From positions 1-64,000 of the forward strand of contig NZ_SNYO01000001.1 in assembly GCF_004363095.1 (NCBI RefSeq): a stretch of 64,000 bases of DNA. The letters are read 5' to 3'. Source of the DNA: Actinomycetospora succinea. GTDB taxonomy: Bacteria; Actinomycetota; Actinomycetes; Mycobacteriales; Pseudonocardiaceae. The notes under the pieces were generated by a model. It had not been told where the DNA came from. It saw only the letters and a program-made list of their open reading frames with translations, and ran no database searches. The translations under genes were made by a program, and so were the position numbers. Below, one piece after another: positions 1 to 64,000 of the stretch (position 1 is the stretch's first letter; each line of letters opens with the position of its first letter).

Positions 1-1
1 G

Positions 2-100
2 GGCTGGCTGCACGAGTACAACCACCACCGGCCCCACAGCGCCACCGAGCGGCGACCCCCGATCACCCGCTTGACCAACCTGTCCGGTCAGTACAACTAG
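2..100 (+). CDS. IS481-family transposase, C-terminal tail (partial)
   Basis: Only the last 32 residues are in the window; the gene enters from the left edge and stops at TAG. The visible string EYNHHRPHSATERRPPITRL is the typical end of the rve/DDE integrase core of IS481-like (and IS3-like) transposases, where the N-H-x-R-P-H-S segment follows the catalytic glutamate. Such enzymes move an insertion sequence by cut-and-paste or copy-out. Whether the element is intact cannot be judged because its left part and both terminal repeats are outside the window or unrecognised. Confidence 0.75.
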   Translation, partial: GWLHEYNHHRPHSATERRPPITRLTNLSGQYN

Positions 101-113
101 GACGCGCTGACGC

Positions 114-1115
114 TCAGGTCAGGGTCGCCCGCACCTTCGCCGCCCCGTCGACCATCGCCCGCAGCTTCGCCGTCGCGACGGCCGTCGGCAGGTTCCGCAG
201 CCCGCAGTCGGGGTTGATCACCAGCCGCTCGGCGGGCACGAACTCGAGCGCGCGCCGGATGCGCGCCTCGACGGTCTCGGGCGTCTCGACCGTCCGCGAC
301 TTGACGTCGACGACCCCCAGCCCGATCGCGCGGTCCCACCCGGAGCGCTCGATCACCGGGAGATCCTCGTCGCCCTTGCGCGCGAACTCCAGCACGAGCT
401 GGTCGACGCGGGCGTCGAGGACCGCGGGGAACAGGAAGTCGTAGTGCCCCTCCCACAGCGGGCGGGCGTAGCGGTTGCCGTAGCAGACGTGCAGCGCCCA
501 GCTCACGTCCACGTCGCGGGTGACGATGTTGATCGCCTCGACGGCGAGCCCGACCTGCTCGGGGTAGCCGGCGAGGAACGGCTCGTCGATCTGCAGCAGC
601 GTCGCGCCCGCGTCGCGCAGGGCGCCGGCGGCCTCGGCGAGCACGTGGGCGATCGCGCGCACGAGGTCGGCGTGCCCGCCATCGGTGGTGACGCGCCGGG
701 CCAGCGAGAACGGCCCCGTGAAGGAGAACTTCACCGGCCGGTCGGTGCGGGCGCGCGTGAACGCGAAGTCGGCGTCGAGGCCCAGGCCCGGCGCGGTGGC
801 CGGCGGGCGGGGCGTCGCCGCGACGCGGGCGTCGTAGTAGTCGTAGTAGAAGTCCTTGCCGGTCTGCGGGATCGCGATGCCGGGGATGCGCGCGAGCAGG
901 TAGTCGACGTCGTTGTCGCGGCGCAGCTCGCCGTCGGAGACGATGTCGATCCCGGCGAGCTCCTGCTCCTTGATCGCGGCGGTGACCGCGCAGTCGTGGA
1001 TCTCGTCGAGCTGGGTGCGGCTCATGCGGCTGCGGAACCAGTCGGTCTTGAGGCGCTCGAGCCAGTCGGGGACCGGCCAGGAGCCGACGACGGCGGTCGG
1101 GAGGAGTGTGTCCAT
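114..1115 (-). CDS. MetE-core-like (cobalamin-independent methionine synthase C-terminal domain) protein
   Basis: A 333-residue single-domain protein matching the C-terminal catalytic barrel of MetE. It lacks the N-terminal half of the classical roughly 750-residue enzyme. Putative zinc ligands are visible: His209 and Cys211 (LHVCYGN), Glu243 (LEFAR) and Cys304 (NPDCGL). The family transfers a methyl group from a folate, corrinoid or methylated substrate to a thiol such as homocysteine; this short form may use a different donor or acceptor. It starts 2 bp after the stop of the upstream MidA-like methyltransferase gene, so the two are probably cotranscribed and coupled. A MetF-like gene diverges upstream. 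Fold and metal site are well supported; the actual substrate is unknown. Confidence 0.85.
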   Translation of the reverse strand: MDTLLPTAVVGSWPVPDWLERLKTDWFRSRMSRTQLDEIHDCAVTAAIKEQELAGIDIVSDGELRRDNDVDYLLARIPGIAIPQTGKDFYYDYYDARVAATPRPPATAPGLGLDADFAFTRARTDRPVKFSFTGPFSLARRVTTDGGHADLVRAIAHVLAEAAGALRDAGATLLQIDEPFLAGYPEQVGLAVEAINIVTRDVDVSWALHVCYGNRYARPLWEGHYDFLFPAVLDARVDQLVLEFARKGDEDLPVIERSGWDRAIGLGVVDVKSRTVETPETVEARIRRALEFVPAERLVINPDCGLRNLPTAVATAKLRAMVDGAAKVRATLT

Positions 1116-1117
1116 GG

Positions 1118-2629
1118 TCAGTCCCTCACCTGGGCGGTCATCGTGACGATGTTCGTGCCGGTCCGGTGGGCGAACGGCGCGTAGGAGACGTCGAAGCCGC
1201 GGCGCCGGCCGATGTGGGCGAGCAGCGGGCCGTTCACCCAGTTCACGACCGACCCGTCGTACTTGCCGGGCCCGCGGAACCCGTTGCGGTAGGCGCCGAC
1301 GTCGCGGGCGAACAGGTCGTGGCAGACGAGCTTGCCGAAGGGGTGGAGCAGCCCGATGGTCTCGGTGAAGCTCGCGACCGCGCCGTTGCTGACGTGCATG
1401 CGGACGTCGGCGCCGGACTCCAGCAGCGGGCGCAGCGCCTCGCCGGTGACGGTGGGCGAGAGCTCGTAGAGGTCGAGGCCGGCCAGGCCCGCGTAGCGCT
1501 CGGCGAGGCGTACCGCCGACCACACCCGCCGCCAGAACGCGACGGCGGCGTCGGGGCTCGCGACGTGGTCCGGGCGCGCCTCGGCCAGCAGGGTCGGGCC
1601 GAGGCGCAGCAGCGTCGACACCAGGCCGGGCAGCTGGTCGGACCGCGCGTTGACCGAGGCGGCGATCTCGGCGGCGTCGTCGGCGGGCAGGTAGGCCCGC
1701 GACTCGACGACGTAGGTGCGCCCGCCCAGCTGCGCGACCTCGTCGGTCGGCAGGTTGTCGTAGACGTTCGAGATGTAGATCAGGAACACCCGGAACTGCA
1801 GGAACGCCAGCACCGAGCGCGGCTTGCAGGCGTCGACGACGAAGGCGCTGACGTGCTCGGCGTGGTCGGCGACGGTCTCGCGGGCGAGGTCGAGGACGTG
1901 CTGCGAGTAGTCGCACATGAGGTAGTGCAGGCGGCGGTAGTAGCCGCGTCCGTGGCGGGCGTCCATCTCCCGGAGCTCGTCGAGGAAGACCCGGGCCTGC
2001 GCGCCGTTGCCGACGCCGATCTCGACGACGTAGAGCTCGGGCGGGAGCGCGCCCCGGTCGGCGAGCCCGTCCCAGACGGCGAACAGCTCGCCGATGATCC
2101 CGCGGGCGGCGTCGCGGTTGCGGGCGTCGGTCTCGCCGCCCGGCAGGGCCTGCTCGTACGTCTGGCCCGTCGCCTTCTCCCACTGCTCGAGCGCCGTCCA
2201 GTACAGGGCGTTGAAGCCCCAGATGCAGCTCTGCCGCGTCGGTGCCCAGTCCTCGAGGAAGACGTCCCCGGCGGTCCGGCCAGACAAGACCTCGCGGGTG
2301 CGTTCCCGCAGGTCGACTCCCGGTGCGCGGCGCACGTCGACGGCGACCTCGACGTCGTCGTCGCGCACGCCCTCGGGCACGGGGGCGTCCGGTTCGCCCT
2401 CTTCGATGGGTCGAGCTCCGCTTCGCTCCGTCTCCCGACGGATGGGCCGGACCTCCACGACGTCGCGGAAGTTCTGCTTGTACTGCACCCAGTCGCAGAC
2501 CACGCGCACCCGGGACAGGTCGGTCCCGCTCTCGCCGAGCGCGCCCACCACCGGGCCGAGCGACTCGTCGATCGTCACCGGGCTCGTGGGGCTGCTCAGG
2601 CGGGCGTGCGGGCGGAAGTCGACGAGCAT
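1118..2629 (-). CDS. MidA-like class I SAM-dependent methyltransferase family protein
   Basis: 503 residues. A Rossmann-type SAM motif EIGVGNGAQARVFL lies near residues 203-216, and a following CDYSQHVLDLARE segment resembles MidA/DUF185-type methyltransferases, which act on proteins or unknown substrates. The first 120 residues are not recognisable and contain a low-complexity acidic part. Residues 65-74 are encoded by the dispersed 28-bp repeat, inserted in frame, so this segment is probably a surface insertion. It is transcribed with the downstream MetE-core-like gene (2-bp gap) and diverges from the MetF-like gene. A joint role in methyl-group handling is inferred from context only. Confidence 0.7.
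   Translation of the reverse strand: MLVDFRPHARLSSPTSPVTIDESLGPVVGALGESGTDLSRVRVVCDWVQYKQNFRDVVEVRPIRRETERSGARPIEEGEPDAPVPEGVRDDDVEVAVDVRRAPGVDLRERTREVLSGRTAGDVFLEDWAPTRQSCIWGFNALYWTALEQWEKATGQTYEQALPGGETDARNRDAARGIIGELFAVWDGLADRGALPPELYVVEIGVGNGAQARVFLDELREMDARHGRGYYRRLHYLMCDYSQHVLDLARETVADHAEHVSAFVVDACKPRSVLAFLQFRVFLIYISNVYDNLPTDEVAQLGGRTYVVESRAYLPADDAAEIAASVNARSDQLPGLVSTLLRLGPTLLAEARPDHVASPDAAVAFWRRVWSAVRLAERYAGLAGLDLYELSPTVTGEALRPLLESGADVRMHVSNGAVASFTETIGLLHPFGKLVCHDLFARDVGAYRNGFRGPGKYDGSVVNWVNGPLLAHIGRRRGFDVSYAPFAHRTGTNIVTMTAQVRD
2409..2436 (-). repeat. 28-bp dispersed intragenic repeat, copy A
   Basis: On the plus strand the element begins GGTCGAGCTCCGCT and ends CGTCTCCC. It is identical to copy B (8282-8309) except at one core position, and copy C (20965-20992, opposite strand) differs at two core positions. 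All three copies lie inside coding sequences, and all three are read in the same sense relative to the gene. Here it adds the residues RETERSGAR to the MidA-like protein. Confidence 0.8.
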
Positions 2630-2680
2630 GCGCGTCTCCTCGGACAGGGGCCGTCTGCTTGGCAGCCTCCTGCCCGGGAG

Positions 2681-2692
2681 TGACGCGCGTCA
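2681..2692. promoter_or_regulatory. 12-bp palindrome TGACGCGCGTCA in a divergent promoter region
   Basis: A perfect dyad lies in the 173-bp gap between the minus-strand methyltransferase operon and the plus-strand MetF-like gene, where a shared operator would be expected. The same half-sites (TGACG-N2-CGTCA) recur at 17689-17700 in another divergent promoter region. The cognate regulator is not identifiable. Confidence 0.4.
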
Positions 2693-2802
2693 TCGTCGTC
2701 GACGACAGGAAACGGCCACTCAGCCTTGTGGTCGCGCACGAAGCATCCGGGCGCCTCCGCCCGCGAGACTCGCGGACATCCCCTGATGCTCCCGGAGGTC
2801 TG

Positions 2803-3672
2803 ATGGACGACGACGACGCCGTGCGCCGGCTCCTGGCGGACTTCAGCATCGAGGTGACCCCGCGCGAGACCGCGGCGCTCGACGAGGCGGCGACGGTGCT
2901 CGCGCCGGGCACGCGCGTGTACGTCACCGACCTCGCGGGCGTCGACCTGCAGCGCGCGCTCGACGCGGCCGCGCGCATCCGGGAGCGGGGCCTGCGGCCG
3001 GTGGTGCACCTGGCCGTCCGTGCCATCCCGGACCTCGCGGCGCTGGACCGGGCGCTCGGGCGCCTGGTCGACGCGGGCGTCGAGGATCTCCTGCTCATCG
3101 CCGGGTCGCGCGAGCCGGCCGGGGAGCTCGAGAACACCTCACAGGTCCTCGAGTCCGAGGTGTTCGCGCGGCGCGCGTTCGCGAGCATCGGCGTCGCCGG
3201 CCATCCCGAGGGCAACCCGGGCGTCGACGAGGGCGCCGTCGACCTCGCCCTGGCCAGCAAGGACAAGCTCGCCCGCGAGGACGGGCTGCCGCTCTACGTC
3301 GTCACCCAGTTCGGCTTCGCCGCCGACCCCGTCCTCGGGTGGGAACGCCGGATGCGCGACGCGGGGATCACGCTGCCCGTGCGCGTCGGGCTCCCGGGCC
3401 TGACGTCGCCGGCGCGACTGGTGAAGTTCGGTCTGTCGTGCGGCGTCGGGCCCTCGCTCGCGGTGCTGCGCAAGCAGACCGGCAGCGTGCTGAAGCTGGC
3501 CACGGCGACCTACCGGCCGACCGACACCGTGCGCGGGCTCGCCCGCGCCGTCGCCGCCGACCCGGAGAGCCTCATCGCGGCGGTGCACTTCTTCCCGTTC
3601 GGCGCCGTGGTGCCCACCGCGCGCTGGGCCACTACCGGACAGAAGGATGGACTGGGCGCGGAGCGCACCTGA
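2803..3672 (+). CDS. Methylenetetrahydrofolate reductase (MetF)-like protein
   Basis: 289 residues, the normal length for bacterial MTHFR, a FAD-dependent TIM barrel that interconverts methylene- and methyl-tetrahydrofolate. Family landmarks are VAGHPEGNP (131-139) and YVVTQFGFAADP (165-176). The usual N-terminal catalytic-glutamate strand is diverged. ATG is preceded by CCCGGAGGTC, a good ribosome site. It diverges from the MetE-core-like and MidA-like genes and runs straight into a membrane protein gene. The set resembles accessory one-carbon modules that recycle methyl groups from demethylation of betaines, sulfonium compounds or methoxyaromatics rather than the housekeeping metF. That role is inferred. 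Confidence 0.8.
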   Translation: MDDDDAVRRLLADFSIEVTPRETAALDEAATVLAPGTRVYVTDLAGVDLQRALDAAARIRERGLRPVVHLAVRAIPDLAALDRALGRLVDAGVEDLLLIAGSREPAGELENTSQVLESEVFARRAFASIGVAGHPEGNPGVDEGAVDLALASKDKLAREDGLPLYVVTQFGFAADPVLGWERRMRDAGITLPVRVGLPGLTSPARLVKFGLSCGVGPSLAVLRKQTGSVLKLATATYRPTDTVRGLARAVAADPESLIAAVHFFPFGAVVPTARWATTGQKDGLGAERT

Positions 3673-3682
3673 CCATGAGCCC

Positions 3683-4201
3683 GTGACCACGAAGGATTCG
3701 CCGGCGACGACCACCGGGGGCCCGCCGCCCTGGGTCCTGCGCCTGCTGAGCATGACGACCTACGTCGGCATCGTCGGCTTCGTCGTCGCCGAGATCGTGC
3801 AGATCGCGCAGTACGGCACCGAGGGCCTGCTCGCGGCGTCGCTGCTCAATGCCCTGGCGTGGATCGTCGGCGTCAACGCGATCATCACCGGCTCCGGGCA
3901 CCTCGTGATGCCCGACCCGATCGCCGACTCCATCGGCTGGCCGCGCGGGAGCCCGTTCCAGTGGGAGGTCGGGCTCGCCGGCCTGCTCATCGGCGTCCTC
4001 GGAGTGCTGGCGCCCGGGTTCGACCGCGGCTTCCAGCTCGCGACGGTCATCGCGTTCTCGATCTTCTTCCTGGGTGCGGCGGTCGGGCACGTGGTCCAGC
4101 GGTTCCGCGCGAAGAACACCGAGCCCGGCAACACCGGCTTCATCTTCTGGTTCGACATCGTCGCGCCGCTGGTCGTGATCGCCCTCTACGTCGCGACCTG
4201 A
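3683..4201 (+). CDS. Small integral membrane protein (DUF6790-like)
   Basis: 172 residues from the chosen GTG. An ATG at 3647 is also possible but would overlap the upstream gene by 26 bp. Four hydrophobic segments are visible: VGIVGFVVAEIVQI, ALAWIVGVNAIITG, VGLAGLLIGVLGVLA, and a last pair around IAFSIFFLGAAVG and IVAPLVVIALYV. The WEVGLAGLLIG and HVVQRFRAKN segments recall a DUF6790-like family; function unknown. It probably shares a transcript with the MetF-like gene. Its last 16 bases overlap the end of the convergent FUSC gene, and both proteins end with the residues VAT. Confidence 0.6.
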   Translation: MTTKDSPATTTGGPPPWVLRLLSMTTYVGIVGFVVAEIVQIAQYGTEGLLAASLLNALAWIVGVNAIITGSGHLVMPDPIADSIGWPRGSPFQWEVGLAGLLIGVLGVLAPGFDRGFQLATVIAFSIFFLGAAVGHVVQRFRAKNTEPGNTGFIFWFDIVAPLVVIALYVAT

Positions 4202-5973
4202 GGCAGCGCGCGGCGCAGGGCGTCGAGCTCGGGGGCGAGGAAGCCGTCTCCGGGGTCGTCGAGGTCGGTCAGTGCCTCCAGGATCGCGTCCGCCCGCTCG
4301 CCGGTGATCCACGGCGTCGCGGGGTGCTCGGGGGTGCGCGTGGCGTCGACCGCCCAGCACGCCGCGAGCGCCCGGTGCGCCACGCCGCGGGTCGCGTCGA
4401 GCGCGGGCCACCAGACGGTCGTGTCGACGGTGTGGCCGACGGGCGCGGCGTCGCTGTCGTGGTGGGCGTCGGCGAGCGCGAGGATCCGCTGGTTGAGGTC
4501 GCGGCGCGCCTCGCGGGCGGCCGGGCTCGTGGTGGTCGCGTCGGCGAGGTGCGGGACCACGCGGGCGACGTCGCGCAGCGTCGCGGCGATGAGGGTGGCC
4601 GGGCCCGGACGGGCGGCCCCGGGCACGACCAGCAGGAACACGAGGACGCCGATCGCGACGCCGACGGCGGTGTCCAGGCCGCGGGCGAGGAGCAGCGCGC
4701 CGAGGTCGGACGGGTGGCCGGCGCTGCCGATGGTCAGCGCGATCGGGGTGACGACGACGACCCCGAGCCCGTAGTTGCGCGGCATCGCCAGCTGGATCGC
4801 GGCCTGGAGCACGGCGATGGTCAGCGCCAGGGCGACCCCGGACGGCTGCGCCGACAGCACGGCGGCCGCGAGCAGGAGCCCGATCCACGTGCCGGCCAGG
4901 CGCAGCGCGGCCCGCTCGAGGGTGCCGGTCCAGCCGAGGCCCTGGCACAGGACGAGGACGGCGGCGGCCACCGCCCAGTACGCGTGGTCGAGGCCCGCGA
5001 GCGACCCGACCGCACCGGCCACCAGCGCCGCGATCCCGACCCGCGCGAGCACCGAGCGCCACGGCGACCCCGGCGCCAGCATGTCGCGGAGCACCCGGCG
5101 GATGCCGGGACCGCCCAGGGGGACGTCGGCGGTGCCGACCGGGCGGGGCACGGCCGGCGGGTGCGCGACGGTGCCGGCGAGCGTCCGGAGCCGCTCGGCG
5201 GCGTGCGGGTCGACGGGGCGTCCCTCGTCGTGGGCGCGGATGCCCTCGGCGAGCAGGCCGTGCAGGTCGAGGGCGAGCGCGCGCAGGCGTTCGAGCGTGC
5301 CGGGGGTGCGCGCCCGCAGGGGCTGCTGGCCGACGAGCACGACCCAGCACGCGTGCATCGCGCGCGCCGCGCGGTCCCGTGCCTCCGGGTAGCGGTCGGT
5401 CCCGACGGCGTCGAGCAGCGCCGACACCGCCGCCGCGCCGGCGGCGACCGTCGCCTTCTCCGGGCTCCGCAGGCCCGCCAGGGCGCCGACCATGTGCGCC
5501 ACCCAGGCGAGCGCGCCGCCGGCGAGGACCAGCAGCCCGAGACGCCACGGCTCGGCGGCCGCGCCGGGGATCGCCGTGCTCGTGGCCCCGGCGAGCACGA
5601 ACATGTAGGCGCCGGGCGGGCCGGTGTCGAAGGCCTGGCAGAGGGCCGTGGCGACGACCGCGATGACCGCGACCACCACGATCGACACCCACACCGACGA
5701 CTCCGCCAGCGCGCCGATCGTCACCACCAGCGCGAACGCGAGCGCGATCGTGGCCAGCTCGATCGCCCGGTACCGGTAGGGCCGCCCGTTGCCGTAGAGC
5801 GCGGTGAAGGCGCCGATGCTCGCGGTCAGGCCGGCGGGGACGGCGCCCACCGACCAACCGACGAGGACCACCCCGCCCGCGCATGCGCCGGCGCGCACCG
5901 CGTCCCACCAGTCGAACCGGCCCTCGCGCAGCCGCACGAGGTCCCGCGCGAACGCCCGCCAGGAGGTGGCCAC
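4186..5973 (-). CDS. FUSC-family inner-membrane protein (aromatic acid exporter-like)
   Basis: 595 residues with two clusters of membrane helices (about 30-175 and 300-440) separated by soluble stretches, the duplicated layout of FUSC/YccS/AaeB-like proteins. PLGGPGIRRVLRDML precedes the second membrane block as in the family. Members export aromatic acids or contribute to envelope stress tolerance; the substrate here is unknown. It starts with GTG and lies 20 bp after the upstream four-to-six-helix membrane protein, so the two likely form an operon. Convergent with the preceding plus-strand gene, with a 16-bp 3-prime overlap. Confidence 0.75.
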   Translation of the reverse strand: MATSWRAFARDLVRLREGRFDWWDAVRAGACAGGVVLVGWSVGAVPAGLTASIGAFTALYGNGRPYRYRAIELATIALAFALVVTIGALAESSVWVSIVVVAVIAVVATALCQAFDTGPPGAYMFVLAGATSTAIPGAAAEPWRLGLLVLAGGALAWVAHMVGALAGLRSPEKATVAAGAAAVSALLDAVGTDRYPEARDRAARAMHACWVVLVGQQPLRARTPGTLERLRALALDLHGLLAEGIRAHDEGRPVDPHAAERLRTLAGTVAHPPAVPRPVGTADVPLGGPGIRRVLRDMLAPGSPWRSVLARVGIAALVAGAVGSLAGLDHAYWAVAAAVLVLCQGLGWTGTLERAALRLAGTWIGLLLAAAVLSAQPSGVALALTIAVLQAAIQLAMPRNYGLGVVVVTPIALTIGSAGHPSDLGALLLARGLDTAVGVAIGVLVFLLVVPGAARPGPATLIAATLRDVARVVPHLADATTTSPAAREARRDLNQRILALADAHHDSDAAPVGHTVDTTVWWPALDATRGVAHRALAACWAVDATRTPEHPATPWITGERADAILEALTDLDDPGDGFLAPELDALRRALPQVAT

Positions 5974-5993
5974 CCGCCCACCCTAGGAAGCGC

Positions 5994-6677
5994 TCAGCGC
6001 CGCGTCCGGTGCTTCGGCAGCACCACGCTGACGGCGAGCATCCAGAGCAGGCCGCCGAAGCGGACCACCGGCAGCACCGGCGACACCGCGGGCACGACCA
6101 GCGTGAGCGCCGCGACGACGCCGAGCACGGCGATCACGAGCCCGACCACGCCCAGCCAGCGCGGCAGCAGGCCCAGCACCATCCCGGGCACCGCCACCCC
6201 GGCGACGAGCAGCGCGAAGGGCGTCGCGAACCCGGCGGCGCCCGCCGCGAAGCCCAGCTGCGCGAGCGCCCCGGCCACCCCCGCGTCCCCGGCGGGCGCG
6301 ACCGCGATCGCCGTGGCGCCGACCGCCCCGCTCGCGAGCATCGCCCCCGCGGCCAGCAGCCCGCCGGCGAGCGCGATCACCGGCCCGGCGACGCGCGCGC
6401 CGAGCACGTGGAGGCGCTGGTACACGGCCGCGGTCCACACCGCGAGCGGCGCCGCGGACGCGAAGAGCAGCACCGTCGCGATCGCCCCGCCGACGCCGCT
6501 GGCCTGCTGGAGGGCGAGCGCCGTCTCGGGCGCGGCTCGGGGGCGCGGTCCGGCGTAGAGCGCGGCGCCGACCACCGTCAGCACCCCGTAGGCGAGCGCC
6601 GGGATCCACAGCGGCGGGCCGCCCGTGCCCCGCCGGTCCGTCGTCGCCGCGGACGTGTCGGCCGCCGTCGTGGCCAT
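5994..6677 (-). CDS. Hypothetical multi-pass membrane protein
   Basis: 227 residues, very rich in Ala, Val, Leu and Gly, with about six hydrophobic helices and no conserved motif I can name. It ends with the basic tail PKHRTRR, probably cytoplasmic. The ATG at 6677 is preceded at good spacing by GGAG; an alternative ATG 9 bp upstream sits directly on the Shine-Dalgarno and is less likely. It is the first gene of a likely operon with the FUSC protein. The upstream DNA (about 6697-6724) holds two GTGTAA direct repeats in a divergent promoter region shared with the split-barrel flavoprotein gene. Confidence 0.6.
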   Translation of the reverse strand: MATTAADTSAATTDRRGTGGPPLWIPALAYGVLTVVGAALYAGPRPRAAPETALALQQASGVGGAIATVLLFASAAPLAVWTAAVYQRLHVLGARVAGPVIALAGGLLAAGAMLASGAVGATAIAVAPAGDAGVAGALAQLGFAAGAAGFATPFALLVAGVAVPGMVLGLLPRWLGVVGLVIAVLGVVAALTLVVPAVSPVLPVVRFGGLLWMLAVSVVLPKHRTRR

Positions 6678-6831
6678 GGTGACCATCTCCGTCTCCCGTG
6701 TAATCGTGACAAAGTGTAACGATCCTCAGGAGGGAAGGGTTTGTCAAACGGCTGTCGAGAACCCGGGATCGGCTCCGTCCCCGGGGCGTGCGCGACCACG
6801 CGGGTCGCGACCGACAGCACCGGAGACCGCC

Positions 6832-7326
6832 ATGGACCAGCACGAGATCGACGAGGAGCTCGCCGCGACCGGAGCGCAGGAGCTGCTCACGACCACGGCC
6901 GCCGCCCACCTCGCCTACGTCGGCGAGGACGGCACGCCGCGGGTGATCCCCGTCGGCTTCCACTGGACCGGCTCCCAGGTCGTCATCGCCACGGCCACCA
7001 CGTCCCCGAAGGTCGCGGCCCTCGCCGCCCGCCCGGACGTCGCCGTCTCCATCGACGCCGGCATGACACCCAGCGGCGCGCGGGCCCTGTCGCTGCGCGG
7101 GCGGGCCGAGGTCACGATCGTCGACGGCGTCGTCCCGGAGTACCTCGAGATGTCGCGGCTCACGATGGACCCCGACGCGGCCGCCGCGTTCGAGCAGGCC
7201 GTCCGCGGCATGTACGAGCAGATGGCGCGCATCGCGATCACCCCGACCTGGGCGCGCTTCTACGACTTCGGCGCCGGGCGCATGCCGCGCTTCCTGCGCG
7301 AGCGCGCCGAGAAGTCGTCCGCGTGA
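6832..7326 (+). CDS. Pyridoxamine 5-phosphate oxidase-like split beta-barrel flavoprotein
   Basis: 164 residues with the FMN/F420-binding split-barrel pattern: AHLAYVGEDGTPRVIPVGF at 22-40, followed by a strand with VVIATATTSPKVAAL, where a Lys contacts flavin phosphate in relatives. These actinobacterial proteins bind FMN or F420 and reduce or shield small substrates; the substrate cannot be deduced. The ATG follows CGGAGACCGCC, an acceptable ribosome site. Divergent from the membrane protein operon and convergent with the DyP peroxidase gene (10 bp between stops), suggesting a single-gene unit. Confidence 0.8.
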   Translation: MDQHEIDEELAATGAQELLTTTAAAHLAYVGEDGTPRVIPVGFHWTGSQVVIATATTSPKVAALAARPDVAVSIDAGMTPSGARALSLRGRAEVTIVDGVVPEYLEMSRLTMDPDAAAAFEQAVRGMYEQMARIAITPTWARFYDFGAGRMPRFLRERAEKSSA

Positions 7327-7336
7327 CGGCTCGAGG

Positions 7337-8317
7337 TCAGGCGCCCGGCGGGTCGTCGAGGAAGTCGGCGGTCGGGACGAAGTACAGGTTGCCGGTGATC
7401 GCCGTGGAGAAGTCGAGGATCCGGTCGTGGTGGCCCTCGGCGGTGCCGACGAACATGTTCTGCAGCATCTGCTCGAGCACCGCGGGGTCGCGGGTGTAGC
7501 CGACGAAGTAGGTGCCGAACTCGTCGGTGCCGACGTGCCCGAACGGCATGTTGAACCGCAGGATCTCCTTCTCGTCGCCGTTCTCGTCCTCGATGACGTT
7601 CAGCGCGATGTGCGAGTTCGGCGGCTTCCGGTCGTCGGACATCTCGATGTCCTGGAGCTTGGTCCGCCCGATGGCGTCCTCCTGCTCCTCGGTCGAGAGC
7701 GCGTCCCAGCCGTCCATGTCGTGCAGGTACTTCTGGGTGACGACGTAGCTGCCGCCCGCGAACGCCGGGTCCTCCTCGCCGATGAGCACGGCCGTGCGCG
7801 CGGCGTTGCCCTCGGGGTTCTCGGTGCCGTCGACGAACCCCAGCAGGTCGCGCTCGTCGAAGAACCGGAAGCCGTGCACCTCGTCGACCACCCGCGCGTG
7901 CGGGCGCAGCCGGTTGCGCAGCAGGTGCGCCAGCTCGAAGCACATGTCGAGGCGGTGCGCGCGCAGGTGGACGAGGAGGTCACCGGGCGTCGACGGCGCG
8001 TGGTGGGCGCCGTGCAGCTCGCGGAACGGGTGCAGGCTGCGCGGCCGCGGACCGTCGAAGAGGCGGTCCCACGCGGCCGACCCGATCCCGATGACGCAGG
8101 TCAGCTCGCCCTCGGGGAGCCGGAACCCGACCGAGCGCCGCAGGCCCGAGACGTCGCCCAGCACGCCGCGCACGCCGTCCTCACCGCCGGGCTCGATCAC
8201 CAGCGTGAGGAAGATGGACGCCTCGGTGAGCGGGGTCAGCACCGCCTGGGGCTCCGCGGAGCTCGAGGGGCGGGCGTCGATGGTCGAGCTCCGCTGCGCT
8301 CCGTCTCCCTGGCTCAT
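7337..8317 (-). CDS. Dye-decolorizing (DyP-type) heme peroxidase
   Basis: 326 residues. The DyP signature GFVDGTENP is at 160-168, with the distal catalytic Asp at 163, and the C-terminal half carries the ferredoxin-like fold heme-site residues around FNMPFGHVGTDEFGTYFVGYTRD. It uses peroxide to oxidise dyes, phenolics or other bulky substrates. No Tat or Sec signal is seen, so it is probably cytoplasmic (B-type-like). No encapsulin gene is near, and the C-terminus lacks an obvious encapsulin targeting tail. The chosen ATG follows AGGGTGAGGGC; an ATG 18 bp upstream is the alternative. Residues 4-13 are encoded by the 28-bp repeat, so the N-terminus may have been reshaped by it. Confidence 0.9.
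   Translation of the reverse strand: MSQGDGAQRSSTIDARPSSSAEPQAVLTPLTEASIFLTLVIEPGGEDGVRGVLGDVSGLRRSVGFRLPEGELTCVIGIGSAAWDRLFDGPRPRSLHPFRELHGAHHAPSTPGDLLVHLRAHRLDMCFELAHLLRNRLRPHARVVDEVHGFRFFDERDLLGFVDGTENPEGNAARTAVLIGEEDPAFAGGSYVVTQKYLHDMDGWDALSTEEQEDAIGRTKLQDIEMSDDRKPPNSHIALNVIEDENGDEKEILRFNMPFGHVGTDEFGTYFVGYTRDPAVLEQMLQNMFVGTAEGHHDRILDFSTAITGNLYFVPTADFLDDPPGA
8282..8309 (-). repeat. 28-bp dispersed intragenic repeat, copy B
   Basis: Differs from copy A at a single position in the core (GCTGCGCT against GCTTCGCT). It sits at the very start of the DyP coding region and encodes GDGAQRSST, almost the same peptide as copy C (GDAAERSST). Confidence 0.8.
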
Positions 8318-8352
8318 GCCCTCACCCTGCCCCATCGTGTTTCCTGACGACC

Positions 8353-9990
8353 ATGACGCTCGTCGACGACTTCGCCCGCCCGCGCCCCGTCCCCGACAAC
8401 CTCGTCCCGGACCTCACCGGGGTGAACGCCTTCGCGGGGGACAAGGCGGCGGCGGGCGTCGTCGACCGCCACGCGCCCTGGGCCCGGGAGCGGGCGGAGG
8501 CGCTGGGCGCGCGGGTGTGGGACCCGCGCGTGCTCAAGGCCGCGCGCGACGCCCAGCGCCACGTCCCCGAGCTGCGCACGCTCGACCGGCTCGGCCACGA
8601 GGTCGGCGACGTCGACTTCCACCCCGCCTACCACGAGCTCATGGCGCTGGGCTTCGGCTCCGGCGTGCACTCGCTGGCCTGGACCGCTGAACAGCCGGGT
8701 GCCCACGCCGCCCGCGCCGTGCTGTCGTACCTCTGGAACCAGATCGACGGGTCCACCGCGTGCCCGCTCGGCATGGCGTACGCGTCGATCCCGGTCCTGC
8801 GGAGCCAGCCCGAGCTCGCGCCGTGGGCCCGCGCGGTGGCCGTCGAGGGCTACGACCCCGCCGACGTCCCGATCACCGCCAAGTCCGCCGGCACCATCGG
8901 CTACTTCATGACCGAGAAGCACGGCGGGTCGGATCTGCGCGCCAACGTCACCGTCGCGCGTCCCGTCGGCCGGCGGGGTCCCGGCGAGACGTACCTGGTC
9001 AACGGGCACAAGTGGTTCGCCTCGGTGCCGATGGCCGACTGCTACCTCACCGTCGCCCAGACCGAGGGCGGCGTGTCCTGCCTGTTCGTCCCGCGCCGGC
9101 GCGCGGACGGGAGCCTCAACGGCGTCACGGTCAAGCGCCTCAAGGACAAGCTGGGCAACCGCGCCAACGCCTCGTCGGAGATCGAGTACCACGACGCCGA
9201 GGCCGTCCTCGTCGGCGAGGAGGGCAAGGGCGTCCGGACGATCCTGTCGTCGGCGGAGTACACGCGCCTCGACTTCGCGGTCGGCTCCGCCGGCCTGATG
9301 CGGGCGGCCCTGTCGCAGGCGCTGCACCACAACGACCGGCGCACCGCCTTCGGCGCGCCCCTCGCGGCGCTGCCGATCCAGGCGCCGGTGCTCGCCGACC
9401 TCGTGCTCGAGTGGGCCGGCGCCGCGCACCTCGCGTTCCGGGTGGCCCGCGCCGAGGACTCCCACGACGACGTCTCCGAACGCCTGGTCAGCCGCCTGCT
9501 CACGCCCGTCGCGAAGTTCTGGAACTGCCGGCGGGTCGCGGGCGTCACCGAGGAGGTCATCCAGGCGATCGGCGGCAACGCCTACATCGAGGAGCACGAC
9601 TGCCCGCGCTACTACCGGGAGGCGCCGCTCAACGCGATCTGGGAGGGCACCTCGAACATGATGGTCATGGACGTCGGCCGCGTCCTGGCCCGTGAGCCCA
9701 AGGCCATCGAGCCCGTCGTCGACGAGATCCGTCCCGCGGCGGCCGAGCACCCGCTGCTCGCCGACGCGCTCGCCGAGATCGAGGAGCTCGTCATGACCCC
9801 GGACGACACCGCCCGCTACCTCGTCACGAAGATCGCGCTCGCGACGCAGGCGGCGCTGCTCGTGCGCGAGGCGCCGACGGTCGTCGCCGAGGCGTTCATC
9901 GCCTCCCGCCTCGGCTCCGGCTGGGGGCCGGGCTACGGGACCCTGCGCGGCCTCGACTTCCCGGCGATCATCGACTACGGCCGCCTCTGA
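8353..9990 (+). CDS. AidB-like acyl-CoA dehydrogenase
   Basis: 545 residues, the length of the AidB group rather than the roughly 380-residue classical acyl-CoA dehydrogenases. Visible landmarks are FMTEKHGGSDLRAN (flavin loop), YLVNGHKWFAS, the arginine-rich helix YTRLDFAVGSAGLM, and EGTSNMMVMDVGRVLAREP near the C-terminal flavin contact. AidB proteins bind FAD, show weak isovaleryl-CoA dehydrogenase activity and can bind DNA in alkylation stress; which activity applies here is unknown. It diverges from the DyP peroxidase gene, with 35 bp between the chosen starts. Confidence 0.88.
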   Translation: MTLVDDFARPRPVPDNLVPDLTGVNAFAGDKAAAGVVDRHAPWARERAEALGARVWDPRVLKAARDAQRHVPELRTLDRLGHEVGDVDFHPAYHELMALGFGSGVHSLAWTAEQPGAHAARAVLSYLWNQIDGSTACPLGMAYASIPVLRSQPELAPWARAVAVEGYDPADVPITAKSAGTIGYFMTEKHGGSDLRANVTVARPVGRRGPGETYLVNGHKWFASVPMADCYLTVAQTEGGVSCLFVPRRRADGSLNGVTVKRLKDKLGNRANASSEIEYHDAEAVLVGEEGKGVRTILSSAEYTRLDFAVGSAGLMRAALSQALHHNDRRTAFGAPLAALPIQAPVLADLVLEWAGAAHLAFRVARAEDSHDDVSERLVSRLLTPVAKFWNCRRVAGVTEEVIQAIGGNAYIEEHDCPRYYREAPLNAIWEGTSNMMVMDVGRVLAREPKAIEPVVDEIRPAAAEHPLLADALAEIEELVMTPDDTARYLVTKIALATQAALLVREAPTVVAEAFIASRLGSGWGPGYGTLRGLDFPAIIDYGRL

Positions 9991-10046
9991 GAGAGGTCCC
10001 CGCGGGCGCTGGAACGAGACCGCGCGCCGGAGGAGCATCCCCGGAC

Positions 10047-10442
10047 ATGGCGACGGTCAGCGTGCGGTACATCGTCGACGACGTCGATGCCGCCATCGCG
10101 TTCTACTGCGGACGACTGGGCTTCCACGAGGACATGCACCCCGCCCCGGCGTTCGCGATGCTCTCGCGGGGCGACCTCCGGCTCGTCCTCTCCGCGCCCG
10201 GCGGTGGCGGAGGCGGCGGGCAGGCGATGCCCGACGGAACCGTGCCGCGCCCGGGCGGGTGGAACCGCTTCACGCTCGAGGTCGACGACCTCGAGGGCCT
10301 CGTCGCGGAGCTGCGCGGCGCGGGCGCGCGGTTCCACAACGACATCGTCACCGGCGTCGGCGGCCGCCAGATCCTCGTCGAGGACCCCTCCGGCAACCCC
10401 GTCGAGCTCTTCGAACCGACCCGTCCGGAAGCGCGTCTCTGA
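10047..10442 (+). CDS. VOC (glyoxalase/bleomycin-resistance) superfamily protein
   Basis: 131 residues, one vicinal-oxygen-chelate unit built of two beta-alpha-beta-beta-beta modules: VSVRYIVDDVDAAIAFYCGRLGF at the start and RQILVEDPSGNPVELFEP at the end, with the metal-type Glu in the last strand. Family members are isomerases, dioxygenases or antibiotic-binding proteins; no specific reaction can be assigned. The gene follows the AidB-like gene by 56 bp. It ends 2 bp from the convergent APH-like gene. The linker between modules has a run of glycines. Confidence 0.8.
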   Translation: MATVSVRYIVDDVDAAIAFYCGRLGFHEDMHPAPAFAMLSRGDLRLVLSAPGGGGGGGQAMPDGTVPRPGGWNRFTLEVDDLEGLVAELRGAGARFHNDIVTGVGGRQILVEDPSGNPVELFEPTRPEARL

Positions 10443-10444
10443 GG

Positions 10445-11314
10445 TCAGAGCGCGGCCAGCAGCATCGCCAGGAACGAGGCCTGGTCGGCGGGGGAGACGT
10501 CCGGCGGCCGCGGGGCGGCGGCCACCCAGGTCGCGACCTGCAGCGTCCGCAGCTCGGCCATCGCGTCGAGCTCCTCGTCGGACGGGGCGTCGGGGTAGAG
10601 GTCGAGCGCGCGGCGGTCGGCGGGGTCCGGGCGCAGGTTGGCGACGTCCCACGCCCGCGGCCCGCGGCAGGTGTCCTCGAGGTCCGCCCAGAGCAGGCCG
10701 TCGCGGGTCGGGATGACGTTGCCGGCGAAGACGTCGCCGTGCAGCGGCTGCCACGGCTCCGGCGGGTGGGCGATCAGCGGGCGCAGGCGCTCGTGGGCGT
10801 CGTGCAGCGTCCGGACCTGCACCGCGTCGAGCGGGCCGGGGTCGCGGGCGAGCACGTCGAGGCAGAGCGGGATGTCGTGCGTGGGTCCGGCGAGCACCGG
10901 GAGCTCGCCCGGGAACGTCGCCAGCGCCGCGTGCAGCTCCGCGAGCGCGGGCGCGAGGTCCCGCTCGGTGACCTCCGCGTCCGGTCGCGCCGCCACGTAC
11001 TCCCAGAAGGTGACGGTCAGCCCGTCCCGGACGTGCGGACCCGGGGGCAGATCGCCGCTCAGCGGGACGACGGCGGCACCCACCGACTGCAGGTGCCGCA
11101 CGACCTCGACCTCGCGGGCCCGCCACGCCGTGCCCGGGCGCAGCACGGCGTAGAGCGTCGGGACGCGCGCGACGACCGGGCTCGGCCGCAGGTGCACGAC
11201 GGTGCTGTAGCCGTCGGCGAGGACGACCGGGTCGTCGCAGCGCACGCCGTGCTCGGCGGCGACGGCGGTGGCCGCGGCGATCGCGCGAGCGGTGAGGTCC
11301 ACGCCGACGATCAT
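10445..11314 (-). CDS. Aminoglycoside phosphotransferase (APH)-family kinase
   Basis: 289 residues with the APH/choline-kinase fold. The catalytic loop LHGDVFAGNV holds His192, Asp194 and Asn199, and WADLED holds the Mg-binding Asp211. The family phosphorylates small hydroxyl compounds including aminoglycosides, homoserine and sugars. Context gives no resistance locus, so the substrate remains open. ATG start; the upstream gap to the aminotransferase is 42 bp on the same strand, so it may be the last gene of the GntR, decarboxylase and kinase unit. Confidence 0.8.
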   Translation of the reverse strand: MIVGVDLTARAIAAATAVAAEHGVRCDDPVVLADGYSTVVHLRPSPVVARVPTLYAVLRPGTAWRAREVEVVRHLQSVGAAVVPLSGDLPPGPHVRDGLTVTFWEYVAARPDAEVTERDLAPALAELHAALATFPGELPVLAGPTHDIPLCLDVLARDPGPLDAVQVRTLHDAHERLRPLIAHPPEPWQPLHGDVFAGNVIPTRDGLLWADLEDTCRGPRAWDVANLRPDPADRRALDLYPDAPSDEELDAMAELRTLQVATWVAAAPRPPDVSPADQASFLAMLLAAL

Positions 11315-11356
11315 GGCGCACGCCGCCGTTCGGGACGAACCGGACGGATCGAGCGG

Positions 11357-12664
<1,308 letters not shown>

Positions 12665-13600
12665 CTAGGTCAAGGGGTGGACCGGCTGCTCACCTCGGCT
12701 CGCCATCTCCTCCATGACCTCGCCGACCATGCGGATCGAGCCCTCGTCGAGGACGTTGCCGAACTCGACGACCGTGGTGTCCTCGGCGGCGCCCCGGCCG
12801 AGCGCGGGGTCCTCGCTGGGCACGACGAGCACCGTGAGGTCGGCGGGGACCTCCTCGTCGTGGGGCACGACGACGACGTCGGCGAGGCCCGCCGAGCGGA
12901 GCCAGTCGCGGACCTGCTCGGCCTGGTGGGCCGTCGAGTACCGCACGCCGACCCGCGCGCCCGCGGGGAGGTCGGCGACCCGCGCCAGGGTCCGGACGTG
13001 CGGCGCGACGACGACGGCGACCGTCTCGACGTCCCGCTGCGCGAGGTGGGCCCAGCGGCGGACCTCGGCGAGGTGGAAGAACGTGGTGACGACGAGGTCG
13101 CGGTCGGCGGTCGTCGCGTCGAGCTCGTCGATCAGGCTCGGACGGACCTCGGTGTGCAGGCGCCGGCTCAGCTCCTTCGCGAAGGCCTCGGCGCGCTCGG
13201 GGTTGCACTCGACGAACACGGCGCGGACCTCGGTCGCCGCCCGGCGCGCGAGGTCGAAGGCGAGATCGCGGACCTCCTCGGGGGACAGGCCGGTGCGCAC
13301 GGCGGCACGGACGGCGTCGGCGAGATCTGTTGCTCGGGGGCGGCGCGCCGGCTGGGGTGGCTGTTGCGCGACCGCCGTCCCGCCGCCGGCCCGGGTCTCG
13401 AGCACGCCGAGTTCCCGCAGCGTGGCGTAGGCCCGGGACACGGTGTTGCGGTTGACCCCGAGGCTGTCGGCGAGCCGGCGCACCGTCGGGAGGCGCTCGC
13501 CGGCCGGCAGCCCGCCGCCGTCCACCAGTGAGCGGATCTGCTCGACGATCTGCCGGTACACCGGGGTGTCCGACGTCGCGTCGAGACTGAGGTCGGGCAT
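12665..13600 (-). CDS. GntR-family transcriptional regulator
   Basis: 311 residues. The winged helix-turn-helix at 12-75 (VYRQIVEQIRSLVDGGGLPAGERLPTVRRL... then VNRNTVSRAYATLRELG) is a textbook GntR DNA-binding domain. The remaining 230 residues resemble neither the FCD, UTRA nor aminotransferase (MocR) domains; they are soluble and contain alternating hydrophobic strands that may bind a small ligand. It lies immediately upstream of dgdA on the same strand, so it probably controls it. A perfect dyad TTGTCC-TG-GGACAA starts 16 bp before its start codon and is a plausible autoregulatory operator. Confidence 0.85.
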   Translation of the reverse strand: MPDLSLDATSDTPVYRQIVEQIRSLVDGGGLPAGERLPTVRRLADSLGVNRNTVSRAYATLRELGVLETRAGGGTAVAQQPPQPARRPRATDLADAVRAAVRTGLSPEEVRDLAFDLARRAATEVRAVFVECNPERAEAFAKELSRRLHTEVRPSLIDELDATTADRDLVVTTFFHLAEVRRWAHLAQRDVETVAVVVAPHVRTLARVADLPAGARVGVRYSTAHQAEQVRDWLRSAGLADVVVVPHDEEVPADLTVLVVPSEDPALGRGAAEDTTVVEFGNVLDEGSIRMVGEVMEEMASRGEQPVHPLT

Positions 13601-13615
13601 GCGCCCAGACTGCCA

Positions 13616-13629
13616 TTGTCCTGGGACAA
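13616..13629. promoter_or_regulatory. Candidate GntR operator TTGTCCTGGGACAA
   Basis: A 6-bp perfect inverted repeat with a 2-bp centre lies between the gntR start and the end of the HNH gene, where the gntR-dgdA promoter must be. The assignment to GntR comes from position only. Confidence 0.45.
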
Positions 13630-13645
13630 CGTGCGCCAGGACCCG

Positions 13646-15115
13646 TCACGTGGGCACCCGTGGTCGTCCGCCGGGGCGAGGTCGTCGGGCCGGGTCGATG
13701 AACCAGGGCGGGGTGAACCAGGGCCGGCCGTTGATCATCTGGATGGTCCAGTGGCCGTGGTGGAGCAGCTGGTGGTGGTGGCGACACAAGAGGCACATGT
13801 TGTCGAGCGCGGTCGCTCCGCGGTGCTGGAGCCATTCTCGGACGTGGTGGGCTTCGCAGCGTCGCGGTCGGCGTGTGCAGCCGGGGAAGGCGCAGCCGCC
13901 GTCGCGGTGGTTGAGGGCGCGGCGGATGGCGTCGGGGGCGGTGCGTTGTGTGCGTCCGACGTCGAGGGGTTCTGATTTCGCTCCGAGGACCATGGGGATG
14001 ATCTCGGCGTCGCAGGCCCATCGTCGGACCGTGGCGGCGTCGACGTGGTGGCCGGAGTCCAGGGTGCCGTAGCCACGCTTGTCCCTCAGTGCCTCGCACA
14101 ACCACCGGTGGTCGATGGTGATGGTGAGCAGGGCGCGTCCCGGGCGCTCGGTCCAGCCCGGGGAGGTCTCGGCTGATTCGGGACGCCGCGGCTCGGGGAT
14201 CAACGCCAGCGGCGCCTCGCCCGTCTCGTCACCGGCGGCGTCGGCGTCGGCGTCGCTCGCTTCGGGGGCGGGATCGGCCGGCGTGTCGCTCGGTGGCGCT
14301 GAGCCGTCGGCGGCGTTGGCCGGCGCGCCCGGGTCGTCGTCGTCGGCCCCCTCCGGGGCGTCGTGTTCTCGGCGGGCGTCGGTGGCCAGGCCGCGCGGTC
14401 CTCGCGCGTCCTGGGTGAGGTCCTTGAACGCATCGGCCTGACGCCGTTCGAGGGAGCGTTCGTCGTCGGCGCCGGCTCGCGCGGAGAGCACCCCGAACAC
14501 CTCGACGGTGGCTTCGGCGTCGAGCGGGTCGTGCAGGGTGCCCTTGAAGGTCAGCGAGCCGTCCTTGCGGCGCAGGAACCGCAGCTCGTCGCGGGTGTTC
14601 TCGCCCTCGGGTGGGGCGGCGCCGTCGGGGTCGTAGCCGTCGACGAAGGCCTTGGCGAGCTTGCGCAGCATCTGCGGTGGCAGCTCCTGCGCCTTCTCCG
14701 CGAGGGTCGCCTCCACCCCGGCCAGCTCATCGGGTGGTGGTGGCGTCGAGAGCCCCGACAGGTGCTCCATCGTGTCCCGGATGATCTTGACGTGCGCCGG
14801 GTCGATCACCCCCGCCGCCAGCGCCGCCCCGGTGCACGGGAGCCGGGCGGGCAGCGCCTCGCCCAGCAGCGAGCGTCGGGCACACAGGTCCTCGGCCTCG
14901 GCCACCAGCCGCTTGGCGTCGGCGAAGTCGAGGTTGTCCCGATCGGCGATCAGCGACTCCGTGGACCGATACCTCGTGTGCTCGGCGACGCCGAGCTCGT
15001 CGAGCGCGGCGATGCTCTCGAGGCGCTGGAAGTAGGCCCGACGCTGAGCGAGCACGCTGGCCGAAGCGCGGCCGAGCGCGTCGCGCTCTGCCACCCCCGC
15101 CACGTATTCGCTCAT
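13646..15115 (-). CDS. HNH endonuclease with DUF222 domain (13E12-type)
   Basis: 489 residues from ATG (a TTG 30 bp upstream is possible). The N-terminal half is the DUF222 helical domain found in actinobacterial 13E12-like proteins. A variable Ala/Asp/Pro-rich linker follows (about 240-315), and the HNH domain is at the C-terminus with CAFPGCTRRPRRCEAHHVREW, then LCRHHHQLLHHG. These proteins are multicopy in actinobacterial genomes and are probably nucleases of selfish or unknown role. Solitary gene, terminating close to the gntR promoter. Confidence 0.9.
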   Translation of the reverse strand: MSEYVAGVAERDALGRASASVLAQRRAYFQRLESIAALDELGVAEHTRYRSTESLIADRDNLDFADAKRLVAEAEDLCARRSLLGEALPARLPCTGAALAAGVIDPAHVKIIRDTMEHLSGLSTPPPPDELAGVEATLAEKAQELPPQMLRKLAKAFVDGYDPDGAAPPEGENTRDELRFLRRKDGSLTFKGTLHDPLDAEATVEVFGVLSARAGADDERSLERRQADAFKDLTQDARGPRGLATDARREHDAPEGADDDDPGAPANAADGSAPPSDTPADPAPEASDADADAAGDETGEAPLALIPEPRRPESAETSPGWTERPGRALLTITIDHRWLCEALRDKRGYGTLDSGHHVDAATVRRWACDAEIIPMVLGAKSEPLDVGRTQRTAPDAIRRALNHRDGGCAFPGCTRRPRRCEAHHVREWLQHRGATALDNMCLLCRHHHQLLHHGHWTIQMINGRPWFTPPWFIDPARRPRPGGRPRVPT

Positions 15116-15258
15116 GTGTTCGAATGTAGACCCGACCCCCGACAACGCCGGGCCGGTTTCGCTGAGATCGCCTCAGCGAATTCCGCGACCAGCACTTCTC
15201 GCAGCCGGACCACCTTGTCGATCATGTGCAACGTGCCCCTCGCGGAATGAGTGATTCC

Positions 15259-15310
15259 GGCGAAGGGCGCCCCTCGCCCGCCCTCTTCGAGCGAAGGTGC
15301 CCTTCGCTCA
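15259..15310. repeat. Two adjacent hairpins including the GAGCGAAGG repeat (copy 1)
   Basis: 15289-15309 forms a 9-bp stem GAGCGAAGG / CCTTCGCTC with loop TGC. The same palindrome occurs at 32481-32505 (loop GCA, its reverse complement). Just upstream, GGCGAAGGGC / GCCCCTCGCC at about 15259-15278 forms a related imperfect hairpin. No U-run follows, so a transcription terminator or a dispersed structured repeat are both possible. Confidence 0.6.
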
Positions 15311-15339
15311 GCATCGCGGGGCTCGCCCCTTTGATCGGC

Positions 15340-15518
15340 AGCGCCCGGTCGTCCCCGTCGGGCAGGGTCGCGATCACGATCTACAGCTCGCCCGAGGGCG
15401 CCGCGGTCGTCGAAGCCCCGTACCGCGCCGCGCTCGCGGCGTGGCCGACCGAGAGCGATGAGTTCCGGGCTCCGCGCCCGTCCACCTCCCGACGCACTCC
15501 CGCGAGGAAGGAATCCTG
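15340..15518 (+). pseudogene. Possible relic of an alpha/beta-hydrolase N-terminus
   Basis: The 403-bp gap between the HNH gene and the DinB-like gene has no convincing intact gene. In one frame it reads VAITIYSSPEGAAVVEAPYR, then AALAAWPTESDEFRAP, which resembles the first 40 residues of a common actinobacterial alpha/beta-hydrolase group (about YSSPEGA...YDAVLARWPVP...VPT). No hydrolase core follows; the frame runs to a stop next to the downstream start. This could be a decayed gene end or chance. Evidence is by eye only. Confidence 0.3.
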
Positions 15519-16163
15519 ATGGCCATGACCGCCGCCGACACCGCCACGATCTTCGCCGCGACCCGGGTCGAACGCGCGGCGCTCGTCGACGATCTCGCGG
15601 GCCTCTCGGACGCGCAGTGGGCGACGCCGTCGCTGTGCGATCGCTGGACGGTCGAGGAGACCGTCGCCCACCTCACCGCGGCGGCGAGCATCGGTCCGTG
15701 GCGCTGGATGCGCAGCGTCCTGGGCGCCCGGTTCGACTTCGACCTGCACAACGACCGGCGCCTCGCCGAGCACCGCGGTGCGACGCCGGTCGAGACCCTC
15801 GCGCGGTTCCGGGCGATCACCGACAGCACGACCTCGACGTGGGGCCCGAAGCAGGCGTGGCTCGGCGAGGTCGTGGTGCACGGTGAGGACGTCCGTCGGC
15901 CCCTGGGGCTCGTCCGCACCCCGCCGGTCGAGTCCACGACCGAGGTCGCCCGCTTCTTCGCGAGCCGCGACTTCACCGTGGCGGGCAGGACGGTGTCCGA
16001 GGGCCTGCACCTCGCGGCCACCGACGGCCCGTTCACCAGCGGCGACGGACCCGAGGTCACCGGCCCGACGCTGGCGCTCGTCATGGTCATGGCCGGGCGC
16101 GCCGCGCACCTCGACGACCTCGACGGCCCCGGCCTGGAGACCCTGCGCGAGCGGCTCTCCTAG
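15519..16163 (+). CDS. DinB/mycothiol-dependent maleylpyruvate isomerase-like protein
   Basis: 214 residues of the TIGR03083/MDMPI-N type: LSDAQWATPSLCDRWTVEET followed by VAHLTAAA (metal-type His) and a later LGEVVVHGEDVRRPLGL with the second and third histidine-type ligands. Such four-helix-bundle proteins are metal-dependent thiol transferases or isomerases; in actinobacteria mycothiol is the usual partner. The specific substrate is unknown. The ATG follows GAGGAAGGAATCCTG, a strong ribosome site. Ends 3 bp from the convergent poly-Asp gene. Confidence 0.8.
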   Translation: MAMTAADTATIFAATRVERAALVDDLAGLSDAQWATPSLCDRWTVEETVAHLTAAASIGPWRWMRSVLGARFDFDLHNDRRLAEHRGATPVETLARFRAITDSTTSTWGPKQAWLGEVVVHGEDVRRPLGLVRTPPVESTTEVARFFASRDFTVAGRTVSEGLHLAATDGPFTSGDGPEVTGPTLALVMVMAGRAAHLDDLDGPGLETLRERLS

Positions 16164-16166
16164 ACC

Positions 16167-16454
16167 TCAGCCGTCGTCATCATCGTCGTCCCCGTCGGTG
16201 TCCGCGGGCGCCTGCTGCTGCGGCGCCGGCTGCTCGACCTGGCCGCCGGGTGCGGGCTGCTGCACCTGTCCCGGCGCCGGTGCGGGCTGGCCGGGCGCGG
16301 GCTGGGCGGGCACGACCTGGCTGGTGCCGGGGCCGCCGCCGTCATCGTCGTCGTCGCCACCGCCGCCCTCGGACTGCGGGAAGCTGAAGACCAGCACCAG
16401 TCCGATGATCGCGGCGAGGACCGCGAGGCCCGCTCCGACCCGATCCTTCGTCAT
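16167..16454 (-). CDS. Tiny membrane-anchored poly-Asp, Pro/Gln-rich protein
   Basis: 95 residues. A short basic start MTKDRVGAG is followed by one hydrophobic helix (about 8-26, LAVLAAIIGLVLVFSF), then GGGGDDDDDGG, a long Pro/Ala/Gln/Gly linker, and the end DTDGDDDDDDG. It looks like an N-terminally anchored protein exposing two aspartate clusters on the outer face. It lies 27 bp downstream of a CaCA cation exchanger and is presumably cotranscribed. A role in cation buffering near the exchanger is speculation. No homologous family recognised. Confidence 0.65.
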   Translation of the reverse strand: MTKDRVGAGLAVLAAIIGLVLVFSFPQSEGGGGDDDDDGGGPGTSQVVPAQPAPGQPAPAPGQVQQPAPGGQVEQPAPQQQAPADTDGDDDDDDG

Positions 16455-16481
16455 CTCCTCGTTCCTTTCACCGGGCCGGGA

Positions 16482-17600
16482 TCAGTCGTCCACCGGGACC
16501 TCGCCGAAGAGCACGAGGCTCAGGACGAAGTAGGTGACGTAGATGGCGAGCAGGACGTAGCCGTGCCAGCGGCGCAGCTTCCCGGTGGCCAGGAAGATCG
16601 CCGAGAGGATGGTGATGCCGACGAGCACCGGCAGGTGCCAGACCAGCGTGTCGTCGTCGACGAGGATCGCGCCGCCGACGAGCAGGATGATCCCGAGCTT
16701 GCCGGTCACCGAGAACACGACGCTGCCGATGACGTTGGCGATGCCGATCTCCGGCGCCCCGCGCCGCGACGGCTCGACCGAGAGCAGGATGTCCTCGAGG
16801 GTCAGCGCGAGCGTGGCGATCGTGACGCCGAAGACCGTGCCCTCGATCGCGAACTCCTCGAGGATGCCCTCGGTGCCCTGCCCGGCGATCAGGGCGCCGA
16901 CGACGAGCCCGATCAGCGCGATGACCGCGAGGACGATCGTGCCCGCGGGCGAGGTCGCGCGGGCCTTGAGGAAGCCCTGGTCGACGCGCAGGTCGGGCGG
17001 CAGCTCGAAGCGGTGCGGATGGTCGCCACCGCCGTCGGTGGGCGTGGAAACGGGGCCCTCGTCGCCCTCGCGGGTCAGGGTGGCGGTGGCCGTGCCGCCG
17101 CCCGCGCCGACGCCGGCCTTCTCGAGCTGCTCGTAGAGCTCCGCGTTGCGGAACACCGGGCGGCGCGCGGAGTACTCGCGGTAGGCGATCCAGCCGACGA
17201 ACGCCACGAACAGGACCAGCAGCGCGACGCCGACGCCGACCGACAGCGCGCCGGTGAGCGCGAGCGCGTACATCACGACCGGCGCCGCCGCGAAGAGCAC
17301 GAGGTAGCTCTTCGGTACGTCGATCTCGCACGGCGCGACGATCGCCATGAGGGCGAGCACGATGCCGGTCATCGCGATCGTCGTGCCGATCACGGTGCCC
17401 AGGGCGACCTCGCTGAGGTCCTCGAGGTTCAGCGCGATCCCGAAGGCGAGGTCGTCGAACTCGATCCCGGTGAACACCACCGCGACGAGGAACAGCGACA
17501 CGGCCCACCGGCTGGCCACACCGACCAGGTAGCCGATCAGCTTCTCCGCGCTGTACACGAGCACCGCGATGCCCAGCACGAACTCGATGATGGGGATCAC
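16482..17600 (-). CDS. Sodium/calcium exchanger (CaCA) family membrane protein
   Basis: 372 residues from GTG. Two alpha-repeat regions are present: EFDDLAFGIALNLEDLSEVA (about 48-67), and in the second half ALTLEDILLSVEPSRRGAPEI followed by GIANVIGSVVFSVTGKLGI. They are separated by a central soluble loop of about 60 residues with Gly/Asp/His stretches. The canonical GTSLPE of YrbG is replaced by TGIEFDD and LTLEDI, so ion preference may differ. Members swap Ca2+ or other cations against Na+, H+ or K+. First gene of a two-gene unit with the poly-Asp protein. It diverges from a small hypothetical gene, and a manganese exporter lies just beyond. Confidence 0.82.
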   Translation of the reverse strand: MIPIIEFVLGIAVLVYSAEKLIGYLVGVASRWAVSLFLVAVVFTGIEFDDLAFGIALNLEDLSEVALGTVIGTTIAMTGIVLALMAIVAPCEIDVPKSYLVLFAAAPVVMYALALTGALSVGVGVALLVLFVAFVGWIAYREYSARRPVFRNAELYEQLEKAGVGAGGGTATATLTREGDEGPVSTPTDGGGDHPHRFELPPDLRVDQGFLKARATSPAGTIVLAVIALIGLVVGALIAGQGTEGILEEFAIEGTVFGVTIATLALTLEDILLSVEPSRRGAPEIGIANVIGSVVFSVTGKLGIILLVGGAILVDDDTLVWHLPVLVGITILSAIFLATGKLRRWHGYVLLAIYVTYFVLSLVLFGEVPVDD

Positions 17601-17688
17601 GGCACCACAGCTCCTCGCGTACGCCGATGTCGCAGAGAGATCGCGTCGCAGGAGATGGTGAAGGTGATCATCCGCGCAATCAACGGGT

Positions 17689-17700
17689 TGACGTACGTCA
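17689..17700. promoter_or_regulatory. 12-bp palindrome TGACGTACGTCA in the CaCA divergent promoter region
   Basis: A perfect dyad in the 145-bp gap between the exchanger start and the small hypothetical gene. It has the same arms as the palindrome at 2681-2692 (TGACG-N2-CGTCA). It overlaps a TTGACG that could serve as a -35 element. Confidence 0.4.
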
Positions 17701-17745
17701 CAGCGTGTGTATCCATGCGGCCGAACGGCCCTCGGAGGTGTGACG

Positions 17746-18054
17746 GTGTTCGTCAGCGTGTCCACGGACGGGACGGGCGTGCGGGAAGCGGATGACCTGC
17801 AACGACTCCACGTCGCCACCGATCTCGACCCGGGCACGGCCGGTGCGGCGCTGCGTGGCGCCGGGCTCGGCGACGTCGACGCCGACGGCACCGCGCGCCT
17901 CGACGTGACCGCGCTGCGCGACCTGGCCCGTGCGGCGGCGACTCGCGAGGACTGGGACGACGCCTGGCGGACGATGATCGACCACGCGATCGGCAAGGGC
18001 TGGGTGTCCGACGACGGGCGGACCGTGCAGGCCCACCTCGCCCCGCCGGACTAG
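17746..18054 (+). CDS. Small hypothetical protein
   Basis: 102 residues from a GTG placed 7 bp after GGAGG; GTGs at 17707 and 17740 are alternatives. Soluble, acidic, predicted mixed alpha/beta. The second half DVTALRDLARAAATREDWDDAW followed by RTMIDHAIGKGWVSDDG looks like a conserved domain of unknown function. No signal peptide. It lies between the divergent exchanger and the riboswitch-controlled exporter; 300 bp separate it from the latter. Confidence 0.55.
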   Translation: MFVSVSTDGTGVREADDLQRLHVATDLDPGTAGAALRGAGLGDVDADGTARLDVTALRDLARAAATREDWDDAWRTMIDHAIGKGWVSDDGRTVQAHLAPPD

Positions 18055-18187
18055 ATTTTCCGGGTGCCCGAGAATGCGAGTTCGGCGCGCCGAAACAATT
18101 CGTGCGGAGTGCCGACGTATCCCTACTCCGTGAGTGCGGTCACCCATTGATGGAAATGCCGCGCGCCATTCGCTAATGTCGACACCA

Positions 18188-18287
18188 GCGAAGGGGAGTA
18201 GCTCCCAACACCGCGGTCGACACACTGACGCCCCGGGCGTCCGGCCACGGCGGCCGCCGGCTCCCGGCGGCGAGCGAGACCTTCGGC
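18188..18287 (+). ncRNA. yybP-ykoY manganese riboswitch
   Basis: The conserved elements of this class are present in order. AAGGGGAGTAGC at 18191-18202 is followed by GGTCGACACACTGACG at 18215-18230, a GC-rich variable arm, and GCGAGACCTT at 18274-18283. The closing stem pairs CGAAGG (18189-18194) with CCTTCG (18280-18285). This RNA family binds Mn2+ and turns on manganese exporters. The downstream gene is a GDT1/TMEM165-type cation transporter, the expected target. A hairpin CTCGGTC / GACCGAG (18326-18344) abuts the AGGAG ribosome site and could be the expression platform. Confidence 0.9.
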
Positions 18288-18325
18288 GACGACCGGTTGA
18301 CGCGGGTCGGGCCGAAGAGTGCGCC

Positions 18326-18349
18326 CTCGGTCCGGCCGACCGAGAGGAG
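18326..18349 (+). promoter_or_regulatory. Candidate translational expression platform and ribosome-binding site
   Basis: A 7-bp perfect stem CTCGGTC-CGGCC-GACCGAG directly precedes AGGAG, 11 bp before the GTG start of the transporter gene. Alternative pairing with the aptamer 3-prime side could expose or hide the ribosome site. The mechanism is inferred. Confidence 0.45.
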
Positions 18350-18360
18350 CACGAACCCCC

Positions 18361-18957
18361 GTGACCGGCTTCCTCGCCGCCACCGCCATCAGCTTCGCCG
18401 TCATCTTCGTCGCCGAGCTGGGCGACAAGTCGCAGCTCATGGCGCTGACGTTCGCGACGCGGTTCCGCGCCCTGCCCGTCCTGCTCGGGATCACCGCCGC
18501 GACCGCCGTCACGCACGCCGTCTCGGTGGGTGTCGGTTATCTGCTCGGGGCGACGCTGCCGACGTTCTGGATCGCGCTGGTCGCGGCCGTCGCGTTCGTC
18601 GTGTTCGGTTTCTGGACGCTGCGCGGTGACAAGCTCACCGACGAGGAGAAGAACAGGAGCAGCGCCACCACGCGGTCGGCGTTCATCGCGGTCGCCATCT
18701 CCTTCTTCCTCGCCGAGCTCGGCGACAAGACGATGCTCGCCACCATCACCCTCGCCACCCAGTACCCGGGCACCGCCGGGGTCACGGGCGTGTGGGTCGG
18801 CTCGACGGTCGGCATGGTCGCGGCGGACGGCCTCGCGATCGTCGTGGGCCGCTGGCTCGGGCGGAACCTGCCGGAGAAGGCGATCCGGATCGGCGCGGCC
18901 GTCCTCTTCTTCGTCTTCGGCGGCTGGCTCGCCATCGAGGCGTTCGTCGGGGCGTGA
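18361..18957 (+). CDS. GDT1/TMEM165 (UPF0016) family Mn2+/Ca2+ exporter
   Basis: 198 residues with six membrane helices in two homologous halves, each carrying the family cation motif: ELGDKSQL (Glu19) and ELGDKTML (Glu119). A charged cytoplasmic loop RGDKLTDEEKNRS separates the halves. Relatives (MneA, GDT1, TMEM165) export Mn2+ or Ca2+ from the cytoplasm in exchange for protons. The GTG start gives a protein that begins directly before the first helix. Regulation by the upstream yybP-ykoY riboswitch supports manganese as the physiological ion. Confidence 0.93.
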   Translation: MTGFLAATAISFAVIFVAELGDKSQLMALTFATRFRALPVLLGITAATAVTHAVSVGVGYLLGATLPTFWIALVAAVAFVVFGFWTLRGDKLTDEEKNRSSATTRSAFIAVAISFFLAELGDKTMLATITLATQYPGTAGVTGVWVGSTVGMVAADGLAIVVGRWLGRNLPEKAIRIGAAVLFFVFGGWLAIEAFVGA

Positions 18958-19123
18958 CCTGAGAGGGCATGTCGTTCGACGTGTCCGGGGCGCCGCCGGT
19001 CGCACGTCGCGGCCGGGGGTTCTCAGGCTCGCCGGGCCCGCCGGCGGCCGCTCCCTAGCCTCACGCGCCGTGAGCAGACGGACACGAGCCGGCGTGACGG
19101 CACGCCCCTGGAGGGCGTGAGCC

Positions 19124-20077
19124 GTGGGGCGACACCAGACTCTCACCCCCGACGAGCGGGCCGTCCGGAAGGGGCGGCGCCGCGTTCTCGAGGTCCTGGT
19201 CGTCGGGCTCCTCGCCGCCGCGTCGCTCGTCCTCGGGGTCGTGTCGCAGGAGGCGCCGACCCCGGACGGGCCGGGCGGGGGCGCGACCGCCGCGCCCGCA
19301 CCCGATCCGGTCGCCGTCGACCCGGCCGCGTTCCCGGCGGGCGGGTGCGTGCGGCTGGCTCCGAGCGGCCCCGGCCCGGCGGCCACCGTCGCGCTCGACG
19401 CGGGGCACGGCGGCCCCGACCCGGGCAGCGAGGGGACCACCGCTGACGGCGACGTGCGCCGCGAGAAGGACCTCACGCTGGCGGTCACCCGGGCCGCCGC
19501 CGAGCGCCTGCGCGCCCGCGGGACGACCGTCGTGCTGACCCGCAGCACCGACGCGCTCGGCACCCCGCTCGCCCGCGGCGCGGTGCAGGACGGCGCGCTG
19601 ACCACCGACGCGAGCCAGCTCGACCTGCTGGGCCGCGTGCGCTGCGCCAACGTCGCCCGCGCCGACGCGCTGGTGTCGGTGCACTTCAACTCGTTCGCCG
19701 ACGCGGAGGTCGGCGGCACCGAGACGCTCTACGAGCCCGAGCGAACCTTCGCCCGGCAGAACCGCGCGCTCGCGCAGTCGCTGCAGGGCGCGATCCGCGC
19801 GCGGCTGACCGCCGGTGGCCACACGCCGCTCGACCGCGGGATCGCCGACGACTCGTCCGGCGCGGAGTCCGGCGGCGGGCACCTCGTGCTGCTCGGGCCG
19901 CGCATCCCCGGCTACATCGACCAGCCGAGCGCGATGCCGGGCGCCCTGGTCGAGCCGCTGTTCCTCACCAATCCCGACGATCTCGCGGCGATCGCCGGCC
20001 CGGGCGGCACCGACGCGCTGGGGGAGGCGGTCGCGACGGGCGTCGGCGATTACCTGGACGGTGCCCAGCGTCGCTAG
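19124..20077 (+). CDS. N-acetylmuramoyl-L-alanine amidase (Amidase_3), secreted or anchored
   Basis: 317 residues. A basic N-terminus and hydrophobic helix at about 22-41 form a signal anchor, followed by a Pro/Ala/Gly linker and the zinc amidase domain. Zinc and catalytic residues fit: His95 in DAGHGG, Glu114 in REKD, His187 in VSVHFNS, and Glu277 in VEPLFLTN. It cleaves the lactyl-amide bond of peptidoglycan stem peptides, so it acts outside the membrane in wall turnover or daughter-cell separation. The GTG start follows GGAGGG at 19110-19115. Solitary gene. Confidence 0.9.
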   Translation: MGRHQTLTPDERAVRKGRRRVLEVLVVGLLAAASLVLGVVSQEAPTPDGPGGGATAAPAPDPVAVDPAAFPAGGCVRLAPSGPGPAATVALDAGHGGPDPGSEGTTADGDVRREKDLTLAVTRAAAERLRARGTTVVLTRSTDALGTPLARGAVQDGALTTDASQLDLLGRVRCANVARADALVSVHFNSFADAEVGGTETLYEPERTFARQNRALAQSLQGAIRARLTAGGHTPLDRGIADDSSGAESGGGHLVLLGPRIPGYIDQPSAMPGALVEPLFLTNPDDLAAIAGPGGTDALGEAVATGVGDYLDGAQRR

Positions 20078-20227
20078 CCGTGCGGGTGGCGCACCCGCCC
20101 GTGGCGCCGGGAGGGTGTGGGCACCCGGTCCGATGGGGGTAACCGTCGCGGTCAGTGTTGGCGCCGACGGCCCCCGGGGCCGGAGGATGCTGCCGACGTG
20201 CACCGCCCGCGAGGAGGAGACGAACCG

Positions 20228-21670
20228 ATGAGCGACCTCGAGGTCGACGTCGTGGTGATCGGCGCCGGGCCGGTCGGCGAGAACGTCGCCGACCGGGCGC
20301 ACCAGCAGGGCCTGTCCGCGGCGATCGTCGAGTCACGGCTCGTCGGCGGCGAGTGCTCGTACTACGCGTGCATCCCGTCGAAGGCGCTGCTCCGCCCCGT
20401 CGACCTGTACGCGGCGACGCAGCGCATGCCCGGCGTGGCCCAGGCCGTGTCCGGAACGGTGGACGCCGCGAAGGTGCTCGCACGGCGCGACGAGTTCGCC
20501 GGCGAGGACGACTCGAGCCAGGCCGACTGGCTCTCCGGCGCCGGCATCACGCTGCTGCGCGGGCACGGGCGGATCACCAGCGAGCGCGCGGTCGAGGTGA
20601 CCCACCACGACGGCACCACGACCTCGGTCGCCGCCCGGTCCGTCGTCGTCGCGACGGGCTCGGTGCCGGTGTACCCACCGGTCGACGGCCTGGACGGCGT
20701 CAACGCCTGGACGAACCAGGAGGCGACCCAGGCCAAGGAGGTCCCCGACTCCCTGGTGATCCTCGGCGGCGGCGTCGTGGGCGTGGAGATGGCGACGGCG
20801 TTCCGCGGGCTCGGCGCGCGCGTGACGCTCGTCCAGCACTCCGACCGGCTCGTCCCGACCACCGAGCCCGAGGCCGGCCGGCGCCTGCACGCCTCGCTCA
20901 CTGCGTCCGGCGTCGACGTGCGCCTGTCCACCTCGATGACCGCGGTGCGCCGCGAGGGCGGCCCGGGAGACGCAGCGGAGCGGAGCTCGACCCGAGGAGG
21001 GGTCGTGGCGACCCTCGACGACGGCACCGAGGTCCGGGCCGCCGAGCTGCTGGTCGCCGCCGGGCGGAAGCCGGCGACGTCGGACATCGGCCTCGACACC
21101 GTCGGGCTCGAGCCCGGCACGCACCTCGCGGCCGACGACACGACGACGGTGCAGGGCGACTGGCTCTACGCCGTCGGCGATGCGAGCACCGGCGCCCAGC
21201 TGACGCACATGGGCAAGTACCAGGCGCGCATCTGCGGCGACGTGGTCGTCGCGCGGTCGAAGGGCGCCGAGCTCGGTGGCCGCTACTCGCACCACGCCAC
21301 GACCGCCGAGCACACCGCCGTCCCGCAGGTGATCTTCACCGATCCGCAGATCGGCGCCGTCGGGCACACCGATGCCGCGGCGCGCGACGCCGGCCTGACC
21401 GTCCGCGCCGTGTCCTACGAGATCGGCAGCGTCGCGGGCGGCTCGCTGCAGGCCGACGGGTACGACGGCTTCGCCTCGATCGTCGTCGACACCGACCGGA
21501 ACGTCATCGTCGGCGCGACCTTCGTCGGCCAGGACGTCGCGGAGATGGTCCACGCGGCGACGATCGCCGTGGTCGGCGAGGTCCCGCTGGAACGGCTCTG
21601 GCACGCCGTGCCGTCGTTCCCGACGATGAGCGAGGTCTGGCTGCGCCTGCTCGAGACCTACGGGCTCTGA
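20228..21670 (+). CDS. FAD-dependent pyridine nucleotide-disulfide oxidoreductase (class I)
   Basis: 480 residues. VVVIGAGPVGEN (8-19) binds FAD. The redox pair is Cys43 and Cys48 in GGECSYYACIPSK, against the usual CLNVGC. A second dinucleotide site VILGGGVVGVEMA and the FAD motif YAVGDAS follow, then a dimerisation domain ending HAVPSFPTMSE, where the usual HAHPT base motif is altered. This resembles dihydrolipoamide or mycothione/mercuric reductase relatives; the electron acceptor is unknown. Residues 246-255 come from the 28-bp repeat and lie within the NAD domain. The gene ends 13 bp inside the convergent iron-sulfur subunit gene. Confidence 0.88.
   Translation: MSDLEVDVVVIGAGPVGENVADRAHQQGLSAAIVESRLVGGECSYYACIPSKALLRPVDLYAATQRMPGVAQAVSGTVDAAKVLARRDEFAGEDDSSQADWLSGAGITLLRGHGRITSERAVEVTHHDGTTTSVAARSVVVATGSVPVYPPVDGLDGVNAWTNQEATQAKEVPDSLVILGGGVVGVEMATAFRGLGARVTLVQHSDRLVPTTEPEAGRRLHASLTASGVDVRLSTSMTAVRREGGPGDAAERSSTRGGVVATLDDGTEVRAAELLVAAGRKPATSDIGLDTVGLEPGTHLAADDTTTVQGDWLYAVGDASTGAQLTHMGKYQARICGDVVVARSKGAELGGRYSHHATTAEHTAVPQVIFTDPQIGAVGHTDAAARDAGLTVRAVSYEIGSVAGGSLQADGYDGFASIVVDTDRNVIVGATFVGQDVAEMVHAATIAVVGEVPLERLWHAVPSFPTMSEVWLRLLETYGL
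20965..20992 (+). repeat. 28-bp dispersed intragenic repeat, copy C
   Basis: Opposite DNA strand to copies A and B but the same sense relative to its gene. It begins GGGAGACG and ends GAGCTCGACC, with two core differences. It is in frame, encoding GDAAERSST, and is bounded by Gly and Arg residues, consistent with an inserted surface loop. Confidence 0.8.
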
Positions 21671-22167
21671 TCCTCCCGCTCCCGCCGCGCCGCCTCCCCG
21701 GCCGCCGCGACGAGGTTGACGTAGCCGGTGCAGCGGCAGAGGTTGCCGCGCAGCGCCTCGCGGATGTCGTCCTCGCCGGGGTCCGGGTCGCGGTCGAGCA
21801 GGTCGCGCACGGCGAACAGGTGCCCGGGCAGGCAGAAGCCGCACTGGAAGGCGTCGAGGTCCCAGAACGCCTGTTGGACGTGGTCGAGGGTGCCGCGCGG
21901 CGAGTAGCCCTCGATCGTCGTGACGTCGGCGCCCTCGGCGGACGCCGCGAGCACCAGGCACGACTTGGTGATCTGCCCGTCCATGCGCACCGTGCAGGCG
22001 CCGCAGTCGCCGTTGGCACAGCCGATGTGCGTGCCGGTCATGCCGAGGTTGTCGCGCAGCACGTCGACGAGCAGCTGGCGGTCCTCGATGCGGACGCGCT
22101 TCCGGCGGCCGTTGACGGTGAGCGCGAGGTCGCGCTCGGGGGCGGCGTCGGGCTCGACGGCGGTCAT
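21658..22167 (-). CDS. Molybdenum hydroxylase small subunit, (2Fe-2S) (CoxS/XdhC-like)
   Basis: 169 residues with both expected clusters. The plant-type 2Fe-2S ligands are in CANGDCGACTVRM plus a later Cys in KSCLVL. The second cluster ligands are CGFCLPGH and CRCTGY. The subunit passes electrons from the molybdopterin centre to FAD in xanthine dehydrogenase-family hydroxylases. It is the last gene of the unit: its ATG overlaps the stop of the FAD subunit gene (ATGA), implying fixed stoichiometry. Its final 13 bases overlap the convergent flavoprotein gene. Confidence 0.95.
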   Translation of the reverse strand: MTAVEPDAAPERDLALTVNGRRKRVRIEDRQLLVDVLRDNLGMTGTHIGCANGDCGACTVRMDGQITKSCLVLAASAEGADVTTIEGYSPRGTLDHVQQAFWDLDAFQCGFCLPGHLFAVRDLLDRDPDPGEDDIREALRGNLCRCTGYVNLVAAAGEAARREREDQSP

Positions 22168-22979
22168 GCGTGTGCTCCTTCCCGGAGTTCGGTGAGGGCG
22201 CGCCGGGCGACGACCGGGGCGATGCGGGCGCGGTAGTCGCCGGGGGCGAGGACATCGGTCCAGGGCGCGGTGACGGCGGCGGCGACCGCGTCGTCGACGG
22301 CGGATCGGGTGGGGTCGGGGATGACGATCCGCAGCGGCCGGGCCTGCACGGCGCCGAGGGTCACCGTCAGCGCATCGCCGTCCTCGATCGCGCTCGCGGT
22401 CGCGATCGGCCACGACCCGGTGGCGTGCTTGACCTTGCAGTACCCGCTGCGCGCGACGCCGTCGACGGTCACGGCGGCGACGAACTCGCCGGGACGGCGG
22501 TCGATCGACTGCGCACCGAGGAGGAACTCGTCGACGGGGCACTCGCGGGGTCCGTCGGGGCCGTGCAGCTCGACGGTGGCGCCGAGCGCGGACAGCGCGC
22601 CCGGCATGTCGGTGCCCGGGAACGCATGGCACAGCGCCCCGACCAGCGTGGCGTGACCGGTGAGCTGGCGCCCGCCGGTCACCCCGCGCGCGACCCGGGG
22701 GAGCAGCGGCACGGCCTCGGCGAGCAGCGCCGAGGCGAGCGCGTCGTCATAGGTGACCATCGCGCCGAGGCGCACGCGACCGCCGGTGCGCTCGATGGCA
22801 CGCAGACCCAGGCCGCGCAGGTCGACGACGTGGTCGAGGTCGACCTCGCCGCGGTGCATGCGCGGCAGCAGCTGGCTCCCGCCGGCGAGAACGGCGACCC
22901 GGCCGTGGTGCTCGGCGAGCAGTGCGGCGGCGTCGTCCGGGGTGTCCGGGCGGTGGTAGCGCAGATGGGTGCGGATCAC
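22164..22979 (-). CDS. Molybdenum hydroxylase FAD-binding subunit (CoxM-like)
   Basis: 271 residues. LAGGSQLLPRMHRG (about 31-44) matches the FAD pyrophosphate loop of the family. GHATLVGALCHAFPGTDMP corresponds to the second FAD loop (usually TVGGNLA), and is diverged from the norm. The C-terminus has the CO-dehydrogenase flavoprotein domain. GTG start overlapping the large-subunit stop (GTGA), and its own stop overlaps the small-subunit ATG, so the three subunits are translationally coupled. Confidence 0.92.
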   Translation of the reverse strand: MIRTHLRYHRPDTPDDAAALLAEHHGRVAVLAGGSQLLPRMHRGEVDLDHVVDLRGLGLRAIERTGGRVRLGAMVTYDDALASALLAEAVPLLPRVARGVTGGRQLTGHATLVGALCHAFPGTDMPGALSALGATVELHGPDGPRECPVDEFLLGAQSIDRRPGEFVAAVTVDGVARSGYCKVKHATGSWPIATASAIEDGDALTVTLGAVQARPLRIVIPDPTRSAVDDAVAAAVTAPWTDVLAPGDYRARIAPVVARRALTELREGAHA

Positions 22980-25423
22980 GGGGCACCTCCGGAGACGATC
23001 GCGTCGAGCACGACGGGCGGGGTCAGCGGCACCCGGTGGGCGTGCACGCCGAGCGGGCGCAGGCCGTCGTTGACGGCGTTGAGCAGGGCGGCCATCGCGC
23101 CGCCGACGCCGCTCTCACCGGCGCCCTTGGTGCCGAGCAGGGTGAACGGCGAGGGCGTGTGCTGGTGCTCGAGCCGGAACGACGGCAGGTCGGGTGCGCG
23201 CGGCGTGAGGTAGTGCTTGAAGGTCTCGGCCGCGGGCGCGCCGTCCTCGTCGTAGGGGACCTCCTCCCACAGCGCGCCGCCGATGCCCTGCGCGATCGCC
23301 CCGTAGAGCTGGCCGGCGACGAACCCCGGGCTGATCACCACGCCGCAGTCGTCGATCGCCGAGTACTCGAGGACCTCGACGACCCCGGTCTCGGCGTCGA
23401 CCTCGACCAGGGCGACGTGCGCCGAGTACGGGAAGCTCGGATAGGCCGAGAACCGCCCCTGGTCGTCGGGGACGTGGTGGAAGTTGTGCGGCAGGTCGAT
23501 GCGGGTGACCTCGAGCAGCGGCTGGTCGAGCCCGGGCGCCGCGAGCCCGCGCCGGTAGATCGTCTCGGCGAGCTCGGCGAACGTCAGGGACGTCTCCGGG
23601 GCGGTGCGCGAGACGACGGCGCCGTCGCGGAACTCGAAGTCGGCGGCGTCGGCGTCGAGCAGCGCGGACGCGGCGTCGGCCATCCGTTCCCGCAGCTCAC
23701 GGGCCGCGAGCACCGCCGCGGCGCCGCCGGTGGCGAGGCTGCGGCTGGTGAAGTTGCCGAAGCCGTAGGGGCACGAGTCGGTGTCGCCCTGGGTGACGCC
23801 GACGGCCTCGACCGCGATCCCGAACTCGCGGGCGACGAGGTGGGCGATCGAGGTCTCGTTGCCGGTGCCCGGGCTGGTCACGCCGGTCAGCACCGACACG
23901 GCACCGCTGGGGTGCACGCGCACGGTGGAGGTGTCGAAGCCGCGCACGAAGCTGCCGGCGAAGTCGCCGCCCTCGGGCGTGAGCTCGAAGCCGATCCCGA
24001 CGCCGAGGTGGCGGCCCTGCGCCAGCGCGGCCGCCTGGCGCTCGCGCAGGGCGTCGTAGCCGGCGAGCGCCAGCGCCTTGTCCAGCGCCGCCGCGTACTC
24101 GCCGGAGTCGAGGTGCTTGGCGGCGGTCCAGAACGGAAAGGCCTCGGGCGGGATGAAGTTGCGCCTGCGCACCTCGGCGGGGTCGATCCCGCGGTGTTCG
24201 GCGACGAGGTCCATGATCCGTTCGAGGGCCATCGCGGCCTGTTCCTTGCCGTAGCCGCGGAACCCGTTCCAGGGCGCCTTGTTGGTCACGACCGGCACGG
24301 ACTCGATCGCGTAGTCGGCGATCCGGTACGGCCCGGGGAACGTCATCCCGGCCGGGAACGTCATGCTCCACCCGCCCCAGGGGGCCAGGCAGCCGATGTT
24401 GCCGACGATCCTGTCGGACAGCCCGAGCACGACGCCGTCGTCGTCGAAACCGACCTCGAAGCGGTGGGTGAACTCGCGCGCACCGACGAGCAGGCAGTCC
24501 TTGCGGGTCTCGATCCACTTCACCGGCGCGTCGGCGAGCCTCGAGAGCAGGCAGACCAGCGGCTCCTCGCCGTAGCCGTTGAACTTGTGCCCGAAGCCCC
24601 CGCCCATGCGGGTCGCGACCACGCGGACGCGGTCCTCGGGGACCCCGAGGGTCGTCGCGAGGTTGGTCCGCAGCGGGTGTGGGTTCTGGGTCGACGCCCA
24701 CAGCGTGAGCCGTCCGCCCGGCTCCCATTCCGCGACGTAGCCGCGGGTCTCCATCGGCGCGACGTGCTGGCGCCCGACCCGCAACTCGTCGCGGATGACG
24801 TGCGGCGCGGCGGCGATCTTCGCGGCCGCGTCGCCCTCGGCGAACGGGAAGAGCCCGAGGCGGTTGTCGCCCCACTCCTCGAAGAGCACGGGGGCGTCCT
24901 CGCGCAGGGCCTCGTCGGCGTCGAGCACGGCCGGCAGCGGCTCGTAGTCGACGACGATGTCGTCCAGCGCGGCCTCGGCCGCGGCGAGGCTGGTGGCGAC
25001 GACGGCGGCGACCGGCTCGCCGACCCAGCGCACCCGGTCGGTGGCCAGGCAGCGGAACTCGGTAGTCCTGCACCCCACGATCGAGGGCTCGAAGAAGTGC
25101 GGCAGCGGTGTCGCGAGGTCGACGGCGTCGGCGCCGGTCAGCACGACCTCGACGTCCGCCCGTTCCCGGGCCCGGGTGGCGTCCACCCCGCGGATGAGCG
25201 CGTGCGGGTGCGGGCTGCGCAGGATCGCGGCGTGCATCAGCCCGCGGGGCGCGATGTCGTCGACGAACCGGGCCCGGCCCGTGAGCAGCAGGTCCCCGTC
25301 GCGGCGCAGCGGCTGGTGACCGTCGGTCTCGTGCAGGTCCGGGGCGCCCGGAGGCGGGTCGGGGACCGTGTCCGGCTCGGCCGCCGTGCGCAGGGAGTGC
25401 GGCGGCGTGGGGGTGGTGGTCAT
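22976..25423 (-). CDS. Molybdenum hydroxylase large (molybdopterin-binding) subunit, substrate unknown
   Basis: 815 residues. GGGFGHKFNGYGEEP and PWNGFRGYGKEQ form parts of the molybdopterin site, and the catalytic Glu lies in GTKGAGESGVGG near the C-terminus. The form I CO dehydrogenase loop AYRCSFR is absent (NGFRGYG at that place), so this is not an aerobic CO dehydrogenase. It should hydroxylate an aldehyde or aromatic/N-heterocyclic carbon using water. ATG follows GGGGAG. It opens the second transcription unit of the island, directly behind the TetR-type palindrome at 25447-25466. Confidence 0.93.
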   Translation of the reverse strand: MTTTPTPPHSLRTAAEPDTVPDPPPGAPDLHETDGHQPLRRDGDLLLTGRARFVDDIAPRGLMHAAILRSPHPHALIRGVDATRARERADVEVVLTGADAVDLATPLPHFFEPSIVGCRTTEFRCLATDRVRWVGEPVAAVVATSLAAAEAALDDIVVDYEPLPAVLDADEALREDAPVLFEEWGDNRLGLFPFAEGDAAAKIAAAPHVIRDELRVGRQHVAPMETRGYVAEWEPGGRLTLWASTQNPHPLRTNLATTLGVPEDRVRVVATRMGGGFGHKFNGYGEEPLVCLLSRLADAPVKWIETRKDCLLVGAREFTHRFEVGFDDDGVVLGLSDRIVGNIGCLAPWGGWSMTFPAGMTFPGPYRIADYAIESVPVVTNKAPWNGFRGYGKEQAAMALERIMDLVAEHRGIDPAEVRRRNFIPPEAFPFWTAAKHLDSGEYAAALDKALALAGYDALRERQAAALAQGRHLGVGIGFELTPEGGDFAGSFVRGFDTSTVRVHPSGAVSVLTGVTSPGTGNETSIAHLVAREFGIAVEAVGVTQGDTDSCPYGFGNFTSRSLATGGAAAVLAARELRERMADAASALLDADAADFEFRDGAVVSRTAPETSLTFAELAETIYRRGLAAPGLDQPLLEVTRIDLPHNFHHVPDDQGRFSAYPSFPYSAHVALVEVDAETGVVEVLEYSAIDDCGVVISPGFVAGQLYGAIAQGIGGALWEEVPYDEDGAPAAETFKHYLTPRAPDLPSFRLEHQHTPSPFTLLGTKGAGESGVGGAMAALLNAVNDGLRPLGVHAHRVPLTPPVVLDAIVSGGAP

Positions 25424-25446
25424 CGCGAGCTCCCCGGGCGTCGTTG

Positions 25447-25466
25447 CCTACCGTCCAGGCGGTAGG
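25447..25466. promoter_or_regulatory. TetR-type operator, site 1 of a shared pair
   Basis: CCTACCG-TCCAGG-CGGTAGG, 7-bp perfect arms, 24 bp upstream of the molybdenum hydroxylase large-subunit ATG. Reading the reverse strand of 30446-30465 gives the same sequence with two changes, upstream of the other half of the island. The TetR gene inside the island is the obvious candidate regulator. Confidence 0.7.
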
Positions 25467-25506
25467 GAGTCAGAGTGTGGTGTGGGTCATGTGCTGTCAA
25501 GAGCGC

Positions 25507-26259
25507 TCACCAGGACTTCTCGAGGAACGCCGTGCGGCGCGCGACGTGCTCGTGCTGCTGGGCGGCGACGCCCTGGCCGAGGGCCTCGCGGTCGAGGACG
25601 GCGTCCAGGGGAAGGTCCGCGGCCGCGCGGAGCAGTCGCTTGGTGAGGGCGAGCGACGTCGTGGGTCCGGCGGCCAGCGCGGCGGCCTCGCTCGCGGCCG
25701 TCGCGGCGAGCTCGGCGTCGTCGACGACCCGCGTCGCCAGACCGAGCGCGAGGGCCTCCTCGGCGTCGACGCGGCGGCCGGTGCGGGCGAGATCGAACGC
25801 GCGGGCGTGGCCGACCTGGCGGGCGAGGGCCCACGCCACCCCGCTGTCCGGGACGAGCGCCATGCGCCCGAACGCGCAAGACATGCTCGCCCCGCGTCCG
25901 ACGAGCACGACGTCGCACGCGAGCGCGAGGCCCATGCCCGCGCCGACCGCGGCACCGTTGACCGCCGCGACGACCGGGGTGTCCATGCCCGCGAGCAGGC
26001 GCACCAGCGGGTTGTAGGTGCGGTCGACGGTGTCGTGGGCGTCGTCGAGCTCGTCGACGGCGGCCAGGTCCTGGCCGACGCAGAACGCCCGCCCGGAGCC
26101 CGTGAGCACGATCGCCCCGACGTCGCGGTCGCGTGCCAGGGCGGCGAGGTGGTCGGCCAGCTCGATCCGGGTCGTCTCGTCGAGGGCGTTGAGCCGGTCC
26201 GGGCGGTTGATGGTGACGGTCGCGACGGCGTCGTCGCGGGACACGTCGATCGAACCCAT
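25507..26259 (-). CDS. Enoyl-CoA hydratase/isomerase (crotonase) family protein
   Basis: 250 residues, typical crotonase length. VTINRPDRLNALDE opens the CoA-binding region. The oxyanion-hole segments are GRAFCVGQDLAAV (about 59-71) and NGAAVGAGMGLALACDVVLV (about 105-124). The canonical hydratase glutamates are not both present; Asp and Ser in ALVPDSGVAW resemble the PaaG-type isomerase/ring-opening branch. It would act on a CoA thioester made later in the pathway. ATG follows CTGGAGGTACCC. It lies 56 bp after the TetR gene and 83 bp before the hydroxylase operon, so it closes the first transcription unit. Confidence 0.88.
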   Translation of the reverse strand: MGSIDVSRDDAVATVTINRPDRLNALDETTRIELADHLAALARDRDVGAIVLTGSGRAFCVGQDLAAVDELDDAHDTVDRTYNPLVRLLAGMDTPVVAAVNGAAVGAGMGLALACDVVLVGRGASMSCAFGRMALVPDSGVAWALARQVGHARAFDLARTGRRVDAEEALALGLATRVVDDAELAATAASEAAALAAGPTTSLALTKRLLRAAADLPLDAVLDREALGQGVAAQQHEHVARRTAFLEKSW

Positions 26260-26315
26260 GGGTACCTCCAGCGACGACCGGCGGCCCGGTCGGTGGGTGG
26301 GTGAGGAGAGGAGAC

Positions 26316-26921
26316 TCAGGCCGGCGCGATGCCGGTGAGGATCTGCGACCAGAAGTACTCGGCGACCTCGGCCGCGCCGCGTCGCCCGCCCGGCCGGAAC
26401 CACTGGTAGGTCCAGTTGGCCATCCCGAGCACCGCCATGGCGGTCAGGTCGACGTCGATGTCGCCGAAGCTGCCGTCCCGGGTGCCGTCGGAGAGCACGG
26501 TGACCAGCATGTCCCGGTACTGATCACGTTTCTGGCGGACCGAGGCGCGGACGTCCGGCGGGAGCTCGCGGAAGTGCTCGAAGAAGATCTTCAGGTGGCC
26601 CGGGTGGGTCTCCTGGAGCCTGATCAGGTCCGTCATGATCGCCAGCAGCATCTGCTGGTTGGTGTGCCCGCCGGCGTCGATCCGCTCCTGCTGCTGGGCG
26701 ATGATCAGGTCGATCATCTCCTCGTGCAGCTCGACGAGCAGCTGGTCCTTGCCGGGGAAGTAGTAGTAGAGCGAGGCCTTCTTGATCCCGACCGCACCCG
26801 CGATGTCGTCCATCGAGGTCTCGCGATAGCCCGAGGCGTCGAAGAGCTCGGCGGCGACGCGACGGATCTGCGCGCGGCGCGCGGTGCCGTCCATGCGCTG
26901 GGTCGCGGGGCGCTGGGTCAC
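26316..26921 (-). CDS. TetR-family regulator of the molybdenum-hydroxylase island
   Basis: 201 residues from GTG. The N-terminal helix-turn-helix is clear: AAELFDASGYRETSMDDIAG, then IKKASLYYYFPGKDQLL. The ligand domain has TetR_C features of acyl-CoA responsive regulators, such as HPGHLKIFFEHFRELP. The start overlaps the stop of the SnoaL-like gene (GTGA); a longer reading frame upstream is a shadow of that gene. Being inside the operon headed by the operator at 30446-30465, it is probably autoregulated and also controls the second unit at 25447-25466. Confidence 0.85.
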   Translation of the reverse strand: MTQRPATQRMDGTARRAQIRRVAAELFDASGYRETSMDDIAGAVGIKKASLYYYFPGKDQLLVELHEEMIDLIIAQQQERIDAGGHTNQQMLLAIMTDLIRLQETHPGHLKIFFEHFRELPPDVRASVRQKRDQYRDMLVTVLSDGTRDGSFGDIDVDLTAMAVLGMANWTYQWFRPGGRRGAAEVAEYFWSQILTGIAPA

Positions 26922-27388
26922 GAGAACGATCCCTCCGAGGACGGGGGGCGGTGCAGCGCGCTGTACTCCTGCCCGGGCAGCGAGTAGCCCCGCGCAGCGT
27001 AGGGGAACGCGTCCAGCTCCGTGGTGGCCTCGTGCTGCTGGTAGTACGACCGGATCTCGGAGATCAGTCCGTCGCGCAGCACGAACCACTCCGCCCCCCG
27101 GGTCGCGACGCGCTCCCGGGCGCCGGTCGGGAGCCAGAACATCGTCCACTCGATGACCGCCTCGTCCCCGTCGGCGACCAGCCGGTCGACCACCCAGCGG
27201 GCCTCGATGACCCGGGTGACCTTGCGCCAGTAGCGGGCGAGGTGCTCGGCCCCGGCCACCGGCGTCGAGCCGAGGTTGGGCGCGAGGAAGTAGTGCACGA
27301 CGTCGGGGTGCAGCGTGGTGAGCAGTGCGTCGACGTCACCGTCGGAGCAGCCGTCGTAGTAGCGGGTGATGAGGTCGGTGGGGTCCAT
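26918..27388 (-). CDS. SnoaL-like (NTF2 fold) protein
   Basis: 156 residues, one cone-shaped NTF2-like domain: an N-terminal helix LITRYYDGCSDGDVDALL, then LHPDVVHYFL, and a final strand EIRSYYQQHEAT. The fold serves as epoxide hydrolase, polyketide cyclase, ketosteroid isomerase or dehydratase. Asp and His residues in DVVHYF could be catalytic. In this island it may isomerise or hydrolyse a ring-derived intermediate. Coupled to the TetR gene downstream (GTGA) and 15 bp after the hydroxyacyl-CoA dehydrogenase gene. Confidence 0.75.
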   Translation of the reverse strand: MDPTDLITRYYDGCSDGDVDALLTTLHPDVVHYFLAPNLGSTPVAGAEHLARYWRKVTRVIEARWVVDRLVADGDEAVIEWTMFWLPTGARERVATRGAEWFVLRDGLISEIRSYYQQHEATTELDAFPYAARGYSLPGQEYSALHRPPSSEGSFS

Positions 27389-27403
27389 CGGTGTCCTCGG
27401 TGA

Positions 27404-28525
27404 TCAGTACTCGTGGAACCCGGCGGCGCTCTTGCGGCCCAGCCGGCCCCGGCCGACCAGGTCGACGAGCGGTTCGGCGGGCACGAGACGCGGGTCGGGC
27501 TCGACCTCGGCCATGGACGCCAGGGCGGCCACGGTGACGTCGAGGCCGATGAGGTCGATGAGCGCCAGCGGGCCCATCGGGTGGTTCGCGTCGGCGGTCA
27601 TCAGGGCGTCGACGGCCCGTGGGTCGGCGCCGGCCGCGACCGCGCGTGCGGCGTCGTTCAGGTAGGGGATGAGCAGCCGGTTGACGATGAAGCCCCGGCG
27701 GTCGGCGGCCTCGACCACGACCTTGCCGAGGTCGCGGCCCCAGGCGGACGCGGTGGCGGCCAGCGTCCGGTCCGCCCCTGCGATCTCGAGCAGCTTCATC
27801 GCGGGTGCGGGGTTGAAGAAGTGCAGCGCGAGCGTGGGCCGGCCCGAGGTGACCGGCGCGCACACGTCGGCGACCCGGTAGGACGAGGTGTTGGTCGCCA
27901 GCGGGGTGCCCGCCGGCAGCGCCGCGTCGAGCCGCCCGACGAGGGCCTGCTTGACGGCGAGGTCCTCGGCGACGGCCTCGATCACCACCTCGGCGCGCCC
28001 GAGGTCGGCGTCGTCGACCGTGGTCCGGATGCGGTCGTGGATCGCCGTGGCGTGCGCGGCGTCGAGACGTCCCTTCGCCACCGCCCGGTCGGTGCTCGCC
28101 CGGATCCGGGTCCGGAGGCCGTCGAGCGAGGCTTCCGTGCGCCCGAGGACGGTGACGGGCCGGCCGCTGCGCGAGATCACCTCGACGATGCCCGAGGCCA
28201 TCAGCCCAGTGCCGAGCACGCCGACCTCGCCGGTCCAGCCTGCGACCTCGGGGTCCGGAGTCGCCTCGGGATCCGCGAGCGCCGCGTCACCCGTCAGGAA
28301 CGCCCGGCGCGCGGCGGGCAGGTCGTCGATCACCGCGCAGGGCCCGACCGGGTGCCCGGCGCCGTGGCGCAGGGCGAGGTCGAGCACCCCCGGCGCCACC
28401 CGGTCCCGGCGGCTCATGGCGACGGCGTCGGCGAGCATCCCGGCCCGCAGGCGCAGCGCGGGCTCCCAGTCCTCGGTGCCGGGCAGCGGGGTGTGCCCGG
28501 CGAGGACGTCGGTGGAGGTCGTCAT
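27404..28525 (-). CDS. 3-Hydroxyacyl-CoA dehydrogenase with duplicated C-terminal-type domain at the N-terminus
   Basis: 373 residues. The NAD domain begins at about residue 100 with VGVLGTGLMASGI, and the catalytic region is LHFFNPAPAMKLLEI. The C-terminal 3HCDH domain follows with RRGFIVNRLLIPYLNDA and ANHPMGPLALIDLIGLD. Unusually, residues 25-75 contain LRLRAGMLADAVAMSRRD and GAGHPVGPCAVIDDL, which look like another truncated 3HCDH C-terminal unit placed before the NAD domain. It would oxidise a 3-hydroxyacyl-CoA late in the pathway. It starts 9 bp after the cyclase gene. Confidence 0.88.
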   Translation of the reverse strand: MTTSTDVLAGHTPLPGTEDWEPALRLRAGMLADAVAMSRRDRVAPGVLDLALRHGAGHPVGPCAVIDDLPAARRAFLTGDAALADPEATPDPEVAGWTGEVGVLGTGLMASGIVEVISRSGRPVTVLGRTEASLDGLRTRIRASTDRAVAKGRLDAAHATAIHDRIRTTVDDADLGRAEVVIEAVAEDLAVKQALVGRLDAALPAGTPLATNTSSYRVADVCAPVTSGRPTLALHFFNPAPAMKLLEIAGADRTLAATASAWGRDLGKVVVEAADRRGFIVNRLLIPYLNDAARAVAAGADPRAVDALMTADANHPMGPLALIDLIGLDVTVAALASMAEVEPDPRLVPAEPLVDLVGRGRLGRKSAAGFHEY

Positions 28526-28534
28526 CCCCGGGCC

Positions 28535-29491
28535 CTACTTGATCGCCAGCGCGCTGACCGGCGAGCCGACGGCCCCGGTCAGCGGCAACGGGGAGGCGAC
28601 GAAGAAGAACTCGTACACGCCGTCGCGGGCGCAGTCCTCGCCGAGCGGGTCGAGGTCGAAGATCTCGCCGATCGCCATGCCCATGTAGGTCAGCGCGACG
28701 ATGTGCAGCGGCTGGAACTGGTCGATCTCGTTGGGTCGGACCTCGACGCCCCAGGTGTCGGTGGCGACGGCCGCGACGTCGTGGTCGTACAGCCACGGCG
28801 CGGTGTGCAGCGACAGTCCCGGCGCGTCGCCACCGGCGTAACCGCCCCAGTCGTCCCGGCGCGCGCCGAGGAACCCGGTGCGCACCAGCACGGCGTCGCC
28901 GCGACGGACCTCGACGCCCTGCGCGGCGGCCGTCGCGTCGAGCTCGTCGGCGGTGACCGGACGGCCCGGCTCGAGGGAGTCGACGCCGACGTGGCGGGCG
29001 ACGTCGAGCAGGACCCCGCGCATGACGATGCGGCCGGTGTAGTTCTGGATCGCGTTGCTGGCCGCGCCGTTGCTGTCGACCTCGGCTGCCGACCGGCCGT
29101 TGTACATCCTGCCCTCGTAGAACACGTGCGCCAGCGCATCCCACTGGGTGCCGGCCTGGTTGGGCATGACGACGTAGTCGTCGGCGAACCCGATCCCGTG
29201 CGCCGGCCCCCAGTCCCCGGGCAGCACGTCCTGGCGCCCCGCGACGTGGTCGGCGCCGGTCGCGGACATGAACAGCTGCGGGTTGATGCGGAACGGGCTG
29301 TTCTGCGGACCCCGCAGGTCGTACGGCAGCGACAACGACACCGTGCGGCCCTGGCGCACCAGTGCGGCCGCGGCGGTGATCTCGTCGGGCCCGACGAAGT
29401 TGAGCGTGCCGAGCTGGTCGTCGTCGCCCCAGCGGCCCCAGTTCGAGTACTGCTCGATGTACTTCGCGAGGATCGACCGGTCGCCGTCCAT
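28535..29491 (-). CDS. Cyclase-family (kynurenine formamidase-like) metal hydrolase
   Basis: 318 residues of the PF04199 type. The metal-site motif usually written HxGTHxDxPxH appears as NQAGTQWDALAHVF, with Gln for two His residues. VRTGF, a later LHTAPWLYDHDVAAVATDTWG, and QFQPLHIVALTYMGM fit the family second half. Members hydrolyse amide or lactone bonds (kynurenine formamide, isatin, cyclic amides) with Mn or Zn. A ring-opening hydrolysis after hydroxylation by the molybdenum enzyme is a reasonable role. The ATG follows GAGAGG at good spacing; the GTG two codons upstream is unlikely. Confidence 0.82.
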   Translation of the reverse strand: MDGDRSILAKYIEQYSNWGRWGDDDQLGTLNFVGPDEITAAAALVRQGRTVSLSLPYDLRGPQNSPFRINPQLFMSATGADHVAGRQDVLPGDWGPAHGIGFADDYVVMPNQAGTQWDALAHVFYEGRMYNGRSAAEVDSNGAASNAIQNYTGRIVMRGVLLDVARHVGVDSLEPGRPVTADELDATAAAQGVEVRRGDAVLVRTGFLGARRDDWGGYAGGDAPGLSLHTAPWLYDHDVAAVATDTWGVEVRPNEIDQFQPLHIVALTYMGMAIGEIFDLDPLGEDCARDGVYEFFFVASPLPLTGAVGSPVSALAIK

Positions 29492-29510
29492 GATCACCTC
29501 TCGCCGCTCG

Positions 29511-30422
29511 TCAGGACCGGCGGGCCGGCCGCGGCCCGACGGTGGTGGTCAACGTGCCGATGCCCTCGGCCTCGAGCTCGACGACGTCGCCGGGCTCGAG
29601 CCACGGGAACGCGTCCTCGCCGTGCAGGCTCGAGAGCTCCAAGAGGCAGCCGGTCGCGCACGTGCCCGAGCCGAGGACGTCGCCCGCACGCACCCAGGAG
29701 TTCGTCGAGGCGTGAGCGATCATGTCGGCGAACGAGTGGTGCATCGAGGCCAGTCGGTCGCCGCCGTGGGGCTTGCCGTTGACCCGCGCCGACAGGGTCG
29801 TGTCCGGTCGCCCGGATGTGCCGCCGAGCTCGTCGGGCGTCGCGAGGCAGGGGCCGATGACGTTGGCGAAGTCCTTGCACTTCGACGCCCCGAGGCCCAG
29901 CGACATCTCCGGGCCGGCGATGTCGCGCGCGGAGTAGTCGTTGAAGAGCGTGTAGCCGGCGATCAGGTCGGGCGCCTGCTCGGGCGTGACGTCGCGGCCG
30001 TCGGCGCCGAGCACCGCGGCGACCTCGAGCTCGTAGTCGAGCTGGTCGGTGTCGGGCCGCGGGATCTCGTCCCCGTCGCCGAAGATGTTGTTCGGGTGCG
30101 TGAAGTAGAAGACCGGCGTCCGGAACCACTCGGCCGGCACCTCGTCGGTCCCGCGGCTGCGCTGCAGGAAGTTCCGGTAGTGCTGCTCGAAGGTCAGGAA
30201 GTCCCGGATCGTCGTCGGACGTGCCAGCGGCGTCAGCAGCCGCACCGCGTCGAGGCCGACCGCGTCGCCGATCGCCGCGGGCTCCGTGCGCGACATCGCG
30301 ATCGCCAGCAGCTCCGCGTCACCGTCCCCGGCGGGCCGGGCGACCGGCTCGACCGCCCGCTCGCGCAGGAGCCCGATCGTGACCGGCCCGCCGGTGGCGG
30401 GGGTATAGCGCACGAGCCGCAT
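29511..30422 (-). CDS. Fumarylacetoacetate hydrolase (FAH)-family protein, island copy
   Basis: 303 residues. The FAH metal site is present: LDYELEVAAVLG supplies the Glu-x-Glu pair, FNDYSARDI the Asp segment, and KCKDFANVIGPCL the Lys-Asp part. SGTCATGCLLEL and LEPGDVVELEAEGIGTL follow in order. Such enzymes hydrolyse acylpyruvates or decarboxylate and isomerise 2-hydroxymuconate-type diacids. First gene of the island, 24 bp behind the palindrome at 30446-30465. A second FAH-family gene of clearly related sequence is at 45.4-46.4 kb in another operon. Confidence 0.9.
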   Translation of the reverse strand: MRLVRYTPATGGPVTIGLLRERAVEPVARPAGDGDAELLAIAMSRTEPAAIGDAVGLDAVRLLTPLARPTTIRDFLTFEQHYRNFLQRSRGTDEVPAEWFRTPVFYFTHPNNIFGDGDEIPRPDTDQLDYELEVAAVLGADGRDVTPEQAPDLIAGYTLFNDYSARDIAGPEMSLGLGASKCKDFANVIGPCLATPDELGGTSGRPDTTLSARVNGKPHGGDRLASMHHSFADMIAHASTNSWVRAGDVLGSGTCATGCLLELSSLHGEDAFPWLEPGDVVELEAEGIGTLTTTVGPRPARRS

Positions 30423-30445
30423 CCCGGGTCCTCCTCGACCTCGTA

Positions 30446-30465
30446 CCAACCGTCTGGACGGTAGG
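30446..30465. promoter_or_regulatory. TetR-type operator, site 2 of a shared pair
   Basis: CCAACCGTCTGGACGGTAGG; the reverse strand reads CCTACCGTCCAGACGGTTGG and differs from site 1 at two of 20 positions. It lies 24 bp upstream of the first ATG of the island, the same distance as for site 1. Confidence 0.7.
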
Positions 30466-30493
30466 TTAGAGCGATCGGGCCGGGAGTCAAGAC

Positions 30494-31489
30494 TCAGGTG
30501 TCGAGCAGTTCCGGGACGAACAGTTCCTCGACGCCGCGCAGGCGGTCGGAGAGGCCCTGGTCGTGGAAGTGGCGCAGGAACGCCTCGAGCGTCGCCCGGT
30601 TGCCGGTGACGCCGTAGGGCCACCATTCGGCCGGCATCAGCGCGCGGGCGCGCTCGTAGAGGTCGCCGAACCACGGCACCATGACGTCGATCTGCTGGGT
30701 CTCCCGGCGGAACTCGTAGTGCGCGATCGCGGCGTCGCGCGAGGCCGTGAAGCCGTCGAGCAGGGTGCGGGCGAGGCCGGGGTGCTCGTCGAGGAGCTCC
30801 CGGCGCGCGACGACCGTGTGCATGATCGGGAGGATCCCGGTGCGCGCGTACCAGTCCTGCTCGACCCGGGCGGTGTCGGGAAACAGCGGGGCGACGCGCG
30901 GTGAGCCGTCGAGGACGCAGCGCGGCGGGTGCGCGGAGATCAGCGCGTCGATCTCGCCGGCCTCGAGCATCGGGCCGAGCGGCCCGTCGGCGGCGCTCAC
31001 GTCGACGGCCGACGGGTGCCGGAACGGGACGAAGTCGAAGGGCGGCATCGGCGCGTCCACGCCCCCGACGACCCAGCGGCACCGGTCCGGTGTGACGCCG
31101 TGCTCCTCGGCGAGAATGCCCTTGAGCCACACGCCCGGATCGGTGCCGTAGACCGCGAACTCGCCGACGGTGCGGCCCGCGAGGTCCTGGGGCTTCTCGA
31201 TGCCGCTCGCGGTGCTGACCCAGATCGCCGAGTGCCGGAAGTGGCGAGCGGGGAAGACGGGCAGCGCCACGAACGGCGGGTCGGGCAGGTCGAGGGTGCG
31301 CAGGTAGAACGTCAGGCCGAGCTCGGCGACGTCGAAGGCCTGCTCGCGGACCATGCGGTCGAAGATGTCGGAGACGAGGTCGGCGCTGTGCAGGGTCGCG
31401 TCGACCCCGTCGAAGGTGACGGTGCCGTCGAACAGGGCGCGCATGTGGTCGTAGCGGGCCGAGGCGACGGAGAGGGTGATCGGTGCCAT
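30494..31489 (-). CDS. 4,5-Dihydroxyphthalate decarboxylase-like / periplasmic-binding-fold protein
   Basis: 331 residues. The order of motifs follows the 4,5-dihydroxyphthalate decarboxylase (Pht5) family, which shares a solute-binding fold: DVAELGLTFYLRTL, ALPVFPARHFRHSAIWVST, DLAGRTVGEFAVYGTDPGVW followed by LKGILAEEHGV. No signal peptide is seen with the ATG chosen (GGTGGAG ribosome site), which fits an enzyme rather than a transport receptor. It would decarboxylate a dihydroxy aromatic acid. It diverges from a LysR regulator, which probably controls it, and lies 71 bp from the start of the neighbouring island. Confidence 0.75.
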   Translation of the reverse strand: MAPITLSVASARYDHMRALFDGTVTFDGVDATLHSADLVSDIFDRMVREQAFDVAELGLTFYLRTLDLPDPPFVALPVFPARHFRHSAIWVSTASGIEKPQDLAGRTVGEFAVYGTDPGVWLKGILAEEHGVTPDRCRWVVGGVDAPMPPFDFVPFRHPSAVDVSAADGPLGPMLEAGEIDALISAHPPRCVLDGSPRVAPLFPDTARVEQDWYARTGILPIMHTVVARRELLDEHPGLARTLLDGFTASRDAAIAHYEFRRETQQIDVMVPWFGDLYERARALMPAEWWPYGVTGNRATLEAFLRHFHDQGLSDRLRGVEELFVPELLDT

Positions 31490-31559
31490 GGCTCCACCGT
31501 CGGCCCGCCGGATCGAGAAGTCCAAGACAGGCTTGAGCGGTCATTGATAGCGCTGCACG

Positions 31560-32468
31560 ATGAATGGCGTGGAGCTGCGTCAGCTCGTGTACTTCGACGC
31601 CGTCGTCCGGTACGGCGGGTTCAGCCGGGCCGCCGGGGCGCTGCACGTCGCCCAGCCCGCGATCTCCGCGCAGGTCCGGCGGCTCGAGGACGAGCTGGGC
31701 GTGCGGCTCCTCGCGCGCACGACCCGGCGGGTGGGGCTCACCGAGGCGGGCGAGCTGTTCCTGGTCCGCGCCCGGCGGGTGCTGGGCGAGCTCGACGCCG
31801 CCCGCGACGAGGCCGCCGACCTCGCCGCCGTGCTCCGCGGTCGCGTGGTCCTCGGCGCCTCCCCGGTGCTCGCGGGCCTCGACCTCGCGGCCGTCCTCGC
31901 CGCCTTCGCCGCGCGCCATCCCGGCGTCCACCTGACGCTGCGCGGCGGGATCACTGCGGGGCTGCTCGCCGACCTCGACGCGGGCGCCGTCGACCTCGTC
32001 CTCGGCCCGATCCACGACGAGTACCGCACGCGCGACCGCACCGCGACCCCGCTGCTCGACGACGAGCTGGTCCTGCTCACCCCGCCCGGTCATCGGCGCG
32101 CGCGGTCCCGGTCGATCGCCCTCGCGGACCTGCGCGACGACCCCTTCGTCTGCCTGCCGCCCGACAGCGGCCTGCGCCAGGTGCTCGACGATGCCGCCGA
32201 CGACGCCGGGTTCCGGGCGCACGTGCCGTTCGAGGTGTCGACGCCGGGCGAGGTGCAGGCGCTCGTCGCGGCGGGGCTGGGGGTGGCGCTGCTGGCGGCG
32301 TCGACGGTGACCGGGTCGGCGACGGTGCACCGGGTCCGCCCGGCGCTGCGCCACCCGCCGATCGGGCTGCTGCACCGCGAGCTCTCACCGGCGGCCCGGG
32401 CGCTGGCGGCGGTCCTCACCGACGCCGCGTCCGAGGTATCGGAGCGAAGGGCACCGTCGCCCGGATAG
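31560..32468 (+). CDS. LysR-family transcriptional regulator
   Basis: 302 residues: an N-terminal winged helix ELRQLVYFDAVVRYGGFSRA followed by AAGALHVAQPAISAQVRRLE, and an effector domain with RGRVVLGASPVLAG and an end typical of LysR. Divergent from the dihydroxyphthalate decarboxylase-like gene across 70 bp, the standard arrangement for a LysR activator and its target. The last residues ERRAPSPG are encoded by a partial copy of the GAGCGAAGGGCACC hairpin repeat (32441-32460), so the original C-terminus may have been altered. Confidence 0.9.
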   Translation: MNGVELRQLVYFDAVVRYGGFSRAAGALHVAQPAISAQVRRLEDELGVRLLARTTRRVGLTEAGELFLVRARRVLGELDAARDEAADLAAVLRGRVVLGASPVLAGLDLAAVLAAFAARHPGVHLTLRGGITAGLLADLDAGAVDLVLGPIHDEYRTRDRTATPLLDDELVLLTPPGHRRARSRSIALADLRDDPFVCLPPDSGLRQVLDDAADDAGFRAHVPFEVSTPGEVQALVAAGLGVALLAASTVTGSATVHRVRPALRHPPIGLLHRELSPAARALAAVLTDAASEVSERRAPSPG

Positions 32469-32505
32469 ACGGGCCGCCGTCCGAGCGAAGGGCACCTTCG
32501 CTCGG
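32441..32505. repeat. GAGCGAAGG hairpin repeat: partial copy plus full copy 2
   Basis: 32481-32505 folds into an 11-bp perfect stem CCGAGCGAAGG / CCTTCGCTCGG with loop GCA, downstream of the LysR stop. A half copy GGAGCGAAGGGCACC precedes it at 32441-32455, inside the end of the LysR coding region. The full palindrome matches the one at 15289-15309 in reverse complement. Confidence 0.7.
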
Positions 32506-32770
32506 TGAAGACGGGCCTCGGGCACCCGAGCGCGCACCCGACCGTCACCCGCCCGACATCGCCCGTGCGGGTGTCCGTCCCCACACCGCGGACGTGCGGG
32601 CGGTAGGCAGTGCGCCGAAGTCGGCATACTCGGGGGTCAGATGAGCATTCGTTGTGTCGCCGTCCTGCCCGCGGGCCTGGTGTGGCGGGCCGTCGGGGCC
32701 GGGTGGTGGGTCAGCCGAGGCTGGTACACCTACCGCCCGCGGCTCCTCGCCGTCCTGCCCGACCCCGAGG
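32506..32770. other. Convergent intergenic stretch, no gene seen
   Basis: Between the LysR gene with its hairpins and the convergent DUF35 gene. A plus-strand frame from ATG at 32641 begins MSIRCVAVLPAGLVWRAVGA but runs antisense through the DUF35 gene and becomes low-complexity. I do not accept it as a gene. No other structure was noticed. Confidence 0.5.
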
Positions 32771-33058
32771 TCAGTCCGCCCGGAACGTCGGGATCCCGGC
32801 GTCGGGCCGGGCGCGCACCCGGTGCCCCACGGCGAGCCCGGGCGCACCGCGCCCCATCGCCCGCACGCCGTCGTCGAGGTCGACGAGCACCAGCACGTAC
32901 GGGTCACCCGACGACGGGTGCACGACGCTGACGGCGGCCACCGTCCCGAGCCCCGCCGAGGCACACCGGCGCGGCTCCGCCCCGCACGACGGGCATCCCG
33001 TCCGCGGCAGCGTCCAGCGCCGGCCGCAGGAGGGGCACTCGTCGTAGGCGAGGGTCAT
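32771..33058 (-). CDS. DUF35 OB-fold protein with zinc ribbon, partner of a thiolase-like enzyme
   Basis: 95 residues. The N-terminal rubredoxin-like zinc ribbon has CPSC (8-11) and CPSC (22-25), followed by an OB fold with GTVAAVSVVHPSSGDPYVLV. DUF35 proteins bind CoA thioesters and form complexes with thiolase-fold enzymes, for example the steroid side-chain aldolase Ltp2 with ChsH2. The ATG overlaps the stop of the thiolase-fold gene (ATGA), implying the two proteins work together. Acts in the cytoplasm. Confidence 0.88.
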   Translation of the reverse strand: MTLAYDECPSCGRRWTLPRTGCPSCGAEPRRCASAGLGTVAAVSVVHPSSGDPYVLVLVDLDDGVRAMGRGAPGLAVGHRVRARPDAGIPTFRAD

Positions 33059-34191
33059 GCGACCTCCAGCACCGCGCTCGCGTGTGCCGACATGACGCCG
33101 CCGTCGCCGTGCACGAACCCGACGCGCGGCGCGCCGGGGACCTGCCGCGCGCCCGCCGCCCCGCGCAGCTGCGTCACGACCTCCACGAGGTGCGCCATCC
33201 CGCCGCCGACCCCGCAGTGCCCGTACGACAGCAGCCCGCCGTGGGTGTTGAGCGGCAGCGCGCCGTCGCGGGCGAACCGGCCGGCCGCGGCGTCGGTGCC
33301 CGCCGTGCCCGGCGCACAGAACCCGATCTCCTCGAGCAGCATCGCGAGCGTGACCGTGAAGCTGTCGTAGACCCCGGCGACGTCGACGTCGCCCACCGAC
33401 CGGCCCGCCTGCCCGAACGCCGTGTCGGCCGACCTCAGCGCCCCGAGGTCGGCGAGGTCGGCCTCGGTGAGGTGCTGGTGGCGGTGCGCCTCGCCGACGC
33501 CGGTGACCGCCACGGCCGCCGGTGCCGCGGTCACCACGACCGCCGCGCCGCCGTCGGAGACCGGGCAGCAGTCGAGCAGACGCAGGGGCTCGGCGATCGG
33601 ACGGGAGGCGAGGACGTCGTCGACGGTGATCGGCTTCGCCAGGTGCGCGCCCGGGGTCGTCGCCGCGTGCGCGCGCATCTGGACGGCGAGCGGGGCGAGA
33701 TCGGCGGGGGAGAGCCCACGGGCCGCGAGGTGCGCCGATGCCAGCAGCGCGTAGTACGCCGGGACGGTCCCGCCCAGCGGCACCTCGAGCTCCGCGTGCC
33801 CCACCTGCGCCAGCGTGCGGGTGGACGTCTCGCCGCTCTGCCCGCTCGCCCGGTCCTCCCCGCCGACGACGAGCACGGCCCGGGCGTCGCCCGCCCGCAC
33901 GAGTCGCGCCGCCTGCGCGAGAATGACCAGCCCCGTCGCCCCGCCCGCGCTCGTGCCGTGCGCGATCGCCGGACGGGCCCCGAGCCGCTCCGCGAGCAGG
34001 TCGGCGGGCATGAGGTGCCCCGCGGTCGTGGCGTAGCCGCAGATCACGGCGTCGATCTCGGGCGCGACCAGCCCGGCGTCGGCGAGCGCCGCGACCGCCG
34101 CCGTGGCCTGCCAGTCGAGCGCGGTGCGCCCCGGCTGCCGGCCGAACGGGGTCACGGCGACCCCGGCGACGTGCGCCACGGAGATCGCCAT
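33055..34191 (-). CDS. Thiolase-fold protein lacking the nucleophilic cysteine (Ltp2-like aldolase candidate)
   Basis: 378 residues with the duplicated thiolase fold. The segment AHGTSAGGATGL (78-89) occupies the place of the usual CxSG nucleophile motif, but Thr80 and Ser81 replace the cysteine. C-terminal SYGHCGVGGGMAHLVEVV keeps a His-Cys pair. Loss of the nucleophile together with a coupled DUF35 gene is the pattern of retro-aldolases such as Ltp2, which release acetyl- or propionyl-CoA from 3-hydroxyacyl thioesters, rather than true thiolases. The ATG was chosen over a GTG 21 bp upstream. It diverges from the acyl-CoA carboxylase gene. Confidence 0.75.
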   Translation of the reverse strand: MAISVAHVAGVAVTPFGRQPGRTALDWQATAAVAALADAGLVAPEIDAVICGYATTAGHLMPADLLAERLGARPAIAHGTSAGGATGLVILAQAARLVRAGDARAVLVVGGEDRASGQSGETSTRTLAQVGHAELEVPLGGTVPAYYALLASAHLAARGLSPADLAPLAVQMRAHAATTPGAHLAKPITVDDVLASRPIAEPLRLLDCCPVSDGGAAVVVTAAPAAVAVTGVGEAHRHQHLTEADLADLGALRSADTAFGQAGRSVGDVDVAGVYDSFTVTLAMLLEEIGFCAPGTAGTDAAAGRFARDGALPLNTHGGLLSYGHCGVGGGMAHLVEVVTQLRGAAGARQVPGAPRVGFVHGDGGVMSAHASAVLEVA

Positions 34192-34220
34192 TCGCGCCAC
34201 TGTCACCGACACTGGCGACG

Positions 34221-37200
34221 ATGTCCACGGACCAGGTGTTCTCGCGCGTCCTCATCGCGAACCGGGGCGAGATCGCCGTCCGCGTCGCCCGGGCGGCCGC
34301 CGACCTCGGGATCGCGTCGGTCGCGGTCCACGCGACCGACGAGCCCGACGCCCCGCACGTCGCCAAGGCCGACGCCGCGGTGGCGCTCGCGGGCTCGGGC
34401 GTCGCCGCGTACCTCGACGCCGAGGACGTGCTCCGCGCCGCGGCCGAGGTCGGCGCGGACGCGATCCACCCCGGCTACGGCTTCCTCAGCGAGAGCCCGG
34501 CGTTCGCGCGGGCGTGCGCCGGGCGCGGCATCGTGTTCGTCGGGCCGTCGCCGGAGGTGCTGGGCGACCTCGGCGACAAGACCCGCGCCCGCGCGCTCGC
34601 CGAGGCCGCCGGGCTGCCGGTGCTCGCCGCGGCCGACCGCGACGGGGCGGCGGGCCTGCTCGAGAAGACCGGCGCGGTGATGGTCAAGGCGGTCGCGGGC
34701 GGGGGCGGGCGCGGCATGCGCCGGGTCACCGACCCCGCGGCGCTCGACGACGCCCTGGCCCGCTGCGCCTCCGAGGCGGGCGCTGCGTTCGGCGACGACC
34801 GCGTCTACGCCGAGGAGCTGCTCGCTCCCGCCCGGCACGTCGAGGTCCAGATCGTCGGCGACGGCACCGGCGCGGTCGTCCAGCTCGGCGAGCGCGACTG
34901 CTCGGTGCAGCGCCGCCACCAGAAGGTCGTCGAGGTGGCACCCGCACCGGGGCTCGACGCGGACGTGCGCGCCGGGCTCCACGCGGCGGCGGTGCGGCTC
35001 GGCGCGTCGGTGCGCTACCGGGGCCTCGGCACCGTCGAGTTCCTCGTCAGCGGTGACCGCTTCGCGTTCATCGAGGTCAACCCGCGCCTCCAGGTCGAGC
35101 ACACGATCACCGAGGAGGTCACCGGCGTCGACCTCGTCCGCGCGCAGTTCCGCCTCGCGGCCGGCGCGACGCTCGCCGACCTCGGGCTCGACGACCCGCC
35201 GGCCCCGCGCGGCACCGCGATCCAGGCGCGCATCACCCTCGAGGACACCGGGCCCGACGGCACCACCACCCCGACCGCCGGCACCCTCACCGCCTACGAG
35301 CTGCCCTCCGGCCGCGGCATCCGCGTTGACGGCGCCGGCCACGTCGGCCTCCGGACGAGCCTGCGCTACGACCCGCTGCTCGCGAAGCTGATCGTCTCGG
35401 ACCCCGACGCCGACCTCGCTGTCGTCGCCGCACGGACCGCCCGCGCGCTCTCCGAGGTCAACATCGCGGGCGTCGGGACGAACGTCGACGTCCTCGCCGG
35501 CATCGTCTCCCATCCCGCCTTCGCCGCGGGCGCGCTGACCACCGACTTCCTCGACGACCACCGCGCCGCGATCCTCGCCGCCGTGCGCCCGCACCGGTTC
35601 GTCGCGGCCGAGGAGGCGCCCACGGAGCCGACCCGGCGACCCGACCCTGGCCAGGACGCCGTCCACGCCACCGCGCCGGGCACCGTCGTCGGCGTCGAGG
35701 TCGCCGAGGGCGACGTCGTGCGCGCCGGGCAGACCCTGCTCGTGCTGGAGGCGATGAAGATGGAGCACGTCGTCGCCGCGCCGGCCTCGGGCACCGTCGG
35801 GACGGTCGCGGTGGCGGCGGGCGACACCGTCGCGGCCGGCGACGCGCTGCTGGTCGTGGCGCCGGACGAGGGCGCGGACGACCACGCCGAGGACGCCGCG
35901 ACCGTCGACCCCGACCACATCCGCCCCGACCTCGCCGAGGTCATCGAGCGCCACGCGATCGGCACCGACGAGCGCCGTCCGGCCGCCGTGGAGAAGCGCC
36001 GCCGCACCGGCCTGCGCACCGCGCGGGAGAACGTCGCCCAGCTCTGCGACACCGACAGCTTCGTCGAGTACGGCCCGCTCGCGATCGCGGCGCAGCGGGC
36101 GCGGCGCTCGCTGGAGGACCTCGTCGAGCGCACGCCCGCCGACGGGATGCTCGCGGGCACGGCGACGATCAACGCGGACCTCGTCGGCGCCGAGCACGCG
36201 AACGCCGTCGTGCTCGTCTACGACTACACGGTCCTCGCGGGCACCCAGGGGTTCACCAACCACCGCAAGAAGGACCGCGCGGTCCAGATCGCCGCGGAGC
36301 GCCGCTGGCCGCTCGTCGTCTTCGCCGAGGGCGGGGGCGGGCGGCCCGGCGACACCGACGGCAGCTGGGCCTCGATGCTCGACGTCCCGACCTTCGAGAT
36401 CTTCTCGCGGCTCTCGGCGCGGGTGCCGCTGGTGTCGGTCGTGGCCGGGCGCTGCTTCGCGGGCAACGCCGCGCTCGCCGGGCTCTGCGACGTGATCATC
36501 GCCGTCGAGGGCGCCAGCCTCGGCATGGGCGGGCCGGCGATGATCGAGGGCGGCGGGCTCGGCGTCGTCGCGCCCGACGACGTCGGTCCGATGGACGTGC
36601 AGGTCGCCAACGGGGTGGTCGACATCCTGGTCGCCGACGAGGAGGAGGCCACGCGGGTCGCGCGGCAGTACCTGTCGTACTTCCAGGGCCCGGTGGCCGA
36701 CTGGGAGGCGCCCGACCAGCGCCTGCTGCGCCACGTCGTGCCCGAGAACCGGGTGCGCGTCTACGACGTCCGCGCGGTCGTCGAGGGCCTCGCGGACGTC
36801 GGGTCGGTGCTGGAGCTGCGCCGGGACTTCGCGCCGGGGATCGTCACCGCGCTCGTGCGCGTCGAGGGCCGGCCGATGGGGCTGATCGCCAACAACCCGG
36901 CCCACCTCGGCGGCGCCATCGACCACGACGCCGCCGACAAGGCGGCCCGGTTCCTCCAGCTCTGCGACGCCTTCGGCCTGCCGATCGTCTCGCTGTGCGA
37001 CACCCCGGGCTTCATGGTGGGCACCGAGTCCGAGACCCACGCGACCGTGCGCCACTTCAGCCGCATGTTCTCGGTCGGCGGCAACCTCTCGGTGCCGCTC
37101 GGGCTGATCGTGACACGCAAATGCTACGGCCTCGGCGCGCAGGCGATGATGGGCGGCAGCCTCAAGGCGCCGGCGTTCGCCGTCTCCTGGCCGACCGGGG

Positions 37201-37472
37201 AGTTCGGCGGCATGGGCCTCGAGGGCGCCGTGCGCCTCGGCTACCGCAAGGAGCTCGAGGCCGTGGAGGACCCGGACGAGCGCGAGGCACTCTTCGAGCG
37301 CTACGTCGCCGCCGAGTACGAGAAGGGCAAGGCGCTCGCCGTCGCCGGCGTGTACGAGATCGACGACGTCATCGACCCCGCCGACACCCGCCGCTGGATC
37401 ACCGCGTCGTTCGTGCCGCGCGCGGTCGGCGCGCAGCCGGAGCCGACCCGGCCGAACATCGACACCTGGTGA
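34221..37472 (+). CDS. Single-chain biotin-dependent acyl-CoA carboxylase (BC-BCCP-CT fusion)
   Basis: 1083 residues. Biotin carboxylase occupies about 8-450 (RVLIANRGEIAVRVARAA; the ATP loop KAVAGGGGRGMR; FIEVNPRLQVEHTITEE). The biotinyl domain EAMKMEHV has biotin-lysine Lys513. A full carboxyltransferase with both N and C crotonase-like halves covers about 565-1083 (GSWASMLDVPTFEIFSRLSA; SVGGNLSVPLGLIVTRKCYG). Usually these activities are on two or three proteins. Single-chain forms such as the mycobacterial long-chain acyl-CoA carboxylase exist, and this fits that layout. Substrate chain length is not predictable by eye. It diverges from the thiolase-like/DUF35 pair across 29 bp. Confidence 0.92.
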   Translation: MSTDQVFSRVLIANRGEIAVRVARAAADLGIASVAVHATDEPDAPHVAKADAAVALAGSGVAAYLDAEDVLRAAAEVGADAIHPGYGFLSESPAFARACAGRGIVFVGPSPEVLGDLGDKTRARALAEAAGLPVLAAADRDGAAGLLEKTGAVMVKAVAGGGGRGMRRVTDPAALDDALARCASEAGAAFGDDRVYAEELLAPARHVEVQIVGDGTGAVVQLGERDCSVQRRHQKVVEVAPAPGLDADVRAGLHAAAVRLGASVRYRGLGTVEFLVSGDRFAFIEVNPRLQVEHTITEEVTGVDLVRAQFRLAAGATLADLGLDDPPAPRGTAIQARITLEDTGPDGTTTPTAGTLTAYELPSGRGIRVDGAGHVGLRTSLRYDPLLAKLIVSDPDADLAVVAARTARALSEVNIAGVGTNVDVLAGIVSHPAFAAGALTTDFLDDHRAAILAAVRPHRFVAAEEAPTEPTRRPDPGQDAVHATAPGTVVGVEVAEGDVVRAGQTLLVLEAMKMEHVVAAPASGTVGTVAVAAGDTVAAGDALLVVAPDEGADDHAEDAATVDPDHIRPDLAEVIERHAIGTDERRPAAVEKRRRTGLRTARENVAQLCDTDSFVEYGPLAIAAQRARRSLEDLVERTPADGMLAGTATINADLVGAEHANAVVLVYDYTVLAGTQGFTNHRKKDRAVQIAAERRWPLVVFAEGGGGRPGDTDGSWASMLDVPTFEIFSRLSARVPLVSVVAGRCFAGNAALAGLCDVIIAVEGASLGMGGPAMIEGGGLGVVAPDDVGPMDVQVANGVVDILVADEEEATRVARQYLSYFQGPVADWEAPDQRLLRHVVPENRVRVYDVRAVVEGLADVGSVLELRRDFAPGIVTALVRVEGRPMGLIANNPAHLGGAIDHDAADKAARFLQLCDAFGLPIVSLCDTPGFMVGTESETHATVRHFSRMFSVGGNLSVPLGLIVTRKCYGLGAQAMMGGSLKAPAFAVSWPTGEFGGMGLEGAVRLGYRKELEAVEDPDEREALFERYVAAEYEKGKALAVAGVYEIDDVIDPADTRRWITASFVPRAVGAQPEPTRPNIDTW

Positions 37473-37483
37473 GGGGCTGCCGC

Positions 37484-37531
37484 CCACGTGAGTGATCTGG
37501 GTCGCCAGGGCGACCCAGATCACTCACGTGG
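37484..37531. terminator. Bidirectional terminator-like hairpin, 22-bp perfect stem
   Basis: The left arm 37484-37505 starts CCACGTGAGTGATCTGGG; the loop is CAGG (37506-37509); the right arm 37510-37531 is its exact complement. It sits between convergent genes 12 bp after the carboxylase stop, and its right arm contains the stop codon of the NADPH-dependent reductase gene. No T-run is present, as is common in GC-rich actinobacteria. Confidence 0.7.
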
Positions 37532-38123
37532 CGCGCGCGCCATTCAGCCCCAGCACGTCGAGCCACGCGCCGATGCCGTCGAGGGCCGCCTTGCCGCCCG
37601 CCTCGGTCTCGGCGGCCGGGCTGAACGTGCGGTCCTCACCCTCGCCGGAGATGTTCTTCATCGCGAACGGGATCGGCACGGTGGCCCGCACCGGCGACAT
37701 GCCCAGGGCGACCAGCACCGGCAGGAGCGCCTCGGCGGCCCGGGCCCCCGCGGCGACGCCGCCGTACCCGATCAGTGCGACGGGCTTGTCCGCCCACTCC
37801 TGATTGAGGTGGTCGAGGGCGTTCTTCAGTGCGGCGTTGTAGCTGTGGTTGTACTCGGGGTGGACGATCGCGAACGCGTCGGCGCGGGCGATCGTCGCGC
37901 TGAACGCCTTCGTCGAGTCGAGCGTGTACGTGGCGAGGCGCGGGTGGTGGGGCTCGGCGAACATCGGCAGGTCGACCTCGGCGAGGTCGACGATCTCGAC
38001 GTCGAACGCGCCGTGCTCCCGGGCGTACTCGGCGAACCAGCGCGCGATCGGCTCGCCGACGCGCCCGGGGCGGGTGCTCGCGACGATGATCTGCAGCAGG
38101 GGGCGACGGTCGGCCTGCGTCAT
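37524..38123 (-). CDS. NADPH-dependent FMN reductase-family flavodoxin-fold protein
   Basis: 199 residues. The phosphate-binding loop VASTRPGRVGEPIARWF (14-30) and VHPEYNHSYNAALKNALDHL identify the NADPH-dependent FMN/azo-reductase family, which reduces flavins, quinones or chromate as a dimer or tetramer. The ATG follows GGAAGGACG at slightly long spacing. Single gene with an upstream gap of 72 bp to the UDG-like gene on the same strand; the end lies in the strong hairpin. Confidence 0.88.
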   Translation of the reverse strand: MTQADRRPLLQIIVASTRPGRVGEPIARWFAEYAREHGAFDVEIVDLAEVDLPMFAEPHHPRLATYTLDSTKAFSATIARADAFAIVHPEYNHSYNAALKNALDHLNQEWADKPVALIGYGGVAAGARAAEALLPVLVALGMSPVRATVPIPFAMKNISGEGEDRTFSPAAETEAGGKAALDGIGAWLDVLGLNGARAT

Positions 38124-38195
38124 GGGTGCGACGTCCTTCCGAATGGTTGTCGGTACAACCATCATCCTCCTCGCCGCCCCGCGGCGCCCGGTGAC

Positions 38196-38825
38196 CTACG
38201 TCGGCGGGGTGGTGTCCAGGCGCTTGGCGATCTCGTCGAAGACGTCGGTGAGCCGCTGGCGCGCGCCGCGGGTGGCCGTGCCCTGCTGACCGGGTCCCGG
38301 GCCGCGCACCGGGTCGAAGTGGTCGAGCGAGGGGTTCGGGAGCGCCGCGTCCCACGTCGTCTCGGCGTTGCGGCTGAGCAGGGCGACCACCTGCACCTTC
38401 GGGAGCAGGTCGAGGAGGCCGGGCAGCCAGCGGGCACCGCCGCGGAGGTCCTCGACGCCCGGGTTCTTCCCCTTCGGGAGCGGCTGGGGGACCGCGTTCC
38501 ATAGGGTGACCCGGTCGACGTCGAGCCCGATGCGCACGCACTCGTCGAGGCAGTTGCGCGAGGCGACGTCCTTGTTCTCGAGCGAGAGCAGCCCGGAGCC
38601 GCCGCGGTCGCGGATCGCCTGGTCGCCGGGGTGCGAGAACAGGAACAGCACCTCGGCCCCCGTGCCGCCGTGGACCGGGTCGGGGTACGGGATGCCGCCG
38701 GGTCCGAGCTCCAGGGCCTCGGCGACCTCGTCGGCGTAGGCGATCAGGGGTGCGGCGTGCGGCGCCTTGAAGTCCATCATCTTCATCCGCACGTGCACCC
38801 AGTCGGCGTTGGCGTCTTTCTGCAC
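38196..38825 (-). CDS. Uracil-DNA-glycosylase-like fold protein, function uncertain
   Basis: 209 residues from a GTG that follows CAGGAGACCGC. The order VLFLFSHPGDQA, SLENKDVASRN, VTLWNAVPQPLP, VVALLSRNAETTW and LPNPSLDHFDP matches the layout of the UDG-like superfamily (strand with Gly-Asn-Pro-Gly loop, Asn in WNA, and a C-terminal HPSP-type loop). Each motif is diverged: the HPSP is replaced by NPSLDH. It may be a glycosylase relative with altered or no activity. Divergent from the DUF4396 gene. Confidence 0.5.
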   Translation of the reverse strand: MQKDANADWVHVRMKMMDFKAPHAAPLIAYADEVAEALELGPGGIPYPDPVHGGTGAEVLFLFSHPGDQAIRDRGGSGLLSLENKDVASRNCLDECVRIGLDVDRVTLWNAVPQPLPKGKNPGVEDLRGGARWLPGLLDLLPKVQVVALLSRNAETTWDAALPNPSLDHFDPVRGPGPGQQGTATRGARQRLTDVFDEIAKRLDTTPPT

Positions 38826-38896
38826 GCGGTCTCCTGACCGTCGACGACGGGATCCGTCAAGCCTCCCAGCCCGGGGATCGGGGCGCCCATCCGCCC

Positions 38897-38924
38897 TTGA
38901 CCTCATACCCCCTGGGGGTATCTT
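38897..38924 (+). promoter_or_regulatory. Promoter with CsoR-type copper operator ATACCCCCTGGGGGTAT
   Basis: TTGACC (38897-38902) and TATCTT (38919-38924), spacer 16, make a plausible promoter. A perfect 17-bp palindrome at 38905-38921, overlapping the spacer and -10, matches the CsoR box type (ATACCCC...GGGGTAT). The predicted start of transcription, about 7 bp after the -10, falls on or next to the ATG at 38932, with no ribosome site in between, so the mRNA is probably leaderless. Confidence 0.65.
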
Positions 38925-38931
38925 GCGAGCC

Positions 38932-39411
38932 ATGGACCACTCGACGAGCGGGACCCGCGGCTGGGCGTCCGTGCCCTGGCCGGTCGCCGCGCAGGCCACG
39001 CTGCACTGCCTCACCGGGTGTGCGATCGGCGAGGTGCTCGGCATGGTCGTCGGCACGGCGCTCGGGTTGCACGGGGCGGCCACCGTCGCGCTGTCCGTGG
39101 CGCTGGCCTTCGTGTTCGGCTACGCCCTGACCATGCGCGGCGTGCTGCGCGCCGGGGTCGGGTTCCGGCAGGCCCTGCGCGTGGCGCTCGCCGCGGACAC
39201 CGTGTCGATCGCCGTCATGGAGATCGTCGACAACGGGCTGATGGTCGGCATCCCCGGTGCCATGGACGCGGGCCTGTCCAGCGTCCTGTTCTGGGGCTCG
39301 CTCGCGGTCTCGCTGGCGATCGCGTTCGTCGTCACCGTGCCGGTCAACCGCTGGATGATCGGGCGCGGGCGGGGCCACGCGGTGGTGCACGCCTACCACC
39401 ACGCGGGCTGA
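38932..39411 (+). CDS. DUF4396 membrane protein under a copper-type operator
   Basis: 159 residues with four membrane helices. ATLHCLTGCAIGEVLGMVVG places His and two Cys residues at the start of the first helix, and the C-terminus HAVVHAYHHAG is His-rich, both suggestive of soft-metal contact. DUF4396 has no established function. The CsoR-type palindrome in its promoter suggests induction by copper(I). No CsoR, CopZ or copper ATPase gene lies in the window, so the regulator is elsewhere. Probably translated from a leaderless message. Confidence 0.75.
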   Translation: MDHSTSGTRGWASVPWPVAAQATLHCLTGCAIGEVLGMVVGTALGLHGAATVALSVALAFVFGYALTMRGVLRAGVGFRQALRVALAADTVSIAVMEIVDNGLMVGIPGAMDAGLSSVLFWGSLAVSLAIAFVVTVPVNRWMIGRGRGHAVVHAYHHAG

Positions 39412-39422
39412 CGCGGGCTGAC

Positions 39423-40187
39423 TCAGCCCCGCAGCACTGCCTGGAGCTCCGGGTAGGGGATGCCGGCGGGCAGGGGTGCGCCGTCGCGCACGGCCGCGGC
39501 GACGTCGAGGGCCGCGTGGAGCGCGGCGCGGTAGGGCAGCGAGCCGGTGCTGACGCGCCGGACGCCGAGCCCGGCGAGGTCCGCGAGGCCGAGGTCGGGG
39601 GAGATCAGCGCGTTGACCGGCACCGGGAGCGCGTCGGTCGCCGCGCGCAGGACGTCGCGGTCGCGCAGACCGGGCAGGAAGATGCCGTCGGCGCCGGCGC
39701 GGACGTAGCGCTCGGCGCGGGCGAGGGTGGCGTCGGCGGTCGCCTCCTGGCCGAGCCAGTAGGTGTCGACCCGCGCGTTGACGAACACCGCGGGGCTGCG
39801 CTGCTTGATCGCCGCGACCTTGGCCGCGTGGGCCTCGGGGTCGATCAGGGCCTCGGCCGTGCTGTCCTCGATGTTGATCCCGGCGGCGCCGGCGTCCGCG
39901 AGCCGGGCGACGTAGTCGGCGACCGCGCCCGGGTCGTCGGCGTACCCGTCCTCGACGTCGACGCTCAGCGGGACCGGCAGGGCGTGCAGCGCCCGGGCGA
40001 GCGCGACGTTGGCCTCGGCGCTCGCGCGGTCGCCGTCGGGCCGGGCCAGCGACGCGGCGACCCCGAAGCTCGTCGTCCCCACCGCCGGGTGCCCGGCCCG
40101 GGCGAACGCCAGCGCGGACGTGACGTCCCAGGCGTTGGGCAGCAGCAGCGGGGAAGGGCCGTGGTGGAGATCGGCGAAGGAGCTCAC
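39423..40187 (-). CDS. Isocitrate lyase / PEP mutase family protein
   Basis: 254 residues. LLLPNAWDVTSALAFARAGH, VPLSVDVEDGYADDP and GINIEDST are the usual markers of the PEP mutase/ICL branch, with Mg-binding Asp-Glu pairs in DVEDGY. The strict isocitrate lyase KKCGH motif is absent, so it resembles oxaloacetate decarboxylase, 2-methylisocitrate lyase-like or carboxyvinyl-phosphonate enzymes. GTG start. Divergent from the MaoC pair across 80 bp; convergent with DUF4396. Physiological substrate unknown. Confidence 0.82.
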   Translation of the reverse strand: MSSFADLHHGPSPLLLPNAWDVTSALAFARAGHPAVGTTSFGVAASLARPDGDRASAEANVALARALHALPVPLSVDVEDGYADDPGAVADYVARLADAGAAGINIEDSTAEALIDPEAHAAKVAAIKQRSPAVFVNARVDTYWLGQEATADATLARAERYVRAGADGIFLPGLRDRDVLRAATDALPVPVNALISPDLGLADLAGLGVRRVSTGSLPYRAALHAALDVAAAVRDGAPLPAGIPYPELQAVLRG

Positions 40188-40267
40188 GGCACGAGTCTGG
40201 CGCACGAGCGCGCCGGACCCTTGATGTCGGCCGTCGCCGCCCGCACGCTGCTGGGTGTGGAGGTCAC

Positions 40268-40723
40268 ATGATCGACAGATCGGTCGTCGGGCGCGAGACA
40301 GCAAGCGAGGTGGTCACGGTCGAGCGGAGCCGGGTGCGCCTGTTCGCCCAGCTCCTGGGCTACCCGCGCGACGGCGTGCACCGCGACCTCGCGGCGGCGC
40401 GCGCGGCGGGCCACCCGGACCTCGTCGTCCCGCCGACCTACCTCGCGGGCCTCGAGACCGAGACCGGGGCGATCTACCGGACCCTCGACGACGTCGGCGT
40501 CGACCTCGCCACCGTCCTCAACGGCGAGCAGCACTTCACGTACCACTGCACGCTGCACGCGGGCGACGAGATCGTCTTCACCACCCGGGTCGCCGACGTC
40601 TACGCCCGCGGCGAGGGGCGTCTCGAGTTCCTCGTGCGCGAGACGGCGGTGACGCGCTCCGGCGAGCCGGTGGCGGAGCTGCGGAACACCGTCGTCGTGG
40701 TCAACGCCGAGGTGTCGGCGTGA
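40268..40723 (+). CDS. MaoC-like N-terminal hydratase component (FAS1_DH/HadA type)
   Basis: 151 residues. Hot-dog fold with VPPTYLAGLETETG and GEQHFTYHCTLHAGDEI, the pattern of the non-catalytic HadA/HadC-like or FAS1_DH-type partner; the catalytic DxNPxH motif is missing here and present in the next gene. ATG follows GGAGG. Its stop overlaps the start of the catalytic MaoC gene (GTGA), indicating a heterodimeric (R)-enoyl-thioester hydratase like HadAB or ChsH1-ChsH2. Confidence 0.85.
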   Translation: MIDRSVVGRETASEVVTVERSRVRLFAQLLGYPRDGVHRDLAAARAAGHPDLVVPPTYLAGLETETGAIYRTLDDVGVDLATVLNGEQHFTYHCTLHAGDEIVFTTRVADVYARGEGRLEFLVRETAVTRSGEPVAELRNTVVVVNAEVSA

Positions 40724-41118
40724 CCGCGGTGGGCACCGAGCTCCCGCCGGTCGAGGCGGGTCCGATCACCCGGGCGATGCTGTCGCTGTTCGCCGGCGCG
40801 TCCGGCGACCACAACCCGATCCACATCGACACCGACGTCGCGCGCGCCGCGGGGTTCGACGACGTCTTCGCGCACGGCATGGTCGCGATGGGCTACCTGG
40901 GGCGCGCGCTCGTCGCGTGGTTCCCGCAGGAGCAGGTCCGCTCGCTGGGCGGACGGTTCCGGCGGATCACCCCGGTGCACGCACGACCGCGCTGCCACGG
41001 TCGCGTCGAGGAGATCGTCGAGGTCGACGGCGAACGGAGGGCACGCCTCGCGCTGTGGGTCGAGATCGACGACGACGGTCCGGTCATCACCGGCTCGGCC
41101 GAGGTGGCGCTCGGCTGA
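40720..41118 (+). CDS. MaoC-like dehydratase, catalytic component
   Basis: 132 residues from a GTG overlapping the preceding stop. The hydratase-2 motif is intact: FAGASGDHNPIHIDTDVA followed by AGFDDVFAHGMV, supplying the catalytic Asp and His. Together with the first subunit it should hydrate a trans-2-enoyl thioester. Substrate may be a CoA ester in the same acyl-CoA metabolism as the nearby carboxylase and thiolase-fold genes. A gap of 125 bp separates it from the dihydroxyacetone kinase operon. Confidence 0.88.
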   Translation: MTAVGTELPPVEAGPITRAMLSLFAGASGDHNPIHIDTDVARAAGFDDVFAHGMVAMGYLGRALVAWFPQEQVRSLGGRFRRITPVHARPRCHGRVEEIVEVDGERRARLALWVEIDDDGPVITGSAEVALG

Positions 41119-41169
41119 CCCGTTCGGTCCAATGATGCGCAGCACGGGTGACACCCGGTGAGCATTCCC

Positions 41170-41200
41170 TTGACCGACTTCGGTCCGGCGGGGCGAGAAT
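41170..41200 (+). promoter_or_regulatory. Weak candidate promoter of the dha operon
   Basis: TTGACC at 41170-41175 and GAGAAT at 41195-41200 with a 19-bp spacer. It is the only sigma-70-like pair I see in the 125-bp gap before dhaK; the long spacer keeps confidence low. Confidence 0.25.
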
Positions 41201-41243
41201 CGGGATCCGCCATCGCCCTGTCCGAGAGTCCTGGAGCGGATCC

Positions 41244-42244
<1,001 letters not shown>

Positions 42245-42245
<1 letters not shown>

Positions 42246-42889
42246 TGGCAGATGTCGACACCGACACCCTCCAGCGCTGGCTGCGGGTCTTCGCCGCGTC
42301 CGTGGCCGAGCACAAGGACGAGCTGACCGCCCTCGACGCCGCGATCGGCGACGCCGACCACGGCGCGAACATGGACCGCGGGATGCAGGCCGTCGTCGAC
42401 GGTCTGGCCGCGACGCCCGCGGACCCGGCCGCGCTGTTCAAGCAGACCGGGATGACGCTGGTCAAGTCGGTCGGGGGCGCGAGCGGGCCGCTGTACGGCA
42501 CGTTGTTCCTGCGCATGGCCCCGGCGACCGGCGGGGCGGCGAGCCTCGACCCCGAGACGTTCGCGAAGGCGCTGCGGGCGGGGCTCGAGGGTGTGGTCGC
42601 GCGCGGCAAGGCCGAGGTCGGTGAGAAGACCATGGTCGACGCCCTCACCCCGGCGCTCGACGCGCTCGACGCCGCCCTGGGTTCCGGGCAGTCGCTGGCG
42701 GACGCGCTGCGCGCGGCGTCGGCGGCCGCCGACGAGGGCCGCGACGGCACGACGCCGATCGTCGCCCGCAAGGGCCGTGCGAGCTACCTCGGCGAGCGCA
42801 GCGCCGGGCACCAGGACCCGGGCGCCACGTCGGCCGCCCTCCTCGTCGCCGCGGCGGCCACGGCCGTCGCGGAGCAGGGGGCCGCGTGA
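42245..42889 (+). CDS. dhaL: Dihydroxyacetone kinase ADP-binding subunit DhaL
   Basis: 214 residues. The metal and ADP site DAAIGDADHGANMDRGM (31-47) has the conserved aspartates, followed by KSVGGASGPLYGTLF and the C-terminal ARKGRASYLGERSAGHQDPG loop. DhaL carries a permanently bound ADP that is rephosphorylated by DhaM and passes the phosphate to substrate on DhaK. Overlaps dhaK by one base and dhaM by four, so expression is coupled. Confidence 0.96.
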
Positions 42890-45300
42890 CGGTCGGGATC
42901 GTGGTCGTCTCCCACAGCCGGGCCCTCGCCGACGCGGCGGTGGCCCTGGCCGGGGAGATGCTCCACGGCGGGGGCGGGCCGCTCGAGGTCGCCGCCGGAC
43001 TCGACGGCGGCGGCTTCGGCACCGACGCCGTGGCCATCAGCGAGGCCGTGGCCGCCGCCGACGCGGGCGACGGCGTGGTCGTGCTGATGGACCTCGGCAG
43101 CGCCGTCCTCTCGGCCGAGCTCGCGCTCGAGATGGTCGACGACGACGTCCGCGGGCGCGTCGTGCTCTGCCCCGCGCCGCTGGTCGAGGGCCTGATCGTC
43201 GCCGTCGTCAGCGCGGCGGGCGGCGCCCCGGCCACCGAGGTGGCCCAGGAGGCGTCGGACGCACTGCTGGCGAAGTCGGGGCACCTCGGTGCAGCTCCCG
43301 ACGAGGCGGCGCCCGAGCAGGTCGTCACGGACACCGAGGAGACCGGCACCTTCACCGTCGGGATGCCGCACGGGCTGCACGCGCGCCCGGCTGCGCAGCT
43401 CGTGGGCGCGCTGCGCGGCCTCGACGCCGACGTGCGGCTGCGCAACGTCTCGCTCGACGGGCCCGAGGTGTCGGGCGCGAGCCTGTCGCGGGTCGCGACG
43501 CTCGGCGCGCTCCAGGGCCACGAGATCGCCGTCCGGGCCGCCGGCACCGACGCCGCCGAGGCCGTGCGCCGCCTGCTCGCGCTCGCGGCGGACGACTTCG
43601 GGGAGTCCGCTCTTCCCGTGGCCGTCCCCTCGCCCGTACCGGTGGGCCACCCGATCCCGGCGTCGCCCGGGATCGGGATCGGCCCGGTGCGGGCGACGGG
43701 CACGGTGTCCGTGACCGTGCCGGAGCCCGTGCCGGGGGACCAGCACGGTCGCCTCGACGACGCGCGGTCGAGCGTCCGCGATCACCTGCGGGCCGTGCGC
43801 GACCGGGCGGCCCGCGAGATCGGCGCGGCGGAGGCGGCGATCTTCGACGCGCAGGTGCTGCTGCTCGACGACCCCGAGGTGCTCGCGGACGTCGGCACCC
43901 GCCTCGACGCGGGCACCGACGCCGCGCGGGCCTGGGCGGATGCGCTCGACGACGTCGCGGGCGGGCTGGCGGGTGCCGCCGACGAGTACCTGCGCGCCCG
44001 CGCGGCGGACGTGCGCGACGTGCGCGACCAGGTGCTGCGGGCGCTGGGCGGGGTGGCCGCTGCTCAGGGAGCCGGCGAGGGGATCCTCGTCGCCGACGAG
44101 CTCACGCCCGCCGAGGCGGCGGTGCTCGACCCCGCGAGCACGCCGGCCGTCGTCCTCGCCGGCAGCAGCCCCACCGCGCACGCGGCGATCCTGCTGCGGG
44201 CGCGGGGCGTGCCGGCGGTGGTGGGGGTCGGCGCGGCGCTGGCGGGGCGGGCCCGCGAGGCCGCCGTCCTCGCCGTCGACGGGAGCGCCGGTGAAGTCGT
44301 CGTGGACCCCGACCCGGCGACGCTCGCTGACTTCCGGGCTCGTGCCGAGGCGCTGGGCCGCCACCGCGAGGAGGCGTCGCGTCTCGTCCACGAGCCGGCG
44401 GTCACCCGGGACGGGACCACGGTGCTCGTCGGCGTCAACGTCGGCTCGCCCGCCGACGCGACGGCCGGTGTCGGGGCCGACCTCGCCGGGCTGGTGCGCA
44501 CCGAGTTCGGCTTCCTCGACCGCCGCGAGGCGCCCTCCGTCGACGAGCAGGAGGCTGCTTACCGGGCGATCGGTAAGGCGATGGACGGGCGGCGCATCAC
44601 CCTGCGCACCCTCGACGTCGGCGGCGACAAGCCCCTCGACTACCTGCCGATGCCCGTCGAGGCGAACCCGTTCCTCGGGGTCCGCGGCATCCGCCTCGCG
44701 CTCGCCCGCCCGCAGCTGCTCGCCGACCAGCTCCAGGCGATCGTGCGCGTCGCCCACGACCACCCGGTCGACGTCATGTTCCCGATGGTCGCCGGCGTCG
44801 ACGAGCTCGCCGCCGCCCGTCGCGCCCTCGACGAGGCGGTGGAGACCGTGGGCCGGGGCCGCCCCGCCGACCTCCGGGTCGGGATCATGGTCGAGGTCCC
44901 GGCGGCCGCGCTCAAAGCCGCCGCGTTCGCCCCGGACGTCGACTTCTTCTCGATCGGCACCAACGACCTCACCCAGTACACGCTGGCCGCCGAGCGCGGC
45001 AACGACGCCGTCGCCGCGCTCGCCGACGCCCTCGATCCCGGTGTGCTCGCGCTGATCAAGGCCACCGCCGACGGCGCCGGCGACCACGTGCTCGTCGCGG
45101 TTTGCGGCGAGCTCGCCGGCGACGAGCAGGCCGCGGCGCTGCTGGTCGGGCTCGGCGTGCGCGAGCTCAGCGTCGCGCCGGGGTCGGTGGCGACGGTGAA
45201 GCAGGCGGTGCGCGACGTGGACCTGGCGAAGGCCCGCGAGCTCGCCGCCGCTGCGCTGGCGTGCCCCGACGCCGCGGCGGTGCGGGCGCTGCTGCGCTGA
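42886..45300 (+). CDS. dhaM: DhaM-HPr-Enzyme I fusion with complete Enzyme I
   Basis: 804 residues from GTG. Three phosphoryl-transfer modules are present in order: EIIA-type DhaM (1-130, His10 in VVSHSR), HPr (about 155-235, His165 in GLHARPAAQ), and Enzyme I (about 255-804). Escherichia coli DhaM ends in a truncated Enzyme I. Here the Enzyme I part is complete: active His432 in SPTAHAAIL, RTEFGFLDR, LRTLDVGGDKP, MVEVP, SIGTNDLTQYTLAAERGN, and Cys740 in VCGELAGD. The single chain could therefore take phosphate from PEP and deliver it to DhaL without other PTS proteins. Ends before a long dyad at 45320-45380. Confidence 0.93.
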   Translation: MTVGIVVVSHSRALADAAVALAGEMLHGGGGPLEVAAGLDGGGFGTDAVAISEAVAAADAGDGVVVLMDLGSAVLSAELALEMVDDDVRGRVVLCPAPLVEGLIVAVVSAAGGAPATEVAQEASDALLAKSGHLGAAPDEAAPEQVVTDTEETGTFTVGMPHGLHARPAAQLVGALRGLDADVRLRNVSLDGPEVSGASLSRVATLGALQGHEIAVRAAGTDAAEAVRRLLALAADDFGESALPVAVPSPVPVGHPIPASPGIGIGPVRATGTVSVTVPEPVPGDQHGRLDDARSSVRDHLRAVRDRAAREIGAAEAAIFDAQVLLLDDPEVLADVGTRLDAGTDAARAWADALDDVAGGLAGAADEYLRARAADVRDVRDQVLRALGGVAAAQGAGEGILVADELTPAEAAVLDPASTPAVVLAGSSPTAHAAILLRARGVPAVVGVGAALAGRAREAAVLAVDGSAGEVVVDPDPATLADFRARAEALGRHREEASRLVHEPAVTRDGTTVLVGVNVGSPADATAGVGADLAGLVRTEFGFLDRREAPSVDEQEAAYRAIGKAMDGRRITLRTLDVGGDKPLDYLPMPVEANPFLGVRGIRLALARPQLLADQLQAIVRVAHDHPVDVMFPMVAGVDELAAARRALDEAVETVGRGRPADLRVGIMVEVPAAALKAAAFAPDVDFFSIGTNDLTQYTLAAERGNDAVAALADALDPGVLALIKATADGAGDHVLVAVCGELAGDEQAAALLVGLGVRELSVAPGSVATVKQAVRDVDLAKARELAAAALACPDAAAVRALLR

Positions 45301-45319
45301 ACGTGGCCCGATCTGTGGA

Positions 45320-45380
45320 GATCACGGGCGACGTCAGGCACCGCATCGGCATCGACTGGTGCACCACGTCGCCCGTGATC
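45320..45380. terminator. Bidirectional terminator-like dyad with nested stem
   Basis: GATCACGGGCGACGT (45320-45334) pairs perfectly with ACGTCGCCCGTGATC (45366-45380). Inside the loop, GCACC (45338-45342) pairs with GGTGC (45358-45362). It lies between the convergent dha operon and the FAH gene. As in the hairpin at 37484-37531, the right arm runs into the stop codon of the minus-strand gene. Confidence 0.55.
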
Positions 45381-46352
45381 ACCGGGGAACGGCGCCCGCC
45401 GCCGTCCACGGCCGTGGCCGCCGCGCCGTCCCCACGCGCGCCGTCGGCAGGTCCACCGGCTCCACGCCGGCGACGACGCGGTTCGACACCGACCCGATGC
45501 CCTCGACCACCAGCGTCACGACGTCGCCCGGCACCAGCGGCGGGGGAGCGTCGTCGCCCAGGTGCGCCCAGTACTCGAGCAGGCACCCCGCGCCGCAGGT
45601 CCCGGAGGCGAGGACGTCGCCGGTGCGCAGCTCCGCGCCGCGCGAGGCGTAGGCGACGATCTCCTCGAACGACCACGACATGCTCGCCGAGGTGTCGCCG
45701 CCGCCCGGCAGCGGGACGCCGTTGACCTCCGCGTGCATCTCCAGCGCCAGGCGGCCGTCGCGGCGGTGGGCCGCCAGCTCGTCGGCGGTGACGATCCACG
45801 GGCCGAGGGTGTTGGCGAAGTCCTTGCCCTTCACCGGGCCCAGGCCGACCGGGATCACCGGCGGCATGAGGTCCCGGGCCGACCAGTCGTTGAACAGCGT
45901 GTACCCGGCGATGTGGTCGGCGGCCTGCTCCGGGGTCAGGTCGCGACCAGGCTTGCCGATCACAGCCGCGAGCTCGAGCTCGAAGTCGAGCCGCCGGCAC
46001 CCGGGCGGCACCGCCACCGGCTCGTCCGGCCCGATCACCGCGTTCGTGTTGGAGAAGTAGAAGACGGGCTGCTCGTACCACTCCGGCGGAGGCGCCGTGC
46101 GGCCGAGCAGCTTGAGGCTGCCCTCGAGGTGCTCCTCGAAGGTGATGTAGTCGCGCAGCGTGCCCGGCTGCACCGGCGCGAGCAGGTGCACCGCCGACAG
46201 CGGGCGCGGGTCGCCGTCGGCGGTCCGGGCGACGAGCGCCGGGCGGTCGTCCGCGGCGAGCACCTCGTCGACCCCGACCGAGAGCGGCTGGACCTGGTCA
46301 CCGTCGACGATCCCCACCCGGGTCTCGCCGTCGACCTCGATGCGGGCGATCT

Positions 46353-46356
<4 letters not shown>
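45379..46356 (-). CDS. Fumarylacetoacetate hydrolase (FAH)-family protein, P450-operon copy
   Basis: 325 residues from GTG. The metal-site order is conserved: LDFELELAAVIGKPG, FNDWSARDL, GKDFANTLGPWIV, then SGTCGAGCLLEY. It aligns by eye with the island FAH protein through most of its length but carries an extra C-terminal tail rich in Arg, Pro and Ala (last 25 residues). It hydrolyses C-C bonds of acylpyruvate-like compounds or acts as a decarboxylase/isomerase. The start overlaps the stop of the MBL-fold gene (GTGA), placing it last in a P450-MBL-FAH operon. Confidence 0.9.
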
Positions 46357-47296
<940 letters not shown>

Positions 47297-47297
<1 letters not shown>

Positions 47298-48490
47298 CAC
47301 GCGCCCACCAGTCGCACGGGCAGGGCGTCGAACTTGCGCATGGTCCCGCTGGGGCTGCGGACGGGGTCGCCGGTGCGCTCGAAGCGCGCCACGCGGCGGG
47401 TGAGCTCGGTGAGCATCGACGTGGCCTCCATCCGCGCCAGCGGGGCGCCGAGGCAGAGGTGGATCGAGGTGCCGAGCGCCAGGTGCGTCCGGGCGTTCTC
47501 GCGGGTCACGTCGAGGCGGTCCGGGTCGGGGAACTGACGGGGATCGCGGCCCGTCGACCCGAGCACCGCGCACACGGTGGCGCCGGCCGGGATCGTCACG
47601 CCGCCGATCTCGGCCTCGGCCCGCGTGCGGCGGTAGAAGACGCGGAACGGCGCCTCGAAGCGCAGCAGCTCCTCGACCGCGTTCGGGACGAGGTCCGGGC
47701 GGGCGCGCAGGAGCTCCCACTGCTCGGGCTGCTCGATCAACGCGTCGATCGCGTTGCCCAGCAGGGCGCCGGTGGAGTCGACGCCGGCCAGCCAGATGGA
47801 CGCGAGCGTCATCAGCCGCTCCGGGCCGTCGGCCGCGAGCCCGCCCGTCGTGCCGCCCGACTCCATGATCAGGCGGCCGAGGCAGTGGGCGGGCAGGCCG
47901 GGGATGCCGTCCTGGCCGAGCCAGGTCAGCGCCTCGAGGAGCAGCTCGGTGTGGAGGGGGTCCGCGGCGGGCTCCTGGGCGCGCACGACGGCGTCGCTCC
48001 AGTCGACGAGCTTCGCGCAGCTCGGCGGGACGAGACCCGTCAGCAGCGCCATGGCCCGGTCCGGCATCGGCTGGGCGAGGCTCGGGACGGCGTCGACCTC
48101 GCCGAGCGCGAGCGCCTGCTCGACGATCGCCGTGGCCGCGGACTCGATCCCCGGGCGCAGCTGTTCGATCTCGGCGCGGGCGAACGGCGGCTGGACGGCA
48201 CGGCGGATGCGGGTGTGCTCCGGGGGATCGGTCTCGATCAGCGGGTAGCGCTCGGCCCGGCCGAGGGCGCTCTCGTACGTCGCGCCGTCGCCGGAGACGA
48301 ACTCGCGGTGGTTGCGCAGGACCGCGGCGGCCTCGGCGTAGCCGGGCACGAGCCAGATGTCGCGCTCCGGTTCGTGGAGCGCGGGCCCGCGGCCGCGCAG
48401 TTCGGCGTAGAGCGGGTAGGGGTCGTGCAGGGCCTCGGGGCGGTACAGGTCGAGATCGCCGGGCCGCAGCGACGCAGCTACGTTGGACAT
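47297..48490 (-). CDS. Cytochrome P450 monooxygenase
   Basis: 397 residues, typical of soluble bacterial class I P450s. The I-helix WLAGVDSTGALLGN holds the acid-alcohol pair region. ExxR is in EELLRFEAPFR. The heme loop is LGTSIHLCLGAPLARME with proximal Cys346; the usual Phe of FGxGxHxC is Leu. Partner ferredoxin and reductase are not adjacent. First gene of an operon with MBL and FAH genes, suggesting oxidation, then hydrolysis of a cyclic ester or acid. ATG follows GGGAGAAGT. The promoter region holds two TetR-type boxes. Confidence 0.93.
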
Positions 48491-48511
48491 ACTTCTCCCT
48501 GGTGAGAGGGT

Positions 48512-48525
48512 TGCACTCGGGTGCA
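48512..48525. promoter_or_regulatory. TetR-type box 1 TGCACTCGGGTGCA
   Basis: A near-perfect 14-bp dyad in the P450/TetR divergent region. It is the exact reverse complement of box 2 at 48546-48559. Box centres are 34 bp apart, about three helical turns. Confidence 0.7.
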
Positions 48526-48545
48526 GGTGGCGGTGTCGAAACAGT

Positions 48546-48559
48546 TGCACCCGAGTGCA
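48546..48559. promoter_or_regulatory. TetR-type box 2 TGCACCCGAGTGCA
   Basis: Reverse complement of box 1. It ends 33 bp before the TetR start codon. The pair could repress both divergent promoters. Confidence 0.7.
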
Positions 48560-48592
48560 GTGGGTGTCAAGCGTCACGCAGGAGGAGCGGTG

Positions 48593-49171
48593 GTGAGCGG
48601 CGTCGGGACCGGTCGCGGGTCGTCGACACGGGACGTCCTCTACGGGGCGGCGGCGGCGCTGTTCGTCGAGCGCGGCTACGAGGACACGACGATGGCCGAC
48701 ATCGCGGCGCGGGCCGGTACGTCGCGGCGCACGGCGTTCAACCACTTCCCCAGCAAGGGCGACATCCCGATGCTGTGGACGCGGCGGATGGCCGACGTCG
48801 CCGTCGAGGTGATCACTCGGTCCGCCGGCGACCCGGCCCCGGAACGCATCCGCGCCTACTTCCGGTTGATCAGCGGCCTGGTCGAGGCGGAACCCGAGCT
48901 GACCCGACAGATGATGCTGGGCTGGACCGCGGCCACCGGCCCGATCCGCTACGAGTCCCAGCTGCTGGCCGACCTGCGGCCGCTGCTGCGCGAGGGGCAG
49001 GAGCGCGGGGAGGTCGCGGCGACGGTCGACGTCGCCGAGGCCGCGCGGACCCTGTCCGACGTGTACATGGGCGTGGTCTTCCGCTGGGTCCGCGACCCGG
49101 ACGCGCTGGGGTCGTTCCAGGAGGTGGCGGGCGGCGGGATCGATCTCGTCCTGTCGGCCGTCCGGGCCTAG
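48593..49171 (+). CDS. TetR-family regulator of the P450 operon
   Basis: 192 residues from the GTG 5 bp after GGAGGAG. Helix-turn-helix: ALFVERGYEDTTMADIAARA, then TSRRTAFNHFPSKGDI. The C-terminal domain is an ordinary TetR ligand domain without a named family. Divergent from the P450 operon with twin operators in between, so it most likely represses both. Its stop codon overlaps the convergent downstream gene (shared CTAG). Confidence 0.88.
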   Translation: MSGVGTGRGSSTRDVLYGAAAALFVERGYEDTTMADIAARAGTSRRTAFNHFPSKGDIPMLWTRRMADVAVEVITRSAGDPAPERIRAYFRLISGLVEAEPELTRQMMLGWTAATGPIRYESQLLADLRPLLREGQERGEVAATVDVAEAARTLSDVYMGVVFRWVRDPDALGSFQEVAGGGIDLVLSAVRA

Positions 49172-49806
49172 TTCCCGAGGGCGTCGAGCAGCCAGTGGTA
49201 GCGCATCCGGAGAGCCCGTTCCATGCTGCCCAGCGCGGCCCCGACACCGAGCGCGACGTTGAGCCACAGCGGGAGGTCGACCGGCGAGTGGAAGATCCCC
49301 AGGTTCATCGCGATCGGGGGGATCCGTGAGATCGGCTCGGCGACCTGCAGGAGCATCAGCCCCACGCCGACGACGAGCAGGAGCACCGACAGCACGCCGA
49401 TGCCCCTGCTCAGGGCCGGGTGCCGGCGGTCGAGCCGGGCGCGGCGGGCCTCGGCCGACCGCGCGTCCGGCGTGAGCACGTGCTCCGCGCCGTCCGGGGT
49501 CACGAAGTGGGCGCGCTGGATCCCGAAGGTGCTCACCGCGACCTCGATGGTGCCGCCCGGCACCGGGAACGCCGCCGGGAGCTTCGACTCGACCTGCTGG
49601 CGCCCGTCGACGTAGAACTGCGCCTTGTTCACGCCGGCGTTCTGGTTCTTCCAGTGCCGGACGTCGACGGCGTACTCGGCGTCGGGCGCACGGAGGTAGA
49701 AGAGCGACCGGCCGCCCGTCTGCCACCAGCGGAAACGCTCGAGTGCGCTCCCGTCGCCCGGCTGCAGACGCTTCTCGGCCCACCGTCTCCGCTGCTCCTG
49801 GAACAT
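49168..49806 (-). CDS. Hypothetical protein with C-terminal two-helix membrane region
   Basis: 212 residues from ATG after GGGGAGTGGGCGGGG; a GTG 54 bp upstream would lie inside the operator array and is unlikely. The first 135 residues are soluble, with beta-rich stretches (FYLRAPDAEYAVDVRHWKNQN, then TIEVAVSTFGIQRAHFVT). Two membrane helices follow near 145-165 (GVLSVLLLVVGVGLMLL) and 185-200. No recognised family. It diverges from a TetR gene with tandem operators in between, which makes it a likely target. Confidence 0.6.
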   Translation of the reverse strand: MFQEQRRRWAEKRLQPGDGSALERFRWWQTGGRSLFYLRAPDAEYAVDVRHWKNQNAGVNKAQFYVDGRQQVESKLPAAFPVPGGTIEVAVSTFGIQRAHFVTPDGAEHVLTPDARSAEARRARLDRRHPALSRGIGVLSVLLLVVGVGLMLLQVAEPISRIPPIAMNLGIFHSPVDLPLWLNVALGVGAALGSMERALRMRYHWLLDALGN

Positions 49807-49831
49807 CCCCGCCCACTCCCCGACGTCGTCA

Positions 49832-49883
49832 CCAACACGCTGTACCAGTGAAGCTAGCACGGCGTACTAGCACAGCGTGCTAG
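49832..49883. promoter_or_regulatory. Tandem TetR-type operator array
   Basis: 49867-49883 is a perfect dyad CTAGCAC-AGC-GTGCTAG. 49854-49870 is a second copy (CTAGCAC-GGC-GTACTAG) sharing its last four bases with the first. 49832-49848 (CCAACAC-GCT-GTACCAG) is a weaker third copy. The array lies between the membrane protein gene and the TetR start codon. Confidence 0.7.
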
Positions 49884-49887
49884 TACG

Positions 49888-50508
49888 ATGACGGGTGTGA
49901 CGCAGCAGGCGAAGAGCTCGAAGGACCGCATCCTCGAGGCGGCCGTGGCGATGACGGGCGAGAACCTGGGCGCCGGGCTCAGCGTGCGGGCGGTGGCGGC
50001 GCGGGCCGGCGTGAGCACGGGCTCGCTGCGACACCACTTCCCGACGCAGCGCGCGCTCCAGGAGGCCGTGCTCACCGCGATCTACGACCTCGTGATCCCG
50101 GACGACCACGTCATCCACGACACGTCGCTCCCGGCGCGCGACCGCCTGATCGCCTGCCTGCGCCTCGTGCTGGCGCCCGCGGCCCCCGGGAAGCCCTCCC
50201 GCGAGGCGTGGAGCACCGTATACGAGCGGTTCATCGCCCCGGAGCCCACCGAGGAGCTGCGCGCGACCTACCTCGCCACCGCGCGCGAGGGCCTGCGCCG
50301 CGTCGAGTACTGGCTGTCCGTCCTCGTCGAGGAGGGTGCGCTGGCCGCGGGGGACAACACCCGCCGGGCGCGGTTCCTCAACACGGTCGTCGGCGGCCTG
50401 TCGGTCGAGCGGGCGATGCCCGGCGAGGCGTCGGTCCTGGAGGCCGAGACCGAGGTCCTGGGGATGGCGGTCGACGCCGTCCTCGCGAGCAGGGAACCCG
50501 GCGAATGA
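49888..50508 (+). CDS. TetR-family regulator
   Basis: 206 residues. DNA-binding domain: LEAAVAMTGENLGAGLSVRA, then VAARAGVSTGSLRHHFPTQRAL. The C-terminal half matches general TetR ligand domains. No Shine-Dalgarno is visible before the ATG, which starts 4 bp after the operator array, so the message may be leaderless (a GTG at 49897 is an alternative). Strong autoregulation is expected, plus control of the divergent membrane protein. Confidence 0.87.
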   Translation: MTGVTQQAKSSKDRILEAAVAMTGENLGAGLSVRAVAARAGVSTGSLRHHFPTQRALQEAVLTAIYDLVIPDDHVIHDTSLPARDRLIACLRLVLAPAAPGKPSREAWSTVYERFIAPEPTEELRATYLATAREGLRRVEYWLSVLVEEGALAAGDNTRRARFLNTVVGGLSVERAMPGEASVLEAETEVLGMAVDAVLASREPGE

Positions 50509-50547
50509 CACGAGTGTGATGACCGGGACGGACCGGCTGATAGCGTC

Positions 50548-51123
50548 GTGGCAGTGATCGGAGCCGTGCGGTACCCGCTGCGTGCGGGCCTCCGGCCGTC
50601 CTCCTCACGGGTCGTCTCGGTGCTCGCGGTCGTGCTCACCGCCGGTGGTTTCGACCTCCTCGCCGACGAGACGCTCCTGCACGTCCTCGGGGTCGCGCTG
50701 GTCGCCGCGGCCGTCGGCGCCGTCCGCCTCGCGCTGCGCGGTCGTCTCCAGAGCCTCTTCGTCGTGATCAACCTGGCGGTGCTCGTGCAGCCCGCCGCGC
50801 ACGCGCTGACGACGGTGACCCAGGCGGGTGCCGCGCGCCTGCAGCACGACCACGTCGTCCCCGAGGAGCTGACCGCGCTGGCCCTCCAGCTCGCGATCAC
50901 GCTGCTCGTCGTCGTGGTCGCGAGCAGCGAGCCGCTCCTCGTCGCGGGCGGGCACGCCCACCTGCAGCTGCTGCGCGTGGTGCTCGGGCTCCCGCCGGTC
51001 CCCTCCTCGAGCGGGCCCGACCGGCGTGCGCCGGCGCCCGCGGACGCGGTGGTGCACCGGGTCGATCTCGTGCGGTGCCGTCCCCACCGGGGTCCGCCGC
51101 CGGCCGCCGTGCCCGTCGTCTGA
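50548..51123 (+). CDS. Hypothetical four-helix membrane protein
   Basis: 191 residues from GTG (a second GTG two codons later is equally possible). Four hydrophobic segments: VVSVLAVVLTAGGF, VLGVALVAAAVGAV, LFVVINLAVLVQPA and LALQLAITLLVVVVA. A Pro/Arg-rich cytoplasmic tail follows. No family recognised. It follows the TetR gene by 39 bp and precedes the zinc-ribbon methyltransferase gene by 85 bp, all on the plus strand. Confidence 0.5.
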   Translation: MAVIGAVRYPLRAGLRPSSSRVVSVLAVVLTAGGFDLLADETLLHVLGVALVAAAVGAVRLALRGRLQSLFVVINLAVLVQPAAHALTTVTQAGAARLQHDHVVPEELTALALQLAITLLVVVVASSEPLLVAGGHAHLQLLRVVLGLPPVPSSSGPDRRAPAPADAVVHRVDLVRCRPHRGPPPAAVPVV

Positions 51124-51208
51124 CCCACCCGCCCGCCCGGCGGGGGATCCCGCACCGGCACGGCCCGCAGCGCCCACGACACCGCTCGACCACCCCGAAG
51201 GCTGCCGC

Positions 51209-52660
51209 GTGACCCTGTCCTTCCCTGTCTCCGCTCCCGACCTGCCCCGGCTCGACGGCCCGGTGCCCCTGATCTGCCCCCGCTGCCGCGGCGCGCTCGC
51301 CTACACCCCGACGCCCGTGGAATCCTTCGACGGCGAGTTCGGCGTGCTGTCCTGCGGGTGCGACGAGTACCCGGTGCTCGACGGCATCCCGGTCCTGCGC
51401 CGTGGCCGCGTCGACGTCCAGGAGCACGCGACCGGCCGCACCGAGGTCGACGGGCCCACCGTCGGCCGGCTCGTCGAGTTGCTGCGCGACGGCCGCGGCG
51501 TCGACGCGCTCGTCGCGATGCTCGCGTTCCCGCCCCGGCTCCCGCGCCGGTTCCCGGCCCGCCGGGGTCCTGCGGCGCGCCTCGCGCTCGCGGCCCGCCG
51601 CGCCGAGGTCCGCGCGATGCTCGACGACGTCGACGCGCTGACCGCGCAGGACTGGATGGAGCTCGCCTACCTGCGCTCGTCCGACCGGATCGACCAGGAG
51701 ATGTTCGGCTACTTCTTCGTCCGGTACGGCCAGCCCCGCTACCTGGCGTCGATCTCGCTGCTGCGAGCGCTGCCCGCGTCGGACGCGCCGGTGCTCGACC
51801 TCGCCTGCGGGTTCGGGCACACGATGTACCACCTCGGCGCGCGGAAGCGCCCGCTGCCCACGGTCGGCGTCGACCGCAACTTCTTCCAGCTCTGGGTCGG
51901 TCGCCGCTACATCGCACCCGGGCAGACGTTCGTGTGCGCCGACCGGGTCGACGCGCTCCCGTTCCCCGACGACGTCTTCGCCGCGTCCACCTGCACCGAC
52001 GCGTTCCACTACTTCGACGACCAGCAGGGCGCCATGGACGAGCTGCGCCGCGTGGCCCGCGCGGACACCGTCCTCGTCGACCGCGTCGGCAACCGCGCCG
52101 TGGAGCCCCGCGACGCCGCGGGGGAGCAGGACGCCGCCGGCTACGTCGCGCTCCTCCGGGGCGCGCCGTGGCGTCTGACCAGCGAGGACGAGGTGGTCGG
52201 CGACTACCACGACGGCCACGGGCCCCGCCTCGCCGCGCGCCGCCACCCCGGCGAGCTCCGACGCAGCAAGTGGCTCGCGCTGTTCTCGAGCCGCGACCAG
52301 AGCCTGTTCGTCGACCACGGCACGTTCGCCGCGCCGCCCCACGCCGCCGGCGCCCTGGGGGTGAACCCGGTCTACGCGGTGCGCCGCGACGGCGACGACG
52401 TCGTGCTCGCCTTCTCGTTCCCGTCGACCTGGTACGCGTTCGAGAACGCGGCGATGCTCGGCTACACCTCGCCGGGGGAGCGCCTCGACGGCGAGGACTT
52501 CGAGGCGCTCGTCGCGGGCCGGGGGCATGCGTCGTTCGTCGACCGCTTCGTGCTGCTCGGGCTCCCGCCGCGCTACGCGCGCCGACCCGGATCGGCGCTG
52601 CGCTCCTCGGTGCTCCCGGGGCTGCTCGCGGGCGCGCGGTACGCCCTGCGGCGCCGGTAG
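51209..52660 (+). CDS. SAM-dependent methyltransferase with N-terminal Trm112-like zinc ribbon
   Basis: 483 residues from GTG (GAAGG ribosome site). The N-terminus has a Trm112-type ribbon: PLICPRCRGALAY and LSCGCDEYPVLDGIPVLR. The central class I methyltransferase core has VLDLACGFGHTMYHLG (about 200) and VDALPFPDDVFAASTCTDAF, followed by HYFDD (motifs II-III). A roughly 150-residue C-terminal extension is unassigned. Such ribbon-methyltransferase fusions act on unknown, possibly lipid-linked or glycan substrates. Confidence 0.75.
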   Translation: MTLSFPVSAPDLPRLDGPVPLICPRCRGALAYTPTPVESFDGEFGVLSCGCDEYPVLDGIPVLRRGRVDVQEHATGRTEVDGPTVGRLVELLRDGRGVDALVAMLAFPPRLPRRFPARRGPAARLALAARRAEVRAMLDDVDALTAQDWMELAYLRSSDRIDQEMFGYFFVRYGQPRYLASISLLRALPASDAPVLDLACGFGHTMYHLGARKRPLPTVGVDRNFFQLWVGRRYIAPGQTFVCADRVDALPFPDDVFAASTCTDAFHYFDDQQGAMDELRRVARADTVLVDRVGNRAVEPRDAAGEQDAAGYVALLRGAPWRLTSEDEVVGDYHDGHGPRLAARRHPGELRRSKWLALFSSRDQSLFVDHGTFAAPPHAAGALGVNPVYAVRRDGDDVVLAFSFPSTWYAFENAAMLGYTSPGERLDGEDFEALVAGRGHASFVDRFVLLGLPPRYARRPGSALRSSVLPGLLAGARYALRRR

Positions 52661-52707
52661 GCGGGGGATACTCGGGCTCCCTGTCGTCCCGGCACGAGGA
52701 GTCCCCT

Positions 52708-53103
52708 GTGGCCGCAACGGGTCCCACCGATCCTCCACCCAGCGACCCCGGCGGCTCGGGCTCGGACCGGTGGCGGCTCGGGCTCTACGCCGTGCTCGGC
52801 GGCGCCCTGCTGATCACGTTGATCGCGGTCGTCGCCCTGATCCGCTACCCGGTCGCCGCCGACGCGGCGACGGCGACGGCCCCCTTCGTCGCCGCCATCG
52901 GCACGATCACGGGCGCCTACTTCGGCATCCAGGCGGGCTCGGCGAACCAGGACCAGACCCACCAGGCGATGGTGGACGCGAGCCATCGCGCGGAGAAGTG
53001 GGCGGCGCTGGCGGACCCGACCGTGGCCGCCGCGGTGTACGACGTCCCGGCGCCGTCGCCCGAGCGTCCCGCCCCGCCGGACGGTCCCCGCACGGCGCCC
53101 TGA
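52708..53103 (+). CDS. Hypothetical two-helix membrane protein
   Basis: 131 residues from GTG after GAGGAG. A Pro/Ser/Gly-rich N-terminus is followed by two adjacent membrane helices (about 25-45, LGLYAVLGGALLITLIAVVALI; and 55-75, TAPFVAAIGTITGAYFGIQAG), then a soluble Pro-rich tail. The GTITGAYFGIQAG segment recalls small actinobacterial membrane proteins of unknown function. It lies 47 bp after the methyltransferase gene and 4 bp from the convergent kinase gene. Confidence 0.6.
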   Translation: MAATGPTDPPPSDPGGSGSDRWRLGLYAVLGGALLITLIAVVALIRYPVAADAATATAPFVAAIGTITGAYFGIQAGSANQDQTHQAMVDASHRAEKWAALADPTVAAAVYDVPAPSPERPAPPDGPRTAP

Positions 53104-53107
53104 GCAC

Positions 53108-54964
53108 CTACGCCGGGTCGCGGGAGACGTCGTCGATGGTCAGCGTGCCCAGGTCGGTGTTGGCGATGTAGACCTCGCCGCCGTCCGGCGAGACGGCGAG
53201 GGCGACGTCGCCGGTGAACTCCTCCATGAACCAGCCGGTGCGGACCGCGTGCGTGCGGGCGTCGACGGCGGCGAGGACCGGCGGGTCGGTGGCGAGCGCG
53301 ACGAACACCCGGGCGCCGTCGCGCGAGACGGCGAGGCCCGAGACCGGCCCGGGCAGCGCCACCGTGGCGGTCGGGGTGGTGCGGTCGGGGTCGACGACGG
53401 TCAGGGCGTGCTCCGGGTCGGAGCCGCCGAGGTAGACCGCGTCGCCGTCCGGGCCGGCGACCGCGAGACGGGCGGGCGCCCCGAGCCGGATCGAGGTCGC
53501 GACCCCGCCGGTGCGGACGTCGACGACCTCCGCGCCGGGCCGGCGGTCGTCCACGGTGAGCAGCCGCGTGCCGTCGGCGGTCGCGGCCAGCCCGACCCCG
53601 CCGCGGTCGAGCCTGCCGACGATCTGCGCGGCCGCCGCGTCGATGACCAGCAGGCCCCGGGCGACCGGCACGAACACCCGGGTGCCCCGCGGGTCGACGG
53701 CCGGTGCCGCGACCGGGGGCTCGGGGAGCAGGACGGTGGCGGCGAGCGCCGACCGGGCGAGGTCGACGACGACCAGGGCGTCCTGCGAGCCGCGGGTGGT
53801 GGCGACGAACAGCCGTTCGCCCGCCGCGTCGGTCATGGCGCCGACGACCCGGCCGCCGCCGAGCGGGATCTCCCTGATCACCGTGCGCCCGCGGGTGTCG
53901 AACACCGAGACCGTGCGGGCGCCCGCGTTGGCGATGACGGCGTCACCGCCCGCGGTGAAGGCCACCGCGACCGGGCTGATCCCGATCGAGATCCCGTCGC
54001 CCACGTAGCGGCGCACGGCGACGACGCCCGCGACGAGCACGAGCGCGACGAGCCCGACGACCAGCGTCCGCCGGACCCACCGGCTCGGCGACCACCGCCA
54101 CCGGTGGACCGCCACGATCCGCTCGGGGGGCTCCGGGTCCGGCGCGAGGCGCGCGGTCGGGCGGTGGCGCAGAGCCGCGGCCGCCGCGGCGGCGAGCGCC
54201 CCCGCGGTGGCGTAGCGATCCTCGGGGTCCTTCGCCAGGCCGCGCACGACGACGTCGGCGAGCGCGACGGGGACGTCGTCCTCGCCCAGGTCGGGGGGCG
54301 CGCGGTGCAGGTGCGCGCCGATCAGCCCCGCCGCGTCGTCGTCGCCGAACGGCGGCCGCCCGCTGAGGCACTCGTGCAGCAGGCAGGCGAGCGAGTACAC
54401 GTCGGACCGACCGTCGCTGGGCTCGGCGCGCAGGCGCTCGGGCGCCATGTAGGCGAGCGTGCCGATCACCGCGCCGTCCTCGGAGACGGTCACCGACCCC
54501 GCGGGGCGGGCGATGCCGAAGTCGGCGAGGTAGGCGAAGTCGCCCGGCCCGAGCAGGACGTTCGAGGGCTTGACGTCGCGGTGCACGAGCCCGGCCGCGT
54601 GGGCGGCGTCCAGCGCGGCGGCGATCTGCGTGATCAGCCCGACCGCCCGGCGGGGCTCGAGCGCGCCGGCCCGGAGCACCGTGCCGAGGTCGGTGCCGTC
54701 GATCAGCCGCATGTCGAGGTAGAGCTGGCCGTCGATCTCGCCGAAGTCGTGCACGGGCACGATGTGCGGCTCGCGGAGGTCGGCGGCGGCCTCGGCCTCG
54801 CGCCGGAACCGCTCCCGGTAGCCCGCGTCGGCGCTGAACCGCGGGTGCAGCAGCTTGAGGGCGACCCACCGCGAGCGGCGGGTGTCCCACGCCCGGAACA
54901 CCTCGCCCATGCCGCCGCTGCCCAGCGACGGGCCCACGCGGTAGGGGCCCAGCTCGGCGGTCAC
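53108..54964 (-). CDS. PknD-like transmembrane Ser/Thr protein kinase with extracellular beta-propeller
   Basis: 618 residues from GTG. The kinase domain spans 1-265: glycine loop [10 protein letters not shown], Lys37, HRDVKPSN with Asp130, DFG with Asp148, and APE. A single membrane helix lies at about 300-317, then a C-terminal propeller of repeated YVTN/NHL-like blades ([36 protein letters not shown]). The layout resembles mycobacterial PknD, whose outer propeller senses an extracellular signal. The partner is unknown. A 15-bp dyad GGTGAC-GCG-GTCACC at 54985-54999 is just upstream. Confidence 0.93.
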
Positions 54965-54984
54965 GCACTCCAGCGTCCAGGACC

Positions 54985-54999
54985 GGTGACGCGGTCACC
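54985..54999. promoter_or_regulatory. Inverted repeat GGTGAC-GCG-GTCACC upstream of the kinase gene
   Basis: A perfect 6-bp dyad in the kinase/quinone reductase divergent region. Position suits an operator; no regulator identified. Confidence 0.35.
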
Positions 55000-55141
55000 A
55001 CCGTCCGCCGCGGTACACCCCGGGCCGTGATCGACCGGCTACGCGGCAGGTAGCGATTCCTCTCGGCCCCGGCGCGGGTCTACCTCCTCACCGGCGCCCC
55101 TCGCCAGGAGGCGGCGCCACATCCGCCGAGGAGTCCGAGCC

Positions 55142-56143
55142 GTGAGCGTTCCGCCGACCATGCGCGCCCTGCAGCAGACGTCCCTGAACGGCCCGTGCGA
55201 CCTGCGGTCGGTCGACGACGCCCCGGTGCCGGAACCCGGCCCCGACGAGGTGCTCGTCCGCGTCACGGCCGCGGGCGTCAACTTCGTCGACGTCGCGCAG
55301 GCGCGCGGCACCTTCGCCGGCGGCCCGCGGCCCCCGTACCTGGCGGGCATCGAGGGCGCGGGCGAGGTCGTCGCGGTCGGAGACGCCGTGAGCGGCGTGG
55401 GGCCGGGCGCCCACGTCGTCGGCGTCGGCATCGCGGGCGGCGCCTTCGCCGAGTACCTGGTGCTGCCCGCGGCCGGCGCGCTCCCCGTGCCCGCCGGCTG
55501 GACCGACGAGCAGGCGCTGGGCCTGGTCGTGAACTGGCCGCCCGCGCTCGCGGCGCTCGGACCCCTCGGACAGCTCCGGGCCGGGCAGACCGTCCTCGTC
55601 CACGCCGCCGCCGGCGCCACCGGACAGGCTGCGGTCACCCTCGCGAAGCACCGCGGCGCGACGGTGATCGCCGCCGCCTCGGCCGCCAAGCACGACGCCG
55701 TCCGGGCGCTCGGGGCCGACCACGTGCTCGACGCCCGCGCCGACGACCTGGCCACCGAGGTCCGGCGCCGGACCGGGGACGTCGGCGCCGACCTGGTCCT
55801 GGAGTCGGTCGGCGGTGCGGGGCTCGCCGCCAGCCTGGCCGCGACCCGGCGGGTGACCGGGCGGGTCGTCGTCCTCGGCACGGCGGCCGGAGACGCGTCG
55901 ATCAGCGCCTGGGAGCTGGTCTACCGGCACCAGGTCCAGGTCGTCGGCCTGAACATCGGCGTCCTCGCGCAGGCCGCCCCGCAGATGTTCGGTGCTCTGA
56001 TCGGGGAGATGGTCGGCCTGATCGCGGCCGGGGTCATCGCGCCCGGCCGGCCGGCCACGCACCCGCTGGCCGACGGGCCGAAGGTCCTCGCCGAGCTGGA
56101 GGCCAGGGCCACCGTCGGCAAGCTGGCCCTGCTGCCGTCCTAG
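55142..56143 (+). CDS. Quinone oxidoreductase (zeta-crystallin-like, zinc-independent MDR)
   Basis: 333 residues from GTG (GAGGAG at 9-bp spacing). The MDR fold lacks the zinc cysteines. AAGVNFVDVAQARG, VHAAAGATGQAAVTLAKHRG (NADPH loop) and GADLVLESVGG are typical of NADPH:quinone reductases and related enoyl reductases. It reduces quinones or activated double bonds in the cytoplasm. It lies 9 bp before the ECF sigma factor gene; the two are likely cotranscribed. Confidence 0.88.
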   Translation: MSVPPTMRALQQTSLNGPCDLRSVDDAPVPEPGPDEVLVRVTAAGVNFVDVAQARGTFAGGPRPPYLAGIEGAGEVVAVGDAVSGVGPGAHVVGVGIAGGAFAEYLVLPAAGALPVPAGWTDEQALGLVVNWPPALAALGPLGQLRAGQTVLVHAAAGATGQAAVTLAKHRGATVIAAASAAKHDAVRALGADHVLDARADDLATEVRRRTGDVGADLVLESVGGAGLAASLAATRRVTGRVVVLGTAAGDASISAWELVYRHQVQVVGLNIGVLAQAAPQMFGALIGEMVGLIAAGVIAPGRPATHPLADGPKVLAELEARATVGKLALLPS

Positions 56144-56152
56144 CCTCCGGGA

Positions 56153-57142
56153 GTGACCTCGCACGCGGCGTCCGAGCAGGAGCGGTTCGCGGCCGACACC
56201 GAGCCGTTCCGCCGCGAGCTGGTCGCGCACTGCTACCGCATGACCGGCTCGGCGCACGACGCCGAGGACCTCGTGCAGGAGACCTACCTGCGGGCGTGGC
56301 GCTCGTACGCCGGGTTCGAGGGCCGGTCGTCGGTGCGCACCTGGCTGCACACCATCGCGACCAACGCCTGCCTGACGGCGCTGCGGTCCCGTCCGGCGCG
56401 CCTGCTCCCGTCGGGCCTGACCGGTCCCCAGACCAGCCCCGACCGTCCCCCGAGCACGGTGGCCCCGGGCGAGGTCGCGTGGTTGGAGCCGTTGCCGGAC
56501 ACGTGGACCGCGCCGACCGCGGACGACCCCGCGGGCGCCGTGATCGCGAGGGAGTCGTTGCGGCTCGCGCTGATCGCCGGCCTGCAGCACCTGCCCGCCC
56601 GGCAACGCGCGATCTTCCTGCTGCGCGACGTCCTCGCGTTCTCGGCGCTCGAGACCGCGGCGGTGCTCGAGACGACCACGGCGGCGGTCAAGAGCGGTCT
56701 CCAGCGCGCCCGGGCCCGGCTGAGCGAGGTCGACCCGGACCCCGAGGACCTGCTCGAGCCCTCCGACCCGCGCGCCCGGGCGCTGCTCGACGGCTACATG
56801 GCGGCCTTCGAGCACGCCGACGCCCGCCTGCTCGAACAGGTGCTGCGTGCGGACGCGACGCTCGAGGCGACGCCGTTCCGCGACTGGCAGGCGGGCCGCG
56901 CGATGTGCCTCCACGTGCTGGGCACCTACGTGCTCGGCACGCCGGGCGACTGGCGGATGATCGGGACCGTCGCCAACGGCCGGCCCGCCGCGGCGGTCTA
57001 CCGCCGGGACCCCGCCGGGACGCTGCGTGCCGACGGCGTCGTGGTGCTGGATCCGACCGCAGGCGGCGTCTCGCGCGTGGTCAAGTTCCACGACCCCGCG
57101 CTCGTGGCGGTGTTCGGGCTGCCCGACGTGCTGGGCGACTGA
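56153..57142 (+). CDS. ECF sigma factor with C-terminal SnoaL-like domain (SigG/TIGR02960 type)
   Basis: 329 residues. Sigma region 2 lies at about 18-85 (VAHCYRMTGSAHDAEDLVQE followed by TYLRAWR). Region 4 lies at about 150-195 (LPARQRAIFLLRDVLAFSAL followed by ETAAVLETTTAAVKSGLQRA). A SnoaL/NTF2 extension of about 120 residues from 205 replaces a separate anti-sigma partner in such groups; no anti-sigma gene is adjacent. A promoter-selectivity role for the quinone reductase operon is possible. GTG start lies very close to its ribosome site, so the start is slightly uncertain. Confidence 0.88.
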   Translation: MTSHAASEQERFAADTEPFRRELVAHCYRMTGSAHDAEDLVQETYLRAWRSYAGFEGRSSVRTWLHTIATNACLTALRSRPARLLPSGLTGPQTSPDRPPSTVAPGEVAWLEPLPDTWTAPTADDPAGAVIARESLRLALIAGLQHLPARQRAIFLLRDVLAFSALETAAVLETTTAAVKSGLQRARARLSEVDPDPEDLLEPSDPRARALLDGYMAAFEHADARLLEQVLRADATLEATPFRDWQAGRAMCLHVLGTYVLGTPGDWRMIGTVANGRPAAAVYRRDPAGTLRADGVVVLDPTAGGVSRVVKFHDPALVAVFGLPDVLGD

Positions 57143-57149
57143 CGACGCG

Positions 57150-58601
57150 TCAGGCCGGCGCGACCGGGAGCGTGTCGACCAGCCGGATCGACTTGGGGAC
57201 CTTGTAGGGCGCGAGGCTGTTCCGGGTGCGGCGACGCAGGTCCTCGGCGAGATCGGGCGACGCGGCCTCCGGGACGACGTAGGCGGTGACGGCCTGACCC
57301 CACACCGGGTCGGGCTCGCCGCGCACGAGGGCGTCGCGCACCTCGGGCTGAGAGGTCAGCGCTTCGCGGACCTCCTCCGGGTACACGTGGTACGACCCGG
57401 TGTTGATCATCCCGTCGAGCCGGCCGGTGAGGTGGACGTAGCCGCGGTCGGTGATGCGGGCGGTGTCGCCGAGGCTCAACCAGCCGTCGGCGTCGGCGTA
57501 CGCGGGGGACACCATGGCGCTGCGCGTGGCGAGCTCGCCGTCCCGTGCAGACCCTGCCGCGCCCGGCACGGGCCGCACCGTCAGCTCGATGCGCTCGACC
57601 GCCCGCCCGCAGCTGCCGACGACGTCGGGCTCGCCGGCGAAGAGCCGGCCGTGGTCCTCCTGCGTCAGCACCGTCAGCGGCCACCCGGCCTCGAAGCGGC
57701 CGTAGAGCTGGCACACCGAGGGGCCGACGCATCGCCGCACCCGCTCGAGGTCCTCGACGGTGATCGGAGCGCCGCCGTAGAGGGTGTGCCGCAGGCTCGG
57801 CGGAGCCGGTGCCCCGTCCGCCTCGAGCCGGTCGGCGAGCCGGGTGAGCATGCCCGGCACGGCGAAGGTCGCGGTGACGCCATGGCGCTCGATCGCCTCG
57901 AGCGTCGAGCCGGGGTCGAAGCGGCTCAACACCACCTGGGGGAGACTCATCAACAGGAACGGGAAGCTGCCGATCATCCCCGTGCCGTGCATGAGCTGCT
58001 GGACGGTCAGGAAGCAGGCGGTGGCGGGGTCGAAGCCGGGGCCGTACCCGCCGCGGCGGTAGAGATCCTGGTTGACCTGCATGATCGCTCGCCAGTTGCG
58101 ATAGCTGGTCGGCACCCCGAACAGCTCGCCGGCCGTGACCGCTCGTGGGTAGATGATCAGTGGCTGGTCCTCGGGCACCTCGACGACCTCGAGGAACGGT
58201 GTGTCGTGCAGCGGCTGGTCGTGGTCGTGGACCAGCGCGCCGGGCAGGTGCCGGGCGTGGTCGGCGTCGGCGAGCACCGCGTCGGCCCGGCCAGCTTCGA
58301 AGATCGCGGCTGCTTCGCCCGCCGCGGCCGCCGCCTCGACCGGGATCCGGGTGGCGCCGAGGAGCTCGACGGCGAGGAAGGCCTCGATCGACGCGGCGCT
58401 GTTGGAGAACCACAGCCCGATCCGGGCGCCGCCGCGCAGCCCTCGGCCGGCGAGGGCGCCGGCCAGGGCCTGAACGTTCTGGAGCAGATCGGTGCCGGTA
58501 CGGGTCAGACCGTGCTCGGGGTCGTGGACCAGGATCCGGTCGCCGGCGTCGCGCAACGCCGCGCGGACGTCCTCACCGGCGGCGAGCGCTCCCGTCGCCA
58601 T
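57150..58601 (-). CDS. AMP-binding (acyl-CoA ligase) family protein with degenerate catalytic motifs
   Basis: 483 residues. The overall fold is that of the ANL superfamily: LYGGAPITVEDLERVRRC; YGRFEAGWPLTVL; WLSLGDTARITDRGYVHLTG; SYHVYPEEVREALTSQ. The phosphate loop, normally YTSGTTGxPKG, reads IIYPRAVTAGELFGVPTSY. The chain ends with DTLPVAPA, just before the usual TGKxxR catalytic lysine. Both losses suggest that adenylation is impaired or that the partner protein supplies the activity. ATG overlaps the stop of the intact paralogue (TGATG). It may form a complex with it. Confidence 0.8.
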   Translation of the reverse strand: MATGALAAGEDVRAALRDAGDRILVHDPEHGLTRTGTDLLQNVQALAGALAGRGLRGGARIGLWFSNSAASIEAFLAVELLGATRIPVEAAAAAGEAAAIFEAGRADAVLADADHARHLPGALVHDHDQPLHDTPFLEVVEVPEDQPLIIYPRAVTAGELFGVPTSYRNWRAIMQVNQDLYRRGGYGPGFDPATACFLTVQQLMHGTGMIGSFPFLLMSLPQVVLSRFDPGSTLEAIERHGVTATFAVPGMLTRLADRLEADGAPAPPSLRHTLYGGAPITVEDLERVRRCVGPSVCQLYGRFEAGWPLTVLTQEDHGRLFAGEPDVVGSCGRAVERIELTVRPVPGAAGSARDGELATRSAMVSPAYADADGWLSLGDTARITDRGYVHLTGRLDGMINTGSYHVYPEEVREALTSQPEVRDALVRGEPDPVWGQAVTAYVVPEAASPDLAEDLRRRTRNSLAPYKVPKSIRLVDTLPVAPA

Positions 58602-60154
58602 CACGCGTTCTCGAGCTGGGTGCGCAGCGCGGCGCGCTGGACCTTCGCTCCGCCGAGCACGGTGGGGAGCTCGGCGACGACCGCGATCCGGGCGGGTCGC
58701 TCGTGGTCGGCGAGGTCGGAGCAGCTGCCCAGCAGCTCCTCGGGGCTCGCGCTCGCGCCGGACTTGAGGACGACCGCCGCGACCACCTCCTGGGGGTCGC
58801 CGAGCCCGACGACCCCGGCGTTGGCGACCGCGCGGTGCGCCAGCAGCGGGGCCTCGACGAGGTGGGGGTAGACCGCGCCGTGCGCGGTGTGGATCGTGTC
58901 GCCGGCGCGGTCGGAGTAGTACAGGTAGCCGTCGGCGTCGAGGTAGCCGACGTCCTGGGGCCGGAACCAGTCGTCGCCGAAGGACGCCTCCGCGGTCTTG
59001 TCGGCCATACCCCAGTACTCGCCGATCGACATCGCGCTGCGGACCGCGATCTCGCCGACCTCGCCCGGCCCGAGGTTGCGCCCGTCGGGATCCTTGATGG
59101 CCACCTCGAGGAACGGCGACCCCGAACGTCCGACGCTGTGGATGCGCTGCGGGCGCCCGATCAGCTCGTGTGGCAGCAGGCGGGTGGTGGCGGCGCCCTG
59201 CTCGGTGGAGCCGAACGCGTGCGCCCACACCGGGCCCAGCAGCGCCGAGGTGCGCTCGAGCAGGTCCGGGGTGCCGAAGAAGACCACGACGCGGCGCAGC
59301 GCGTGATCGATCCCGCCGCGCTTCTCGACCTCGTCGAGCAGCGGCCCCAGCAGCGGCCCGGGCGCGAAGGTCCCGGTGACCCGCTCGGCGACGATGGTGT
59401 CGACCAGCGCCGCGGGATCGAACACCTCGTCGTCGACGAGCAGGCTGCGGGCGCCGCGCACCAGGTAGGGGTAGAGGGTCTGGAAGCCGGTCGCCCACTG
59501 CAGCGGGTGGAAGTGGAGGTTGACGTCCTCCGGCCCGACCGGTGGCACACCGGGGCCGAAGGTGTCCAGGTGGTGCAGGTTGTGGTTGATGACCGCCTGC
59601 CACGAGCGGTAAGTCTTCACCCAGGCCTTCGGTCGACCGGTCGTGCCCGAGGTCAGTTGCAGGAAGCACGGGGTGTCCTCGTCGACGTCGAGGCCCGGTT
59701 CGCGGTCGTCGCCGCCGGCGGCGACGTCGGCGTAGGGCACCGCCCAGTCGGGGACGTCGGGCCCGATCGCCACGAAGTGACGCACCGACGACAGCTCGGG
59801 ACGGCTGGCGGCGACGTCGTCGCTGAAGCGGGTGTCGAAGACGACGACGCTCGCCTCCATGTGGTTCAACGCGAACACGTGGTCGGCCATGGGGAAGTGC
59901 GTGTGCAGCACCGCCCGCACCAGGTGGTGCTTCTCGCAGCCGAGCCACAGGGGCATGAGCTCCGCGGTGTTGTACGCCAGCACGCCGACCCGGTCACCCC
60001 GGGCGGCGCCGAGGGCGAGCAGGCCGGAACCGATCTCGTTGGCGCGCCGGTTGAGCTCCTCGAACGTCACGGTGCCGGCCGGGGTGGTCACCGCGGGACG
60101 CGGACCGAACCATTCGGCGGCCCGTCGGGCCAGGACTCCAGCTTCCACGCGCAT
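58601..60154 (-). CDS. AMP-dependent acyl-CoA synthetase/ligase, intact paralogue
   Basis: 517 residues from ATG after GGAGTGAGC. The phosphate loop LQLTSGTTGRPKAWVKTYRSW is intact, as are FGSTEQGAATT and VGYLDADGYLYYSDRAGDTI, and the C-terminal part has ELPTVLGGAKVQRAALR with a candidate catalytic lysine. It would activate a carboxylic acid as an acyl-adenylate and then CoA thioester. Its stop overlaps the start of the degenerate paralogue. Belongs to the minus-strand arm of the bidirectional promoter at 60786-60883. Confidence 0.88.
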   Translation of the reverse strand: MRVEAGVLARRAAEWFGPRPAVTTPAGTVTFEELNRRANEIGSGLLALGAARGDRVGVLAYNTAELMPLWLGCEKHHLVRAVLHTHFPMADHVFALNHMEASVVVFDTRFSDDVAASRPELSSVRHFVAIGPDVPDWAVPYADVAAGGDDREPGLDVDEDTPCFLQLTSGTTGRPKAWVKTYRSWQAVINHNLHHLDTFGPGVPPVGPEDVNLHFHPLQWATGFQTLYPYLVRGARSLLVDDEVFDPAALVDTIVAERVTGTFAPGPLLGPLLDEVEKRGGIDHALRRVVVFFGTPDLLERTSALLGPVWAHAFGSTEQGAATTRLLPHELIGRPQRIHSVGRSGSPFLEVAIKDPDGRNLGPGEVGEIAVRSAMSIGEYWGMADKTAEASFGDDWFRPQDVGYLDADGYLYYSDRAGDTIHTAHGAVYPHLVEAPLLAHRAVANAGVVGLGDPQEVVAAVVLKSGASASPEELLGSCSDLADHERPARIAVVAELPTVLGGAKVQRAALRTQLENA

Positions 60155-60240
60155 GCTCACTCCGATCTCGACCCACTCGTGCGGCGGTCGGGAATTGCTG
60201 CTGTAGCGATGATGGGGACAGAGATGTCGTCGAGGAACAG

Positions 60241-60765
60241 CTACGTCGCGGGTTCGTCGACCACCGGTGACCGGAGCGTCGGTGCCCGCCCGGACAGGAC
60301 CTTGCCGCCCAGTTCGGACACGACGGCGAAGACGGAGGCGAGCAGCACGGCCCCGACGGCCATGACGATCGGGTTGCCGAGACTCGGTGCGAGCACGGTC
60401 GTCCCGGAGAGCTCGGCTGCTGCCGCGATCATGGCGAACCCCACGAAGCCTCCCGGCGTCTGGGCGAGCGCGCCGAGCCGACCGGACTGCGCGATGCTGA
60501 AGGCAGCGACCGTGACCAGCACGGCGACCGCCCAGAGCGGCGCCGAGACGAGCTCGGCGACGCCCAGCACGACGATCCCGACGAGCACGCCGAACAGGTT
60601 GGTCGCCAGCTGGAGCCTCAGGCCGTGGATCCCGCCACCGCAGAAGAAGTAGGTCAGCCAGGCGAGGAAGAGCAGCCAGGTCGGCATCCCGATCCACGCG
60701 GTCACGAAGACCGAGATCCCGGCCAGGACGCCGATGCTCACGGCCAGCCCGTTCGTTTCGCTCAT
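60241..60765 (-). CDS. DUF1097 family membrane protein
   Basis: 174 residues with five to six short hydrophobic helices (VSIGVLAGISVFVTAWIG; FLAWLTYFFCGG; LFGVLVGIVVLGVAEL; and others). It resembles DUF1097 proteins of unknown function, often near transport or acyl-CoA genes. ATG start at the left edge of the bidirectional promoter. 86 bp separate it from the ligase gene downstream, so it could be the first gene of that arm. A role as a transporter component for the ligase substrate is speculative. Confidence 0.7.
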   Translation of the reverse strand: MSETNGLAVSIGVLAGISVFVTAWIGMPTWLLFLAWLTYFFCGGGIHGLRLQLATNLFGVLVGIVVLGVAELVSAPLWAVAVLVTVAAFSIAQSGRLGALAQTPGGFVGFAMIAAAAELSGTTVLAPSLGNPIVMAVGAVLLASVFAVVSELGGKVLSGRAPTLRSPVVDEPAT

Positions 60766-60785
60766 CGTGTACCCGCCCTCGGTCA

Positions 60786-60883
60786 GTGGCTTTACTGGAT
60801 CGGTAAGCTACCGATCGGCGAGGAAGTGTCAAGAGGTTGACACGGCACGGCGCTCCGGTAGCTTGCCGAGGTAGTAAAGCCAC
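60786..60883. promoter_or_regulatory. Mirror-symmetric bidirectional promoter with TetR-type operators
   Basis: A 98-bp imperfect dyad is centred at 60834.5. Outer arms 60786-60813 and 60856-60883 (28 bp each) begin GTGGCTTTACT and end AAGCTACCG on opposite strands. At the centre, GTGTCAA-GAGG-TTGACAC (60826-60843) supplies a TTGACA -35 in each direction. The -10 candidates are TAGCTT (60859-60864 on plus; complement of 60805-60810 on minus). A perfect 17-bp palindrome ATCGGTA-AGC-TACCGAT lies at 60799-60815, and a weaker copy at about 60855-60869 overlaps the other -10. The divergent genes are thus likely controlled equally by one regulator. Confidence 0.75.
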
Positions 60884-60925
60884 GTCCTGACCGGACACAG
60901 GCGCCATCGACGAAAGGGCGATTCC

Positions 60926-61984
60926 GTGCGTGCACTGCGGTTCCACGGAAAAGGTGATCTCCGGATCGAGGACGTGCCGGAGCCGGAAGTCGCGCCGGGC
61001 CTCGTGAAGATCAAGGTCGAGTGGTGCGGCATCTGCGGCACCGATCTGCACGAGTACCAGGGCGGCCCGATCCTGATCCCGCCGCCCGGCGCGCCCCACC
61101 CGCTGACGGGGGAGACGCTCCCCGTGGTGATGGGCCACGAGTTCACCGGTCGGGTCGAGGAGATCGGCGAGGGTGTCACCGGGCTCCGGGTCGGCGACCC
61201 CGTGATCGTCGAGCCGAACATCCGGGACAACACCTGCCATCAGTGCCGGCACGGCTCGTACAACCTCTGCCCCAGCGGGGGCTTCTACGGCTTGTCGGGC
61301 TGGGGCGGAGGGCTGGCCGAGTACGCGGTGATCGACGCACGGAACCTCTACGTCCTGCCGCCGTCGGTGCCGACCGACGTGGGTGTGCTGATCGACCCGT
61401 TGGTCGTCGCCTGGCAGGCGATGATCGACTCCGGGTACCGGCCGGGTCAGTCCGCGCTGATCGCGGGCGCCGGGCCGATCGGCCTGGCCCTGCTGCTCAC
61501 GCTCAAGGCCAGCGGAGCACGGTGGGTCGGCATCAGCGAGATCGCCGACGCGCGCAAGCGACAGGCCCTGGCCTTCGGCGCCGACGCGGTGCTCGACCCC
61601 ACCGTCGACGACGTCACGGCGGAGGTCCGCGCCGCGACCGGCGGCCTCGGCGCGCACGTCTCCTTCGACGCGTCCGGACTACCGGCGACGATCTCGACCT
61701 GCATCTCGGCCGTCCGGCCGAAGGGGACCGCGTTCAACGTGGCGATCTGGGAGGAGCCGGTGGAGCTCGACATCAACACCCTCGTCACCGGCGGCAAGAG
61801 GCTCGCGGCCACCCTCGGCTTCGCCAACGTCCACCCGAGCGTGATCGCCGCCCTCGACGACGGGCGCATCAAGCCCGCGGACATGATCACGGCGCGGACC
61901 TCGTTGGACGAGGTCGTCGACCACGGTTTCGACGAGCTGCTCCGCAACAAGGACCAGCACATCAAGATCATCGTCCAGCCCTGA
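60926..61984 (+). CDS. Zinc-dependent medium-chain alcohol dehydrogenase (2,3-butanediol dehydrogenase-like)
   Basis: 352 residues from GTG (AAAGGG at 8-bp spacing). Catalytic zinc ligands are Cys37 in GICGTD, His71 and Glu72 in VMGHEFTG. A structural-zinc loop NTCHQCRHGSYNLC follows. The NAD loop is IAGAGPIGLALLLTLKASG. LIDPLVVAWQAM places it near butanediol and sorbitol dehydrogenases. It oxidises an alcohol, perhaps giving the aldehyde that leads to the acid handled by the divergent ligases. First gene of the plus-strand arm of the bidirectional promoter, followed by the TetR gene. Confidence 0.9.
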   Translation: MRALRFHGKGDLRIEDVPEPEVAPGLVKIKVEWCGICGTDLHEYQGGPILIPPPGAPHPLTGETLPVVMGHEFTGRVEEIGEGVTGLRVGDPVIVEPNIRDNTCHQCRHGSYNLCPSGGFYGLSGWGGGLAEYAVIDARNLYVLPPSVPTDVGVLIDPLVVAWQAMIDSGYRPGQSALIAGAGPIGLALLLTLKASGARWVGISEIADARKRQALAFGADAVLDPTVDDVTAEVRAATGGLGAHVSFDASGLPATISTCISAVRPKGTAFNVAIWEEPVELDINTLVTGGKRLAATLGFANVHPSVIAALDDGRIKPADMITARTSLDEVVDHGFDELLRNKDQHIKIIVQP

Positions 61985-62049
61985 CCGGTGTCGAGGTCCG
62001 GCAGTAGTCTCGCGTGGACTCCTCACCCGACACGACGAACGAAGGCGTG

Positions 62050-62703
62050 ATGGCATCGCACCCGACCGGGGCCGACAGTGCGGGGTCGGCGGCGCCGAAC
62101 TACGCGGCCCGGAATCGGCGCCGGGAGGAGACCCGGGAACGCATCCTGGTCAACGCGGCCGACTTCTTCTACCGGCGCGGGATCCTGTCCGTGTCGATGG
62201 ACGACGTCGCGGCCCATGTCGGGGTCACGAAACCGACCCTGTATGCGCATTTCGAGTCGCGGGAGGCGCTCGTCGGGGCGGCCCTCAACACCGTCGAGGA
62301 GAGCCATTTCCAGTGGTTCGAGCGCCGTCTCGCCGAATTCGTCGAGCAGGGCGTCGTCGCGGTGATCGCGCCGTTCGACGTGCTCGATCTGTGGTTCGGG
62401 AGCTCGGTCTTCCGGGGGTGCGCCTACCAGAACGCGTCGGTCGAGGTCGGATCGGCCATGCCCCACGCGCAGGTCGCCGTCCTCCGGCACAAGGACCGGA
62501 CCCGGAAATGGCTGCACGACCTCGCCGCCGAGTCCGGTGTGCCGCCCGAACGGTGCGAGACGATCTCGGCGCAGTTCATGCTCCTGATGGAGGGCGCGAT
62601 CATCACCGCCTTCATCGAGAGCGACGACCAGGCCGCCGTCCGTGCCCGTGAGGCGGCTGAGGTGCTCCTCGAGAAGGTCCTCGAGACGGCGTCGACCGGC
62701 TAG
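62050..62703 (+). CDS. TetR-family regulator of the alcohol dehydrogenase/ligase locus
   Basis: 217 residues from ATG after GAAGG; a GTG 36 bp upstream is possible. Helix-turn-helix: AADFFYRRGILSVSMDDVAA, then HVGVTKPTLYAHFESREALV. Its C-terminal half has TetR_C features such as FRGCAYQNASVEVGS. It lies 65 bp after the alcohol dehydrogenase gene on the same strand and is the natural candidate to bind the operators in the bidirectional promoter. Autoregulation is expected. Confidence 0.87.
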   Translation: MASHPTGADSAGSAAPNYAARNRRREETRERILVNAADFFYRRGILSVSMDDVAAHVGVTKPTLYAHFESREALVGAALNTVEESHFQWFERRLAEFVEQGVVAVIAPFDVLDLWFGSSVFRGCAYQNASVEVGSAMPHAQVAVLRHKDRTRKWLHDLAAESGVPPERCETISAQFMLLMEGAIITAFIESDDQAAVRAREAAEVLLEKVLETASTG

Positions 62704-62713
62704 GCGACGCGGG

Positions 62714-63607
62714 TCAGCGCGGCCAGGACGACCCGGCGTCGCCGGCGAGCTCGGCCAGCGCCACCTCGGCACGGCCCGACGCCTCACGGCCACGCCGGGC
62801 CGCCTCCGCGTGGAGCAGCCCGTAGGTGAACCCGGGCTCGCCGGCCCGGTGCGCGAGGTCGGCGAGCTCGAGGAGCACCTCGCGCTGGACCACGGTGTCC
62901 TGGTGGTCGCCGAGATGCGTCTGCACGGTCTTCGCCCGGCCGGCCACGCGGGCGGCGTCCTTGCCGTGCACCGCCTCGACGGACTCCGCGGCGTAGCGCA
63001 GCCGCTTGGCCGCCTTGCGCACCTCGTGCAGCAGCTCGGCGTGCTCCTGCTCGGTGCTCGCCCGGGCCGCCGCCGCGACGGCGGCACGCAGGCGCTTGTC
63101 GTCCCGGCGCACGCAACGCGCGAGGACGGGCGCCGCGTCCTCGGTGGCGCGCGCGGTGAGCGGGGGGTCGACGAGGAGCCGCTCCAGGCCGGCGAGCAGC
63201 TCGGCGAAGCGATCACCGTCGAGGACGGCGAGGAGGTCGTCGTGGGCCCGGCGGTAGCGCTGGCGGAGCACCGCGTGCACCCGCTGGTCGACGGGCCCCA
63301 GCACCAGCCACCCGGGCACGGTCGCGAGCAGCTCGCCGAGCTGCTCCTCGGCCACCTCCGCGTCACGGGCCGCCCCGGCGACCCCGGCCACCCACCGCAG
63401 CTCGTCGCGCAGCGGATCGGTCACGTCCCGCCGCAGCACCGGGCGGTAGGTGGCCAGCACCGTCCGCAGCCGCCGCGCGCCGACGCGGAACTGGTGGACC
63501 GCGTCGTGCTCGTCGCGCCGGACCGGCCCGATCGTGTCCCCCAGCGCTCGCACCCGGGACCCCACGATCTCCAGCACGACGTCGCCGGCATCGGCGGGGG
63601 TGGCCAC
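62714..63607 (-). CDS. CHAD-domain protein (polyphosphate-binding type)
   Basis: 297 residues from GTG. A helical CHAD domain covers nearly the whole chain: DAVHQFRVGARRLRTVLATY at 35-54, and HELRK-like repeats with LLHEVRKAAKRLRYAAE (about 193-209) and GDHQDT. The two His/Arg-rich helices form the basic pore that binds inorganic polyphosphate. Usually found with polyphosphate metabolism or as standalone granule proteins. No CYTH or ppk gene is adjacent. Convergent with the TetR gene (10 bp apart). Confidence 0.87.
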   Translation of the reverse strand: MATPADAGDVVLEIVGSRVRALGDTIGPVRRDEHDAVHQFRVGARRLRTVLATYRPVLRRDVTDPLRDELRWVAGVAGAARDAEVAEEQLGELLATVPGWLVLGPVDQRVHAVLRQRYRRAHDDLLAVLDGDRFAELLAGLERLLVDPPLTARATEDAAPVLARCVRRDDKRLRAAVAAAARASTEQEHAELLHEVRKAAKRLRYAAESVEAVHGKDAARVAGRAKTVQTHLGDHQDTVVQREVLLELADLAHRAGEPGFTYGLLHAEAARRGREASGRAEVALAELAGDAGSSWPR

Positions 63608-63735
63608 AGCGATGGTCCTACCATCGGCGGACCCGCGTCGACGGTCTCGATTCGGCTGCGCGGGCGACCTCCTGTGCGACGCCCGGGACCCGCCGCCCCG
63701 CGGCTACGCTGCGTCCGGTCGGGAGGGGGTCGCTG

Positions 63736-64000
63736 ATGGCCGAGCGTGACGGCGCGCGCCGCGTCGACGACGTGGACCGGAAGCTGCTCGCCCTGCTCGG
63801 CGCGGACCCCCGCGCGTCGACGCGCAAGCTCTCCCGCGCGATCGGCATGTCGCCCGGGGCCGTCGGCGAGCGCCTCGAGCGCCTGCAGGAGCACGGGGTG
63901 ATCCGCGGGTTCAGCCTCGACGTCGACCCGTCGGCGCTCGGCTTCGGGCTCGAGGTGCTCGTGGCGATCGAGCTGCGCCAGGGCAGCCCGGTGGAGAACA
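63736..64000 (+). CDS. Lrp/AsnC-family transcriptional regulator (partial, runs off the right edge)
   Basis: 88 residues are visible. The DNA-binding domain is typical: VDRKLLALLGADPRASTRKL, then SRAIGMSPGAVGERLERLQE followed by HGVIRGFSLDVDP. The start of the RAM ligand domain (LEVLVAIELRQG) reaches the window end. ATG follows GGGAGGGGG. Divergent from the CHAD gene. Such regulators sense amino acids or related small molecules; the ligand cannot be predicted. Confidence 0.9.
   Translation, partial: MAERDGARRVDDVDRKLLALLGADPRASTRKLSRAIGMSPGAVGERLERLQEHGVIRGFSLDVDPSALGFGLEVLVAIELRQGSPVEN

Follow-up and report, generated by a model that had tools for sequence, protein, structure and literature searches.

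A candidate TetR-controlled accessory catabolic island led by a molybdenum hydroxylase in a soil actinobacterium

Here we describe a block of catabolic genes in the window, the whole 64-kb stretch of DNA that was analysed. Nine minus-strand genes lie at 21658-30422, and every open reading frame matches the family that the initial annotation had assigned to it, at scores exceeding the Pfam gathering values; two further genes, one decarboxylase-like and one for a LysR regulator, lie beyond them. The features are listed below, with percentages giving protein identity to counterparts in a homologous cluster of another genus (genome G246).

21667-32529: accessory island of 10,863 bp, missing from the closest relative (G219)
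21658-22167, minus strand: coxS-like 2Fe-2S subunit (Fer2_2 92.7 bits, Fer2 30 bits; 60.4%)
22164-22979, minus strand: coxM-like FAD subunit (FAD_binding_5 122.8 bits; 47.2%)
22976-25423, minus strand: coxL-like Mo-cofactor subunit (MoCoBD_1, MoCoBD_2, Ald_Xan_dh_C; loop WNGFRGYGKE, motif KGAGES; 67.6%)
25447-25466: candidate operator 5′ of the coxLMS unit, palindrome CCTACCGTCCAGGCGGTAGG
25507-26259, minus strand: crotonase with a PaaG-type PDSG segment (ECH_1 177.3 bits; PaaG-type isomerases among PDB neighbours)
26316-26921, minus strand: TetR regulator with a TetR_C_24 ligand domain (TetR_C_24 102.8 bits, TetR_N 56.5 bits; 51.2%)
26918-27388, minus strand: SnoaL-like (NTF2-fold) protein (SnoaL_2 69.6 bits; 64.9%)
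27404-28525, minus strand: 3-hydroxyacyl-CoA dehydrogenase (HADH) with an extra N-terminal stretch (3HCDH_N 136.2 bits, 3HCDH 108.4 bits; 53.4%)
28535-29491, minus strand: PF04199 cyclase with QxGTQWDxLxH replacing HxGTHxDxPxH (Cyclase 84.2 bits; alignment with 24 homologues)
29511-30422, minus strand: FAH-family hydrolase (FAA_hydrolase 173.8 bits; 42.4%)
30446-30465: candidate operator 5′ of the FAH-cyclase-HADH-SnoaL-TetR-crotonase unit, palindrome CCAACCGTCTGGACGGTAGG
30494-31489, minus strand: 4,5-dihydroxyphthalate-decarboxylase-like protein (9jp7, E 5.2e-63; unmatched in Pfam and NCBIfam; a possible start at 31525 would lengthen it)
31560-32468, plus strand: LysR-type regulator, divergent from the decarboxylase-like gene (LysR_substrate 126.4 bits, HTH_1 87.4 bits)

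The nearest relative with common flanks, G219 (locus L123), is collinear with the window up to 21666 and again from 32530, with about 9 bases between. Because this genome lacks exactly 21667-32529, that interval is, relative to G219, a 10.86-kb accessory island, and the bounds first proposed for the gene set (21658-30465) were too narrow; the nine genes stand, but the set was incomplete, as the decarboxylase-like and LysR genes also fall inside the island. The final 9 bases of the coxS-like gene fall to the left of the island edge and are shared with the terminal part of the flanking gene. None of the other 17 genomes examined from the genus has CoxL (E ≤ 1e-200), which favours a gain of the island here rather than a loss in G219. 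The other member of the genus with a close carboxylase flank is G258. Plasmid searches with HADH, CoxL, FAH and SnoaL returned no records at ≥60% identity. Apparently, this is a rare and mobile gene block in a soil actinobacterium.

By comparison with characterised families, CoxLMS is a three-subunit Mo hydroxylase of the xanthine oxidase family: the 2Fe-2S, FAD and Mo-cofactor subunits all score above their Pfam gathering scores, and CoxL carries an RGYG active-site loop and a KGAGES catalytic-Glu motif, the Glu being kept in all seven large subunits compared. Active-site loops of known Mo hydroxylases include AYRGVG, AYRAPG and AYRCSF (PMC8305194). The best single PDB score of CoxL (432 bits) is to the large subunit of aerobic CO dehydrogenase (8uem), but this identity was rejected, with GFRGYG replacing the Cu-binding-cysteine loop AYRCSF and an NF040766 score of 504 against a cut-off of 950. 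Quinoline 2-oxidoreductase (1t3q) and 6-hydroxypseudooxynicotine dehydrogenase (7dqx) share the three-subunit architecture and the GES catalytic motif, and align over nearly the whole large subunit (426 and 356 bits, respectively), whereas their loops read AYRGVG and AYRAPG.

Two of the remaining enzymes depart from the textbook members of their families. Enoyl-CoA hydratases use two catalytic glutamates, a pair found in neither the window crotonase nor that of G246; the active-site segment instead reads LVPDSG and LVPDTG, respectively, as in PaaG-type isomerases. The crotonase family named in the initial annotation is retained, with a PaaG-type rather than a hydratase-type active site. In PF04199 cyclases, isatin hydrolase and kynurenine formamidase the metal motif is HxGTHxDxPxH. 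The window protein belongs to PF04199, as annotated (84.2 bits against a gathering score of 23.1), but the usual motif is missing: it reads QAGTQWDALAH, and the second His is Gln in 21 of 24 homologues, both His being present only at locus L010. The only solved relative found for this subfamily is the uncharacterised 5ibz. Mo-hydroxylase genes lie near 4 of 24 cyclase loci (L007, L008, L009 and L033, a partial 26% match) and near none of L034-L051, a group of 18 loci with the closest cyclases (60-66%) among them. Both the NAD-binding 3HCDH_N and the C-terminal 3HCDH domains of HADH exceed gathering scores, giving a regular core, and its structure prediction has a mean pLDDT of 36.7. The SnoaL model, built on two sequences, with one of five models confident and residues 119-156 poor, broadly matches the NTF2/ketosteroid-isomerase fold, pointing to no single reaction.

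The two 20-bp palindromes are each self-complementary at 16/20 positions and agree with one another at 18/20 when one is inverted (16/20 without inversion). As first described, each precedes the first start codon of a unit, but the gap is 23 bp at both units rather than 24 bp. Within the window, CCTACCGNNNNNNCGGTAGG with ≤2 mismatches had 3 matches against 0.27 expected, a number reached in 0/100 shuffles, and a looser pattern with ≤3 mismatches was not enriched (21 observed, 19.07 expected). The third match to CCTACCGNNNNNNCGGTAGG, at 44558, is unrelated. Across the 6.47-Mb genome, CCTACCGNCYRGNCGGTAGG with ≤1 mismatch found only the two palindromes (reversed control 0), so the possibility that they are a genome-wide repeat was rejected, and CCNACCGNCNNGNCGGTNGG occurred without mismatch only at the same two sites, although allowing one mismatch raised this to 31 places (reversed control 11). 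Three of the 29 non-window places were looked at: a partial site at contig 4:694047 (19.6 bits) was rejected as a regulon member, lying ∼660 bp from a transporter-like start with a gene between, and two others (13.4 and 9.7 bits) fall inside genes. The CCTACCGNCYRGNCGGTAGG search with ≤1 mismatch also gave a match in 41 other genomes, compared with 14 genomes for the reversed control.

An independent test succeeded in a genome of another genus, which has a homologous, uncharacterised cluster (G246, locus L076). This cluster shares CoxLMS, SnoaL, HADH, crotonase, FAH, TetR, the operator sequence and a separate operator 5′ of coxL, and the common genes are 42-68% identical, the cyclase excepted. 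It differs in being rearranged, in carrying an additional aldehyde dehydrogenase, 3-oxoacid-type CoA-transferase, CMD protein and ribose/arabinose-type ABC importer, and in missing the decarboxylase-like and LysR genes from the stretches compared. Its cyclase is canonical (HSGTHLDAPYH) and, at 29.7% identity, not orthologous to that of the window, so the hydrolytic step may differ between the two. G246 contains only three near-matches to the palindrome (CCTACCGNCYRGNCGGTAGG, ≤1 mismatch), preceding coxL, the dehydrogenase unit and the ABC importer. Because all three lie inside the homologous cluster, the two palindromes of the window are very probably operators of the island TetR. A fourth site in G246 faces its CoA-transferase/CMD/TetR unit, suggesting that self-control of TetR is kept there as well. 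Gene content, the cross-genus operator, its position before the units and the presence or absence of the block among relatives are read directly from sequence comparison.

Elements resembling a -35 box lie 5′ of most operators: TTGAC occurs ≤45 bp upstream of 5/6 operators and in 28/363 background stretches, a post hoc test of a pattern first spotted by eye. No promoter was called in the region by a generic scan. GTG at 26921 serves as the TetR start codon, and the gene overlaps the SnoaL stop over 4 bases. Its product shares the TetR_C_24 ligand domain family with KstR2-type repressors and has KstR2 among its PDB neighbours (4w1u, 4w97), but those repressors have other target genes. The inducer of KstR2 is a CoA thioester. 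Co-regulation of two units by an internally encoded TetR, as proposed originally, is supported by conservation of the operator with an orthologous TetR in another genus and by the -35-like elements before most operators; on the same comparison, the arrangement of one repressor and two switches is also present in that relative. Among more distant TetR loci, a related palindrome of ≥8 bits within 250 bp was seen in only 4/8, an uncontrolled count.

On balance, we think it probable that the locus is an accessory catabolic island in which a KstR2-like TetR with two operators governs a ring breakdown led by the Mo hydroxylase. The repressor would bind a 20-bp operator that coincides with or adjoins each of two promoters, one for coxLMS and the other for the FAH-cyclase-HADH-SnoaL-TetR-crotonase unit, and would thereby be autoregulated. 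Release would come from an intermediate of the pathway, most likely a CoA thioester. CoxLMS would hydroxylate the ring, probably next to a heteroatom, its product would be opened or cut by the cyclase and the FAH hydrolase, and the PaaG-type crotonase and HADH would process the CoA-bound fragment. The regular HADH core and the 3-oxoacid CoA-transferase in G246 point to CoA intermediates; against this reading, no CoA ligase occurs among the island genes, and the AMP-binding gene seen closest to them is at 57150. The class of inducer, the substrate, the sequence of reactions and what SnoaL and the decarboxylase-like protein do are inferred. The order suggested originally (hydroxylation, ring opening, acylpyruvate-type cleavage, beta-oxidation) is likewise conjectural, as are the ring and its heteroatom. 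Whether this amounts to an undescribed aerobic, CoA-linked ring degradation, with an uncharacterised Mo-hydroxylase clade (PW[NQ]xxRG[YF]GKE loop), a cyclase with a rebuilt metal site and movement between genera together with a dedicated TetR regulon, is finely balanced, and we put it forward tentatively.

The decarboxylase-like and LysR genes could be separate cargo that shares the island but stands outside the TetR pathway: both lie outside the operator-headed units, with their own divergent regulator, and neither appears in the G246 stretches compared. Since they are missing from G219 jointly with the nine genes, and with clean flanks, we lean somewhat against this possibility while taking it seriously. 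The substrate might also be a pyridine carboxylate or dicarboxylate, hydroxylated by CoxLMS beside the ring nitrogen, decarboxylated by the decarboxylase-like protein of the island and then opened. A pyridine dicarboxylate would resemble phthalate, and solved structures found by PDB search in the Mo-hydroxylase superfamily include quinoline, 6-hydroxypseudooxynicotine and nicotinate enzymes; however, a family search found no ring-cleaving dioxygenase or monooxygenase in the island, and with the decarboxylase-like gene missing from the G246 stretches compared we regard this substrate as unlikely.

A furoate-like route, in which CoxLMS would hydroxylate a CoA-esterified five-membered heteroaromatic acid and the crotonase would open the lactone form, is less likely still. 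A Mo dehydrogenase and a crotonase form the core of the furoate (hmf) route, and G246 has an adjoining aldehyde dehydrogenase and CoA-transferase, but that pathway has a CoA synthetase beside the Mo enzyme, whereas no AMP-binding family occurs among the island genes, and we know of no use in it for FAH, cyclase, SnoaL or HADH. Least probable of all is an aldehyde or sugar oxidase in sugar-acid breakdown, with sugar lactones and keto acids as the substrates of FAH and cyclase. This would suit the G246 importer, the diketo-deoxyrhamnonate hydrolase among FAH relatives and the fact that all three subunits score best in NCBIfam against glyceraldehyde dehydrogenase models, but those hits fall well short of the curated cut-offs (coxL 534 against 790 bits) and HADH, the PaaG-type crotonase and the 3-oxoacid CoA-transferase would have no place in it.

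If the preferred reading of a TetR-governed ring breakdown is correct, the regulon offers a direct way into a pathway still to be characterised, as any compound found to release the repressor would identify the class of substrate. Function would then follow for a Mo-hydroxylase group encountered in several catabolic clusters that are so far unexplained, and for a common cyclase subfamily. The island is one among many substrate-unassigned catabolic islands of soil actinobacteria, and in that respect only moderately surprising.

Among the matches listed in open-licence literature and the annotated neighbourhoods viewed, we recognised no characterised pathway with this gene set, in agreement, as far as those sources go, with the original view that no named pathway has it; nicotinate and isoquinoline pathways were compared by gene families rather than by protein sequence. 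The lumichrome (riboflavin) cluster of Nocardioides simplex resembles the island in combining a Mo hydroxylase with an FAH-family protein in an actinobacterial catabolic cluster. It was rejected as a match, however, since the passages of its description consulted (PMC12746152) give a single-polypeptide oxidase, LumJ, with Rieske and catechol dioxygenases and a P450, and do not use the term cyclase; the single-chain oxidase and these dioxygenases are absent from the island families. The uncharacterised cluster of Pseudonocardia plasmid pBCI1-2 (L080) differs in its coxL (45%), in an MBL-fold hydrolase that replaces the cyclase, in possessing an acyl-CoA ligase and dehydrogenase, and in having no matching operator, but like the island it brings together CoxLMS, FAH, crotonase and TetR.

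Comparative evidence supports both the accessory nature of the island and its regulatory layout. In the nearest relative (G219) the flanking genes are 91 and 90 percent identical to those of the window, and the two genomes are collinear as far as 21666 and from 32530 onward, the gap in G219 being ∼9 bases long. The bounds of the initial annotation (21658-30465) therefore need revision, as the true block absent from G219 is 10,863 bp, ends at 32529, and holds the nine genes (minus the last 9 bases of coxS) together with two more. The initial annotation placed both palindromes and all nine genes correctly.

Features of the island
21658-30422, minus strand: coxS, coxM, coxL, crotonase, TetR, SnoaL-like, 3-hydroxyacyl-CoA dehydrogenase (HADH), PF04199 cyclase, FAH
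25447-25466: 20-bp palindrome before the coxLMS unit
30446-30465: 20-bp palindrome before the FAH-to-crotonase unit
10,863-bp block: 4,5-dihydroxyphthalate-decarboxylase-like gene (E 5.2e-63 to 9jp7)
10,863-bp block, divergent: LysR gene

No exact direct repeat of at least 10 bases joins the island ends in the 160-170-base stretches compared, and the G+C content is 73.5 percent in the island versus 73.7 in the left flank. At E<=1e-200 the only genome with CoxL among 18 from the genus is the window's own; at E<=1e-220 three of 394 genomes of the class have it, the window's own again and two with 48-49 percent identity. Across the 297 genomes of the family HADH occurs in two, G246 and that of the window, and G246 alone has it among the 80 genomes of its genus. 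A perfect-looking hairpin, CCGAGCGAAGGGCACCTTCGCTCGG, lies after the LysR gene near the right island edge (32481-32505); it has no T run and is absent from the terminator scan output.

Pfam domains above gathering thresholds were Fer2, Fer2_2, FAD_binding_5 and Mo-binding domains in the hydroxylase subunits, and ECH_1, TetR_N with TetR_C_24, SnoaL_2, 3HCDH_N with 3HCDH, Cyclase and FAA_hydrolase in the other proteins. Among the models listed (for the crotonase, the best 25 of 71 matches) none of the nine proteins reached an NCBIfam cut-off, so that no named function can be given to any of them at that level.

With one palindrome inverted, the two share 18 of 20 positions; each lies 23 bp before the start codon of its unit. 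A strict half-site pattern is enriched in the window (3 found versus 0.27 expected; 0/100 shuffles reach 3); a looser one is not (21 versus 19.07). Exact matches to CCNACCGNCNNGNCGGTNGG in the 6.47-Mb genome are confined to the two palindromes, with 31 places at one mismatch versus 11 for the reversed control, and the two are also the only genome matches to CCTACCGNCYRGNCGGTAGG at up to one mismatch. A weight matrix derived from six sites, both palindromes among them, scores these at 28-29 bits and the next best window place at 10.4.

Searches with TetR and HADH across 297 genomes of the family led to one other genome, G246, of a different genus, with a homologous cluster (L076) in altered gene order.

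The homologous cluster in G246
One strand: HADH, aldehyde dehydrogenase, SnoaL, crotonase, canonical PF04199 cyclase, FAH, coxL, coxM, coxS
Opposite strand: two 3-oxoacid CoA-transferase subunits, carboxymuconolactone-decarboxylase (CMD)-like protein, TetR, sugar-type ABC importer
Probable operator places: upstream of the importer, upstream of HADH, upstream of coxL

Identities between the two clusters are 68 percent for coxL, 65 for SnoaL, 60 for coxS, 53 for HADH and crotonase, 51 for TetR, 47 for coxM and 42 for FAH; at only 30 percent, the G246 cyclase is no orthologue of the window cyclase. The window-derived pattern occurs at three places in the entire G246 genome, all inside this cluster, and a fourth site with a weaker pattern faces the CoA-transferase/CMD/TetR unit. 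Both genomes keep a separate coxLMS operator and a TetR gene within an operator-headed unit. That the places all fall in the homologous cluster and that the layout is kept argues strongly, in our view, for the palindromes being operators of the island TetR; this independent genome considerably strengthens the original reading of two units under an internal TetR. The pattern is present in 43 of 297 family genomes versus 14 for the reversed control, the places inspected being those in the window's own genome and G246. At distant TetR loci a related palindrome lies within 250 bp in 4/8, a count with no control set alongside (222 bp in L068, 89 bp in L069). TTGAC, a -35-like element, occurs within 45 bp upstream of 5/6 operators versus 28/363 background stretches upstream of genes, a post hoc comparison of an element spotted by eye before counting; a generic scan reported no promoter in the region. 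Two genomes of one genus (G086, G125) have 22 and 17 places resembling CCTACCGACCGGTCGGTAGG (reversed control 0), which may represent a repeat or else a separate regulon of larger size.

The best PDB scores of coxL were to CO-dehydrogenase CoxL (8uem, 432 bits) and quinoline 2-oxidoreductase (427 bits). It retains KGAGES and has GFRGYG where CODH has AYRCSF, the active-site loops of characterised enzymes being those given in PMC8305194. A loop tryptophan and RG[YF]GKE are found in six of seven large subunits compared, the exception (L083) reading PLSAARGFGKD. Several of these subunits sit in further unexplained clusters. In L082 (8312-20000) a CoxLMS (49%) adjoins genes resembling, by eye, ureidoglycolate lyase, an isocitrate-lyase-type enzyme, LeuC and hydantoinase, neighbours that faintly resemble the final part of the nicotinate fermentation route.

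The crotonases of the window and G246 carry LVPD(S/T)G in place of the two hydratase glutamates, as in PaaG-type isomerases. The HADH core is regular, so that CoA thioesters are expected, and the G246 CoA-transferase is consistent with this. Residues 1-95 of HADH (27404-28525), where Pfam calls no domain, look by eye like a second 3HCDH C-terminal domain copy ahead of the NAD domain; part of this stretch is kept in the G246 protein. The TetR_C_24 ligand domain of TetR and the presence of KstR2 among its PDB neighbours make a CoA-thioester inducer plausible.

In the window cyclase subfamily the motif histidines are mostly replaced, with Gln at the second position in 21/24 homologues and both histidines in one (L010); the one relative with a solved structure that we found is 5ibz, itself uncharacterised. 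Two Pseudonocardia records (L007 8100-13255; L008 6497-14167) have the same subfamily immediately 5' of coxL, preceded by an SDR-like gene and one resembling, by eye, a LigB-type dioxygenase. A paralogous cyclase (54%) in the same genome (L049, contig 1:1007001-1027000, 5461-11425) accompanies two FAH relatives and, by eye, a glyoxalase-fold dioxygenase, an FAD monooxygenase and an amidohydrolase; L050 has a similar set, and L048 and L051 also pair cyclase with FAH. A second small cluster in the window (45379-49171) comprises an FAH-family hydrolase with the FExH segment of the island FAH, an MBL-fold hydrolase and a P450 (minus strand), and a divergent TetR.

We propose that without substrate TetR would occupy both promoters, and that an intermediate of the pathway, probably in the form of a CoA thioester, would release it. 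CoxLMS would hydroxylate a ring, the cyclase and FAH hydrolase would open or cut the product, and the PaaG-type crotonase, as isomerase, and HADH would complete the processing of the fragment. The substrate, the step order and the roles of the SnoaL and decarboxylase-like proteins go beyond the comparative evidence and are partly what we infer. A pyridine carboxylate is an attractive substrate because it would suit hydroxylase and decarboxylase-like gene alike, but none of the tests made singles it out. On Polaromonas and Sphingobium plasmids (L128 1672-7990; L130 6441-8993) a homologue of the decarboxylase-like gene has an additional nadC no more than a few kb away, an arrangement that could, speculatively, protect against phthalate as a quinolinate analogue.

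Among the matches listed from open-licence papers we found no published description of the island gene set. The initial claim of an undescribed catabolic pathway is plausible and stands unrefuted, the nicotinate and isoquinoline pathways having been compared at the level of gene families. The furoate scheme requires a CoA synthetase, and the island has none. The lumichrome cluster (PMC12746152) has a single-chain oxidase and dioxygenases, unlike the island. The kpi cluster for 4-hydroxypyridine also includes an FAH member but has a flavin monooxygenase, and the stem "molybd" is absent from its published text. An uncharacterised cluster on the Pseudonocardia plasmid pBCI1-2 (L080), although it has a different hydrolase and no matching operator, is a parallel to the island, with which it shares CoxLMS, FAH, crotonase and TetR.
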